Shown in pieces: positions 1 to 64,000 of a stretch of 64,000 nucleotides of DNA. This stretch comes from Linanthus parryae (taxonomy: Eukaryota > Streptophyta > Magnoliopsida > Ericales > Polemoniaceae), in contig JALGPY010000004.1 in NCBI GenBank assembly GCA_023055425.1, forward strand, positions 59,853,718 to 59,917,717, written 5' to 3'. The translations under genes were made by a program, and so were the position numbers. Below the pieces are notes generated by a model. The model was not told the origin of the DNA. It saw only the letters and a program-made list of their open reading frames with translations, and made no database searches. Each line of letters begins with the position of its first letter. Positions within the stretch are counted from its first letter, which is position 1.

Positions 1-441
1 ATGAGTGATCCCCCTTTTCCTTATTATTTTATGGTCATTTATAGACGAGAGCATAGAGAAACAAGTAGTATATAATCTCCACAAAGTATAGACGATTCAA
101 GGTAAGGAAAACCAAAAGAATTAGTGAAGCAACGCGATCCATCAAGACTAGGTAATAATGCTCCAACCAAAAAAGAGAAACTCCAATAAGGTTTGATGGA
201 CTATTCCAACTAGAATATCAAATCTCATTATCCCTTCAACTTCAAAGTAGGCTCCAAAATAAATTATAATGTTCGAGGAAAATCAAACGACACCATTCTT
301 AAAACGTTTTCTAGGCGAGGGTGGGTGGGAAATTGCTATCGTCTATGCTAACTCTTTAGTTTATCACTTCTCCTGGGTCCTCCATAGGTTCTTCCCAAGG
401 CTTGTGAGCTAACAACAATGTACACTTCATGAAGTGCGGCG

Positions 442-750
442 TCATCCCTTGACGTTGATGTAATTACTTTTGATTAGGAAGGTACCATCCTCCGTCATCA
501 ACCTAATCACTATACTGTCTCTTGCTCGAAATCTAAGAATTCTCATCAAGTAACGACTCCACAATGCAATGACTCTGAACCAGGATGTTGATGTATACCC
601 ATCTTCCAACAAAAGTGAAACCCGATGCTCACACCTATCCAAGAATTCTCCGATAAATTCCCAAATTGACATGCCCTCCCGGAAAGGTGTTCTTGTCGGG
701 TGGCTTACCTGAAAATTCTCCGCTGTTGGATTCACTAGGTTGACGGCCAT
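442..750 (-). CDS. Unclassified 102-aa ORF in decayed Gypsy interior
   Basis: This is an open frame of 102 codons, identical in the second copy. The product is soluble-looking with a Trp/Phe-rich centre (SIWEFIGEFLDRCEHRV) and a basic C-terminal half. I do not recognise it. Its position left of a minus-strand primer site would fit a fragment of a gag or leader protein, but the neighbouring sequence is broken and it may simply be a chance or relic frame. Confidence 0.25.
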   Translation of the reverse strand: MAVNLVNPTAENFQVSHPTRTPFREGMSIWEFIGEFLDRCEHRVSLLLEDGYTSTSWFRVIALWSRYLMRILRFRARDSIVIRLMTEDGTFLIKSNYINVKG

Positions 751-2307
751 ATCGACCAGAGTTAAAGGATACTCTTATTAGACAACGACCACAAATATTA
801 CTATGTAATTAGGTATTCTTAGGCTGACTTCGAACGATTATATACTTAGCGGTTGGCAACTAAGGATTTGCCGAAGGAAACTTCTCAACATTTATAACGC
901 AATCTCCCAAAGTAGCCAACACAACCGCAATATGGTTCCGTAAAAATACCCAAAAGTATAAAGTTTGACAAACTAGCTAAGGGGTATCTAAAACCACCAA
1001 ATTGAAATCAATTCGCCAAACATCTCTCAAACACTTTCGTCTTGAGCATAATATAAATACATCTTGTTCCTCCTACATTATTTTTAAACTCGTAACCGAC
1101 CCAATGTGTAAGTACTTCAAAATTCCTCGATACGAGCTCATTTATCCTCTTTTCCCGCTCATACAAACTTTGATTGAATGGTATTTTCTTAACTACCAAA
1201 ATTATTTTGAATCCTCATTCGTTGGGTTCGAATAGGAAAGAAATTTTAACCCTATTTGTAACAAATATTTTTAGTGTTGTATGTGTGGTCTAATGTCCTA
1301 CACTATAGCCTATTGTATCATTCATAGAGTATCATGGAGTTCAAGTAAACATAAATTCATGGCATCTAATATCAATTATGCATGAAATATAACACATTGA
1401 TCATAATACAATCAATTACACATACAATTTTCACATAGACTGAACACATCACATTTCTCATGTTTCTTTGAAAATTAGAAAAGTGATCAAACGGGTAAGA
1501 AAATTGATGAAATTTGGGTTGAAACAACCTCTCTGAGTCTAATTTTATAATCAAGAAGAATCAACTCAAAATAATTTATAGGATTCAAGTTATGCAGGGA
1601 ATAGCATAGCTGCTGTCATAAGCCACCAGAACGGAAACTTCAACTTCACCAAGTCTTAAACTAACTTTTATTTTCTCAAAATAAGGTAGGCTTTCACCCA
1701 GAGTTATCCATACGTGTCTACTAGCTTCCATAAAAATTTGAGAACGAAACAAGGTCTGGAAGGTAGGTAAACATCAAAAATGCTACAGCTAGTCACCTTG
1801 CAATTCTGCTACTACACAACCAACTATGAAAATTCGAATCTAATTCTACAGAACTCATATAGGGCTGAAATTTTTATGGGAGATATCTGGGTATGTCTAC
1901 TTTCTAGGAAAAATAAATCCAACATTAAGTACGTCTGCTACAACAAAAACCCACTGCTGCGCTGCGCAGATTCAAACTACACCAAAATCAAAGTTTTCGC
2001 GTTCTAACTCCATGAACACTTTATGCATTTAATCAATGCCAACAATACACAAGGCAATTTTAATTCATCAACTCACACTCCAAATCAATAAAATATAATT
2101 CATTAAACTCCCAAATCGGGTCCTCAAACATGAGCATTATTCATCATCCTTTAATCAAAACGCTATGAATTTAACTCTAGCCCAAAAGTGGATATACAAA
2201 AATCATTCAATAAACTTCAAGTCTTGCTTGACATCATAGCCTTATTCAAACCAATAAATAAACTCAAAATGCATCATACTCTAGGAATATAAAGAATTCT
2301 ATCATGC

Positions 2308-2906
2308 TTAATCCTCATCTTCATTTCTCTCATCAAACTCCTCATCTTCATCGGCATCATGCTCGAGTTCTTCACCACCACTTGGTTCTTCATCACTCCC
2401 ATCGTATTCCATGGGGTCTTCCTCAACTTCATCGTCTTCCATTGGGTCCTCTTCGACTTCCTCATCGTCACTAGAGTATATAACGATCACCTCTTCATCA
2501 TCACTAGAGTCTATAACTATTACCTCTTCATCATCACTAGAGTCTATGTTGATCACCTCCTTGGCTTCAATAGGATTCACTTCAATAACCGTGTAATTGG
2601 CGTGAACCACCATCAACAATTTTCATATGAAATCGGAGCTCACTCTCCATTCACCTTGGTAGAGATAATCTCTAGCATTCATTCGGTTGAAATTGTCCAT
2701 AAGGTCGCTATACTTTGCTGTTATATCTCTGAACATAGGTCCCCCATACAATATGCCTGAAAAGCTGGATTACGGTACCGAGGAAACTCTAAAGCAACGA
2801 TCTTTTGCTCGCAATACTGAACGACGCGATCACGAAATGTCGTGAGATCCTCACCCTCGACCCAAGGTGTCACAACCGGGGGCTTCGCAGCGGGCAACAC
2901 ACCTAG
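2308..2906 (-). pseudogene. Gag-like relic with acidic Ser-Asp repeats
   Basis: Two overlapping frames read as one broken protein. The upstream part (about 2721-2906) contains a charged stretch with TTFRDRVVQYCEQKI and ends in a stop. After a frameshift the downstream part (to 2308) has three repeats of SSDDEEVIVI-type sequence and a Glu/Asp-rich tail. It lies about 400 bp from the primer site, the place expected for gag, so a decayed gag is a reasonable guess. No ATG opens the upstream part. Confidence 0.35.
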
Positions 2907-3322
2907 CGGTTGTTTTGGTTACGACCATCTACAAAAGAAAGTAACTCCATAAGTCTCTTACTCAACAAGTATATAGCGTAAACACAATGACTACTCTTTT
3001 TAAACTAATAAATACTCCCAAGACTAAATTTATAACCACAGACTCTTGAAACAATCCCCAACGAAACGCCTAAAAGTGGACTTCCAACCCGAACTCCAAT
3101 GAAACGCCTCAAAACCCAATATCTTCGTATCTCGGATAGGCCAATGCTCTTGGTTAGGAGTGGGTGGGTGGTTATACTTGATTTCTATCCTATTTTCTAA
3201 ACACTTACACATACGTAGTCCTATCCATACTACCCAAATTCCACGGCTTGTCAAATTTTAATTACTTTTCCTATATTCATTTTAGTTACCCTAACAAGTT
3301 TCGATTTCCTTTTTGGAATGCC

Positions 3323-3335
3323 GGCTCTGATACCA
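3323..3335 (-). other. Primer-binding site, initiator-Met tRNA type
   Basis: On the minus strand this reads TGGTATCAGAGCC, the common plant retroelement primer site for initiator methionine tRNA. It sits two bases from the LTR-like terminus at 3338. Confidence 0.8.
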
Positions 3336-3337
3336 CC

Positions 3338-3384
3338 TGTAACACCCCCTGGGTTTCCGGCTTAGCCACTTTGGGGGTGTTACA
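3338..3384 (-). repeat. 47-bp LTR-like terminus with 12-bp perfect inverted ends
   Basis: The segment starts TGTAACACCCCC and ends GGGGGTGTTACA, the ends typical of plant Gypsy LTRs of the Del/Tekay kind, with only 23 bp between. Next to a primer site it is either a drastically deleted LTR or a very short one. The same segment lies at 26301-26347. Confidence 0.55.
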
Positions 3385-3520
3385 CCTGATCTGTATTAAC
3401 ATATTTCATAGCAATAAAAATGTATAGTGAAATATATTAACTCAAATAAGTATTTTTTATGAGTTACTAAGTTTCTAGTACCCCCATTCCGGACATTGGT
3501 CGGCACCGTCACGGGGGAGA
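3385..3520. other. Short non-coding stretch between LTR-like terminus and RNase H-like relic
   Basis: AT-rich in its left half; I see no gene or repeat in it. Confidence 0.4.
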
Positions 3521-3710
3521 CTCAAAGTGAACGTTGATGCTGGTTGGAACCTGGAAAAGCAACTCGTCGGCGCAAAGTGGTAATACGGGATGATGAAGGT
3601 AAGATCATTGCCGAAAAAGGAGTGCAGATGAATCAGCTAGAGAAGTTGAAGTCGCCATCATCTTAAAAGGTGTGAAGATGGTGAAGGAGATGAAGCTGCA
3701 ATCAACCATC
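3521..3710 (+). pseudogene. RNase H-like (RVT_3) relic, 5' part
   Basis: Reading in two or three frames gives the landmarks of the plant reverse-transcriptase-like RNase H fold: KVNVDAGWN (first Asp), VVIRDDEGKIIAE, then EVAIILKGVKMVKEM (catalytic Glu). The frames are out of register, so it is a pseudogene. The retroelement LTR begins directly after it. In copy 2 the sequence resumes on the far side of the element with IIESDAQ (last catalytic Asp), which shows the element inserted in this relic. It probably derives from a LINE or a LINE-like host gene. Confidence 0.7.
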
Positions 3711-4679
3711 TGTACACACAAATTTTGCGCTTAAGCGGGTAAACACAGAAATTTGGCGACAAATGTCATTTTATTATTTATAAGCAGGATACAAATCTCT
3801 GAAACGTATTTCTTTAGTAGAAACACTACTCCTCTGATTCTTCTCGGGAATTTAAACTTGATGGGATGATTTTGGACGGTTGGATCTTCCACGTCCTTGA
3901 TGGGATTTGACCGGCACGAGGGCTTATGGTCTTTTGCTTGACTTTGACTTGTTCTTCGCGGGTTCACCGTATTTCGATGTTCTTTGAAGATTTAATTTTC
4001 TTGGAGTGGATGGCTTGATCTTCAGGATCGCTCCGTCTTTGAAGATTCGACTATCGTTGTGGCTTATTCGTCAGGGCTTCGCCGTCTTTTGGGATTTCCT
4101 TCCTTCAAAGTCTTTCCACCTTCGAGGATCTTGGCTCCTTTGGGGGCTTCTCCTGTCAGAACTTTGCTAACTTCTCTTTTCTAAGCTTTGAGCTTGAGAG
4201 AAGTTGCAGGAAAGTTGTAAGGAAAGATGTAGAGAAAGTGTTTTAGGTATAGAAAGGTATTGGAAGATGTGATTTTTCTTATGAACTTCCTCCTCTATTT
4301 ATAGGGAGATAGAGGGGTCGTTGTGCAATTTTGTAATAATTTGGGGTACCCTATACAATTTTGTAAACTCTAGGGGAGCTTGATGTACTTATAGGAAAGT
4401 TTATTTTGGTTTTTTTCCTAACAATAAATATACAATTACATTTGCGATAATCGTACACTTAAGACGCTCTTCCAATGTAACCTCCATTTTAGTCGGAGTT
4501 GATGTTTGCGATCGAGCTGGTCAATCTTGAGCTGCAATTTGACACATGGCGTCATGCGATTCGCCAGTCAGCAAGGTCTGATACTGAATTTTTCTTGTCG
4601 TGTTTCTTCATTTGATCATTTAATTAGGACATTGTTTAGTCCATAATTATTTTGATTTGACGAATTTTCGGTGTTTACA
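3711..4679 (-). repeat. 3' LTR of the Tat element, copy 1
   Basis: The 969-bp repeat begins TGTACACAC and ends GTTTACA. It matches 26674-27642 almost exactly and 40405-41371 with roughly 3% divergence. Confidence 0.95.
4296..4303 (-). promoter_or_regulatory. LTR TATA box, copy 1
   Basis: Minus-strand TATAAATA lies within CTATAAATAGAGGAGG, the expected core promoter of the LTR. In this 3' LTR it would drive transcripts leftward out of the element. Confidence 0.6.
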
Positions 4680-4690
4680 AATGTCCCCTC
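4680..4690 (-). other. Polypurine tract of the Tat element, copy 1
   Basis: The minus strand reads GAGGGGACATT directly against the 3' LTR, as expected for plus-strand priming. Confidence 0.65.
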
Positions 4691-5333
4691 GAGACTTGTT
4701 CACTTCCCTTTTGGTTTGCTGAAGCAACGAGTCTCGAATGAGTTCTTTCACTTGCTAGTAATTCCCTCGCGCGACGAGAGTGCTCCACGAACACGGGAAA
4801 AATCCTGATCAAAGTTGTCAGGACATCATTTTGTTACTTCTCCGAACAGTAACTGACAAAGAATGTTCATATGGTATTGTATTCTTCTCTTTGATCTCTT
4901 CCTTTCACCGAACTTCAACAGTTCAAACCAGTTTGTAACATTACGAAAATGAATGAATTCATACGGAAGTGTCGTCAATTTTCGTCGTGAGCAGTAGCTT
5001 TCTTTCTTCAGTTGATGGCTCTTTATCCACCCAACAGTAACTTGAAAAATATCATTTATGAGACATTGTATTCTTCCCTTCAACATCTTCTTTTCTTCAA
5101 TCTTCCTCCATTCCGTTGAAATCCGATTTCACTGTAGGTGTTTTCATTTCTTCCATTCTGAACAGTTGATTTGTTTGGCAACTTCCTTCCTACATGTTCT
5201 ATTTTCACTGTTGGGTGCCGCGAAAGTAAACATCTTCAGCTTGTTTCACGGTGATGAGAGTTATCCACCGTCGGCGAAACTTCATCAGTAGATTGCTATT
5301 CACCTCAATGATTTCTTCTTGGCTCATTTCCTT

Positions 5334-5340
5334 TATAAAT
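5334..5340 (+). promoter_or_regulatory. TATA box of the antisense gene, copy 1
   Basis: TATAAAT in CCTTTATAAATGCCGCC lies 114 bases before the predicted ATG at 5454. This leaves room for a transcription start near 5365 and a leader of about 90 bases. Confidence 0.5.
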
Positions 5341-5453
5341 GCCGCCCATCAACAACTTGGGTCATTAATTCCGAAAAATCTTGATTACCTTCTGAAATTT
5401 CACAACTCCGTAAACTCTTTTGCGAGCGTCAACTGCTTTCACTTCGGCTGATC

Positions 5454-8120
5454 ATGGTACGTTCCGAGCAATCTCTCTCTTTCTTTCTTTTTTTTTTTTT
5501 TTTTTTGCATTTCTTTATCGACACATGTTACATTTTTTTGCTTGCTGGCACCCACTTTATGTTTTTGCTTTGTATGTGCTTCCTTGCAACCTGCATAATT
5601 TTTTTTGCACCAACTCTGATTATTATGTTTCGAGAAATTTACTTGAGTCCAAGCTCTGAGAGAAACCTAGTCGTGCTTTTCTTACTTTGCTAGAACATCA
5701 TCTTGTTTTGCTTGCTCCGCCTTACCTCCAGTAAACACAAATTCAAACTTTTGACCCTCTCTGCTTCTCGTAGTTGGTACAAAAGTGAGAGACGGAGATG
5801 ATGGTATAAACTTTCATAAGCATCTCCTTTGTTCTAGAGACGGAGAGTGATAGAGATAGAAAAAGAGGGAGAGAGAAAGAAGCAAACGGTGATGGCCCTC
5901 TAAATTTTGGAGAAACATCAAAATGAACAGAGAGGGATGAATATACAAAGCTTTTATTTGGAGAAGGGGATGTGTCAAAAGTCTATACTCCTTACGCGTG
6001 TCAAAATGGGCTGACACTCGGACAAAAACATAGAGAATGACATTTACTGTGGCCACCATTTTCCTTACTGTGCACAAACCTCCCTTGAACTATTTCCCAT
6101 TTGTTTTTCAGTGAGATGTCATTTTCACTTTTCATTTTCTCTTTGTGCAGTCCCTTTCATTTTCACTTCCCAGTCCCTTTACTTCTTTTTATTTTTTTCT
6201 TGTTCTATTCCATGTGAGAGGTCACTTTCAACCCTTCCCTTTCAAATATCACAATCACTTTCTTCTTATTTTATTCAAATTTTTGTTGTTTCTTTTCTTT
6301 TGGCCGGATGGCCTTCAAGTAGTGAACTTGGTGTTGTTACTTTCTTTTCTTTTCTTTTTTATTCTTTTTTCAATTTTCGCTCTTTCCATGCAACAGAGTT
6401 ACTTGCAGCCCATCATTTCTCTCTCAATTCTTTCTCATGACCATTTGCTGCCATTTTGTTTTCTTTTGATTTTTTTTGTCGTTTTCTTTGATTGTTATCT
6501 TTCCTTTTCATTTGAAGTGAAAACAGATCACTAATATCATTATTTTGTTAGGATTTTTTTTTCAATTTTTTTTTAATGATACAAAGATAGTATGTGTCCA
6601 ATAATTTTCTTCAGATGTCATTTTCTTTTTCCGAATGTGTGTTTTTTTTAATTCTTTTATTTTGAAAACAAGACTCAGAATATCCTACCTTTTTCATACG
6701 TCAGTGTTTTTTTTAGAGTTTTTTGTTTTAACATTTTTTTATAACAATTTTTTTTAAATAACATTTTTTTTACAACACTTAATAAACAACATATGTTAGT
6801 TTAAAATAGTATTTTTAGTTAATTTACTAAATCAATTATAAACTATCATTTTTTAGCATAATAAATAATTGCAATTTTTTTTTGCAGAATCCACTCGTTA
6901 CCTCAGGGTCCGTTTCAAGGCTGAACCGCAGATCGCCAGACAACAGTCGTGATGGCGAAACAGAGTGGAAGGAAATTTGTACACTAGGCAAACCGAGTAC
7001 GAAATTCTCTAATGTGGCGCGTCGTGAGAAGAGTGTGACTCTTTGTAAGCGCAAGCCTGACGACAATGAAGCTTCGAGTTTGAAGCGTGTGAAAGAGCCT
7101 CAACGTGATCACAACCTTGCAGGTTTCAAGCACCGCGACGGATTCCGATATGTTGTTAACTCGGAAAAGGGAGAAACCAATGGGGATCAAGTACGTCAGA
7201 GGAGAGAGGTGGTTGCTCACAGAGTTTCGTCCCCAGAGAAGAAATCGACAGACAAGGCTCAGGTGTCCCCAACGAAGAACGTTGATGAACAATCTGAGAA
7301 GAAGCAAAGACGCAAGCTTCTCGTGACTCGTAAGAAGATCACCGTCGACCAATTAGGGCGGGTACCCGAAGGAAAGGTCATGATGTCTCCGAACGAGTTA
7401 GCCCCAACAATTTCTGGAGACGGAGAAACCCAAGGCACGCGAAATCCGCTTGCGGGGACAGTGCAAGGTAAACGAGCGATGAAGGGGGCCGTGATTTGTT
7501 CCTCAGCACCGGTGGGCGTTGATTTGGCAAAAACCATAACAAGACGTAGAGGAAGTTCTTCTGATTTGGAGAAGGAAGTTTCAAGTTCGCCAAGAAGAGA
7601 ACCGAGGTCAGGCGAGGCTACCAACTGCTCGCTGGAATTAGAAGGCAATACTGTTCCGACATGTGATGATTCTTATCCAGCAGAGGCGATGATCGGGGGA
7701 ATGAGTTTGGCGTCAAGAAAGACGAATGAGTTCACTTCCGATGAGGTTATCCCAACAATCATTGAGCTTGGAGGGATTGAATTTGATCATTTCGACGCCG
7801 CGTTCCTGGATATTTGTCATGTTAAAGTTCCTTTAACTTCAACTCAAGGATGCTCGATGGTTGAAGAGTGTAAAACACGTCTCTTGCCGGTATTTTGGGA
7901 TATCATCCGTGGAAGGATTTTGTCGACCCCATTTGATGCGTTGGCTCCCCTTGTAGAAGATGTGCAAACTATGTTTGTGATGATTGAGGTCTTAGTTCCC
8001 GGCGGAAGTGTACACTTCAAGGAGTTAACGGATGCCTTCTTTGTGAAAGCAAGACTTTACGAGGCGGAGCGCACCACCCTTGAAACGGAGAGAACAAGGA
8101 TCATGGAAGCCAAATTTTGA
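5454..8120 (+). CDS. Antisense two-exon gene inside the Tat element, copy 1 (predicted 411 aa)
   Basis: The frame opens on the strand opposite gag-pol. A 410-codon stretch begins right after a strong 3' splice site, a long T-run followed by GCAG (AG at 6886-6887), and has no upstream ATG. Upstream, ATG at 5454-5456 is followed at once by GTACGT, a good 5' splice site; removing the T-rich intron 5457-6887 joins that ATG in frame to Asn at 6888. The N-terminal two thirds is Lys/Arg/Ser-rich, suggesting nuclear or nucleic-acid binding. The C-terminal 130 residues look folded (around IPTIIELGGIEFDHFDAAF) and end in a charged helix. I do not recognise the family. Long antisense ORFs are known from some Tat-lineage elements such as Grande. 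The frame is intact in both copies while gag-pol is dead. Confidence 0.65.
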
Positions 8121-8394
8121 CTCTCTAGTCACTGTCGTTTTTTCTTTTCATGTACTTAAAATCATGTAGTCCTCCTTCCATTTAAACAAAGAAAGCTTTC
8201 GAACATGTTCGGTTTCTTCATGCCATGATGAAAGCGTTTTTTTTGTCTGATGCGCGTAATTGATTTTGGAACACTTTGTTCGTTTTTCTTTCGAAGTCCA
8301 AAGAACACTTGAATCTGTAATTATTCGAAACACTTGTAGTGTGAGATTTTGTCTCGGATCAGGCCAAAGTGGGAAAACACATTTGTTTTTGTTG

Positions 8395-8467
8395 TTATGA
8401 CTGAACTTGAAAGGATATTCCAAGCTGCCTACGTACCCACGAGATGGGATCAAGTCAAACGTAGTTC
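8395..8467. repeat. 73-bp conserved repeat with ACGT hairpin, unit A, copy 1
   Basis: This is paired with 9034-9106 at about 85% identity. The core runs CTGCCTACGTACCC, a 7-base spacer, GGGATCAAGTCAA, ACGTAGTTC. CTACGT and ACGTAG can pair, with an inner CCC/GGG stem. The two units bracket the small membrane-protein cassette. I recall similar CTACGTA-GGGATCAAG-ACGTAG sequences in other plant Tat-like elements but cannot cite one. Confidence 0.7.
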
Positions 8468-8557
8468 ATTTTTTTTCTTTTATTTTTTTTTTCCTTTTTT
8501 TCCTTTTTTTTGTTTTTTTTTTGTTTTTTTTGCGGAGAAGATATAGGAACAGTTACC

Positions 8558-8755
8558 TCAGTGGTACTTCATCCTTCTATACATGGTTGTTTCCTGCTTT
8601 TCCCAACGGTATGCTAGCAACATAAGTATAAACCCGAACAACCAAACCAAAAGGAAAGGGAGAAAAGGCTGATTGATGAAGGAAAGGCCGAGGCGCGCAA
8701 AGAGGACCATCACGTACACGTATATGATCAGTGCAATGACAATCTCTGTAGACAT
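8558..8755 (-). CDS. 65-aa small protein with two predicted membrane helices, copy 1
   Basis: ATG at 8755 opens a 65-codon frame in the gag-pol sense. Hydrophobic segments at about residues 4-24 (IVIALIIYVYVMVLFARLGL) and 30-49 (FLPFLLVWLFGFILMLLAYR) would form a hairpin, with a basic tail at the C-terminus. A TATA box lies 46 bases before the ATG. It sits between the two hairpin repeats. No family is recognised. The protein is identical in both copies, but as the copies are recent this says little about selection. A chance frame remains possible. Confidence 0.45.
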   Translation of the reverse strand: MSTEIVIALIIYVYVMVLFARLGLSFINQPFLPFLLVWLFGFILMLLAYRWEKQETTMYRRMKYH

Positions 8756-8800
8756 TTCTGAATATGTTTGAGGAATGAAGGCAGAATGTTATGGAGCTTC

Positions 8801-8808
8801 TATTTATA
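8801..8808 (-). promoter_or_regulatory. TATA box before the 65-aa ORF, copy 1
   Basis: Minus-strand TATAAATA in TCTATAAATAGAAGCTCC lies 46 bases before the ATG at 8755, giving a leader of perhaps 15-20 bases. In copy 2 the first T is C (see 31761). Confidence 0.5.
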
Positions 8809-9033
8809 GAACTCCAAGAGCATTGAATTTACATTCCTAACCTCCCTACTAGCCGTTACACGGATATGACAAAGGGTAAAAGTGACTTTTTGCCTTTTCT
8901 AGCCGTTGGAGGGGCTTCCGACAGTTGGAGGTTGAGGTGGCAATGCCATCTTTGAAGCGTTAGGGCAACAATGCAATGCACTCGGGGTTGGACTTCAACG
9001 CCAACTTTTAGGAGGCGGGAATTTTTTTTATTG

Positions 9034-9106
9034 GTATAACTGAACTCGGAAAGATATTCCAAGCTGCCTACGTACCCAAGAGACGGGATCAAGTCAAACG
9101 TAGTTC
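9034..9106. repeat. 73-bp conserved repeat with ACGT hairpin, unit B, copy 1
   Basis: This is the second unit of the pair described at 8395. Both arms of the CTACGT/ACGTAG stem are unchanged, while most differences fall in the flanks and loop. Confidence 0.7.
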
Positions 9107-9117
9107 TTTCTTTTAGC

Positions 9118-9150
9118 GATGTGCAGTTTAAGCTCGTGCATCGAGGAGCG
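9118..9150. repeat. 31-bp family repeat, first site, copy 1
   Basis: The core is ATGTGCAGTTTAAGCTCGTG followed by CATCGAGGAGC. Further copies stand at 9910-10002 and 10756-10819, so the repeats bracket the two TCP-like cassettes. Confidence 0.8.
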
Positions 9151-9173
9151 TTTGGACCTCTTAACCTTCTCTT

Positions 9174-9695
9174 TTACGGAGGTGGGCTTTGAGGCCTAGC
9201 CGAAGGCAAGACCGACGCTTGAGAATTAGGCAAGTCTGTGATACGTTCGGCTTGGTGCAACAACCATTCGATAGTTTGACTGTCAGATCGGTGGCCCATC
9301 CTACGAGTGATGTAGTGGACTCTAGCTGCGAGGCTTGCGGGCAGGATGATGTCTGCATCTTGCCTACCAATTAGGACTTGGCGTTCTCTTGCTATTCGCC
9401 TTTCGGGTATCCTTCTCGAGGTTGAGGCCACACTCGCCCGCGGTGCCGGTGATGATGGAAATGCGTGTGGCCATGGAAACGCCGGGAGTAGAGAGTTTCT
9501 AGGCGGCGGTTGTGACAGGTACCCCTGGAAAGATCCGATTGGTGTACCTACCAAGACTGCACATGTGTTCGCGGTCACTGATCGTGATGATGATGATGAT
9601 GATGACGATGATGACGACGACGAAGACGATGAAGATGTCCCCAATGCCCATGATGATGGTGAGGGAGGAGGAGTTTTGGTTGGTGACTCAGACAT
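9174..9695 (-). CDS. TCP-domain protein captured in the Tat element, copy 1 (173 aa)
   Basis: ATG at 9695 opens a 173-aa frame in gag-pol sense. Residues 1-20 are Pro/Ser-rich and 21-37 are a serine run coded by a GAT-type microsatellite. A Pro-rich linker follows, then at about 103-151 a TCP domain. LPASLAARVHYITRRMGHRS and SDSQTIEWLLHQAE match helix I, the loop and helix II of class I TCP transcription factors at about two of three positions, including the signature TIEWLL-QAE. The basic, DNA-contacting part is poor: GRQDADIILP replaces the Arg-rich stretch of normal TCPs, so dimerisation may be kept and DNA binding lost. A TATA box lies 103 bases upstream. TCP proteins are plant-specific growth regulators; this looks like a host gene fragment taken up by the element. 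Confidence 0.85.
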   Translation of the reverse strand: MSESPTKTPPPSPSSWALGTSSSSSSSSSSSSSSSSSRSVTANTCAVLVGTPIGSFQGYLSQPPPRNSLLPAFPWPHAFPSSPAPRASVASTSRRIPERRIARERQVLIGRQDADIILPASLAARVHYITRRMGHRSDSQTIEWLLHQAERITDLPNSQASVLPSARPQSPPP

Positions 9696-9797
9696 GGAGT
9701 TTTACTTGGGAATGCAAAAGGAATTCAAGCTATCTTGGTTTTTGACAGGTAGCTCGAGGGAAGTACTCTGTGTGTTCAGCTTTTAGTGAAGGCCTTG

Positions 9798-9805
9798 TAT
9801 ATATA
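9798..9805 (-). promoter_or_regulatory. TATA box of the TCP-like gene, copy 1
   Basis: The minus strand reads CTCTATATATACAAGGCC. The TATATATA core is about 103 bases before the ATG at 9695, leaving a leader of about 70 bases. This suggests a promoter separate from the LTR. Confidence 0.6.
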
Positions 9806-9909
9806 GAGGAGGAGCAACTTTTGCGGGTACCAGATCCGGAAATGAAGCGGTAGCGTGCTGAATCATAAATGCAACGGCCCCCCTTGGTTTAAGGCTTTTG
9901 ACTTTCTGA

Positions 9910-10002
9910 TCACAGTTTTAACTCGTGTGGGCCAGGAGTAACATGCAGTTTAAGCTCGTACGTCGAGGAGCAATGTACAGTTTAGGCTCGTGCATTAAGG
10001 AG
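9910..10002. repeat. 31-bp family repeats, second site (three tandem copies), copy 1
   Basis: Three head-to-tail copies are visible: a degenerate one (9910-9941, CACAGTTTTAACTCGTGTGG), then 9942-9971 (CATGCAGTTTAAGCTCGTAC) and 9972-10002 (AATGTACAGTTTAGGCTCGT). Confidence 0.7.
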
Positions 10003-10080
10003 TTTTCGGGCCTCTTGTTAAGGAGATGGACTTCGAGACCTAGCTTGTGACCGAGTCGATGTTGGAGTGTTATGTAAATC

Positions 10081-10355
10081 CAAAACATTTTCTGCCAGCC
10101 TCAAAATCCACTCAAATGTTTGACCGTCAGATTCATGCCTCGTTTGAGACTGATATAATGGATTCTTCCGGCGATGCTCGCAAGCAAGATGATGTCTGCA
10201 CCCTGTCTATTGACAAGGACCAGATGATCTCTTATTGGTCTTTCGTATCTACTTCCCTGGTACTGAGCCGTTGTCGGGAGAGGAGATGACGATGCACTTT
10301 CGAATGACCATATGAACGGTGAGGGGGGTGGCGTCCATGTAGGTGAACCAGTCAT
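10081..10355 (-). pseudogene. Second TCP-like copy, frameshifted, copy 1
   Basis: ATG at 10355 opens with SPTWTPPPSPFIWSFESASS, parallel to the start of the neighbouring TCP-like protein. GADIILLASIAGRIHYIS follows at the position of helix I. A one-base frameshift then moves the loop and helix II to another frame (10087-10140), which reads RHESDGQTFEWILRLAE and clearly matches the TCP helix II. The serine run is short. A TATA-like TATAAGA stands about 98 bases upstream (10453-10459). It is a diverged tandem copy of the 9174 gene. Confidence 0.8.
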
Positions 10356-10514
10356 GGTGTCCTCTCTCTACTTACAAGGGAAACTCAATACATCTTTATC
10401 ACGAGTGACGAACTTGTGGATGGTCTGAATCTTCGACTTGTTGGTTCAGTGTCTTATAAGGAGGATCGAGATTCGGCTACCACGACATATCCCGGGGGAG
10501 GAGACGGTTGCTTG

Positions 10515-10735
<221 letters not shown>

Positions 10736-10755
10736 TTTTATTTATTTACGGGAAT

Positions 10756-10819
10756 GATGTGTAGTTTAAGCTCGTACGTCGAGGAGCGATGTGCAGTTTA
10801 GGCTCGTGCTTCAAGGAGC
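10756..10819. repeat. 31-bp family repeats, third site (two copies), copy 1
   Basis: Two head-to-tail copies, ATGTGTAGTTTAAGCTCGTA at 10756 and GATGTGCAGTTTAGGCTCGT at 10788, just downstream of the integrase end. Confidence 0.8.
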
Positions 10820-10832
10820 TTTCTGTGTGGCT

Positions 10833-13800
10833 CTATGGGTAGTAGCGTTTGAGGAACTTCCCATTAATAGGGCCAAGTTCCATCGCATCCTTGTCGGTCA
10901 ACATGTATGCCCCACTTGAGTATACTTCTTCCACAACGTAGGGCCCGTCCCATTTCCAAGTAAATTTGTCCCCTCGCCGGTGGGTCAAGATGATGGGTCG
11001 TCTTACTGCAAGAACCAAATCGCCTTTCTGAAACGACCTTGCTCGTACCTTCTGATTGAACGCCTTTGTCATACGAGCTTGGTAACATTCCATCCTTTGT
11101 TGAGCCCCTAGTCTCATTTCGTCAAGTGCTTCTAACTCTTCGAGTCAAAGACGTGCGTTCTCATCCTCAGCCAGGTCTTCTTGTACGACTACCCTGAGCG
11201 ATTGAATTTGTCGTTCTAGTGGCAAGACAACTTCCACACCGTACACTAGCGCGTATGGCGTTGATTGTGTCGGTGTCCGATAAGTCGTCCGGTAGGCCCA
11301 CAGAGCTTCTCCCAATATTTCGTGCCAATCTCTCTTGGATTTAGCAACAACCTTCTTCAACAAGTTTCCCAACGTTTTGTTGAATGCCTCCACCAAGCCA
11401 TTTGCGGGTGCGTTGTACATGGAAGAGTTGTATTGCTTGAACCCGAACTGTTCACAAAGTTTACTCATCAAACTGTTGTAGAAGGGATTTCCATTATCGT
11501 TGATGATGTAGCGAGGTACCCCATACCTAAAGATGATGCTTGTTCGAATGAAGTGGACCACTGTTTCCTTCTTGACTTCCCTCAGTGGAGCAGCCTCGGC
11601 CCATTTGGATAAATAGTCGATGGCGGCCAGTATGTATAAATGTCCACCTGAAGACTTGGGCAGGGGTCCTACAACGTCCAATCCCCATGCATCGAAGGGC
11701 CACGAGGCGACGGTTGGATGAAGCGGCTCCGGAGGCTGGTGGATGAAGTTCGCATGGAATTGACATGCCTGACATCTCTTAACTTAATCCATGCAATCTT
11801 TGATCATCGTAGGTCAGTAGTAGCCCATTCTCTTGATTCGAAAGTGGAGCTTTGGCCCCGATTGGTGAGCGCCACATATCCCAGAATGAGCTTCTTCCAG
11901 GGCTAGCTTGGCTTCCGAATCTTCTAGGCAACGGAGGAACAGTCCCTCGAAGGAACGACAGTATAGTATTTCTTTGTAGAAGATAAAACGTGGTGCACGC
12001 CGCTTTATGTCTGTTCTCTTGCGAGGATCGTCCGGGAGCTTCCCATCTCTCAAGTATTCGATTAATGGGTGACGCCAGTCTTCGTTCTCTATTTCGGGCA
12101 CATAAATGACGTCAAATTCAAGATCAGCTGCTGCTTGGGGTGCAATCACTCTTCGGTAGATTGGAATCTTTGTTTCAGGATCAGGAAGAGCCAAGTTGGA
12201 AGCTAAGTTTGCTAGTGCGTCGGCTTGCTTGTTTTCTTTCCTCGGCACATGTTGCAGGATGACCTCCTCGAGACATGCGAGTAGGAGAGAGGCGTACTTG
12301 TGCAATGGTATCAGCTGGGGCTTCTTTACTTTGTAAATGTTCAGAAGTTGGTTGATGATCAGCATGGAGTCCCCAAAAACATCGAGTCGTGATTTTTTCA
12401 TTTCGATGGCAATCTCCAAGCCAATTATGAGTGCGTGGTATTCCGCTTCATTATTTGAGCAGTTTTGGGTCAAAAGGAATGCATATGGAAACATGTCCCC
12501 TTCTGGTGAGATGAAGATCACGCCCGCTCCGGCTCCATCACGATGGGAGGCTCCGTCGAAGTACATTTTCCATGGTTCAGGAACTTTGACAAAGAAGATG
12601 TCTTCGTCGGGCAAGTCTTCTGATAGCTCCCATTCAGCAAGTATCGGATGGTCTGCTAGGAAGTCCGCCAATGCTTGGCCTTTGACCGCTTTCTGGGGTA
12701 CGTAGATGATTTCAAATTCTTTCATCATAAGGGACCATCGGTCCAGCCTGTCCGACAACACCGGTTTTGACATGATGTGCTTGACCGGATTGGCCTTCGA
12801 TATGAGACGAACGGTGTGAGCTTGGAAGTAATGTCTTAGTTTTTGAATAGCATATACCAGGGCTAGGCACATCTTCTCGATGGGAGAGTAATTCAACTCG
12901 TAAGGAGTCATCATCCTGCTCAAGTAGTATAACGCATTTTCTTTGCTCTCGTCATTTTCTTGAGCTAGTAGGGCGCCCACCGAACGTTCCTATGCTGCAA
13001 TGTATAAGATCAACGACTTTCCTGGAATGGGGGCAGCCAAGACTGGTGACTTCTTCAGGTAAGACTTTATGCTTTCAAACGCATTGTTGCAAGCTTCGTC
13101 TCATTCAAAGGGAACTCCTTTATTCATGAGTTTGTTGAAAGGTTGACATCTTCCTGCCAAGTTCGATATGAACCGACTGAGATACGCCAAACGTCCTTGT
13201 AGGCTTTTAAGCTCATGGATATTTCGTGGCTCTGGAAATTTCACGCTGGCCTCAATTTTTGCTTGGTCAATCTCGATGCCATGATTGCGGACGACGAATC
13301 CAAGGAACTTTCCGGAAGTAACTCCGAATGCACATTTTAAGGGGTTCATTTTGAATTGGCATCGGCGCAGGCGGTCGAATACGCTCTTTAGATGTTGGAG
13401 ATGGTCCTTCCTTATCTTGGTCTTAACTACCACGTCGTCAACGTAGCATTCGACATTTTTGTGGAGCATGTCGTCGAAGATCTTTTGCATCGCTCTTTGG
13501 TATGTTGCTCCATCGTTCTTTAGTCCAAACGGCATGACTTTGTAACAATATATGCCCTTGGGTGTGCGAAAAGCTGTCAATTCTTCATCTCGCGATGCCA
13601 TACGGATTTGATTATACTTAGAGGATCCATCCATGAAGGACAAGGCTTCGTGTCCCGTGGTCGCATCTACCATAAGATTTGCTATAGGCAACGAAAAATC
13701 GTCCTTCAGGCACGCATTGTTGAGGTCTCGGAAGTCAACACAGATTCTTGTTTGTCCATTCTTCTTCTTGACAGGAACTATGCTTGAGATCCACGGATAC

Positions 13801-13841
13801 TTGACTTCTCGAATGAACCCAGCTTCAATCAGCTTATTCAC
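10833..13841 (-). pseudogene. pol: reverse transcriptase, two RNase H domains and integrase, copy 1
   Basis: One frame runs right to left through the end of pol. The reverse transcriptase (13101-13841) has FRTPKGIYCYKVMPFGLKN and YVDD. A tethered RNase H with YELNYSPIEKMCLALVYAI follows, then an extra archaeal-type RNase H (KMYFDGASHRDGAGAGVIF, NNEAEYHALIIGLEIA, VFGDSMLI) and a zinc-binding stretch. The integrase core (11145-11681) keeps its acidic residues (MDVVG, NDNG, NGLVEAFNKTL), and the C-terminal piece ends in KFLKRYYP. The double RNase H is the hallmark of Tat-lineage Gypsy elements. In-frame stops break it near 13101, 12990, 11814, 11784 and 11145, all shared with copy 2. Confidence 0.93.
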
Positions 13842-15777
13842 CTCAACCTCGATTTGGGAATCAGCTCTGGTCGGAAGCGTCTTTGGGCTTGTTTAAGTGG
13901 CCTTGCACCATGTTTGATGGCTAGGTGATGAACTGCAACTTTGGGGTCCAGTCCAGACATTTCCTTATAGGTCCATGCAAACTCATCTTTGTACTCGTGC
14001 AGGAGTGTGATGTATTCTTCCTGTTCCTCTAAATTCAAGTGCATACTAATGTATGTCGGTCGCGGATCTTCAATGGATCCGATATTGATTTCTTTTAATT
14101 CATCTATGGTTGACCTGACGCCTTCCTCAAGTTGCGAAGGGGCTTCTTCGGCATCCTCCTCTCCTTGATCTCTGCTTTCACTAACAGTTATGTGGAATGA
14201 GGAAGCAATACTCTCTTCTTTTGTCGAGTCCTTCTCATCGAGATACATCTTTTTCAATGTCATCGTTTCCCTTCTGAATTTGAAGGATCCATTGAAGGAT
14301 ACGACAATCGTGTCTTGGCGGCGCATGTGAGATTGAATCTTGCTATCTATGTTTCCCGAGGACGCATGAAGTTTACGTCTCTTAACGCCAGCCTTGATAG
14401 ATACACGGTTCATTTTAAAAACCGGTCTACCTAGTCGTTGGAATACATACGTCCTTGCCTTCTTTTCAATTCGGTCAAAGACGGACGATTTTGTTCTTGC
14501 AGAGGAGACTTCTTCCTCACACGTGATGGAATGGACTTCAGCCCTCTTGATCACTATCCGAATCGGTTCAGGGGGTGTGAAACCGAGCCCTGCTCGTGAT
14601 TTTGGAATGGTATACCCTTTATCTTTGAGCATCTTTTGAGTTGAGGTCAAGCCATGCAATTCTCCTTTGTTAGTCATGGACGGAAGCTCCCCCAATATGC
14701 TTGGTCTTCGAGGGTCATGTCCTGCCTTGGCGAAGAGCCTATATGCATTTGGATCAAATCCCTCTGATGTGCGCTTTGAAGGGAGATCAATGTTTCCAAA
14801 AGTCAAATTTTGGACAGGTAGAACAAACCCCTTAAGGGGTGGCTTGCCTATGAGACCCAATCTGGCGATTGGAAGGTTTAGCCCCTCGAAATATGAATCT
14901 CCATCTTTGTTCTCTGGGGCGTGCATTGTGGCTTGAGACGCCTCTTCATCTTGAACTTTCTCATTTTTCTCGGTCATTTGATCATCTCGAGGGGATACCA
15001 GATGATTCTTTAGGCTCTGAGGTTCGAAACACGTGGAAAAGGCAGGATGCTCTTCGTCTTCTTTTTCTAGGTCGAGATTTGCATCCGCGAAGTAGGATTC
15101 TGCCTCGGTGAAAGGTTTCCATCGGATTTGATCACCTTTACCATGCCATCTTTGCAATACTTGAGGCACTGGTGAAGGGTGGACGGGACAATACCATTCT
15201 TGTGGATCCAAGGTCGTCCCAGTAACACTTTGTATGAAGTTTTTGCATCTATGACATGGAACAATGCCCCTGGATCCGCCTCACCAATGACTAGGCTGAG
15301 ACGGATGGTCCCGATAGCTCTCTGTCCTTCACGATTAAACCCCTGGATTAATAGGTAACTGGGCCTGAGTACGTCAATGGAAATGGCGAGTTCTTTCACC
15401 GTTGCTAATGGAAGAATATTCACTGCTGACCCTCCATCCACCAACATCCTACTAACTTTTTGTTCGAGGATATATCCAGTAATGAAGAGAGGGCGATTGT
15501 GCGGGGTTGAGCCGAGCAAAAAATCTTCATCCGAGAAGTTGATATCGCAATCTTGAGGATTTAACTTGGGTCGTGCCTTTTCCACTGAAAGGCAAGGCGC
15601 GTAACCAGATTCCGCTATTTCCACTCCTTCTTTAACATTGCATGATACCTCGTAGGTCATGGATAACGGGTAAACATCCACGGATATCAAGTTTGTGGAA
15701 ACAGTTTCATGTTCTTCTTCGAAACAGACCTTCCCTTCTTTAGCTAGCTGCATAATTTTTTCCTCAATACAAAGCAT
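13838..15777 (-). pseudogene. pol: protease and linker to reverse transcriptase, copy 1
   Basis: An aspartic protease domain (15067-15777) has the active-site motif MLVDGGSAVNILPL and the later VLLGRPWIH. A frameshift near 15110-15130 leads to a long linker (13838-15211) with RLGLIGKPPLKGFVLP. It ends just before the reverse transcriptase at LDPKVAVHHLAIKHGARPLK, where another frameshift separates it from the next frame. Confidence 0.9.
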
Positions 15778-17406
15778 TTTGAAGTCGGGTGGCCGACTAA
15801 ACGGTGAAACTTGTTGTAATTTGGGTCGCCCACCATTGTTGCTTCTTCGGGTCGTTCTGCCACAGGAAGTTCAAAATCACTTAGCTTCATCAGCTGGTCA
15901 AATATTCCAGGGACCGCAGAGTCCGGGAAAGGGTAAGATTTTTCTTGCAGTTCTTTCAACGAGGGCCTTGACCGTTGAGCCAACTGGACGGTGTTTCCCC
16001 TTCCTAATTCATTTTGTCTTGGTCTTTTCGTAGATTGCAACGGTGCGGCTGCGACGACCATCGACTCTTTCACTCCTGCTTTGGGGCCAAACTTCAAATA
16101 CTTTTCGGGTATCAGTTCTATTTCCATCCCTACGAGAGTCATGCAAAGGAGGCCCATGGATTCCATTTGCTGCAATGCTTAATTCCATGGCATGGGCGCG
16201 TGTGGCTAATTCTTCGAAGGTCTTCGGTTTGATCCCTTGGAGGATATAGCGCAAGCCCCAGTGCATGCCTTGAATGCACATCTCGGTCGCAGAACTTTCG
16301 CATAGCCGATCCTTACAGTTGAGTCTTAAGTTTCTCCATCTATTTATATACTCAACAACGGGTTTGTCCTTCCATTGACGGGAGCTTGTGAGTTCCATCA
16401 TGCTAACGGTCCTGCGAGTGCTGTAAAATCGGTTTAAAAACTCTTGCTCCAATTGTTCCCAGCTACCAATCGATCTTGTCTCAATGTCACAGTACCAGTC
16501 GAAAGCATTTCCTTTTAGACTTCGGACGAACTGCTTAACAAGGAGATCCCCATCAGTTCCAGCATTATTGCACGTCTCGACGAAGTGTGCAATATGTTGT
16601 TTCGGGTTCCCAACTCCTTTGAATAGCTGGAATTTGGGTGGCTGGTACCCATTTGGCATCCGTAGGTCTTCGATCCTCTTTGTGTATGGCTTGTTATATG
16701 TCGCCGAGGATTTCGAACCTTCATCGTATCTGGATTTCACGGCCTCCAAGATGTATTCTTTTAGCTAATCTACAGGGAACGAGCCTTCAGATGATGCTTG
16801 CACGTGTTTGCGAGTGTCATCATCTGTACTCGAAATCTTGACAACCTCTTTCTGCCTTGCTCGACGCTCATGAGGGTCGGTAGTGCGATTAGCCTCCCTT
16901 GGGTTTTCGAGCTTGCTTAATATGGCTGCAAACTGGGTATCTCGGTTCCTCATGGCCGTAGATAATTCCTCGACCGTCCGTGTCAATCCTATGACTTGTT
17001 CTTCGAGGGAAACAATGCTCGTAGTCATCGCCGGCATGGTGCCTGTTTTGAAAGAAATTGCCTCATCATGTACCATATGTGCTTTTTGTGGGTTCCGGAA
17101 GGCAAAAGTAGATTCAGAAATCTCTTCATGACTTCCTTCAGTATCGGGGTGCGTACGCCCATGTCCTGTCCCCGGCAAGGAGCCTGCTTCTCGCATTGAT
17201 AGATCATGAACATTGGTACCTTCAAGTGTCACCTTTAAGAGTCCTTCGGTCTTCTTCGACTCTGGGACGAGTCTGGAGGATTCTGCAACCGTCGATCTAG
17301 CTTTGCTTCGTGTGACACGATCAGTGACCTGTTCACCGGGACTTGTGGAGGATTTGTCCATGCCTGTAGACTTGGAGCCTCCCGTCTTGATTGGAATCTT
17401 CGGGAT
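15744..17406 (-). pseudogene. gag of the Tat element, 5' end missing, copy 1
   Basis: The capsid-type gag domain lies at 16009-16749 ([73 protein letters not shown]). A TAG at 16765 interrupts the frame between it and a Ser/Thr-rich N-terminal part with a likely coiled coil (SLEEQVIGLTRTVEELSTAM). A frameshift near 16170 precedes the C-terminal part, which ends in a His/Cys-containing stretch. At 17406 the frame runs into foreign sequence, so the first 6 residues and the start codon are lost. Confidence 0.92.
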
Positions 17407-18596
17407 AGTGCTTATAGAATGTCTGGCCAGACTCAAATAAATCAATATAGGATATTGATGTTATTTGCACGAATAAGGTTATTCCCAGGATCGAGAAACT
17501 ATGGATTGGATATACGAGTGTGACTGGTATGTCTCGTGTCCAATCCGGATATAGAGACAAAGGGATGAGACAATTACTTGTACAAGGTTTGTCGGATGAC
17601 TATTCTATTAGTTGGCTAGAATTGATGTTTTGCTAGAAACCGCTCCATATTAGCAAATTGTTGCTACCAACTAGATAGAACCTATGGGGTCACACGCTAT
17701 ATAGAGTTGAACTAGATTTGGTAATTAATTAATATTAATTAATTAGAAGGATCACTTTGCAACACCTTGCAAACTTAGTAGGACTAATTTGCAAGGAATG
17801 GACTAAACCGAATTCTAGTTATTAGTGGAATAGGTCCTTTAGGTAGTTGGCAAGGATTTGTTGGAATATATAAATGATGATCCTTCCTTCCTTCCCACAC
17901 TTATGACCCTTTTGATCATAACTTGAGTGGGAGAGAACAAAAGGCGAGAGAGCAAGCAAGCAAAGGAGGCTGACCGCCCCCCTTGCCGTTGCCCCAATCC
18001 CATCGGCCAACAAAGGAGGCCGCCCCTCCTTGTTGCCTCGTTTTGCGTGATTTCTTCTTCATATTCCTCCGTTCCTAGCTAGCACAAAGGAGAAGGAAGA
18101 TCTAGATCTCAACTCTAGACGTGGATCAACTATAGAGACGTGACACAATTCACGTTACACGTCATCACAGGAGAAACCCTAAGGTGTGTAACTTGATTTT
18201 TTCCCTTACCATCGTTGTGTATCTTGTCCTGTGATCCTTGGAGGGTATTGAATGGATGAATTATGTTTTTCCGCTGCGTATCCATGATCAAAACCCTACA
18301 GACCAATCAAAGCATACAATTTTAAGGTTAGCTCCTTCGTGGACGTCCATCCAATGACTCGAACAATGATTTTGGTGACAAGACTCCAGTAATACACAAC
18401 CAATGATAAGGCGTCCTAATTGCATCGAGATTTAGATTATAACGTGACTAGTGAGATAACGCCCACAACTTAATCAGTGCCAAAGAAAATACCCTTATTG
18501 CTTCAGTCATCAACCCAAATAACTATTGTTATAGTCTCACAAGCGGCTCTTCCCAGAGTGTAAGTTCATAAAATATCCCAAGTTTGAAAGTAAGTA
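17407..18596. other. Non-coding stretch left of the solo LTR; possible Copia LTR remnant
   Basis: No protein-coding signal is seen. Within it, from about 17859, TGTTGGAATATATAAATGAT is followed by CT-rich leader-like sequence and, near 18265-18300, TTTTTCCGCTGCGTATCC. These are landmarks I associate with plant Copia LTRs. I could not find a target duplication, a partner LTR or a primer site, so the assignment is tentative. Confidence 0.3.
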
Positions 18597-19074
18597 TGCA
18601 ACACCCCACCGAGCCGCAAGGCCGGCCGGGCCCCACGTCCGGAAGAGATGTCTCCGCCCGAGGTGATGAGCCTCATTGGGAACGGATGAGGATCGTCGGT
18701 TCACAGCTAGTACAACCATCGATAACATTTCAAAACTTCAAATTATAACTTTTACAATTTCCTTACAAACACAACAGTGATAATCTTTTGAAAATCAAGG
18801 AATACACTTTTAGGTGAGATAATATACTATGTGATCTTCCAACTAGCAAGCTTTCCTGTCCAAAGTGTCGTGAACGTTTCCCCCTCCTCGATAGCCAACA
18901 TGCGGTTTTAAAATAGCAAAAGTCGACGCAGTTTTTACAGAAAATAGTCAGCAAACGGCTGAGTAAGCTAACACCCATAGCACGTAAACAGATGATGAGA
19001 CATATGACAGGAATAACCAATTCGCTAAATAAATATCAAACACTCGCGGGAAAAGCGTTCACAACTGATTCGGT

Positions 19075-19690
19075 GTGTCCAATCTCGTAACGATCTCAAA
19101 ATTTCGTGTTCCAACCCGAAGATGTGGTCCATCTCGGGAACTCACTGTTAATAACAATTTCACAATATTACTTATATCTCATATCCATATGAATCGAGTC
19201 CAGAAATATATTTTAACAACTAGTTGATACGGGGCGTGACCATATCCAATCCACAACCTCTTTCTCATATGTGCGAAAGCACCCACAACCATAACTCAAA
19301 CACTGGAGGTTCGCATCACAGCGCCTCATAACCATAACTCAATCACAGGAGGTCAGAGCCTCATAATCACATAATCTCATAATCAGTAACCAACACAATA
19401 TGTCAGAAATGTATCGTATCAGGGATATGGCACAAACCCAGCACAACGTCTTTCCACTTTACATAATTACCAATTTTCATTCAAGGTGTAGAATCGTGTA
19501 AGGAGCTCCAAACAAAAAGCCGGTGTGGCAAAAATAAAGTAATCGATGTATGATTGAGAGATATTCAGATTCGACCAAAAAGTGAGCGGTGTGCTACTCT
19601 TGGTAACCGAGGCAACGATTTCGAATTTCGTAGTTCCAACCCAATGACGTGGTCCGTCTTGGGGTTTCACTTTTACAAGTATTTCACAAT
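19075..19690. repeat. Diverged direct repeat within the solo LTR
   Basis: About 19075-19165 and 19600-19690 share TTCGTGTTCCAACCC/TTCGTAGTTCCAACCC, ACGTGGTCC-type sequence and TTTCACAATAT, about 525 bp apart. Between them, near 19270-19380, short repeats of CATAACTCAA-CA-GGAGGT occur. Confidence 0.55.
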
Positions 19691-21466
19691 ATCATTTAGA
19701 TGTTTCACTTTCGGATTGTTATTTAGATTTGGATACCAATTTCAAACGAGACTACAAAGAGGAGTATTTCAAAACAAATAAACAACTCAAATAAATCAAG
19801 TACGGCAGTAATTTTTCACAAATAACTCACGCGATACGCGAAATGAAGGAAAGGCACACGAGGCTAGGCATATTAACTTACAAAAAATCCAAGCACGTCC
19901 TATAATTCGTTCTCGTCTACGGAATCGTCACCTACAAATCCGAGTCTCTAACTTAATATAATCTCAACAAATACACAACCTACATATTTTTCTATCTCAT
20001 TTTATTTTTCTCAAGAAAATATCCATTTTAATCTAATTTACAAACCCAAAATATATTTTCTTTCAATAATATATATACCCCCAAAAATATACTTATTAAT
20101 TTATAAATAATAATCTAATCAAATTAAATAAAAACTAATTTCATAAATAAATCTGAAATTAAAAACTGTAAAAAGTTTCTGAAATGTCAACTGCCTCCCC
20201 CAAAGTTTCTGAAACGACATTATAATCCCCCTGAAAACTTTCTGAAAGTGACACTTTAACCCCCAAATCAAGAACATTCAAGCTAACCGATTAAAACGTG
20301 GATTCGAGGACTTAAAACTTGATTTTGATTACTAAAAACAACTCAGGGGAAGATTTCAAGCATACCCATAACAAATTTCGCGAGAAACGGTCGCACGGGT
20401 CAAGATCGCGTCGGGTCGCCGGAGGTGGAGCTTTCGCCGGGGCTTCTCCGGCTGTTCTTGGCTTCGGTTGAGGCCTCCATCATCTTAGTCGGACTCCTCT
20501 GAGTCGAATAGGACTGGTTTGAAAGCTTGGGTCGTCACGGTTGAACTCCGGCGAGTTCTTCGTCGGAAACAATGGTGGTCGCCGGCGGTGTAGGGGCTGC
20601 TGCTACTGTTTCTGCGGCTCTGTCTCCTTCTGGTGGGTTTGTCGAGCAAGGTAGAGAGGGGAGAGAACGAGAGAACAGTGGGAAGTGGGAGAGATGGGTG
20701 GCCGTGAAGGTGGCTGCCATTTTTGCCGGCGGGTTCTCGTCGGAAAGGCAGCGGCGTTGTTGCCGCTGCTGCTGCTGCTTCGCCTGCTGCTGCGGGTATT
20801 CTGAGAGGGAGAGAGAGAGGGCTAGCTGGAGGTGGTGGCGGTCGTGTTTGCGTGTTCTCGGTGGTGGTGGGTCGTGGTGGCGTTCATCGGAGATGGCAGC
20901 GGCAAGGCCGCTGCCGCTGCTGCCTCTTGCTGCGTCCGACGTACAGAACAGAGGAGGGAGAGATGGTGTCTAAGAGGGGGTGAGATCAGAGAGGGAGATG
21001 GTGGTGATGATGGCGTGGTCGCCGGAGATGGTGGTGGTGGCGGGCTGCCTTCTTGCAGCTGCTGCCGCTGCTGTTGTTGCCGTTGTTTCTGGGCAGAGAG
21101 GGGTGAGACAGAGGGAGAGAGATGGAGGGATAGAGGGACGGTGGTGAGGTGGTGATGGTGGCGTCGGGGTTGGTGTTGGGTGTGTTGCCCTTCGGCAAAT
21201 CCAGAAGAGAGCGAGAGAGTGTGAGGTGGAGGGAGATGGTGGCAGAGAGGAAGGTGAGGGTGGAGGTGGTCTCGGGGGTTGGGTGTGCCGAAGAAGAGAG
21301 GGAGGAGGTGGTACATATAGAGGGAGGAGGGAGAGAGAGAGAGAGACGGGTGAGAGAGAGAGAGAGAGGGAGAGAAAGGAGGGAGAGTTTACGTGAAAGA
21401 GGGAGAAGAGGTGTTGGGGGTGGAGAAATTTTAGGGAGTTGGGATAGATGTCAGGAGTGGGTTTGA

Positions 21467-21544
<78 letters not shown>
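21467..21544. repeat. ATT microsatellite in the solo LTR
   Basis: About 25 uninterrupted TTA/ATT units lie close to the GA-rich tract. Confidence 0.95.
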
Positions 21545-21545
<1 letters not shown>

Positions 21546-21823
21546 ATACAAAGTATAGTATAAAATACTATATAAAATACTTAGTATGTATACGGTACAA
21601 ATACTATGGTAGAAAGTATAAAAATACGTATAGTATAAATACAAATACTAGTATACATACCAATAGCTTCGTAAAAGACAAAATATGCCCCCAACAACAA
21701 CTATATAATATTATCCGAAATTACAATTACCTCCCCTACTCGTCATATAATTCAAAAATAGCTGTTTAAATTTTATGAAAAATACGTCAAAATATTCAGA
21801 AAAATACGGGGTGTTACAAAGTA

Positions 21824-22962
21824 CTCTTAGTGAACCTAAAGATAAACCAAATCAAAGATTCTAGATTACGATTCCTTAAAAAATGAAGACGCGTCAAAAT
21901 GAATCATATAACTCTAAAGACGATTCATAATAAGCAAAAATATCGTTCCCCTAACGATAGCTGAAACTCCAAAACTCCAAAACTAACTTCCCAAGGTCAG
22001 GACTGTCATTCGAATGGTACAAAACGTCTCATCTAATCAAGACGGAAAATCGAAAAAAAATATAGTGTACAGGACTCTAAAGCGGCATGGTTCCATTTTT
22101 TCTTTGCTTTCCTATGACATCAGTGATAAAACTTTGCCTCGAAAATAAGGAAATAAAATAATTAAACCATGTGTAACCAAAAGAATACGATAACGAGGCA
22201 CATGCTCCAAGCAACTTATTCATATTCAAATAGGTTCAACAATAACGAGACTCGCAAACTAGTATCCGAAGTCACCTTTGGTGATAAATCCTTAAATAAC
22301 ATACTTCTGTTAACAAAGCTCCAAGTACATCGCCGGAGAAGATTACAACAACTAAGCGGACTCATTTATCTCGGTACACCAATGATTTATGTAACTCCAA
22401 GCAATCCAATATAAGCATAAAACTCGACAATTCTTTTTAGAGGTTAATAACAATTCAATTGTTGGTTTAGTGAAAAGGCTCCAATCATATACGCCGAACA
22501 ATGTTATAAGCCAACTATTCCAACGTGAGACTGTACCAAAATAAGTTAGACTATACCAAAAATTAGCCTCATTGATAGTACTAAGGTAGTATAAAGCTTC
22601 CCAAAATCCAAATCAATAACTCCAATGATAATCGTTACATCATCATAAACTATTTGTCATGAGAAATAAAGTTTTCAAATCGGCTAATGCTGAACATCGG
22701 AGATCTCAATCAGATTAAGAATAACACATGGATGAACTATATTACGCTTATACAAAAAATACGATGATAGGACTTAACAACTTACGTAACCCCAAGGGTA
22801 AACCACGAACAAAGAAACGTCTCGTTCCTTAAGTAATAGCTAAGTGACAATGCTCCAAAAACAAACATCCAACGCAAAAGTTATCATTCTAGTGATTGAA
22901 AACACCACATTTGGTAGGTTAGAAAGTCAAAATATAACAGACCAAATTTCGTAAGGATTCAC
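21824..22962. other. Non-coding AT-rich stretch between solo LTR and copy 2
   Basis: I see no gene or convincing repeat. It leads without a break into 22963, so it is part of the same duplicated unit and should also stand directly left of position 1 in the genome. Confidence 0.5.
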
Positions 22963-23404
22963 ATGAGTGATCCCCCTTTTTCCTTATTATTTTATGGTCA
23001 TTTATAGACGAGAGCATAGAGAAACAAGTAGTATATAATCTCCACAAAGTATAGACGATTCAAGGTAAGGAAAACCAAAAGAATTAGTGAAGCAACGCGA
23101 TCCATCAAGACTAGGTAATAATGCTCCAACCAAAAAAGAGAAACTCCAATAAGGTTTGATGGACTATTCCAACTAGAATATCAAATCTCATTATCCCTTC
23201 AACTTCAAAGTAGGCTCCAAAATAAATTATAATGTTCGAGGAAAATCAAACGACACCATTCTTAAAACGTTTTCTAGGCGAGGGTGGGTGGGAAATTGCT
23301 ATCGTCTATGCTAACTCTTTAGTTTATCACTTCTCCTGGGTCCTCCATAGGTTCTTCCCAAGGCTTGTGAGCTAACAACAATGTACACTTCATGAAGTGC
23401 GGCG

Positions 23405-23713
23405 TCATCCCTTGACGTTGATGTAATTACTTTTGATTAGGAAGGTACCATCCTCCGTCATCAACCTAATCACTATACTGTCTCTTGCTCGAAATCTAAG
23501 AATTCTCATCAAGTAACGACTCCACAATGCAATGACTCTGAACCAGGATGTTGATGTATACCCATCTTCCAACAAAAGTGAAACCCGATGCTCACACCTA
23601 TCCAAGAATTCTCCGATAAATTCCCAAATTGACATGCCCTCCCGGAAAGGTGTTCTTGTCGGGTGGCTTACCTGAAAATTCTCCGCTGTTGGATTCACTA
23701 GGTTGACGGCCAT
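23405..23713 (-). CDS. Unclassified 102-aa ORF, copy 2
   Basis: Identical product to 442-750; same doubts apply. Confidence 0.25.
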   Translation of the reverse strand: MAVNLVNPTAENFQVSHPTRTPFREGMSIWEFIGEFLDRCEHRVSLLLEDGYTSTSWFRVIALWSRYLMRILRFRARDSIVIRLMTEDGTFLIKSNYINVKG

Positions 23714-25270
23714 ATCGACCAGAGTTAAAGGATACTCTTATTAGACAACGACCACAAATATTACTATGTAATTAGGTATTCTTAGGCTGACTTCGAACGA
23801 TTATATACTTAGCGGTTGGCAACTAAGGATTTGCCGAAGGAAACTTCTCAACATTTATAACGCAATCTCCCAAAGTAGCCAACACAACCGCAATATGGTT
23901 CCGTAAAAATACCCAAAAGTATAAAGTTTGACAAACTAGCTAAGGGGTATCTAAAACCACCAAATTGAAATCAATTCGCCAAACATCTCTCAAACACTTT
24001 CGTCTTGAGCATAATATAAATACATCTTGTTCCTCCTACATTATTTTTAAACTCGTAACCGACCCAATGTGTAAGTACTTCAAAATTCCTCGATACGAGC
24101 TCATTTATCCTCTTTTCCCGCTCATACAAACTTTGATTGAATGGTATTTTCTTAACTACCAAAATTATTTTGAATCCTCATTCGTCGGGTTCGAATAGGA
24201 AAGAAATTTTAACCCTATTTGTAACAAATATTTTTAGTGTTGTATGTGTGGTCTAATGTCCTACACTATAGCCTATTGTATCATTCATAGAGTATCATGG
24301 AGTTCAAGTAAACATAAATTCATGGCATCTAATATCAATTATGCATGAAATATAACACATTGATCATAATACAATCAATTACACATACAATTTTCACATA
24401 GACTGAACACATCACATTTCTCATGTTTCTTTGAAAATTAGAAAAGTGATCAAACGGGTAAGAAAATTGATGAAATTTGGGTTGAAACAACCTCTCTGAG
24501 TCTAATTTTATAATCAAGAAGAATCAACTCAAAATAATTTATAGGATTCAAGTTATGCAGGGAATAGCATAGCTGCTGTCATAAGCCACCAGAACGGAAA
24601 CTTCAACTTCACCAAGTCTTAAACTAACTTTTATTTTCTCAAAATAAGGTAGGCTTTCACCCAGAGTTATCCATACGTGTCTACTAGCTTCCATAAAAAT
24701 TTGAGAACGAAACAAGGTCTGGAAGGTAGGTAAACATCAAAAATGCTACAGCTAGTCACCTTGCAATTCTGCTACTACACAACCAACTATGAAAATTCGA
24801 ATCTAATTCTACAGAACTCATATAGGGCTGAAATTTTTATGGGAGATATCTGGGTATGTCTACTTTCTAGGAAAAATAAATCCAACATTAAGTACGTCTG
24901 CTACAACAAAAACCCACTGCTGCGCTGCGCAGATTCAAACTACACCAAAATCAAAGTTTTCGCGTTCTAACTCCATGAACACTTTATGCATTTAATCAAT
25001 GCCAACAATACACAAGGCAATTTTAATTCATCAACTCACACTCCAAATCAATAAAATATAATTCATTAAACTCCCAAATCGGGTCCTCAAACATGAGCAT
25101 TATTCATCATCCTTTAATCAAAACGCTATGAATTTAACTCTAGCCCAAAAGTGGATATACAAAAATCATTCAATAAACTTCAAGTCTTGCTTGACATCAT
25201 AGCCTTATTCAAACCAATAAATAAACTCAAAATGCATCATACTCTAGGAATATAAAGAATTCTATCATGC

Positions 25271-25869
25271 TTAATCCTCATCTTCATTTCTCTCATCAAA
25301 CTCCTCATCTTCATCGGCATCATGCTCGAGTTCTTCACCACCACTTGGTTCTTCATCACTCCCATCGTATTCCATGGGGTCTTCCTCAACTTCATCGTCT
25401 TCCATTGGGTCCTCTTCGACTTCCTCATCGTCACTAGAGTATATAACGATCACCTCTTCATCATCACTAGAGTCTATAACTATTACCTCTTCATCATCAC
25501 TAGAGTCTATGTTGATCACCTCCTTGGCTTCAATAGGATTCACTTCAATAACCGTGTAATTGGCGTGAACCACCATCAACAATTTTCATATGAAATCGGA
25601 GCTCACTCTCCATTCACCTTGGTAGAGATAATCTCTAGCATTCATTTGGTTGAAATTGTCCATAAGGTCGCTATACTTTGCTGTTATATCTCTGAACATA
25701 GGTCCCCCATACAATATGCCTGAAAAGCTGGATTACGGTACCGAGGAAACTCTAAAGCAACGATCTTTTGCTCGCAATACTGAACGACGCGATCACGAAA
25801 TGTCGTGAGATCCTCACCCTCGACCCAAGGTGTCACAACCGGGGGCTTCGCAGCGGGCAACACACCTAG
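25271..25869 (-). pseudogene. Gag-like relic with acidic repeats, copy 2
   Basis: Same broken frames as 2308-2906. The acidic SSDDEE repeats are unchanged. Confidence 0.35.
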
Positions 25870-26285
25870 CGGTTGTTTTGGTTACGACCATCTACAAAAG
25901 AAAGTAACTCCATAAGTCTCTTACTCAACAAGTATATAGCGTAAACACAATGACTACTCTTTTTAAACTAATAAATACTCCCAAGACTAAATTTATAACC
26001 ACAGACTCTTGAAACAATCCCCAACGAAACGCCTAAAAGTGGACTTCCAACCCGAACTCCAATGAAACGCCTCAAAACCCAATATCTTCGTATCTCGGAT
26101 AGGCCAATGCTCTTGGTTAGGAGTGGGTGGGTGGTTATACTTGATTTCTATCCTATTTTCTAAACACTTACACATACGTAGTCCTATCCATACTACCCAA
26201 ATTCCACGGCTTGTCAAATTTTAATTACTTTTCCTATATTCATTTTAGTTACCCTAACAAGTTTCGATTTCCTTTTTGGAATGCC

Positions 26286-26298
26286 GGCTCTGATACCA
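26286..26298 (-). other. Primer-binding site, initiator-Met type, copy 2
   Basis: TGGTATCAGAGCC on the minus strand, two bases from the 47-bp terminus. Confidence 0.8.
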
Positions 26299-26300
26299 CC

Positions 26301-26347
26301 TGTAACACCCCCTGGGTTTCCGGCTTAGCCACTTTGGGGGTGTTACA
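26301..26347 (-). repeat. 47-bp LTR-like terminus, copy 2
   Basis: Identical to 3338-3384, with the 12-bp perfect inverted ends intact. Confidence 0.55.
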
Positions 26348-26483
26348 CCTGATCTGTATTAACATATTTCATAGCAATAAAAATGTATAGTGAAATATAT
26401 TAACTCAAATAAGTATTTTTTATGAGTTACTAAGTTTCTAGTACCCCCATTCCGGACATTGGTCGGCACCGTCACGGGGGAGA

Positions 26484-26673
26484 CTCAAAGTGAACGTTGA
26501 TGCTGGTTGGAACCTGGAAAAGCAACTCGTCGGCGCAAAGTGGTAATACGGGATGATGAAGGTAAGATCATTGCCGAAAAAGGAGTGCAGATGAATCAGC
26601 TAGAGAAGTTGAAGTCGCCATCATCTTAAAAGGTGTGAAGATGGTGAAGGAGATGAAGCTGCAATCAACCATC
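26484..26673 (+). pseudogene. RNase H-like (RVT_3) relic, 5' part, copy 2
   Basis: This is the same relic as 3521-3710. Its last five bases CCATC (26669-26673) are the left target duplication of the Tat element, and it continues at 41372. Confidence 0.7.
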
Positions 26674-27642
26674 TGTACACACAAATTTTGCGCTTAAGCG
26701 GGTAAACACAGAAATTTGGCGACAAATGTCATTTTATTATTTATAAGCAGGATACAAATCTCTGAAACGTATTTCTTTAGTAGAAACACTACTCCTCTGA
26801 TTCTTCTCGGGAATTTAAACTTGATGGGATGATTTTGGACGGTTGGATCTTCCACGTCCTTGATGGGATTTGACCGGCACGAGGGCTTATGGTCCTTTGC
26901 TTGACTTTGACTTGTTCTTCGCGGGTTCACCGTATTTCGATGTTCTTTGAAGATTTAATTTTCTTGGAGTGGATGGCTTGATCTTCAGGATCGCTCCGTC
27001 TTTGAAGATTCGACTATCGTTGTGGCTTATTCGTCAGGGCTTCGCCGTCTTTTGGGATTTCCTTCCTTCAAAGTCTTTCCACCTTCGAGGATCTTGGCTC
27101 CTTTGGGGGCTTCTCCTGTCAGAACTTTGCTAACTTCTCTTTTCTAAGCTTTGAGCTTGAGAGAAGTTGCAGGAAAGTTGTAAGGAAAGATGTAGAGAAA
27201 GTGTTTTAGGTATAGAAAGGTATTGGAAGATGTGATTTTTCTTATGAACTTCCTCCTCTATTTATAGGGAGATAGAGGGGTCGTTGTGCAATTTTGTAAT
27301 AATTTGGGGTACCCTATACAATTTTGTAAACTCTAGGGGAGCTTGATGTACTTATAGGAAAGTTTATTTTGGTTTTTTTCCTAACAATAAATATACAATT
27401 ACATTTGCGATAATCGTACACTTAAGACGCTCTTCCAATGTAACCTCCATTTTAGTCGGAGTTGATGTTTGCGATCGAGCTGGTCAATCTTGAGCTGCAA
27501 TTTGACACATGGCGTCATGCGATTCGCCAGTCAGCAAGGTCTGATACTGAATTTTTCTTGTCGTGTTTCTTCATTTGATCATTTAATTAGGACATTGTTT
27601 AGTCCATAATTATTTTGATTTGACGAATTTTCGGTGTTTACA
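26674..27642 (-). repeat. 3' LTR of the Tat element, copy 2
   Basis: 969 bp, TGTACACAC to TTTACA. A minus-strand TATAAATA at 27259-27266 marks its core promoter. Confidence 0.95.
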
Positions 27643-27653
27643 AATGTCCCCTC
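27643..27653 (-). other. Polypurine tract, copy 2
   Basis: GAGGGGACATT on the minus strand, directly against the LTR. Confidence 0.65.
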
Positions 27654-28293
27654 GAGACTTGTTCACTTCCCTTTTGGTTTGCTGAAGCAACGAGTCTCGA
27701 ATGAGTTCTTTCACTTGCTAGTAATTCCCTCGCGCGACGAGAGTGCTCCACGAACACGGGAAAAATCCTGATCAAAGTTGTCAGGACATCATTTTGTTAC
27801 TTCTCCGAACAGTAACTGACAAAGAATGTTCATATGGTATTGTATTCTTCTCTTTGATCTCCTTTCACCGAACTTCAACAGTTCAAACCAGTTTGTAACA
27901 TTACGAAAATGAATGAATTCATACGGAAGTGTCGTCAATTTTCGTCGTGAGCAGTAGCTTTCTTTCTTCAGTTGATGGCTCTTTATCCACCCAACAGTAA
28001 CTTGAAAAATATCATTTATGAGACATTGTATTCTTCCCTTCAACATCTTCTTTTCTTCAATCTTCCTCCATTCCGTTGAAATCCGATTTCACTGTAGGTG
28101 TTTTCATTTCTTCCATTCTGAACAGTTGATTTGTTTGGCAACTTCCTTCCTACATGTTCTATTTTCACTGTTGGGTGCCGCGAAAGTAAACATCTTCAGC
28201 TTGTTTCACGGTGATGAGAGTTATCCACCGTCGGCGAAACTTCATCAGTAGATTGCTATTCACCTCAATGATTTCTTCTTGGCTCATTTCCTT

Positions 28294-28300
28294 TATAAAT
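28294..28300 (+). promoter_or_regulatory. TATA box of the antisense gene, copy 2
   Basis: TATAAAT 114 bases before the ATG at 28414; unchanged from copy 1. Confidence 0.5.
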
Positions 28301-28413
28301 GCCGCCCATCAACAACTTGGGTCATTAATTCCGAAAAATCTTGATTACCTTCTGAAATTTCACAACTCCGTAAACTCTTTTGCGAGCGTCAACTGCTTTC
28401 ACTTCGGCTGATC

Positions 28414-31078
28414 ATGGTACGTTCCGAGCAATCTCTCTCTTTCTTTCTTTTTTTTTTTTTTTTTGCATTTCTTTATCGACACATGTTACATTTTTTTGCT
28501 TGCTGGCACCCACTTTATGTTTTTGCTTTGTATGTGCTTCCTTGCAACCTGCATAATTTTTTTTGCACCAACTCTGATTATTATGTTTCGAGAAATTTAC
28601 TTGAGTCCAAGCTCTGAGAGAAACCTAGTCGTGCTTTTCTTACTTTGCTAGAACATCATCTTGTTTTGCTTGCTCCGCCTTACCTCCAGTAAACACAAAT
28701 TCAAACTTTTGACCCTCTCTGCTTCTCGTAGTTGGTACAAAAGTGAGAGACGGAGATGATGGTATAAACTTTCATAAGCATCTCCTTTGTTCTAGAGACG
28801 GAGAGTGATAGAGATAGAAAAAGAGGGAGAGAGAAAGAAGCAAACGGTGATGGCCCTCTAAATTTTGGAGAAACATCAAAATGAACAGAGAGGGATGAAT
28901 ATACAAAGCTTTTATTTGGAGAAGGGGATGTGTCAAAAGTCTATACTCCTTACGCGTGTCAAAATGGGCTGACACTCGGACAAAAACATAGAGAATGACA
29001 TTTACTGTGGCCACCATTTTCCTTACTGTGCACAAACCTCCCTTGAACTATTTCCCATTTGTTTTTCAGTGAGATGTCATTTTCACTTTTCATTTTCTCT
29101 TTGTGCAGTCCCTTTCATTTTCACTTCCCAGTCCCTTTACTTCTTTTTATTTTTTTCTTGTTCTATTCCATGTGAGAGGTCACTTTCAACCCTTCCCTTT
29201 CAAATATCACAATCACTTTCTTCTTATTTTATTCAAATTTTTGTTGTTTCTTTTCTTTTGGCCGGATGGCCTTCAAGTAGTGAACTTGGTGTTGTTACTT
29301 TCTTTTCTTTTCTTTTTTATTCTTTTTTCAATTTTCGCTCTTTCCATGCAACAGAGTTACTTGCAGCCCATCATTTCTCTCTCAATTCTTTCTCATGACC
29401 ATTTGCTGCCATTTTGTTTTCTTTTGATTTTTTTTGTCGTTTTCTTTGATTGTTATCTTTCCTTTTCATTTGAAGTGAAAACAGATCACTAATATCATTA
29501 TTTTGTTAGGATTTTTTTTTCAATTTTTTTTTAATGATACAAAGATAGTATGTGTCCAATAATTTTCTTCAGATGTCATTTTCTTTTTCCGAATGTGTGT
29601 TTTTTTTAATTCTTTTATTTTGAAAACAAGACTCAGAATATCCTACCTTTTTCATACGTCAGTGTTTTTTTTAGAGTTTTTTGTTTTAACATTTTTTTAT
29701 AACAATTTTTTTTAAATAACATTTTTTTTACAACACTTAATAAACAACATATGTTAGTTTAAAATAGTATTTTTAGTTAATTTACTAAATCAATTATAAA
29801 CTATCATTTTTTAGCATAATAAATAATTGCAATTTTTTTTTGCAGAATCCACTCGTTACCTCAGGGTCCGTTTCAAGGCTGAACCGCAGATCGCCAGACA
29901 ACAGTCGTGATGGCGAAACAGAGTGGAAGGAAATTTGTACACTAGGCAAACCGAGTACGAAATTCTCTAATGTGGCGCGTCGTGAGAAGAGTGTGACTCT
30001 TTGTAAGCGCAAGCCTGACGACAATGAAGCTTCGAGTTTGAAGCGTGTGAAAGAGCCTCAACGTGATCACAACCTTGCAGGTTTCAAGCACCGCGACGGA
30101 TTCCGATATGTTGTTAACTCGGAAAAGGGAGAAACCAATGGGGATCAAGTACGTCAGAGGAGAGAGGTGGTTGCTCACAGAGTTTCGTCCCCAGAGAAGA
30201 AATCGACAGACAAGGCTCAGGTGTCCCCAACGAAGAACGTTGATGAACAATCTGAGAAGAAGCAAAGACGCAAGCTTCTCGTGACTCGTAAGAAGATCGC
30301 CGTCGACCAATTAGGGCGGGTACCCGAAGGAAAGGTCATGATGTCTCCGAACGAGTTAGCCCCAACAATTTCTGGAGACGGAGAAACCCAAGGCACGCGA
30401 AATCCGCTTGCGGGGACAGTGCAAGGTAAACGAGCGATGAAGGGGGCCGTGATTTGTTCCTCAGCACCGGTGGGCGTTGATTTGGCAAAAACCATAACAA
30501 GACGTAGAGGAAGTTCTTCTGATTTGGAGAAGGAAGTTTCAAGTTCGCCAAGAAGAGAACCGAGGTCAGGCGAGGCTACCAACTGCTCGCTGGAATTAGA
30601 AGGCAATACTGTTCCGACATGTGATGATTCTTATCCAGCAGAGGCGATGATCGGGGGAATGAGTTTGGCGTCAAGAAAGACGAATGAGTTCACTTCCGAT
30701 GAGGTTATCCCAACAATCATTGAGCTTGGAGGGATTGAATTTGATCATTTCGACGCCGCGTTCCTGGATATTTGTCATGTTAAAGTTCCTTTAACTTCAA
30801 CTCAAGGATGCTCGATGGTTGAAGAGTGTAAAACACGTCTCTTGCCGGTATTTTGGGATATCATCCGTGGAAGGATTTTGTCGACCCCATTTGATGCGTT
30901 GGCTCCCCTTGTAGAAGATGTGCAAACTATGTTTGTGATGATTGAGGTCTTAGTTCCCGGCGGAAGTGTACACTTCAAGGAGTTAACGGATGCCTTCTTT
31001 GTGAAAGCAAGACTTTACGAGGCGGAGCGCACCACCCTTGAAACGGAGAGAACAAGGATCATGGAAGCCAAATTTTGA
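28414..31078 (+). CDS. Antisense two-exon gene inside the Tat element, copy 2 (predicted 411 aa)
   Basis: Same structure as 5454-8120: ATG 28414-28416, intron 28417-29845 (GTACGT to GCAG), second exon 29846-31078. The intron is two bases shorter through a poly-T change. The only coding change I noticed is Thr to Ala in KKI(T/A)VDQLG. Start, splice signals and frame are all intact. Confidence 0.65.
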
Positions 31079-31352
31079 CTCTCTAGTCACTGTCGTTTTT
31101 TCTTTTCATGTACTTAAAATCATGTAGTCCTCCTTCCATTTAAACAAAGAAAGCTTTCGAACATGTTCGGTTTCTTCATGCCATGATGAAAGCGTTTTTT
31201 TTGTCTGATGCGCGTAATTGATTTTGGAACACTTTGTTCGTTTTTCTTTCGAAGTCCAAAGAACACTTGAATCTGTAATTATTCGAAACACTAGTAGTGT
31301 GAGATTTTGTCTCGGATCAGGCCAAAGTGGGAAAACACATTTGTTTTTGTTG

Positions 31353-31425
31353 TTATGACTGAACTTGAAAGGATATTCCAAGCTGCCTACGTACCCACGA
31401 GATGGGATCAAGTCAAACGTAGTTC
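31353..31425. repeat. 73-bp hairpin repeat, unit A, copy 2
   Basis: Matches 8395-8467; the ACGT stem is unchanged. Confidence 0.7.
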
Positions 31426-31517
31426 ATTTTTTTTCTTTTATTTTTTTTTTTCCTTTTTTTCCTTTTTTTTGTTTTTTTTTTTGTTTTTTTTGCGGAGAAG
31501 ATATAGGAACAGTTACC

Positions 31518-31715
31518 TCAGTGGTACTTCATCCTTCTATACATGGTTGTTTCCTGCTTTTCCCAACGGTATGCTAGCAACATAAGTATAAACCCGAACA
31601 ACCAAACCAAAAGGAAAGGGAGAAAAGGCTGATTGATGAAGGAAAGGCCGAGGCGCGCAAAGAGGACCATCACGTACACGTATATGATCAGTGCAATGAC
31701 AATCTCTGTAGACAT
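31518..31715 (-). CDS. 65-aa protein with two predicted membrane helices, copy 2
   Basis: Protein identical to 8558-8755. The upstream TATA sequence carries a substitution here (31761-31768), so any independent expression may differ between the copies. Confidence 0.45.
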   Translation of the reverse strand: MSTEIVIALIIYVYVMVLFARLGLSFINQPFLPFLLVWLFGFILMLLAYRWEKQETTMYRRMKYH

Positions 31716-31760
31716 TTCTGAATATGTTTGAGGAATGAAGGCAGAATGTTATGGAGCTTC

Positions 31761-31768
31761 TATTTATG
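31761..31768 (-). promoter_or_regulatory. Altered TATA box before the 65-aa ORF, copy 2
   Basis: The minus strand reads CATAAATA, where copy 1 has TATAAATA. This is one of very few substitutions between the duplicates. Confidence 0.4.
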
Positions 31769-31993
31769 GAACTCCAAGAGCATTGAATTTACATTCCTAA
31801 CCTCCCTACTAGCCGTTACACGGATATGACAAAGGGTAAAAGTGACTTTTTGCCTTTTCTAGCCGTTGGAGGGGCTTCCGACAGTTGGAGGTTGAGGTGG
31901 CAATGCCATCTTTGAAGCGTTAGGGCAACAATGCAATGCACTCGGGGTTGGACTTCAACGCCAACTTTTAGGAGGCGGGAATTTTTTTTATTG

Positions 31994-32066
31994 GTATAAC
32001 TGAACTCGGAAAGATATTCCAAGCTGCCTACGTACCCAAGAGACGGGATCAAGTCAAACGTAGTTC
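31994..32066. repeat. 73-bp hairpin repeat, unit B, copy 2
   Basis: Matches 9034-9106. Confidence 0.7.
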
Positions 32067-32077
32067 TTTCTTTTAGC

Positions 32078-32110
32078 GATGTGCAGTTTAAGCTCGTGCA
32101 TCGAGGAGCG
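32078..32110. repeat. 31-bp family repeat, first site, copy 2
   Basis: Matches 9118-9150. Confidence 0.8.
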
Positions 32111-32133
32111 TTTGGACCTCTTAACCTTCTCTT

Positions 32134-32655
32134 TTACGGAGGTGGGCTTTGAGGCCTAGCCGAAGGCAAGACCGACGCTTGAGAATTAGGCAAGTCTGTG
32201 ATACGTTCGGCTTGGTGCAACAACCATTCGATAGTTTGACTGTCAGATCGGTGGCCCATCCTACGAGTGATGTAGTGGACTCTAGCTGCGAGGCTTGCGG
32301 GCAGGATGATGTCTGCATCTTGCCTACCAATTAGGACTTGGCGTTCTCTTGCTATTCGCCTTTCGGGTATCCTTCTCGAGGTTGAGGCCACACTCGCCCG
32401 CGGTGCCGGTGATGATGGAAATGCGTGTGGCCATGGAAACGCCGGGAGTAGAGAGTTTCTAGGCGGCGGTTGTGACAGGTACCCCTGGAAAGATCCGATT
32501 GGTGTACCTACCAAGACTGCACATGTGTTCGCGGTCACTGATCGTGATGATGATGATGATGATGACGATGATGACGACGACGAAGACGATGAAGATGTCC
32601 CCAATGCCCATGATGATGGTGAGGGAGGAGGAGTTTTGGTTGGTGACTCAGACAT
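32134..32655 (-). CDS. TCP-domain protein captured in the Tat element, copy 2 (173 aa)
   Basis: Protein identical to 9174-9695: Pro-rich start, serine run, then helix I, loop and helix II of a TCP domain (TIEWLLHQAE) with a non-basic DNA-contact region. It lies in a complete element, downstream of pol in the same sense. It could be read from the genomic RNA or from its own TATA box at 32758-32765. Confidence 0.85.
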   Translation of the reverse strand: MSESPTKTPPPSPSSWALGTSSSSSSSSSSSSSSSSSRSVTANTCAVLVGTPIGSFQGYLSQPPPRNSLLPAFPWPHAFPSSPAPRASVASTSRRIPERRIARERQVLIGRQDADIILPASLAARVHYITRRMGHRSDSQTIEWLLHQAERITDLPNSQASVLPSARPQSPPP

Positions 32656-32757
32656 GGAGTTTTACTTGGGAATGCAAAAGGAATTCAAGCTATCTTGGTT
32701 TTTGACAGGTAGCTCGAGGGAAGTACTCTGTGTGTTCAGCTTTTAGTGAAGGCCTTG

Positions 32758-32765
32758 TATATATA
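32758..32765 (-). promoter_or_regulatory. TATA box of the TCP-like gene, copy 2
   Basis: TATATATA on the minus strand, about 103 bases before the ATG at 32655; unchanged from copy 1. Confidence 0.6.
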
Positions 32766-32869
32766 GAGGAGGAGCAACTTTTGCGGGTACCAGATCCGGA
32801 AATGAAGCGGTAGCGTGCTGAATCATAAATGCAACGGCCCCCCTTGGTTTAAGGCTTTTGACTTTCTGA

Positions 32870-32962
32870 TCACAGTTTTAACTCGTGTGGGCCAGGAGTA
32901 ACATGCAGTTTAAGCTCGTACGTCGAGGAGCAATGTACAGTTTAGGCTCGTGCATTAAGGAG
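32870..32962. repeat. 31-bp family repeats, second site, copy 2
   Basis: Three tandem copies matching 9910-10002. Confidence 0.7.
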
Positions 32963-33040
32963 TTTTCGGGCCTCTTGTTAAGGAGATGGACTTCGAGACC
33001 TAGCTTGTGACCGAGTCGATGTTGGAGTGTTATGTAAATC

Positions 33041-33315
33041 CAAAACATTTTCTGCCAGCCTCAAAATCCACTCAAATGTTTGACCGTCAGATTCATGCCT
33101 CGTTTGAGACTGATATAATGGATTCTTCCGGCGATGCTCGCAAGCAAGATGATGTCTGCACCCTGTCTATTGACAAGGACCAGATGATCTCTTATTGGTC
33201 TTTCGTATCTACTTCCCTGGTACTGAGCCGTTGTCGGGAGAGGAGATGACGATGCACTTTCGAATGACCATATGAACGGTGAGGGGGGTGGCGTCCATGT
33301 AGGTGAACCAGTCAT
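33041..33315 (-). pseudogene. Second TCP-like copy, frameshifted, copy 2
   Basis: Same frameshift as 10081-10355, between the helix I equivalent and the helix II equivalent, so the damage predates the segmental duplication. Confidence 0.8.
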
Positions 33316-33590
33316 GGTGTCCTCTCTCTACTTACAAGGGAAACTCAATACATCTTTATCACGAGTGACGAACTTGTGGATGGTCTGAATCTTCGACTTG
33401 TTGGTTCAGTGTCTTATAAGGAGGATCGAGATTCGGCTACCACGACATATCCCGGGGGAGGAGACGGTTGCTTGTTGGAGCATATATGCAGTGGGCCATC
33501 ACCAACTATTTTTCTTTTCTTTTCTTTTCTTTTTGTTGTTGGAGCATAAATGCAGTGGGCCATCACCACCTATTTTTCTTTTCTTTTCTT

Positions 33591-33591
<1 letters not shown>

Positions 33592-33646
<55 letters not shown>
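33592..33646. repeat. GTT microsatellite, about 18 units, copy 2
   Basis: Shorter allele of the run at 10632-10733. Confidence 0.95.
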
Positions 33647-33647
<1 letters not shown>

Positions 33648-33667
33648 TTTTATTTATTTACGGGAAT

Positions 33668-33731
33668 GATGTGTAGTTTAAGCTCGTACGTCGAGGAGCG
33701 ATGTGCAGTTTAGGCTCGTGCTTCAAGGAGC
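33668..33731. repeat. 31-bp family repeats, third site, copy 2
   Basis: Two tandem copies matching 10756-10819. Confidence 0.8.
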
Positions 33732-33744
33732 TTTCTGTGTGGCT

Positions 33745-36700
33745 CTATGGGTAGTAGCGTTTGAGGAACTTCCCATTAATAGGGCCAAGTTCCATCGCAT
33801 CCTTGTCGGTCAACATGTATGCCCCACTTGAGTATACTTCTTCCACAACGTAGGGCCCGTCCCATTTCCAAGTAAATTTGTCCCCTCGCCGGTGGGTCAA
33901 GATGATGGGTCGTCTTACTGCAAGAACCAAATCGCCTTTCTGAAACGACCTTGCTCGTACCTTCTGATTGAACGCCTTTGTCATACGAGCTTGGTAACAT
34001 TCCATCCTTTGTTGAGCCCCTAGTCTCATTTCGTCAAGTGCTTCTAACTCTTCGAGTCAAAGACGTGCGTTCTCATCCTCAGCCAGGTCTTCTTGTACGA
34101 CTACCCTGAGCGATTGAATTTGTCGTTCTAGTGGCAAGACAACTTCCACACCGTACACTAGCGCGTATGGCGTTGATTGTGTCGGTGTCCGATAAGTCGT
34201 CCGGTAGGCCCACAGAGCTTCTCCCAATATTTCGTGCCAATCTCTCTTGGATTTAGCAACAACCTTCTTCAACAAGTTTCCCAACGTTTTGTTGAATGCC
34301 TCCACCAAGCCATTTGCGGGTGCGTTGTACATGGAAGAGTTGTATTGCTTGAACACGAACTGTTCACAAAGTTTACTCATCAAACTGTTGTAGAAGGGAT
34401 TTCCATTATCGTTGATGATGTAGCGAGGTACCCCATACCTAAAGATGATGCTTGTTCGAATGAAGTGGACCACTGTTTCCTTCTTGACTTCCCTCAGTGG
34501 AGCAGCCTCGGCCCATTTGGATAAATAGTCGATGGCGGCCAGTATGTATAAATGTCCACCTGAAGACTTGGGCAGGGGTCCTACAACGTCCAATCCCCAT
34601 GCATCGAAGGGCCACGAGGCGACGGTTGGATGAAGCGGCTCCGGAGGCTGGTGGATGAAGTGTGCATGGAATTGACATGCCTGACATCTCTTAACTTAAT
34701 CCATGCAATCTTTGATCATCGTAGGTCAGTAGTAGCCCATTCTCTTGATTCGAAAGTGGAGCTTTGGCCCCGATTGGTGAGCGCCACATATCCCAGAATG
34801 AGCTTCTTCCAGGGCTAGCTTGGCTTCCGAATCTTCTAGGCAACGGAGGAACAGTCCCTCGAAGGAACGACAGTATAGTATTTCTTTGTAGAAGATAAAA
34901 CGTGGTGCACGCCGCTTTATGTCTGTTCTCTTGCGAGGATCGTCCGGGAGCTTCCCATCTCTCAAGTATTCGATTAATGGGTGACGCCAGTCTTCGTTCT
35001 CTATTTCGGGCACATAAATGACGTCAAATTCAAGATCAGCTGCTGCTTGGGGTGCAATCACTCTTCGGTAGATTGGAATCTTTGTTTCAGGATCAGGAAG
35101 AGCCAAGTTGGAAGCTAAGTTTGCTAGTGCGTCGGCTTGCTTGTTTTCTTTCCTCGGCACATGTTGCAGGATGACCTCCTCGAGACATGCGAGTAGGAGA
35201 GAGGCGTACTTGTGCAATGGTATCAGCTGGGGCTTCTTTACTTTGTAAATGTTCAGAAGTTGGTTGATGATCAGCATGGAGTCCCCAAAAACATCGAGTC
35301 GTGATTTTTTCATTTCGATGGCAATCTCCAAGCCAATTATGAGTGCGTGGTATTCCGCTTCATTATTTGAGCAGTTTTGGGTTAAAAGGAATGCATATGG
35401 AAACATGTCCCCTTCTGGTGAGATGAAGATCACGCCCGCTCCGGCTCCATCACGATGGGAGGCTCCGTCGAAGTACATTTTCCATGGTTCAGGAACTTTG
35501 ACAAAGAAGATGTCTTCGTCGGGCAAGTCTTCTGATAGCTCCCATTCAGCAAGTATCGGATGGTCTGCTAGGAAGTCCGCCAATGCTTGGCCTTTGACCG
35601 CTTTCTGGGGTACGTAGATGATTTCAAATTCTTTCATCATAAGGGACCATCGGTCCAGCCTGTCCGACAACACCGGTTTTGACATGATGTGCTTGACCGG
35701 ATTGGCCTTCGATATGAGACGAACGGTGTGAGCTTGGAAGTAATGTCTTAGTTTTTGAATAGCATATACCAGGGCTAGGCACATCTTCTCGATGGGAGAG
35801 TAATTCAACTCGTAAGGAGTCATCATCCTGCTCAAGTAGTATAACGCATTTTCTTTGCTCTCGTCATTTTCTTGAGCTAGTAGGGCGCCCACCGAACGTT
35901 CCTATGCTGCAATGTATAAGATCAACGACTTTCCTGGAATGGGGGCAGCCAAGACTGGTGACTTCTTCAGGTAAGACTTTATGCTTTCAAACGCATTGTT
36001 GCAAGCTTCGTCTCATTCAAAGGGAACTCCTTTATTCATGAGTTTGTTGAAAGGTTGACATCTTCCTGCCAAGTTCGATATGAACCGACTGAGATACGCC
36101 AAACGTCCTTGTAGGCTTTTAAGCTCATGGATATTTCGTGGCTCTGGAAATTTCACGCTGGCCTCAATTTTTGCTTGGTCAATCTCGATGCCATGATTGC
36201 GGACGACGAATCCAAGGAACTTTCCGGAAGTAACTCCGAATGCACATTTTAAGGGGTTCATTTTGAATTGGCATCGGCGCAGGCGGTCGAATACGCTCTT
36301 TAGATGTTGGAGATGGTCCTTCCTTATCTTGGTCTTAACTACCACGTCGTCAACGTAGCATTCGACATTTTTGTGGAGCATGTCGTCGAAGATCTTTTGC
36401 ATCGCTCTTTGGTATGTTGCTCCATCGTTCTTTAGTCCAAACGGCATGACTTTGTAACAATATATGCCCTTGGGTGTGCGAAAAGCTGTCAATTCTTCAT
36501 CTCGCGATGCCATACGGATTTGATTATACTTAGAGGATCCATCCATGAAGGACAAGGCTTCGTGTCCCGTGGTCGCATCTACCATAAGATTTGCTATAGG
36601 CAACGAAAAATCGTCCTTCAGGCACGCATTGTTGAGGTCTCGGAAGTCAACACAGATTCTTGTTTGTCCATTCTTCTTCTTGACAGGAACTATGCTTGAG

Positions 36701-36753
36701 ATCCACGGATACTTGACTTCTCGAATGAACCCAGCTTCAATCAGCTTATTCAC
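33745..36753 (-). pseudogene. pol: reverse transcriptase, two RNase H domains and integrase, copy 2
   Basis: Same domain order as 10833-13841, read in one frame broken by TGA at 36013, TAG at 35902, TGA at 34726, TAA at 34696 and TGA at 34057. Context suggests the first, third and last were Trp, Trp and Arg codons and the second Gln, which fits C-to-T type decay. One integrase residue differs from copy 1 (Gly to Val in EQFGFKQYN). The YVDD, both RNase H acidic sets and the integrase acidic residues are still readable. Confidence 0.93.
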
Positions 36754-38689
36754 CTCAACCTCGATTTGGGAATCAGCTCTGGTCGGAAGCGTCTTTGGGC
36801 TTGTTTAAGTGGCCTTGCACCATGTTTGATGGCTAGGTGATGAACTGCAACTTTGGGGTCCAGTCCAGACATTTCCTTATAGGTCCATGCAAACTCATCT
36901 TTGTACTCGTGCAGGAGTGTGATGTATTCTTCCTGTTCCTCTAAATTCAAGTGCATACTAATGTATGTCGGTCGCGGATCTTCAATGGATCCGATATTGA
37001 TTTCTTTTAATTCATCTATGGTTGACCTGACGCCTTCCTCAAGTTGCGAAGGGGCTTCTTCGGCATCCTCCTCTCCTTGATCTCTGCTTTCACTAACAGT
37101 TATGTGGAATGAGGAAGCAATACTCTCTTCTTTTGTCGAGTCCTTCTCATCGAGATACATCTTTTTCAATGTCATCGTTTCCCTTCTGAATTTGAAGGAT
37201 CCATTGAAGGATACGACAATCGTGTCTTGGCGGCGCATGTGAGATTGAATCTTGCTATCTATGTTTCCCGAGGACGCATGAAGTTTACGTCTCTTAACGC
37301 CAGCCTTGATAGATACACGGTTCATTTTAAAAACCGGTCTACCTAGTCGTTGGAATACATACGTCCTTGCCTTCTTTTCAATTCGGTCAAAGACGGACGA
37401 TTTTGTTCTTGCAGAGGAGACTTCTTCCTCACACGTGATGGAATGGACTTCAGCCCTCTTGATCACTATCCGAATCGGTTCAGGGGGTGTGAAACCGAGC
37501 CCTGCTCGTGATTTTGGAATGGTATACCCTTTATCTTTGAGCATCTTTTGAGTTGAGGTCAAGCCATGCAATTCTCCTTTGTTAGTCATGGACGGAAGCT
37601 CCCCCAATATGCTTGGTCTTCGAGGGTCATGTCCTGCCTTGGCGAAGAGCCTATATGCATTTGGATCAAATCCCTCTGATGTGCGCTTTGAAGGGAGATC
37701 AATGTTTCCAAAAGTCAAATTTTGGACAGGTAGAACAAACCCCTTAAGGGGTGGCTTGCCTATGAGACCCAATCTGGCGATTGGAAGGTTTAGCCCCTCG
37801 AAATATGAATCTCCATCTTTGTTCTCTGGGGCGTGCATTGTGGCTTGAGACGCCTCTTCATCTTGAACTTTCTCATTTTTCTCGGTCATTTGATCATCTC
37901 GAGGGGATACCAGATGATTCTTTAGGCTCTGAGGTTCGAAACACGTGGAAAAGGCAGGATGCTCTTCGTCTTCTTTTTCTAGGTCGAGATTTGCATCCGC
38001 GAAGTAGGATTCTGCCTCGGTGAAAGGTTTCCATCGGATTTGATCACCTTTACCATGCCATCTTTGCAATACTTGAGGCACTGGTGAAGGGTGGACGGGA
38101 CAATACCATTCTTGTGGATCCAAGGTCGTCCCAGTAACACTTTGTATGAAGTTTTTGCATCTATGACATGGAACAATGCCCCTGGATCCGCCTCACCAAT
38201 GACTAGGCTGAGACGGATGGTCCCGATAGCTCTCTGTCCTTCACGATTAAACCCCTGGATTAATAGGTAACTGGGCCTGAGTACGTCAATGGAAATGGCG
38301 AGTTCTTTCACCGTTGCTAATGGAAGAATATTCACTGCTGACCCTCCATCCACCAACATCCTACTAACTTTTTGTTCGAGGATATATCCAGTAATGAAGA
38401 GAGGGCGATTGTGCGGGGTTGAGCCGAGCAAAAAATCTTCATCCGAGAAGTTGATATCGCAATCTTGAGGATTTAACTTGGGTCGTGCCTTTTCCACTGA
38501 AAGGCAAGGCGCGTAACCAGATTCCGCTATTTCCACTCCTTCTTTAACATTGCATGATACCTCGTAGGTCATGGATAACGGGTAAACATCCACGGATATC
38601 AAGTTTGTGGAAACAGTTTCATGTTCTTCTTCGAAACAGACCTTCCCTTCTTTAGCTAGCTGCATAATTTTTTCCTCAATACAAAGCAT
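36750..38689 (-). pseudogene. pol: protease and linker, copy 2
   Basis: Matches 13838-15777. The protease carries VDGGSAVNI. Frameshifts near 38030 and 36752 separate it from the linker and from the reverse transcriptase. Confidence 0.9.
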
Positions 38690-40336
38690 TTTGAAGTCGG
38701 GTGGCCGACTAAACGGTGAAACTTGTTGTAATTTGGGTCGCCCACCATTGTTGCTTCTTCGGGCCGTTCTGCCACAGGAAGTTCAAAATCACTTAGCTTC
38801 ATCAGCTGGTCAAATATTCCAGGGACCGCAGAGTCCGGGAAAGGGTAAGATTTTTCTTGCAGCTCTTTCAACGAGGGCCTTGACCGTTGAGCCAACTGGA
38901 CGGTGTTTCCCCTTCCTAATTCATTTTGTCTTGGTCTTTTCGTAGATTGCAACGGTGCGGCTGCGACGACCATCGACTCTTTCACTCCTGCTTTGGGGCC
39001 AAACTTCAAATACTTTTCGGGTATCAGTTCTATTTCCATCCCTACGAGAGTCATGCAAAGGAGGCCCATGGATTCCATTTGCTGCAATGCTTAATTCCAT
39101 GGCATGGGCGCGTGTGGCTAATTCTTCGAAGGTCTTCGGTTTGATCCCTTGGAGGATATAGCGCAAGCCCCAGTGCATGCCTTGAATGCACATCTCGGTC
39201 GCAGAACTTTCGCATAGCCGATCCTTACAGTTGAGTCTTAAGTTTCTCCATCTATTTATATACTCAACAACGGGTTTGTCCTTCCATTGACGGGAGCTTG
39301 TGAGTTCCATCATGCTAACGGTCCTGCGAGTGCTGTAAAATCGGTTTAAAAACTCTTGCTCCAATTGTTCCCAGCTACCAATCGATCTTGTCTCAATGTC
39401 ACAGTACCAGTCGAAAGCATTTCCTTTTAGACTTCGGACGAACTGCTTAACAAGGAGATCCCCATCAGTTCCAGCATTATTGCACGTCTCGACGAAGTGT
39501 GCAATATGTTGTTTCGGGTTCCCAACTCCTTTGAATAGCTGGAATTTGGGTGGCTGGTACCCATTTGGCATCCGTAGGTCTTCGATCCTCTTTGTGTATG
39601 GCTTGTTATATGTCGCCGAGGATTTCGAACCTTCATCGTATCTGGATTTCACGGCCTCCAAGATGTATTCTTTTAGCTAATCTACAGGGAACGAGCCTTC
39701 AGATGATGCTTGCACGTGTTTGCGAGTGTCATCATCTGTACTCGAAATCTTGACAACCTCTTTCTGCCTTGCTCGACGCTCATGAGGGTCGGTAGTGCGA
39801 TTAGCCTCCCTTGGGTTTTCGAGCTTGCTTAATATGGCTGCAAACTGGGTATCTCGGTTCCTCATGGCCGTAGATAATTCCTCGACCGTCCGTGTCAATC
39901 CTATGACTTGTTCTTCGAGGGAAACAATGCTCGTAGTCATCGCCGGCATGGTGCCTGTTTTGAAAGAAATTGCCTCATCATGTACCATATGTGCTTTTTG
40001 TGGGTTCCGGAAGGCAAAAGTAGATTCAGAAATCTCTTCATGACTTCCTTCCGTATCGGGGTGCGTACGCCCATGTCCTGTCCCCGGCAAGGAGCCTGCT
40101 TCTCGCATTGATAGATCATGAACATTGGTACCTTCAAGTGTCACCTTTAAGAGTCCTTCGGTCGTCTTCGACTCTGGGACGAGTCTGGAGGATTCTGCAA
40201 CCGTCGATCTAGCTTTGCTTCGTGTGACACGATCAGTGACCTGTTCACCGGGACTTGTGGAGGATTTGTCCATGCCTGTAGACTTGGAGCCTCCCGTCTT
40301 GATTGGAATCTTCGGGATTTCTTCTATCGAAGTCAT
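38656..40336 (-). pseudogene. gag of the Tat element, with start codon, copy 2
   Basis: The first ATG after the primer site is at 40336 (MTSIEEIPKIPIKTGG), 46 bases from the primer site, so the leader is very short. The N-terminal 219 codons end at TAG (39677-39679). The frame then continues in register into the capsid-like domain (to 38921), and a frameshift near 39080 precedes the C-terminal part (38656-39087). Copy 1 lacks the start region. Confidence 0.92.
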
Positions 40337-40381
40337 CTTTGGGGTTTGTGTTTTTGGTGAAAAGAGATGAGAGGCAGAGAT

Positions 40382-40399
40382 GTCCCACTGGGCGTGCCA
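40382..40399 (-). other. Primer-binding site of the Tat element
   Basis: The minus strand reads TGGCACGCCCAGTGGGAC, five bases inside the 5' LTR. The TGG start (pairing with tRNA CCA) and position support it. I could not assign the donor tRNA. Confidence 0.7.
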
Positions 40400-40404
40400 G
40401 AATT

Positions 40405-41371
40405 TGTACACACAAATTTTGCGCTAAGCGGGTAAACACAGAAATTTGGCGACAAATGTCATTTTATTATTTATAAGCAGGATACAAATCTCTGAAACGT
40501 ATTTATTTAGTATAAACACTACTCCTCTGATTCTTCTCGGGAATTTGAACTTGATGGGATGATTTTGGACGGTTGGATCTTCCACGTCCTTGATGGGATT
40601 TTATCGACACGGGGGCTTATGGTCTTTTGCTTGACTTTGACTTGTTCTTCGCGGGTTCACCGTATTTCGATGTTCTTTGAAGATTTAATTTTCTTAGGGT
40701 GGATGGCTTGATCTTCAGGATTGCTCCGTCTTTGAAGATTCGACTATCGTTGTGGCTTATTCGTCAGGGCTTCGCCGTCTTTTGGTATTCCCTTCCGTCA
40801 AAGTCTTTCCGCCTTCGAGGATCTTGACTCCTTTGGGGGCTTCTCTTGTCAGAACTTTGCTAACTTCTCTTTTCTAAGCTTTGAGCTTGAGAGAAGTTGT
40901 AGGAAAGTTGTAAGGAACGATGTAGAGAAAGTGTTTTAGGTATAGAAAGGTATTGAAAGATGTGATTTTTCTTATGAACTTCCTCCTCTATTTATAGGGA
41001 GATAGAGGGGTCGTTGTGCAATTTTGTAATAATTTGGGGTACCCTATACAATTTTATAAAGTCTAGGGGAGCTTGATGTACTTATAGGAAAGTTTATTTT
41101 GGTTGTTTTCCTAACAATAAATATACAATTACATTTGCGATAATCGTACACTTAAGACGCTCTTCCAATGTAACCTCCATTTTAGCCGGAGTTGATATTT
41201 GCGATCGAGCCGGTCAATCTTGAGCTGCAATTTGATACGTGGCGTCATGCGATTCGCCAGTAGCAGGGTCTGATACTGAATTTTTCTTGTCGTGTTTCTT
41301 CATTTGATCATTTAATTAGGACATTGTTTAGTCCATAGTTATTTTGATTTGACGTATTTTCGGTGTCTACA
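40405..41371 (-). repeat. 5' LTR of the Tat element, copy 2
   Basis: 967 bp, TGTACACAC to GTCTACA, with no counterpart in copy 1. A minus-strand TATAAATA lies at 40989-40996, placing the RNA start near 40960. This is the promoter for gag-pol. Confidence 0.95.
40989..40996 (-). promoter_or_regulatory. TATA box of the 5' LTR
   Basis: TATAAATA within CCCTATAAATAGAGGAGG on the minus strand, followed by the leader toward the primer site. Confidence 0.65.
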
Positions 41372-41431
41372 CCATCATCGAGAGTGATGCTCAAATCATC
41401 ATCTCCCTCTGGACCAGATTGAAGCAAAGAG
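41372..41431 (+). pseudogene. RNase H-like (RVT_3) relic, 3' part
   Basis: It opens with the right target duplication CCATC, then reads IIESDAQIIISLWTRLK, completing the fold begun at 26484. The last catalytic Asp is in ESDAQ. The relic is split by the 14.7-kb element. Confidence 0.7.
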
Positions 41432-42510
41432 AAACCGTCTCGAGAATCGGAAGAAGAGGAAATGAAACGGGTAATCCAAACATTTACACTATGTTAGAAT
41501 AGAGATTTTAGAAGATTTGATAAAATCTCTATTGTAAAAAAAAGTTTCTAGTACACTTATTAGGAAAAGAGTTTCACAAACATTTACACTATGTTTGGAT
41601 CACCAAAAATTAATGAGAAGAAAAGAATTGGTGAGAAACTATTTTCTCATTCTCGTTTGGAAAAATTATTAAGTAAGAATCCGTGAGAATTCGTGAAAAA
41701 GTATGACAAAAGAAATCTCACATAATCTAAATTTTCCATCTCACCAAAAGTAATGAGATTTGGTGAGAAAGAAACATGAAGAGAGCATATATTTTATCTA
41801 GGATAAAATTATCCATGAAAAAAAAACAATTACCTTAGCTTGACGTTTGTAAATGTTATTTTGGTAAAAACTTTCGAAAATATTCTTTTCGTTTTATGCT
41901 AAACCAAACATGCGAGACAAGAAAGTATAATGTTTCTTATCATTTCCCAATGAAGTAATTCAATCAAACATGTAATAAAACATAATCATTTCTCACATAA
42001 ATTAAGTTTTCCTATCATTTATTTTCTCACTTGATTCACAAGAAAATGTTAAAATGAAGTGTAATACTTGCAATATGTAGACATCGGACCAGCTTGACTC
42101 AGTTCACCCAAAATGGGAGTTTTTTTGGGTTTGATCAGATCATTTGCAGATACAAACCGGGTAGTGATCGAAAACGAATTGGAGTCCCGACTCATCAACC
42201 TGACAGCCTTGCAGGACTGCCACTGCATCGCATGCAGAAACACCCGAGCAAGGTGTAAAATCAAGATAGAAGCAAAGAGAAACAACACAGACTCAACAAC
42301 ACTTGTATTAATAAAAAAGAAAGAGTTTTAGACACATCACCAGGATAAGTACAACAAAATATTTACATTCAGTGATAGTTAAAAACAACTACGGTAGCTC
42401 AGCTGCGATGGTTTTAAAGTCTGACCACAAAGTTACATCGCTCGGAGCAGGTTTATTAACTACTGGTATGACCAAGCATCCTTTTAGGTTTCCTCAATAT
42501 TTAATTAGAT
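41432..42510. other. AT-rich non-coding stretch right of the Tat element
   Basis: CAAACATTTACACTATGTT occurs twice (41477 and 41577). Phrases such as ACTATGTTTGGATCACCAAA and CTAAACCAAACATG suggest one or two old MITE-like insertions at about 41577-41980, but I could not define ends or a target duplication. I found no gene. Confidence 0.3.
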
Positions 42511-43633
42511 CTGGCAAATGGACTTTTACCCATTAGGCCGGCCCATTTACCCAACTTATAAATAGGTTGGGTCCTAACTATTTATTAAATATGTATTAAT
42601 GGGTCCTCTCCATTTAAGCCCACACTATATTGATGGACTTTCTGGACATAGCCATCTAAACATAGCCCCATTACACCCAAAATAGAAAACGTTTCTGACC
42701 TAGGTTGGACTTTTACTGAAATGACCTTTGTTTATTTTTAAAATTTTCAATCGTTGCCTCTGCACATATACAGTTGTACACCATAAGTCATAGCAAATGT
42801 CTTTTTTAACCCCCAATAAAAAGTCTTCTCCTCCAACCAATTGATACGTCACTTACCTTTGGATTCGAAAAGATCATCCAGATCTGGAAGAAAAAAAATG
42901 GTCGAAGGCATAACTGACCTTCATATGGCAGAAGAAGAGGGCGTGTTCCAGGAGAAAGACGTCGGCGATGGTGAAGAAAGGCGGCGGCTATGGTCAAGAA
43001 AGACGGCGGCGAGTTACCGAAGCTTTGAACTCTGGCGAAACGCAACTCGAAGTAACCGGAGCCTCTGAACTCGGTCGGCGACGGCGATGAGGGAGTGCCT
43101 CCGTCAGGTAGTTCTGTCGCCATCGAGAAATCGCGAATCTAGAAAAGTCAAAATCAGACCATACACCTAAAGCTAGCTCGGTGTATGACGACGACGACAA
43201 CGGCGATGGTGTTTGCGAGGTAGGTGAAGGCGGCGGCGACAACGAGATCGATGATGGCGGCGACGACGAACTGCGAGGTCGGTGATGGAGACGACGGTGT
43301 AAGGTATACATTGTGATCGAGGAAGATGAGGGATGGGCCATGATAGTAATTTAATGAAAATATAACGTTAGTTTTGGTAAAAGATAAAATATTTCTAAAA
43401 TAAAAACCTATTTTCCTGACTTGGGCTTTCTTTTGGGTCATACTGACATTGGGCTTAATAACAATCAATTTTGCTCAAGTTGGGCTTAATTGGGACTACC
43501 CACTATTACCCAAGCCCACAAAGTTTAGTCCAACAAAATCTAGTTGATATTTTGTCTTAAATGGAGATTGATCTAATTAAAACCAGCCTATATAAAACCA
43601 GCCCAAATCCACCCAACCCGCCCATTTTGCCAG
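42511..43633. mobile_element. TIR-type DNA transposon relative with GC-rich insert
   Basis: The left end reads CTGGCAAATGG, and the right end reads as its imperfect inverse (CATTTTGCCAG). Both are followed inward by GGGTTGGGT-type sequences, as in plant hAT-like non-autonomous elements. The middle (about 42840-43310) is GC-rich with GGCGGCGA-type codons and looks unlike the ends, perhaps a captured host fragment. No transposase is present. No clean 8-bp target duplication was found. Confidence 0.45.
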
Positions 43634-43998
43634 GTTTAATGGTTCTCGATCCCTTGCATTTACATTAAGAACAGCAGTTATGTGCAAAAACACTGACTAG
43701 GATCTGGATGGAAACCAGTACAGGGCTATGAAGGCCTAAAGGATCCAATCTCACTACATCATATGTAAAAAGACAATTGTTTTCTACTTTCTATAATGTA
43801 GAATGAAATCAATTACAAAATTGGTCCAGAAATTGAACCCTGGAACAACAAGCTACCAAACAATTCCCACCCCTATCCACTTGGACTAGGTGGCTTTGCT
43901 CATGACTTCACACTCTTGAACTGCAGATCTATGAACACAACCCCGATCCAAGGGCAATTTCACAGGCTCACGTACGCACTTGCAAGTTCCAACTAACA
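43634..43998 (-). other. Downstream flank and likely 3' UTR of the helicase gene
   Basis: No other gene is seen between the transposon and the helicase stop codon at 43999-44001. The 3' UTR should lie here, but I could not place a poly(A) signal with confidence. Confidence 0.4.
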
Positions 43999-46900
43999 CT
44001 ATTCAATAAGCTCTTCAATAGAGTATTCTTGATCGAAACCGAGGTAGCAATCTGACACCAGAATCAGCTTCATTCCCTGGTGACCGTATTTGCAAACTCT
44101 CAAGTTAAAGAATATTCAAAAGCAAAATCATGACAATAGTACAGTTTAGAAGAGACCCTTTACCAACCTGGATTGAAGATGAAGTTGACGGCAAGTCCAT
44201 GTGAGTGACCAATCTATTGGAAAATGAGACTCTCTTGAGAGCATAGAGCTCCATGGTTGAGGTGTTACCAAGTACCAGCCACCATGCTTCATCTTTCAAC
44301 TGTCAAAACATAGGGCACACGTGTTAAACTTAGTTCTGATCCTGAGACGACAAAGAGTGGAGTTATTATGATTATTTACCTTTGGGAATCTAGGAACGAA
44401 AGCTTTGGATGAACCGCGCCTGAAGTTTGTTTTCTCCAACTTAATGTCCAGAGTGAAATCCTTCTCAGTATCAGGGGTACGTTTCTTCAGTTTCAACCCA
44501 ACTTGGATACGAGGAAAGTACTCCAGCTCCTGAATACACAAGAAGAGCAGATATTCAGTATTAAGTAGTGCACCTGCAACCAGTCACAAAAATGAATGAA
44601 CCTGACCAAGACATGCTCAAGTAAAAACCACATTTGCATCGTATGGTATAACTCTCGTCTTTGTTTAGGTAGGGTTATATGAAGAAGCTAACACAGGACA
44701 AAGCTAAAAGAGTTTCACGAATATAACAACTCGCTGAAAGCTCACAGCCTCACACTTCCCGCTGCATGCATGCTAATTATATTTTCATGTAGTACAATTT
44801 CATAAACAAGTTACAATCGTATGCCTCCATTACATTGGTATGTCCAACTGTATATCTCATTTTAAAGTTTCCGTCTTAGATAGCCTTAACTATCTTATTT
44901 AATAAATATGCCAATTGTTTTTAAATGCCCAAGAGCACAGGAAACTGAATTTTAAAACAATATTAAAGCATTAAATATGTATGCAAAGTTGTTGTGTATC
45001 ACAGGTACACAACTAACTTATTGTTGAGTATGCTGGAGAAAACAAATAAAATACGAGGGTAATGTTAATTTCAAAAAGTCTATTGTCTAGTGTAATTTTC
45101 AGTCTCATTTGACAAGCAGTGAAATATAAACCACAACTTCGGATACTACACCTGCATAGCTCCTCAACATGTACGTTGTTCAGAAAAGCGGGGCGTCTAG
45201 TGTACACGAGGAAGCCATATTTTTGCAAGACTTCACGTAGAAGAAAAGGGCCCCTTAAAAAAGACTAGTCGTTTGGTAAAAAGAGTATAATTATGATATC
45301 TTAAACTTGGTGATTGAAATGCATCTAGTAAAAAATAAACCAGTAATCAACTGGACTGGTCACGTGTACTTGATTTGTTTTTCTGATGTCGAAGACAAGA
45401 CATGCAAATATGGAACTCCATTTCTCAACCCATATCTCTTCCTTCTCTCTTAAAAGTAGTTCTAGAGAGAGAAGCTCAACCAGCTATCTTCGGTGGGCAA
45501 AACCAAAGAGTCAGGGTTCGAGTCCTACGGCTCCTACTGCTGCCTTAGCTCCTAGATCCCCAACACTGCATCAACAACTCCCATCTCTACCCCTCGCGGC
45601 AGATTTACAGAGGAGAGAAATCAACCACCATTTTCTTATTCATCACGTTCATTCGTTCAGTTCACTGTGCTAAAAGTCTTTTCTGTCGGAGGGTTAGGGT
45701 TTGTTCTTGTTGAATTTTTTTGGGGGAATACGTTTGTAACAGCGGTGGTATTGTTTATTCGTTTTTCTTTCTTTTGTTTCTTCGTTAATATTATCTGGGT
45801 TTTATGTGTTCGGCCGAATCTCTTCTTAATCGTCCTTTCCAGAGAGAGAAGGGCAATTGGAGTTAGGGTGGTCACACTTTTCAGAGAATTCTAGCCCTCA
45901 TGCAGCAAGCCTCTCAGAGGCCAAGTCAAAAAGGGTAATCTGATGTTCATTTGAAGTTTGGGAAGTTACAGATGATGCAGAAGAAGCTGACTATGCGTGG
46001 CTTCGATTCTGTGCTGTCTTTCCTTGTTCAGCCTACTGTGGCCACCGTTCATTGGCTACTGCCACTGCCTGCCAACCCACTGCCTTCCCTGTCTCAGATC
46101 CCTTTGGAATTTCCGCCTCCCATCTCAGCTACACATCACCGACCCTTAGACGGAGGGTCCGGGGTCTCTTGGTTGGAAGTTCCGACTTTGGTGATCCAGG
46201 AGTATCTTAGGCCCAATATTGCTTTTAGTCTCTTGTTAAGTTTATCTCCTGGAGTATACTTACTATTACTGCTGCAGGTCACAGTATTGTCTAGCAGGTT
46301 TGATGTAGCCTCATCGTTGTACTATTATTGTTCTTTTTTAGCACATACTACTCTTGTTTATCTTAATGAAATTCTGGACGTATATTGAAAAAAAAAAACC
46401 CACGCCCCAAGCAAATGATACAAGAATTGTCATCTTGGGAATCTCATCTGACAGCTTCATTTCCAAGTCTTGGCAAATAAAAATAGATAACAATGTAAGA
46501 TTTTCATATTAGTTCCGACCACGTAAAGATTTTATATTGTCCATACCTGATATAGTCGGGCAGCAGTAGAATTTCCTAAGAGGGACTGCAAAGTAGACTT
46601 GGGAACCTCCAGTAGCTGTTGCAAGTTTGAAATTCCTCTTCTAGTTAGTGAGCTGACTAGATCGTCAGTCATGCAAGGCAACATCCACAAGGCAGAATCC
46701 TCGCCAAACCATAAACCCTGAAATAGAAGGATACGATAATAAGGTACTAATATACAGTGATAGTTGCAAGTTATCCATTTGCTTGTTCATCAAGAGCTAT
46801 TCACAAATACCATAATAAATTCCGAAATTGTACTAAGAGGGAGCTAAAATAATACAAGCCAAACGAACTACGTTCAATCCACGTATCTGCAAACCATGGG

Positions 46901-49900
46901 TGAGGTTTGCATGACTTATTTGCATCTTAAGTCGACTTATAAGTTTGTCAAAAAATCATAAGAAAAAAGTTGAGTGCATTTGGTGAAAAAGTTTGTCCAC
47001 TTGTAAAATTCAAGAAATGCTTCAAAAGCCAACTTTTTCTACAACCCATTTTTACTTTTTAAGACCAAATCCAACTTATCAGCTTCTTAAGTTCATACCA
47101 AACAAGACTTATAAGCTGTTATAATCCAAAAATGACTTATAAGCTGCTTATAAGTCATACCAAACTCACCCCATGATCATATTCATAGTTATGAATTGCA
47201 AAACTTTTTTTCTAGCTAGCCGAGGCCCGACACAAAATAATGATACATACAGATCAAACTAGAATTTACGCATATGAAACACAAGTTGCGTGGCGAGGGA
47301 AGTAACTAAAACATATGGCAACAGAATCAGCGTTAACTCTTCAGTCCTAGTATTGATCCAATACTGCGTAAAACTATGAACGTATAAAGGGAGGCATACC
47401 TGCATGACCATTTGCAGAAGGTGCATACAAGTGACTGAGCTAGAAAGCCATCCGCTGTTAGCACATATATCTATCATGGCCTGTATGATTCTAATGCTCT
47501 GATCTAACACTGATTTTAAGTCTGTGATATAGTCACTGATTGGTAGCTCCAACTGTGAAAAGTGAGCCTGCAGAAGAAACATCATTAACATAGATAAAAA
47601 AAAGAAGAAATAGTGTAGAATGAAAAGCAATTACCAAAGAGTAGAAAAAAAAGGACATTGTAGACTGTTCATGTATTAATATTCAGATAATGGGGAAAAG
47701 AAACAAAGAGCTAACCTGGAAAAGTAGATTTGCTTTGACATGCGGATCATCTAGGCGGTTTTTATCCACATTATATTTAACTTTCTGAGATAGCGCTTCA
47801 TTGTAGTTTTCCTGCAAAAGAAGAGTTAGGTAAGAAATAAAACAGATAGCTCACATATCTCACCATTTCCTACTAACTACAACTGCTTCATAACAACTGC
47901 AAGTAGGTAGCTCAATTTGGCGGAGGTAACAAAACTAATAAATTCTTTGTCACGTAGGCATATATGCCCAATTGGATGGGGAAAACAGACTGTACAACTA
48001 ACTGTACACACTGGCAAACAGAATATAAAGCCATTAACGTTAAACTTTCACTGCTACATCTAAAATAGGTATCAGGGTAAGAATCAAAGATACACATTTT
48101 GGTTCCTTTCTCAAATGGTCACTGTCCCTGTGATAGAAACTGAGAATTAAAGTGTCTGTATGGAGTGGACAAGCCTCCCAATTACTCAGACAAATACTAG
48201 ACAAATATTCAGTACATAGACTTGGATAATCTTGGGAGCAGATTTAAGGAAAACACAGGAAATAACTGCTAGATAACTGCTACATAACTGCCTACTAGCT
48301 AATAACTTATCTAAACGCCCGGATGGACTGGATGAATGCCACGTGTGCGTCTCCTGGATACGTTCCTATCAGTACAACCCTCCTGGAAAACCGTCTTGTC
48401 CTCAAGGCGGAAATTTTTCTTCCTTGGATTTACTCTGGAAAGATGATTCAGTGAGCTCCATCTGTGGTACTCCTTGTATTTTGTAACGGCGACCATTCAT
48501 GTGAAATATGAGGAACATCTTGTTCCAATTCGCTTGCACAGTACTCAAGGACGCCAGCCACTTGATGCCCAAAATGATGTCAGCACTCCCAATAGAGAAG
48601 GGATAAAAATCATCAGTAATTGTTAATCCTTCGAGTTGTACTCGAATATTGGGGGAAATGCGGTTACATCGTATCACATCTCCATTGCCAATCTGGACTC
48701 CAAATTCAGCCACTTCTTGTACCGGCAATTTAAGATATTCTACCAATGTGTTGGAAATAAAATTGTGAGTTGACCCACTATCGACCAACAGGATGACCTC
48801 TCGGTCGCCAAGAGTGCCTAATAGTTTCATAGTATTGCTATTTTGCTTACCCAAAATGCATGGAAAGAAAGCTCTGCAAGGTTGGCAGAAGTTTCTTTAT
48901 TTCTGCTAGCGTCGTCAATTTGCTCCTCCGTATGCGAACTTTCTGTAAGTTCCATGAGGGATAAAGAGGCTAGTTTGCAACGGTGGCCTGGCGCAAATTT
49001 TTCGTTGCAACGAAAACACAGCCCCTTAGCATGACGATTCTGTCGCTCAGAATCCCAATAACTGGGCTTGGATGGCTGGATGTTTGATGAAAACTCGTGA
49101 CTTTTGGCTGGGGTTGAAGAACCTGGAATACCAAATTCACTAGGACACTGGCTGGATCCTCTTGTTCTCCGTGTCTGACTTAATTTGGATTCAAACTCCA
49201 TAGCCAGACTCATGGCTTTGTAAACACTCCTGGGTTTGTGTATGCGCACATCAGCTTTGAGATCCTCTTGTAAGCCATTAATGAACACGCAGGCCAATTT
49301 GACACCCTTGATGAACGCTTTGCAAACTCTTGCCGATATTGTTGAACAGTCCCTGTTTGACGAATATCGCACAAGTGTTCATCTAGATTCTGAAATTCTG
49401 CAGGCTCGTAGTTTTCATGCAAGGCTTTCACAAGCTCTTCCCAGAAAACTATGGTGCGCTCATTGTTGAGCCAGGAAAATAAATCGAGGGCGTCTCCTTC
49501 GAGATACATGGCGGCTATGTCAACTTTCAATTCATCAACGGAAATACTTCTCTGCCTTTAGGATCCAGCCTCGTGGATCCCCTCCTTCGAATTTCGGAAA
49601 TTCCATTCTTGTATGTGGCCTCCGTGCAGCGACTTTTTACCACCAAGGATTTTCAGCATTATCTTCTTCCCCTTCCGACCATAAAGATCGGCGGAAATTC
49701 TCAGGAATTTCCTTAGCTTTTCCTCTGGCTGCTCTACGGATGGAATCGAGTTGCTGGCCATCATTGGTTTGGGCTTTGAGGGCAGCCATTCAGCTTTCAA
49801 GGCGTCAACAACTTCAAGACGACTTGTTATGGCTGAAAGTTGGGCTGTGATTAGGTCAATGTTTTGGGAAGGCGGGGCTGTGTTGATTGGATTTGACGTG

Positions 49901-51084
49901 GTATTGGTGGGTGGGACTGGTGGGTCTGTAGCGGAATTGCGTGCTATGTTACCTGGACTCGGGTGCGGGTGTCATATCCGGTGTGTATCCGAGAGTCGGA
50001 TTTGCCTATATTCCAAAATTTAAGATTCGGGGACTCGGCTAAAAAGTACCCAGAAATTAGACACGGGTGCGGGGATACGGTACACATGTGTACTTTATAT
50101 GTATTTGTAGCATGGTAGACATGTTCCTATTGTTTGATTTCTGGTGAGTGGGGATTAAATAGGGCCCTCTTTTTATGACACAGGTGACAGGACCATTGTG
50201 AAATAGAACATATATTTCAGGGGTGGTTATTGAAAATTAGTTCAACCTTGGGTCCTCATTAGCAATTCTGGGTTTTTATGCCCTTGCCAGCCGGCCAAGA
50301 ATTATGCTAAAAAAAGAAATAAAGAACAAAATTGGACAATGAAGCCCAAGCCCATTAGTTGTTTACACAACTGAACTCACACTTGTAGCCCAAAATTAAT
50401 AAATTAGGGCTAAGAACAGCCGTTGACTCAGAGGAAGGGGGAGAAGAAGAACGAACTAAGAGGACGGATGACCCAGCGACGAGGATCGACGACGTAGCAG
50501 GAGACAGGAGAGATGGTCGATCGAGCAACCCGGGTGACCTCTAAAGACTTCGTCTTTTCCGACAGCCGACGCAACCTCTCTTTTCTCCGGCCCCACCAGC
50601 CGCGTCGGGGGTGCTACTCCAGGCACCCGCCACAGATCCCATACCCGCACCGGTGTCGGGTCGTATCGACCCGGGTACGGAGCCAATCTTGACGAGTCCA
50701 GGTAACGTAGATTGCGTGTAGTAACCATGTCAGATCGAATGGCTCGGATACCAAAATGATAGAAATTGAGAATTAAAGTGTCTGTATGGAGTGGACAAGC
50801 CTCCCAATTACTCAGACAAATACTAGACAAATATTCAGTACATAGAATTGGATAATCCTGGGAACATATTTAAGGAAAACACAGGAAATAACTGCTAGGT
50901 AACTGCTAGATAACTGCCTACTGGCTTATAACTAATCTAAATGCCTAGATGGACTGGATGAGTGCCACATGTACGTCTCCTGGAATATATTCCTACCCTG
51001 CATTTCCTAGGACAGGACAGAGACTCACCAATATAATAATAAAACATAAAAATGTCTTTAGGTCCTTAAATTTGGTCTCTCCCT

Positions 51085-51142
<58 letters not shown>

Positions 51143-51765
51143 ATATTTTGGAATATATTGGAATACCAATTCTTTTATACAAGATATCACAATCTTGTAA
51201 AGAAGTGCCTTTAAGTAATGAGTCAATTTGGTAATAGCATTATTCCATCTCCATCATCTCTCTCAGGGATGTGTTTACCAGATAACATCTGCAATTTCAA
51301 AACCGTCGGACATCTACAACTCCAAAAAGCCTTGAAGGTCTAACGTTGCTCATTCCTCAATCCTTAGTATAACCTAAATAATGATTTTTATCAAAAAGAC
51401 GAGTAATATAGTGTACCAAAGAGTCTATCATAGCTAAATAAATCACCTCATTGTGCCGCACAGGGAGCTCATTATATTCAGATGCCCCGGCCAGTATGTG
51501 AAGGAATACCTGGAAAGGACACAACCAAGATCATAATTTATTTGTACAAAGTACAAATAGATAGAAACCAAACAATTCATATGACCGAATTTTACTTCAA
51601 GTGATGTATCTGGGCCTATGTTTGAGCCAAACATAGAGACGGTCATATAACCGAGGTAATATTGAGATGCTATTGAACCCAACATCGTAGGCTCTACGCT
51701 ATCTTCATTCATCTTTACACATCCACTGTCTTCCAGATCTTCAAAAGTATCTTGCACCAAGCTGC

Positions 51766-51826
<61 letters not shown>

Positions 51827-54800
51827 GCTTTAGAGAAATGCGCATCTCATCAAAGTTACTTATCAAAACAGGTTCCACTACCGTGCTACTACCTTGACAA
51901 GTAAGAACTCAGAACGCCAGGATCTGTATTCTCTACGCCATAGTAAGCGGGATTCACCATCTGCACGAAAGACGAATTTAAAAAAACAAAAAATTATGAC
52001 TATAGATGAAAGTGTATATGTTCTGATGTACCTCCTGAGTTCACATATACTTGTTCAAAAGATAAAACAAAAAGAACGGACAGATTCACTTTCTTTAAGT
52101 AGATCATCTCCTTTATGCCAATCATAAGTAACACAGTTTAAAAAAATAAGAGTATCTTGAGGCTTATTGCAGGTGATAACTCTATTTGGGTTAAGGAGAT
52201 GCTTAATAGATATGGTTCTCCTATCTCCACAGATGCTTGTAAATCCGCACATTCTAGGGTCTGGAAGCACATTGTGAAAAGTGTGAAAGCTGTGCACAAG
52301 GGCTTTGGGAAGAAGGTGACCACTGGTCTGTCTACTCTGTTTTGGGTAGATAAATGGTTAGGTGATTTTAGATTGATGGATGTGGCTTTGAAACCTCTGT
52401 CTGATGATGATCTCCTCTGCTCTGTTGCTTCTTTCTGGGATTCTGATGTTGGGTGGCTGTTGTCTTCCTTGATTGAGACTCTGCCTTCTGTCTTTCTGGA
52501 GCTTCTTGGCATTGTTTCTCTAAATTTGGATGATGGTGTGGATGATAAGGTGATTTGGAGAGGCTCTTCTACTGGAACTTTTTCTGTGGCTAGTGCTTAC
52601 AATATGGTTTGTGATGAAGAAGGCAGTTCTGTTTTTGATCCTGGTTGGAAGAAAATCTGGAAGTGTGGTGGTTATCAAAGATGGAAGTCCTTGCTTTGGA
52701 TTGTGAGACACACTCAGGAATTGAAGAAAAAAAGAGGTATTATTCCTTGTGCAAATTGTCCCTTTTGCCATATGAATGTTGAAACTACCTTGCATGCTAT
52801 ATGGGACTGCTCTTGGATTTCTGCTACTTGGAGTAAGCTAATTCATCCTAGCCACAGGGGTTGCTTGTTTGATCTTCCTCTTTGTGATTGGGTGGATAGA
52901 AATTTGATGGAGAGTTGGTGTTGCTATGATGATTTGGATTGGCCTCTGGTCTTTGCAGCCACTGTTAGTTATGGTTGGATGTGGCATAATAAGAGTATTC
53001 ATGAAAGAGACTTTTGCTTTCCTAAAGATGGTGATAAGATTATTATTCCTCAAGTTAGAAGAGTGAAGAAGGAGTTGCAAGTTTTGCCTTCTGCAATTCT
53101 TCCCCATCCTGTTCTTTTCAAATGGTGTGCTCCCCCCAGGGGTTCTTGAAGCTTAATGTTGATTTTGCTTGCAGAGATGTTGCTTCTCATGGGTGTGTGA
53201 GTGCTGTGTGCAGGAATCATGGCGGTTCTTGGGTTTGGGGTCTGCAAAGAAGGATTGGGTATGGCTCTGTTCTTCAAGGAGAGCTCTGGGCTCTCTTAGA
53301 AGGTCTCACTACTGTGGTGGAATTTAATCATTCTAAAGTGATAGTTGAATCTGACTCTTTGGCAGCTGTGGAGAGTGTTATTTCTGGAAATGATAAACAC
53401 CCTTACTGGTACCTTATCTGCAAAATTAGAGAGCTCCTTGCTGTTTCTGGGGGGGGGGGGGGGGGGGGGGGGTGTCTTTGGCTCACATTTGGAGGGAGTG
53501 CAATCAGGTTGCAGATTCTCTGGCTAGAAGTTGGCATAGTTTAGCTTTTGAGAAGTGTTTGTTATTGTCTTCTCCTTCTGAAATTCAGTCTTTGCTTATG
53601 TCTGATAGATTAGGTCCTGGTTCTGTTAGGATGGCTTTCTAGGTTTTGTATTCCTCCTTGTTTTACCAAAAAAAAAAGAGTATCTTGTTAGATGCATTGA
53701 GTGATCCACCACTATATCAAAATTTGTATCGTTTTAACTGCAGAAATGGTCTGGTAGGCAGATACTTGTCTATCATTTTGATCCAGTCATATCCTTCACT
53801 ATTTATTAAACAAAATTTTGTGTTGAAATTTATGTTAATGACTGACTTGCTCTCTGTCTTTTACATGAGGATATTGACTCTATAGAGTGAGATACAGACA
53901 GAGACATGGGTTTGGGTCTGGGACCCTTTCTAGAATCTACCGAAGAAAAAGTCTAGAAGAAAGCACATACAAACAACAATAATAGAAGTAGTATACATAA
54001 CACTTACAAGTATAACCAATCAGATATTCCTTCACTGAGTTCGTTTTGTGTAGGCTAGGGAAATGTCGGATTTTGAATGTATTGCATGAAAATGATTGTC
54101 CCAAGATTAAGTTAATTTGATTAAGGGCATTTGATCCTGTTGCATCTGACCATATATATAAGAAAGTTGGACTATCGTCAAATTACTATGTATAGAGAAA
54201 CTAGAATCATTTTTGGGAATAACTATCCAGGCTGCTGTAGTCCTCTAGTAGGGATAGCTTTTGTGGGTTTGGTTCACAGCAGAGGATGTAGAGCGGGAAT
54301 ATGTTACTAACAGTGCCAGTCTCGCATCTCCGGGAGGAACAAGTCATGTGAGTCAAACATAACATTCCTACTCAATCTAATAATATAAATCATCGAAATT
54401 CTGGATAGAACAAGTACATGAAACAGCCTCGAAAAAGTTACTGATACTTACTAATCTCCGAAATAAATAAGTCCAAGTGAGATAATGCACAGCATCCTGT
54501 TTGTGGCAAATTGTTCCGGAGACTATCTCAGCATTAATGTGATTGTGCAACTGCTCCCTCAAACTACTTTCAACTGGAAATGGTTCATAGAGAAACTGCA
54601 AATGGAAAAGTCAACTACTCAATTAATATCGAAGGAGAAGGCTACTTGATTAATTAAATGAGTGAAGGTACCAATCAATATATAACCTTCTTATAGAAAC
54701 TCTTTTTGGGTTCATGAACAAGAATAACAGCTTTCCCATGTTGGTCGTATTGAGGTCGACCCGCACGACCCATCATTTGCAAGATATCTGTGATAGGAAA

Positions 54801-57800
54801 ATCAACATATCTTCTAGCTTTCCCATCATAATACTCTGTCCCCTACATAAGAGATGTAGTTTGTATAAGTTACATTTCCATCGAAGGAAGCCTTAAAGGA
54901 GCATTTTTAGCTGGTGCAAGCTGACAGTACTAATTGTTCAGTACGTTGTCTTAAAGTTTCTTGCACAAGATTTGCGTAAAAAGGTTCGCACTATTAGATG
55001 AAACAAGAAAACAAGGCTGTGAAGGAAGATATCTTGCTGTCTCCAGAACTTCACATAGTGTTTTACTTCGACCCGGTTACTTCTAAGATCAAAAAAGATA
55101 AACTAAATTGTGGCAGGGTATGCGCGACCGACACCAAGTTAGAGATACATCGAAGTTATGATGTCTTGTTTTAGAGAATCAGTACAGAATTGAAACTGCT
55201 TCAAAAAAAATAATTTTCCCCTTAACAACAAAAACATAATGGGAAACATACACACACACACCCAAAAAAAAACTACTATCAAGTCCCTTCACCATTAAAT
55301 GATTCCAAATAGAGTATATACAGATAAAAAAAGGTAGGATATGTGTGTGTGTGTGTGTGTGTGTTAGAGAAGTTTTACTCAGTTTAGGAGGTAATGTAAT
55401 CTCAATTCAGCATAGAACAAATAGATTGTCTCTCTAGAGTCTAGATGCCATTTCTCTTACTAACCTTGATAATAACCAGATGAGCTGGAAGGTTCACACC
55501 CCATGCCAATGTACTTGTGCAAACCAAAACCTGTTGCAGTATAGAGATTGCCAATAATTTACTACAACAAAACACAGTCATAGATATAAAGGGAACTTAT
55601 TCAGTAGATTAATGATTGCCTGAATCTTGTTGTTTGCAAAAAGTTCCTCAACAAGGGATCTGTCCTTGTCATTCAGACCAGCGTGGTGTAATCCTATTCC
55701 AAATTGCAGAGTGTGCCTCAAGTTCTGATCCGTGACTTGGGATAAAATCATCTGAAGATCATCTTCTGACATGGATAGGAACTGCACTGGGTGCTCATCT
55801 GAGGCGGCAAACTTCATTTTTTGGAAACAAAGAAAAGAAGAGGAAGTTAGTGCAGGATGAACACCGTTTCATGTCATGTGATGCGTAGGTGCAGTCTTAT
55901 CCATCCTGGTGAAACCTAAATCATTTGTAACATGCGATTCCGCATTTAATTAAATGAGATCAATTTTGGATTTACCCACCTGAATTAGATCTAGTGCAGT
56001 AAGCCTTGTCTGCCTTCGTGATGAAACAAAAATTAGAACCGGTTTTGTAGGTGAATGAGTACATATGGCAGCGTAAGCAGGTTTGTTCATGCTATTCATT
56101 CGAGGACAGTAAAACTTCCCTGGGTATCCCTGTATGCAGGTGAGAAATACAGATAAAATAAGAGGAAAGCACAACTACAGACAAATGAAAAACTCAATTC
56201 AAGTATGCAAACAAAAAGTCAGCATACAATATGAAATAGTTCTCATGAGAACATCAAGGTAACTGTTCTCGCTCTCATGGCGGACCTCTAATGATGTCAT
56301 AGACAAATAGCAACTTATCGATCTCAGATGGCTTTGCTTGAGTGCAAGTAGCAAATTATTTCCTGAATCCCCAATGCATTGAACTTCATATTGTGAACCA
56401 TACAACTAATCATTTGCCTACCACTAGACTTCACATGCAACTGTATACAAGCCAAGAACAACTCAGGTTCAAGTTCAGTTCTTCACGTTTAGGTTACAGA
56501 GACTACAATGATCCTAGAACAGAGGTAAGGCATAATTCCCCGGGACCTATCTCTTGGTACTTGGTTAGAAATTTTGGTGGTCACCAATCAGGTTAAATGT
56601 GGGATCTCAAGGTCCCTAAGAATTTGTCAAACTAGTTCTCCAGCTGATCAGATATCTTTTTTCCTGCTTCTAATGAACAAAACTTACACTGCCCTGAAAA
56701 CTCATCACCATCTTCATCCAAAAGTTAACAGCTTTGCTATCACAAAAGAGTATATTGCTATCACGAGGCAAGTCGTTCAGATTCAAGAGTTCTAATGTGT
56801 TATAAAAATTTACTAACAGCACAGATCTATATACAATCGAAGGGAAACGATTGCGCTGTTTGGTTACTTGTTACGTACGCAAAAGCACACAGTTCTGAAG
56901 CGAAACCAATATAACGTCATCACTTACCTGAATATGAACTTCAAGAGGTACCGGCCTCACACTAGGCTTGAAATTAAATAGTCCGACCTCCCCAACACCC
57001 AGCCAGTCAGCCAAATCACTAAATAACATATAAATACAAGGATTACCACAAAAGGAAAAAACATCAGTCCATGCCATATTATATGACCATGCCTTACTAA
57101 ATGCATCTGAGCATTCAGTGAATTAATGAAAGGCTGTTTCGGATATATGCCTCAACAGGATATTGATGCTCAAATTAGAACTATGGATGAAACAAACATG
57201 CAGATGCAAAGATGAAGTGTGAATGAAAGAATTAGAAGTCATCATGCTAGAAAACAATTAAAAAACATACTTTGCATTTGCTAAGGCTGTCGAAAGACCT
57301 ACAAACCGAACTGCACGCTCCGTCTGCGAAGATATGTATCTCATTCTTGAAACAATGACCTGGAGACACAAAACTAGATGGTTTTACACTGAACATCTGC
57401 AGGAATGCAGTAAAGGAATTGATAGAAACAATCGAGTGAAGATTTAAAATGTGTTCCCAAGACTTTATGACAAAAACCCCTCCTAAACTATGAAATTACC
57501 TTTTATGTCCCTACATCTTTACTCTTTTGAAAGAGTGAAGAATCTCAATGTGTTAATATGTTTCCTTGACAAAATAATTTCAATTCAGTTTGTTTTAATC
57601 ACTATGTCAATCATATCCACTACACCCTTCCATTGACTACATTGTTTCACAGGCAGTGTGTTGATAGCATCCAAACATTTGACTTCCCTTGTACCATTCC
57701 GGGTTATATTCTTCAAGTTCTTTTATTCGGGCAAAAGGTTGCCGGAAGATAGATTTGATGCACATACAAAATGCTTATGCACGGTAAAAATCTTACACCT

Positions 57801-60800
57801 ACCATAAGGGAATCTAGATGGTCAGTGTGCTGCTTCAATGAACTCATTTGATCCACCCTCCAGGTAACATCGCTTAATTTACTGTTCAAACTTCATTCTC
57901 TCTTAAAACCGTCATTGGCAAGTGGAAATGGAATCTTCTATCCAAATAGGAGAACCACTATGACGATAGAGGTCGCACAATGAGTATGGAATTCACTACA
58001 CTAGGTTGACACTCAATCACTGTACCCAACTCAATCAATTCTTTACTTGAAACATCTCTCCAGTTCGCAGCAGTAGCTACACGAAAATCGGAGGAACACT
58101 AAAGAAATACAAGTAGCCGTAGACGTGTCGTATAAAAATAATTAAAAACAATTTTTATTTGTGCTAAATACAAACAGGTGGTATACCTCAAGAATGGGCC
58201 CACGGTCAGCTCCAAGTAAATGAATCTCATCCAAAATCATAAGCCCGACCTATAGATTAAACAAGATGATTTAGATTAAACCAGAACAGCTATCCCTTCA
58301 GTTTGGAGGAAACAACAGCAGCCACTGATATTTGTACGAAAATTTAAGGTAAACAGTATTAATCTATGCACCTTTGTGACATAGCTTCTACCATGCCAGT
58401 TACGACTAATACCATCCCACTTTTCAGGAGTAGATATTATGATATCGGCCGACAAGAGAGCCATCAAATCCGGAGTATAATCACCGGTCATTTCTACCTG
58501 ATAGAAACAAAATGTTAAAATGTTGAATGATTAAAAGACACTTTACTTATGTGAAACGAGTAGTGAAATTAGCACCATTTTCTTTCCAAGTTGAGGAACA
58601 AGACCCTTTTTCCAGTCATTCATTCGTTCCCGTACAATAGCTTTTAGAGGTGCTATATAAATCACCTGCCAGGGCACAATAATGAATTAAACCACGCCAT
58701 GTCAAGCACATGAAGCATTCAGTGGAACTAAAATATATCCATCAAATGGTAACATATATAAACGCTTACAACGAAGCCAAAATTACCACAGAAACCATTC
58801 ATAAAGCAACCCCCCCCCCCCCAAACCAAAACTGGGCTTTAACGTGAAGATTGTGGCGCGGATATGGAATGGTGAATCAGGTTAATTAGTTTGATTAGGA
58901 AAAATCATAAAACAGTCGGAATATATGTTCCTCTTCTGAAATCTAACAAATATACAAAAAAGAAGCGTGTGCCTAAACTTTTTCTTGTTGGATCCTGATA
59001 GCAATAGCTATCGATATTGTAGCAGTTTGAGAAGCTACGATCTCTGGCTCAGCAATTCGAGACGCTGAAATCTCCAAAACTATGGTTTCTACTAAATTAA
59101 CTTAATTCTTCTTCATTCATTGATAATTAAAAGACTGAGCTGACAGGAATATAAATACTAATTCAACTAACTGCTAATTACCCCAAGACCCCTTAAACAA
59201 TTACTTAATAACGATAAAACCCCCAAACAAATAAAGTAATCTCTTAATAATAAAAATAAACGACTAAATTAATTAACCACGACGCATCCCGTTCCTACGC
59301 CGTGTCCTGATATGGGTTCGTACCCGTATCAACCTCCCTCCCGTTTCTGTTTCGTTTTTTCCAGGATCGTACGGGAAATTGCTTTTACGAGTTGTTGTGG
59401 GACTAATGTAACAATACTCAAAGGGGTTGGCATACTCCTTTCTGGCATACTACTTTTCGAAGACAGTGCTCACCCATATTTTATTGTCTCTACAAAATAC
59501 TCCTCAGTGTACCCTAAGTTCTTCACCATGCCCAATCCTTAAAAGTCTCTCTTCCGCGCTATTGCATCTGAAGGCATATACCAGAGATAAATAAAACCAC
59601 CGAAAGGGTTTTATGTTCGGTATAATAAATTCATTTAGTATTTTTATTTGTCTTAAGCCTGAAGCAGTAAAGCTAACACCATTTATTAGCACACCATCTG
59701 CATTCTGTTCCTCTAGAGTCAATATAAATTTTCTTTTTCTGTGGATTTCAGGATATGTTTCTTCATCTGTGGCTTATTTTGTGGTTTATAGATTCCCCTG
59801 GGTGGAAATTATTTTTGGCATGTTCCTCTTGCAGATTATGATTACTTGATCTCAAGTCTTTACAGTTTTCAGCATGAATGAAATTACTACATCGTCGCGA
59901 ATATTTTAACCGAAATTGGTTACTCTGTTTTGTATTCTGTTGAGAAGTCCCACATCAGACATTCAAGAAAAAGAAAACGAATTAATAAGTTTCATAGGCT
60001 ACTCCCCTCATTGCCAAGGTTTTGAGATGGAACCCCATGGATTCTTATATATTCTATGAAAACCAAAAGATTTAGCAAGTTCAGGCAGGCTTCTTCAGCG
60101 AAAATGAGAAGATGAAGAACATAAAATATCTTAACCCCTACAGGTCCAGCTCATCTTTTGATGCACTTGGAAAAAGTTGAAAAACTTTCAAGATGAAGAA
60201 CAAAATTTCCTTAACTGCAACAAGCAATGAACAAAGTTGAACGTTTTAGTTTTCTTGTGAAGGGGGTCCCTGGCGCAATGGTAAAGTTGTAGTCGCGTTG
60301 TAGTGGAAACAGCTTCATGCAGAGATGCAAGGTTGAGGCTGTGCATTATAGACCCCAAAGTGGGTCCAACCCTTCCCCGACCCCGCGCATAGCGGGAGTT
60401 TCGTGCACCGGGCTGCCTTGTTTCAGTTTTCATGTCTTCACACTTGCATAGATTTAGTCAGTGGAGTGAAGGAGGAAGAAACTTGTTTCAAATCTACTGA
60501 GCTTCACTGAATTATGAAATTCAGTATCTAAAATGACATCATATATTTATATCGTTAATTAGTAAAATTAATACAATATATATTAAGAAATAAATCCACA
60601 TACGTAGTGCGTGGTACTAGATCCAGTTAGATATGAAATTTTGGATACCTTCATCACCGGTAAGTATTTTACATGGGCAAAGAATAAGGGGGGACAATGA
60701 AACAGCCAGGCTTTAGATATAGGATGCTCCCTGCTCAAGGCGCCCAGGCAGCAAAGCAAACTTCCAATGACTAAGATCTTCAAACACTAGATGTGCAAGA

Positions 60801-61882
60801 AACTTGTTTTATGTAAACCATGTCTAAGTAATATCAGTAAATCTTGAAAATGAACATGGATGCCCCTGAATAGCTTGCAATCTGCCTTTGAGGGAAAGGG
60901 GAATGCAATCGTCAACCAAGTGAGAGAGCTAGAACTATTACACAGAGAGAATATTGAAATGAGAACACCTTTGGATAGGTACAGTGGAAAGAAGTAACAA
61001 TACTAAATGATGCATGGGTGTGTTTCTTTCATTCTTCTGGGAGAGACCCGTTGCCAGAGCGGGTTGATAATAGTCACATGCACGGATATCAAGAGATAGG
61101 AATCTTCACCCAATGCAAAGCCGTCTTACATAAGACTCTATGGGTTTGGTTGTATTCTAATAGGAACAGCATAGACTGGAGATCTTACAGCGAAAGACAA
61201 AATAAAATTGACAAAGAGAACTAGAAACAGGTACCTTCATGTCTGGCTGAGTGTTGAACAAATGAAGCATAGCAAGCTCGGCAGAAATAGTTTTCCCACT
61301 TCCAGTAGGAGCTCCTAGTAGAACATTCTCATCGGTGTGATACAGAATGTGAAAAATCTACATACAAATTAGATTAATTTAGCAAGATTTACAGTTTCAT
61401 TAGGTTCAGCCGTCAAGAAAATATAGTGAAACATATGAACCTGTGTTTGAATTGGATTGAAGTGTGAAAATTTGTATAGGGCTTCATAATTTCTGTTGCC
61501 AAGTGCGGTCACAGGAAGAGGTTTTAAGTCGAGCAGCTCAGTGTGTGACGTTCTACCCTGTAAGAAACAATGAGCATAAACTGAATGGTAGATTTAAAAA
61601 ATTATTCCTTAACCGTAACACTAGCCATATTAAAATGGAACACAACACTGAGATAACAAAGATTTTTAGAAGAAATACCTCTGGAAGTGCTAGATTATGG
61701 AAGGAAATAGTAAACAAAGCCTCTGCGTGCAGCCAAGAATCACAAACCGCACGTATGTAATACTGAGGAGGATGTGGTTCAAAAATCGGCACTGTGAATG
61801 AGAGCTTCTGTGGGTCCGCAGTTGCCATCCGCTTGGTCAATGTGAAAAACTCCGAGTGGTAAATGTGGTCATTCTCGGAATC
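43999..61882 (-). CDS. DExH14: ASCC3/DExH14-like Ski2-family RNA helicase, C-terminal 22 exons
   Basis: Exons, 5' to 3': 61679-61882, 61441-61557, 61235-61357, 58576-58665, 58372-58497, 58187-58249, 57271-57359 (left edge ±1), 56928-57018, 55980-56129, 55620-55811, 55465-55530, 54687-54842, 54452-54595, 51893-51960, 51596-51761, 51447-51509, 47716-47811, 47400-47567, 46547-46717, 44380-44529, 44168-44299, 43999-44076 (stop TAG). They give about 900 residues: the end of the first Sec63-like region, then the second helicase cassette with GAPTGSGKT (Walker A), [35 protein letters not shown] (DExH box), [54 protein letters not shown] and [10 protein letters not shown], the winged-helix part, a second Sec63-like region and a C2/FN3-like end. 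The family acts in the ASC-1/ribosome-quality-control complex. The 5' half lies beyond the window. Intron 10 uses a GC donor. The gene appears intact here. Confidence 0.93.
45386..46397 (+). mobile_element. Possible poly(A)-ended retroposed sequence in helicase intron 19
   Basis: The stretch contains CT-rich 5' sequence, several open but unrecognised frames, and ends TCTTAATGAAATTCTGGACG followed by a run of A at 46387-46397, like a LINE 3' end. I found no reverse-transcriptase motif or target duplication. It could also be a chance arrangement. Confidence 0.25.
46898..47171. mobile_element. MITE in helicase intron 18
   Basis: The left end reads GGGTGAGGTTTGCATGACTT, and the right end reads inversely GGGTGAGTTTGGTATGACTT. 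It is flanked by CAT on both sides (46895-46897, 47172-47174). The interior is AT-rich with repeated ACTTATAAGC. Small size, inverted ends and a 3-bp flank suggest a Tourist/Harbinger-like MITE, although CAT is not the usual target. Confidence 0.65.
48402..48854 (-). pseudogene. Aspartic protease of the gag-protease element
   Basis: The frame reads [20 protein letters not shown] (catalytic Asp-Ser-Gly) and later [14 protein letters not shown], as in plant Gypsy retropepsins. It ends directly at the left LTR, where reverse transcriptase would normally follow. Confidence 0.8.
48827..49800 (-). pseudogene. gag of the gag-protease element
   Basis: Pieces in three overlapping frames: an N-terminal part (49558-49800); a central part with [20 protein letters not shown] and [20 protein letters not shown] (49210-49530); and a C-terminal part (48827-49372) with the zinc-finger-like [16 protein letters not shown]. 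Frameshifts separate them. This is a typical Ty3/Gypsy gag order. Confidence 0.85.
49801..50740. other. Leader region of the gag-protease element
   Basis: Between the primer site and gag lies about 0.9 kb with no convincing gene. It contains CGGGT-rich sequence (50600-50690). Confidence 0.4.
51087..51138. repeat. CT microsatellite in helicase intron 16
   Basis: About 24 uninterrupted CT units follow a CCCT run, 300 bases from the exon at 51447. Confidence 0.95.
51767..51823. repeat. 57-base poly(A)/poly(T) at a helicase 3' splice site
   Basis: On the coding (minus) strand 57 T are followed by GGCAG and the exon at 51761, so the run forms the polypyrimidine tract of that acceptor. Confidence 0.9.
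52160..53544 (+). pseudogene. LINE ORF2 3' part: zinc-binding region and RNase H-like domain
   Basis: The first frame (to 53149) has [31 protein letters not shown] and the reverse-transcriptase zinc-binding motif [19 protein letters not shown] slip in a C-run near 53130 moves the RNase H domain to the next frame (53128-53544): [22 protein letters not shown] and [11 protein letters not shown] give the acidic residues. A run of 24 G at 53449-53472 disrupts its C-terminal end. Confidence 0.88.
53449..53472 (+). repeat. G24 homopolymer in the LINE
   Basis: An uninterrupted run of 24 guanines inside the RNase H-like frame. Confidence 0.9.
59938..60070 (+). mobile_element. Possible TRIM LTR fragment
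   Basis: TGTTGAGAAGTCCCACATCA resembles the start of plant TRIM-type terminal repeats. Neither the other end nor a second repeat was found. Confidence 0.35.
60260..60419 (+). mobile_element. Au-type SINE with internal deletion
   Basis: It reads AGGGGGTCCCTGGCGCAATG at the start, then GTGGAAACAGC, TGCAGAGATGCAAGGTTGAG, CCTTCCCCGACCCCGCGCAT and TTCGTGCACCGGGCTGCC, as in the Au SINE. The stretch that would contain the pol III B box appears deleted. The flanks match at 14 of 16 bases (60243-60258 and 60420-60435). Confidence 0.8.
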
Positions 61883-64000
61883 CTGGAAAAGGAAGCTAAT
61901 GAGCTCCAGCCAATGAATAAACTACAACTTAAGCTTAGGCATTTGTCCAATTTGGCTTATTGAATGTTCATGGCGTAAGATTTTATTGCAATTGAGCAAT
62001 GTCATGTTGCATTTATTCCATGAAATTCTTAGTTGGAAAAATAGTAGGGAATTTCGAACTTCGTTCTTATATGAATTAAAATGTAAAAACTGAAGTTGAA
62101 AAATTAAGCACAATCATATCCATAAACCTTAATATGGATTCACACCTAATTTCTGAAAAACTGCCGCACCTCGGTACTGCACTGACAGGCGCACCCGCAC
62201 CTCAGCTTCATATGTCCCAACTGTTTTCAAAAGGAGATCCCATAGTTTGTCCTCCTTTTTTACTATTAAAATTAATGTCAAAGTTATTCACTTGCTTATT
62301 GGAAAAATCAGTTTTACTATTAAAATCAATGTCAAAGTTATTCACTTGCTTATTGGAAAAATCAGAATATCTGAAAGTTTCAGAGAAAATTACGTATTTG
62401 AACATTTGGTTGATTTACTAAACTGCTCGTAAAACTGAAGTGCCAACCAAGAAATTTTTGACCTAAAATCGATGAACCAGTAACTGGATGTACCATAGAT
62501 ATTGCTAAAGAGTTCTTCATTTCAGACTTAATTATTAGCAGCTACTCCATAAAGGGACACCGAATGAAAAATCCAGATCACGATGGAGTGGACGGGACCA
62601 GATTCATATCTAAACAGATCTGGTTCAAGTTAGTATCACCGATCCATGAATTCATCCCATCTGATCACTCTTTAGACCATTCTGGATATAAAACAAAAAT
62701 AAGTGTTAATTATACAAAGCCGCCTTGCATTTACACTGTCTCTCTCAACTCCTCACATTACAAAAAGTACTGCTTAATTCACTCCATTTCCAGATTTTCT
62801 ATACTCTGGTCAATGTCCTCACCCCGTGTGGCAACTTGGGTTGCAGAGGTGTGAAATCACCGAATACCCTCAAACTTTTGATACGTGCTTTCGAAATAGA
62901 GGGATATTATGATCTTTTCATAATTTTCCACCAAGCTAAACTACTCGTTGGGCCAAAGTGGTAGAACACTGAAATGCTAGCTTTACATTAACGACCACGT
63001 GGAGTTAAGTGGGTGTAAAAGCAAGGGGTTTTCTACTTCGCTGGTTAATAAAAGCCTAAGGTACAGATATATGCTTGAGTCGTTGTCGGCAGAAAATATG
63101 TTATTCAAGAGTTCCAATGTTACAAATTACTTACAAATCCGAATTATTACATAATTCTATTATAAAGCAAGGGGAGTTTCTATACAATTTATTTTGATGT
63201 GTCAACCATATATATTAAGGGGTAAAAATGTTTGGACATAAAAGTTCCACACAATTTCAAAATGAGACTTTCATAAGGGAAATCCAAACCCGGAACATAA
63301 ATTCAGGATTTAGATATAACAACGACAAATAAAGTAACCTGATAATACTTCAATTCAAAATGAGACTACAAATCCAATCCATGATCAAGTTAGGTTTAGT
63401 ATATGAAATAACCACACACAATTGTTAAACACAACATCATCCATAACATTTACAATCAGCCATAAGATATCCGAATATGAGTATATTATAAGTAAATCGA
63501 TTGTTATCCTGAAACTGAAGTTGAAGTATGCATTTCCCCGGTATGGGGCTCTGCTTAAGATGGGGAGTGTATCTCAAGTAGCCATAGCCTTTTCTATCGA
63601 AGTTGGTCTCTACATAATTTCTGTATTAGGAGTGTATAGACATGCTTGTTTAACTTTCTGTTGTTTTATTAGATTTTGAACGCAAAATTGCAAGCTCAAA
63701 TGTTGTTTGATTCCCAGCAGTCCCTGAGTTATTATCATTTACCACAAATTAAGGGAGATTCCAATTCAGATTTTCCCTAACTACAGGATGTGATGTACTT
63801 GATTTCGACTTATAAGCGAAAATTGAGTAGGACAAAAAACTTTTATAACCAAAAAGGTAAAAGAACAATATCCACTCCAGCCATTATTCCTATAAATCAG
63901 GTTTGACATTCGGTAAGCTAGAGTATATGATGTACTTGATTTCAACTTACAAGGGGAAACTGAGTAGGACAAAGAACTTTGGATCTGGATCTGCTACTGT
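61883..64000 (-). other. Upstream helicase intron (partial), no exon recognised
   Basis: I found no further exon between the acceptor at 61883 and the window end, so this intron is at least 2.1 kb. It holds a 54-bp tandem duplication (62258-62365) and a diverged 60-bp direct repeat (63785-63845 and 63925-63985, both with GATGTACTTGATTTC). Confidence 0.6.
62258..62365. repeat. 54-bp perfect-register tandem duplication
   Basis: Two head-to-tail units starting TTTTACTATTAAAAT and ending GGAAAAATCAG differ by one base. Confidence 0.9.

Follow-up and report, generated by a model that had tools for sequence, protein, structure and literature searches.

In Ogre and Retand, an additional RNase H (aRH) sits between the RNase H and the integrase (PMC6317226), and an antisense Transposase_28 ORF is present in 97% of Retand clusters (PMC11963269). 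The accessory gene of Grande encodes a nuclear protein and has its own promoter (PMC7264820). A screen of 121 angiosperm genomes lists 15 unusual domains, B3 and AlkB-type domains among those named (PMC9289625). By word search, TCP is absent from the main text of that screen and from the available text of an aORF review (PMC7264820), and it is not mentioned in the accessible parts of the Retand survey, which considered ORFs of 600 bp or more (PMC11963269), or of the study with a threshold of 250 codons or more (PMC6317226). The first-pass annotation of the locus presented here knew of no described Tat element with a TCP gene, and in the literature searched (largely without subscription papers) no description of a TCP-coding LTR element of any kind was found.

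The locus lies in a 64-kb stretch of Linanthus parryae DNA, analysed as a whole and called the window below (Table 1); all genome searches refer to this one genome of 1.51 Gb. The window contains two copies of an LTR element within a single duplication of about 22.96 kb, whose pieces are 99.86% and 99.40% identical. The element has gag, protease (a weak match, E 0.015), RT, RNase H and integrase in gypsy order, LTRs of the form TG..CA and a 5-bp TSD. An RVT_3 match (E 1.4e-19), which we read as the aRH of the Tat clade, follows RT_RNaseH and precedes the integrase frame, and this order of RNase H, RVT_3-type RNase H and integrase supports the assignment of the element to the Tat type. Copy 2 is full length, and its LTR pair gives a K2P distance of 0.035, or about 1.3 My if 1.3e-8 substitutions per site and year are assumed. 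Copy 1 has its 3' LTR, and no 5' LTR was found for it inside the window. In both copies gag-pol is divided among several frames.

Table 1. Coordinates of the element features in the window; the last two rows refer to positions within the loci named.
Feature	Position	Strand	Remarks
3' LTR, copy 1	3711-4679	-	
412-aa ORF antisense to gag-pol	6882-8120	+	copy 2 at 29840-31078 (+)
ORF-D, copy 1, 65 aa	8558-8755	-	two stretches judged hydrophobic by eye; conserved in both the Tat and the chromodomain-type lineage
TATAAAT before ORF-D, copy 1	8802-8808	-	53 bp before ATG; inside block common to both lineages
ORF-C, copy 1, TCP-like aORF, 173 aa	9174-9695	-	Pfam TCP, PDB TCP15 7vp6, shuffle and frame controls
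TATATAT before ORF-C	9799-9805	-	110 bp before ATG; copy 2 at 32759-32765
ORF-A, copy 1, first TCP-like ORF, frame broken	10018-10355	-	two tblastn pieces to P0001 in L009; profile 18.2 bits
TATAAG before ORF-A	10453-10458	-	103 bp before ATG; copy 2 at 33413-33418
gag-pol, copy 1 (gag, weak protease match, RT, RNase H, RVT_3, integrase)	11145-17445	-	several frames
TSD GATGG, 3' side, copy 2	26669-26673	-	5' side at 41372-41376
3' LTR, copy 2	26674-27642	-	
ORF-D, copy 2	31518-31715	-	
CATAAAT in place of TATAAAT, ORF-D copy 2	31762-31768	-	
ORF-C, copy 2	32134-32655	-	identical protein; duplication of copy 1
ORF-A, copy 2, frame broken	32978-33315	-	ATG frame 33315-33061, 84 aa
5' LTR, copy 2	40405-41371	-	96.4% identity to its 3' LTR
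pol-deleted derivative, stop-free frames from gag-protease to integrase tail	L080 3659-5836		725 codons
pol-deleted derivative, stop-free frames from gag-protease to integrase tail	L081 3600-5768		722 codons

Several other features of the window were recorded. The 412-aa antisense ORF had no Pfam match, Transposase_28 as found in Retand included, and for its second copy no family came up even at an E cut-off of 1; it might be a diverged plant mobile domain (PMD) or Transposase_28 ORF. A 96-bp stretch containing GGGTACGTAGGCAGCTTGGAATATC is repeated after ORF-C and ORF-D (8381-8476 and 9021-9114, and in copy 2; 88.5% identical), possibly as a common 3'-end or regulatory signal. A CAA microsatellite in the interval between integrase and ORF-A (10573-10734 and about 33500-33700) differs in length between the copies. 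The minus strand at 20822-21644 has frames of Ser/Pro-rich, low-complexity sequence that include a long run of Asn and show no sign of a gene.

The 173-aa frame, hereafter ORF-C, is the 3'-most TCP-like ORF of the element. Its reported coordinates and gag-pol sense were borne out: it reads on the minus strand from an ATG at 9695 to a stop at 9174, downstream of the frames for gag, protease, RT, RNase H, RVT_3 and integrase, which share its strand. That the frame is intact in both copies while gag-pol is broken was likewise observed, but since both copies lie within one duplication, their intactness is not independent evidence. The helix-loop-helix of the TCP family (PF03634) is present in ORF-C according to Pfam, PDB and profile comparisons alike. 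Pfam matched residues 116-160 at 34.5 bits (cut-off 23; E 3.8e-8), and PDB chain 7vp6 of TCP15 matched at E 4.7e-9. Because the N-terminal half of ORF-C is Ser/Pro-rich, a chance or low-complexity similarity was considered. The match lies outside the repeats, however, and on a profile built from 11 class I TCP domains of the host ORF-C scored 45.5 bits, whereas none of its 2000 shuffled versions exceeded 7.4 bits; of the 329 stop-to-stop frames of at least 60 residues in the window scored on this profile, only four passed the inclusion threshold, namely both copies of ORF-C and both of a neighbouring TCP-like frame (18.2 bits). Chance similarity was ruled out by these controls, and we give it a negligible probability.

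What has been kept is a part of the domain. The about two thirds identity to class I factors claimed earlier holds for the helix-loop-helix, where 20 of 32 residues agree with a host class I domain. It does not extend to the basic segment, the region that contacts DNA (contacts as described in the accessible text of PMC10049435), which is replaced in ORF-C (3 of 17 identical). The motif RR-x-R was present in all 23 intact host TCP domains (24 places were read, and L071, with an in-frame stop and without RR-x-R, was dropped) and in none of 19 representative element domains; among 66 extracted element ORFs it occurred once (L026), upstream of the aligned segment. The net charge of the basic segment is 4 to 7 in host domains and 0 to 3 in element domains. 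ORF-C is TCP-derived, but the description as a transcription-factor domain overstates what is retained, because the DNA-binding segment has been replaced. The two helices are retained, as is a strand-like segment, ADIILP. A single-sequence AlphaFold model of ORF-C was poor (mean pLDDT 51.6), with helices at 120-132 and 139-153.

A genome search with ORF-C gave at least 136 matches (best 150 of 419 candidates scored), dispersed in the genome; of the 34 near-full-length matches listed, 26 had no stop, both numbers counted by eye. The domain is thus a fixed part of an element subfamily, a point on which the first-pass annotation had proposed a check. Many copies contain two or three TCP-like ORFs in tandem: ORF-A (mostly 111-113 aa), ORF-B (113 aa, one copy extending to 147) and ORF-C (162-178 aa). 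ORF-A, broken in window copy 1, is open in other copies, and no ORF-B was seen in the window. Examples of ORF-A and ORF-B scored 18.6, 20.4 and 23.4 bits in the Pfam TCP search. Most of these Tat ORFs start with M-x-x-SP-x-[KR] followed by PPSP, and most finish with RSPSP-like tails. In this cassette the TCP-like ORFs are followed by ORF-D, a hydrophobic ORF of 65-68 aa.

The TCP ORF marks a Tat subfamily. A listed TCP ORF lay within 16 kb of 13 of the 150 RT matches listed (24,400 candidates), and all of the eight closest RT matches listed (92-100% identity, two of them the window's own) had a TCP ORF within this distance. Five of the 13 TCP-associated RT matches lie in open frames of 2238-2241 aa. 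At one locus with an RT of 88% identity (L085), the integrase tail is followed by 7.5 kb without TCP or ORF-D, and an antisense PMD ORF (E 1.3e-33) is present. A second one at 88% (L086) had no TCP or ORF-D in 7.9 kb, and it counts for less, no element landmark being recognised there.

A second family of TCP-like ORFs was reached through weak matches (36-38% identity). The search with this family 2, in which again 150 candidates were scored, gave at least 152 matches, of which 111 of the 150 listed were without stop (counted by eye), and they fall in tiers of about 98, 90 and 65% identity. The element at C35:166.92 Mb has LTRs that are 99.92% identical, a TSD of CTATA and a single gag-pol frame of 1559 aa, with a PF00385 chromodomain match at the C-terminal end of pol that stays below the cut-off of 25.1 (20.8 bits, E 3.6e-4). 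Its TCP ORF and ORF-D are antisense and occupy the interval from the 5' LTR to gag. The same antisense layout was seen in a second element, from the 65% tier, whose LTRs are 99.83% identical, and these chromodomain-type gypsy host elements are very young. The layout was taken from these two elements opened at full length, and from L039-L041 around the cassette; other copies were assigned by ORF or short flanks. The Pfam TCP score was 21.9 bits in the first element (cut-off 23) and 26.8 bits in the second.

The two hosts are distant, with only 33% protein identity between the Tat and chromodomain-type RTs. Nevertheless, the block formed by ORF-D and its upstream region is 79-81% (family 2a) and 86-90% (family 2c) identical to that of Tat at the DNA level. 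Families 2a and 2c are 83% identical in this DNA block, 91.8% identical in pol protein over 1249 columns, and 73.2% identical over the first 336 residues, which are gag. The closeness of the ORF-D block does not track the pol genes, and exchange between lineages is therefore the simplest reading. The TCP-coding part is far more diverged than ORF-D, as only its first 58 bp match the window DNA (82.8%). Transfer of the cassette between retrotransposon lineages is very probable from these sequence comparisons. Given the opposite orientation and the location at the other element end in the chromodomain-type lineage, the cassette, or at least its ORF-D part, appears to have been exchanged and probably carries its own promoters.

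The first-pass annotation had proposed the capture of a host regulator. That the frame is TCP-derived, class-I-like and conserved throughout the family agrees with this view; a simple single capture by one Tat element does not, because a homologous cassette occurs antisense in the chromodomain-type lineage. In a tree built with host TCPs (42 domains, 59 columns), the Tat ORFs grouped with class I, and those of the chromodomain-type lineage fell with class II (91/83 at each fork), so that the Tat ORFs are nearest to class I, while a single clade of all element domains was also allowed (p-AU 0.27). ORF-C scored 41-50 bits against class I profiles, as compared with 19-21 bits against class II. 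The split in the tree would fit two independent captures, of a class I TCP by Tat and of a class II TCP by the chromodomain-type lineage, on a common leader and ORF-D. The chromodomain-type proteins agree with this in their best identities (0.35-0.41 to class II, 0.26-0.33 to class I) and in a profile-profile comparison of the set (40.7 for class II, 38.0 for class I). Their single-sequence profile scores, however, are higher for class I in two cases out of three (22.3 and 22.1 bits, against 19.9 and 18.1 for class II) and tie in the third; the N-terminal MSESPTRTPPPSPSSW is common to both sets, and the single clade was not rejected by a tree that has 59 columns only. We consider two captures to be on the unlikely side. 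The jumping genes may have taken over a regulator of their host for their own use. Clusters of numerous divergent TCP frames of host type (e.g. KDRHTKIKDRDRRARLPAYCC) lie at G000:C90:8.90-9.08 Mb and C1:114.35-114.79 Mb (L082, L083, L084), some at a spacing of about 12 kb, in both orientations and many with stops; they lie outside the element cassette.

Plant LTR elements are known to transduce gene fragments (PMC7264820), and the window copy is not an intact element, so the ORFs might be passenger DNA, that is, a host gene fragment without function. Against this, the frames are open in most of the matches listed for both families (26/34 and 111/150), TCP-like ORFs are repeated up to three times and occur in two lineages, and dN/dS is well under 1. 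The median dN/dS of ORF-C was about 0.24 over 19 copies (of the 22 frames that passed the script, L024, L010 and L027 were removed as misassigned, duplicate or truncated), and changes in eight ORF-C copies numbered 447, 314 and 953 at codon positions 1, 2 and 3. Medians were 0.14 for family 2a (12 copies) and 0.36 for family 2 (18 copies); ORF-D gave 0.26 over 25 copies of both lineages and a weaker 0.45 within Tat, and values were also weaker for ORF-A (0.44, 17 copies) and ORF-B (0.58, eight copies of low divergence). All these values come from open frames only, which is a bias. Furthermore, the TCP-like ORFs were retained at two loci after the loss of pol: no RT is listed there, gag-protease is fused to the integrase tail, and the remainder of pol is gone. 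One of these loci has ORF-A, ORF-B and ORF-C open; the other has A and C open, with B represented by a tblastn match only. The passenger explanation thus appears very improbable, and we conclude with high confidence that ORF-C, judged from its sequence, is a TCP-derived accessory gene under selection.

TATA-like boxes were found before three of the four ORFs in Tat elements. One lies at -108 to -112 before ORF-C in 21 of 21 copies listed, and at -93 to -103 before ORF-A in 15 of 17. Before ORF-D it is at -52/-53 in 30 of 35 copies listed and at -71/-98 in three, counted from a start codon further in; the two copies without it include window copy 2. No TATA box was found before ORF-B in eight of eight copies, nor before the chromodomain-type TCP ORFs nearer than -258 (2a, 12/12) or within 260 bp (2c, 6/6). 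The chromodomain-type cassette is antisense and so cannot be expressed by transcription that starts in sense at the 5' LTR; own promoters are therefore likely for ORF-A, ORF-C and ORF-D. The cassette proteins would then be made from internal promoters.

The best reading is that ORF-C encodes an accessory protein that is under selection, is probably expressed from its own promoter and may form pairs with TCPs that do not bind DNA. Because the strand-like ADIILP segment is kept, pairing may survive without DNA contact, and the helix-loop-helix would still dimerise. Given the loss of charge in the segment that contacts DNA, TCP dimers formed by the Tat proteins would be unable to bind DNA and would thereby damp host class I TCPs. 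In animals, Id proteins damp bHLH factors. By this analogy we infer that an Id-like antagonist is the most likely mechanism, and we propose Id-like antagonism of host class I TCPs by the Tat proteins tentatively. The idea fits the Tat set better, since the chromodomain-type proteins keep a charge of 1 to 3 in the basic segment.

This residual charge, together with the retained ADIILP segment and helices, could also point to a protein that still binds nucleic acid, though with altered specificity, and that acts on promoters or RNA of the element itself, in the manner of retroviral accessory regulators. In agreement with such a role, 19 of 21 ORF-C copies are preceded by GGCCCA at about -240. 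Among the nine ORF-A copies with sufficient flank, eight have it at about -172 to -182 and the ninth has the reverse complement. These sites may, however, be mere inheritance with the duplicated ORFs, and no GGCCCA-type site lies within 260 bp before the chromodomain-type ORFs. Moreover, the RR-x-R contact motif is lost, and neither GGNCCCAC nor GGGNCCAC was found in the LTRs and cassettes of three elements checked; this lack of a consensus TCP site speaks against simple self-regulation. We regard nucleic-acid binding of this kind as unlikely. A third view takes the TCP fold as a dimerisation scaffold only, with a protein acting together with ORF-D in the replication cycle, for example at membranes or in particle trafficking. 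ORF-D is conserved and accompanies the TCP-like ORF in both lineages; on the other hand, the two have separate TATA-like boxes in Tat, and such a role seems to us quite improbable.

Id-like damping is the preferred mechanism. The explanation as a whole, namely a TCP accessory gene of a Tat subfamily, linked in a cassette to ORF-D, exchanged between lineages and acting by Id-like damping, stands about evenly balanced in our judgement. The fullest version, a mobile cassette with its own promoters that has crossed two distant lineages and encodes a DNA-binding-dead, Id-like TCP antagonist plus a small membrane protein, is rather doubtful. If true, it would mean a transposon-encoded antagonist of a regulator family of plant growth and the cell cycle.

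These findings bear on the function of the extra ORFs in plant LTR elements, as the extra ORF here has a recognisable ancestor with solved structures and occurs in two element lineages in opposite orientations; the exchange would also show accessory DNA moving between retrotransposon lineages. Compared with the class I factor TCP15 (PDB 7vp6, 7vp3), the likeness of ORF-C lies in the helix-loop-helix, and the difference in the basic segment, where RR-x-R is absent. Tat ORF-A, ORF-C and ORF-D agree in position and orientation with aORF-3S (sense, between pol and the 3' LTR), but described aORF-3S are env-like or have no known domain, and they were examined among ORFs of 600 bp or more, whereas the present ORFs are shorter. 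The two additional transmembrane-protein ORFs of Papaver Retand (PMC12582370) are possibly like ORF-D, going by their description only; the TCP passages in the available text of that paper concern binding motifs and not a coding ORF. The AlkB m6A demethylase ORF of orchid Ty3/gypsy elements is similar in that a host-derived regulatory domain has become fixed in a gypsy family, but it is an RNA-active enzyme of one lineage (PMC9289625), whereas the present elements have, in two lineages, a TCP fold that lacks the basic segment. Consensuses of Aegilops tauschii LTR elements with a B3 DNA-binding domain likewise place a plant transcription-factor domain inside LTR elements, though of another domain family, and no cassette or transfer is described for them in the accessible text (PMC9289625). 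Finally, Grande resembles the present elements in having an accessory gene in the long 3' internal region under its own promoter, which is predicted in our case; its gene is antisense, and no TCP domain is mentioned for it in the text available (PMC7264820).
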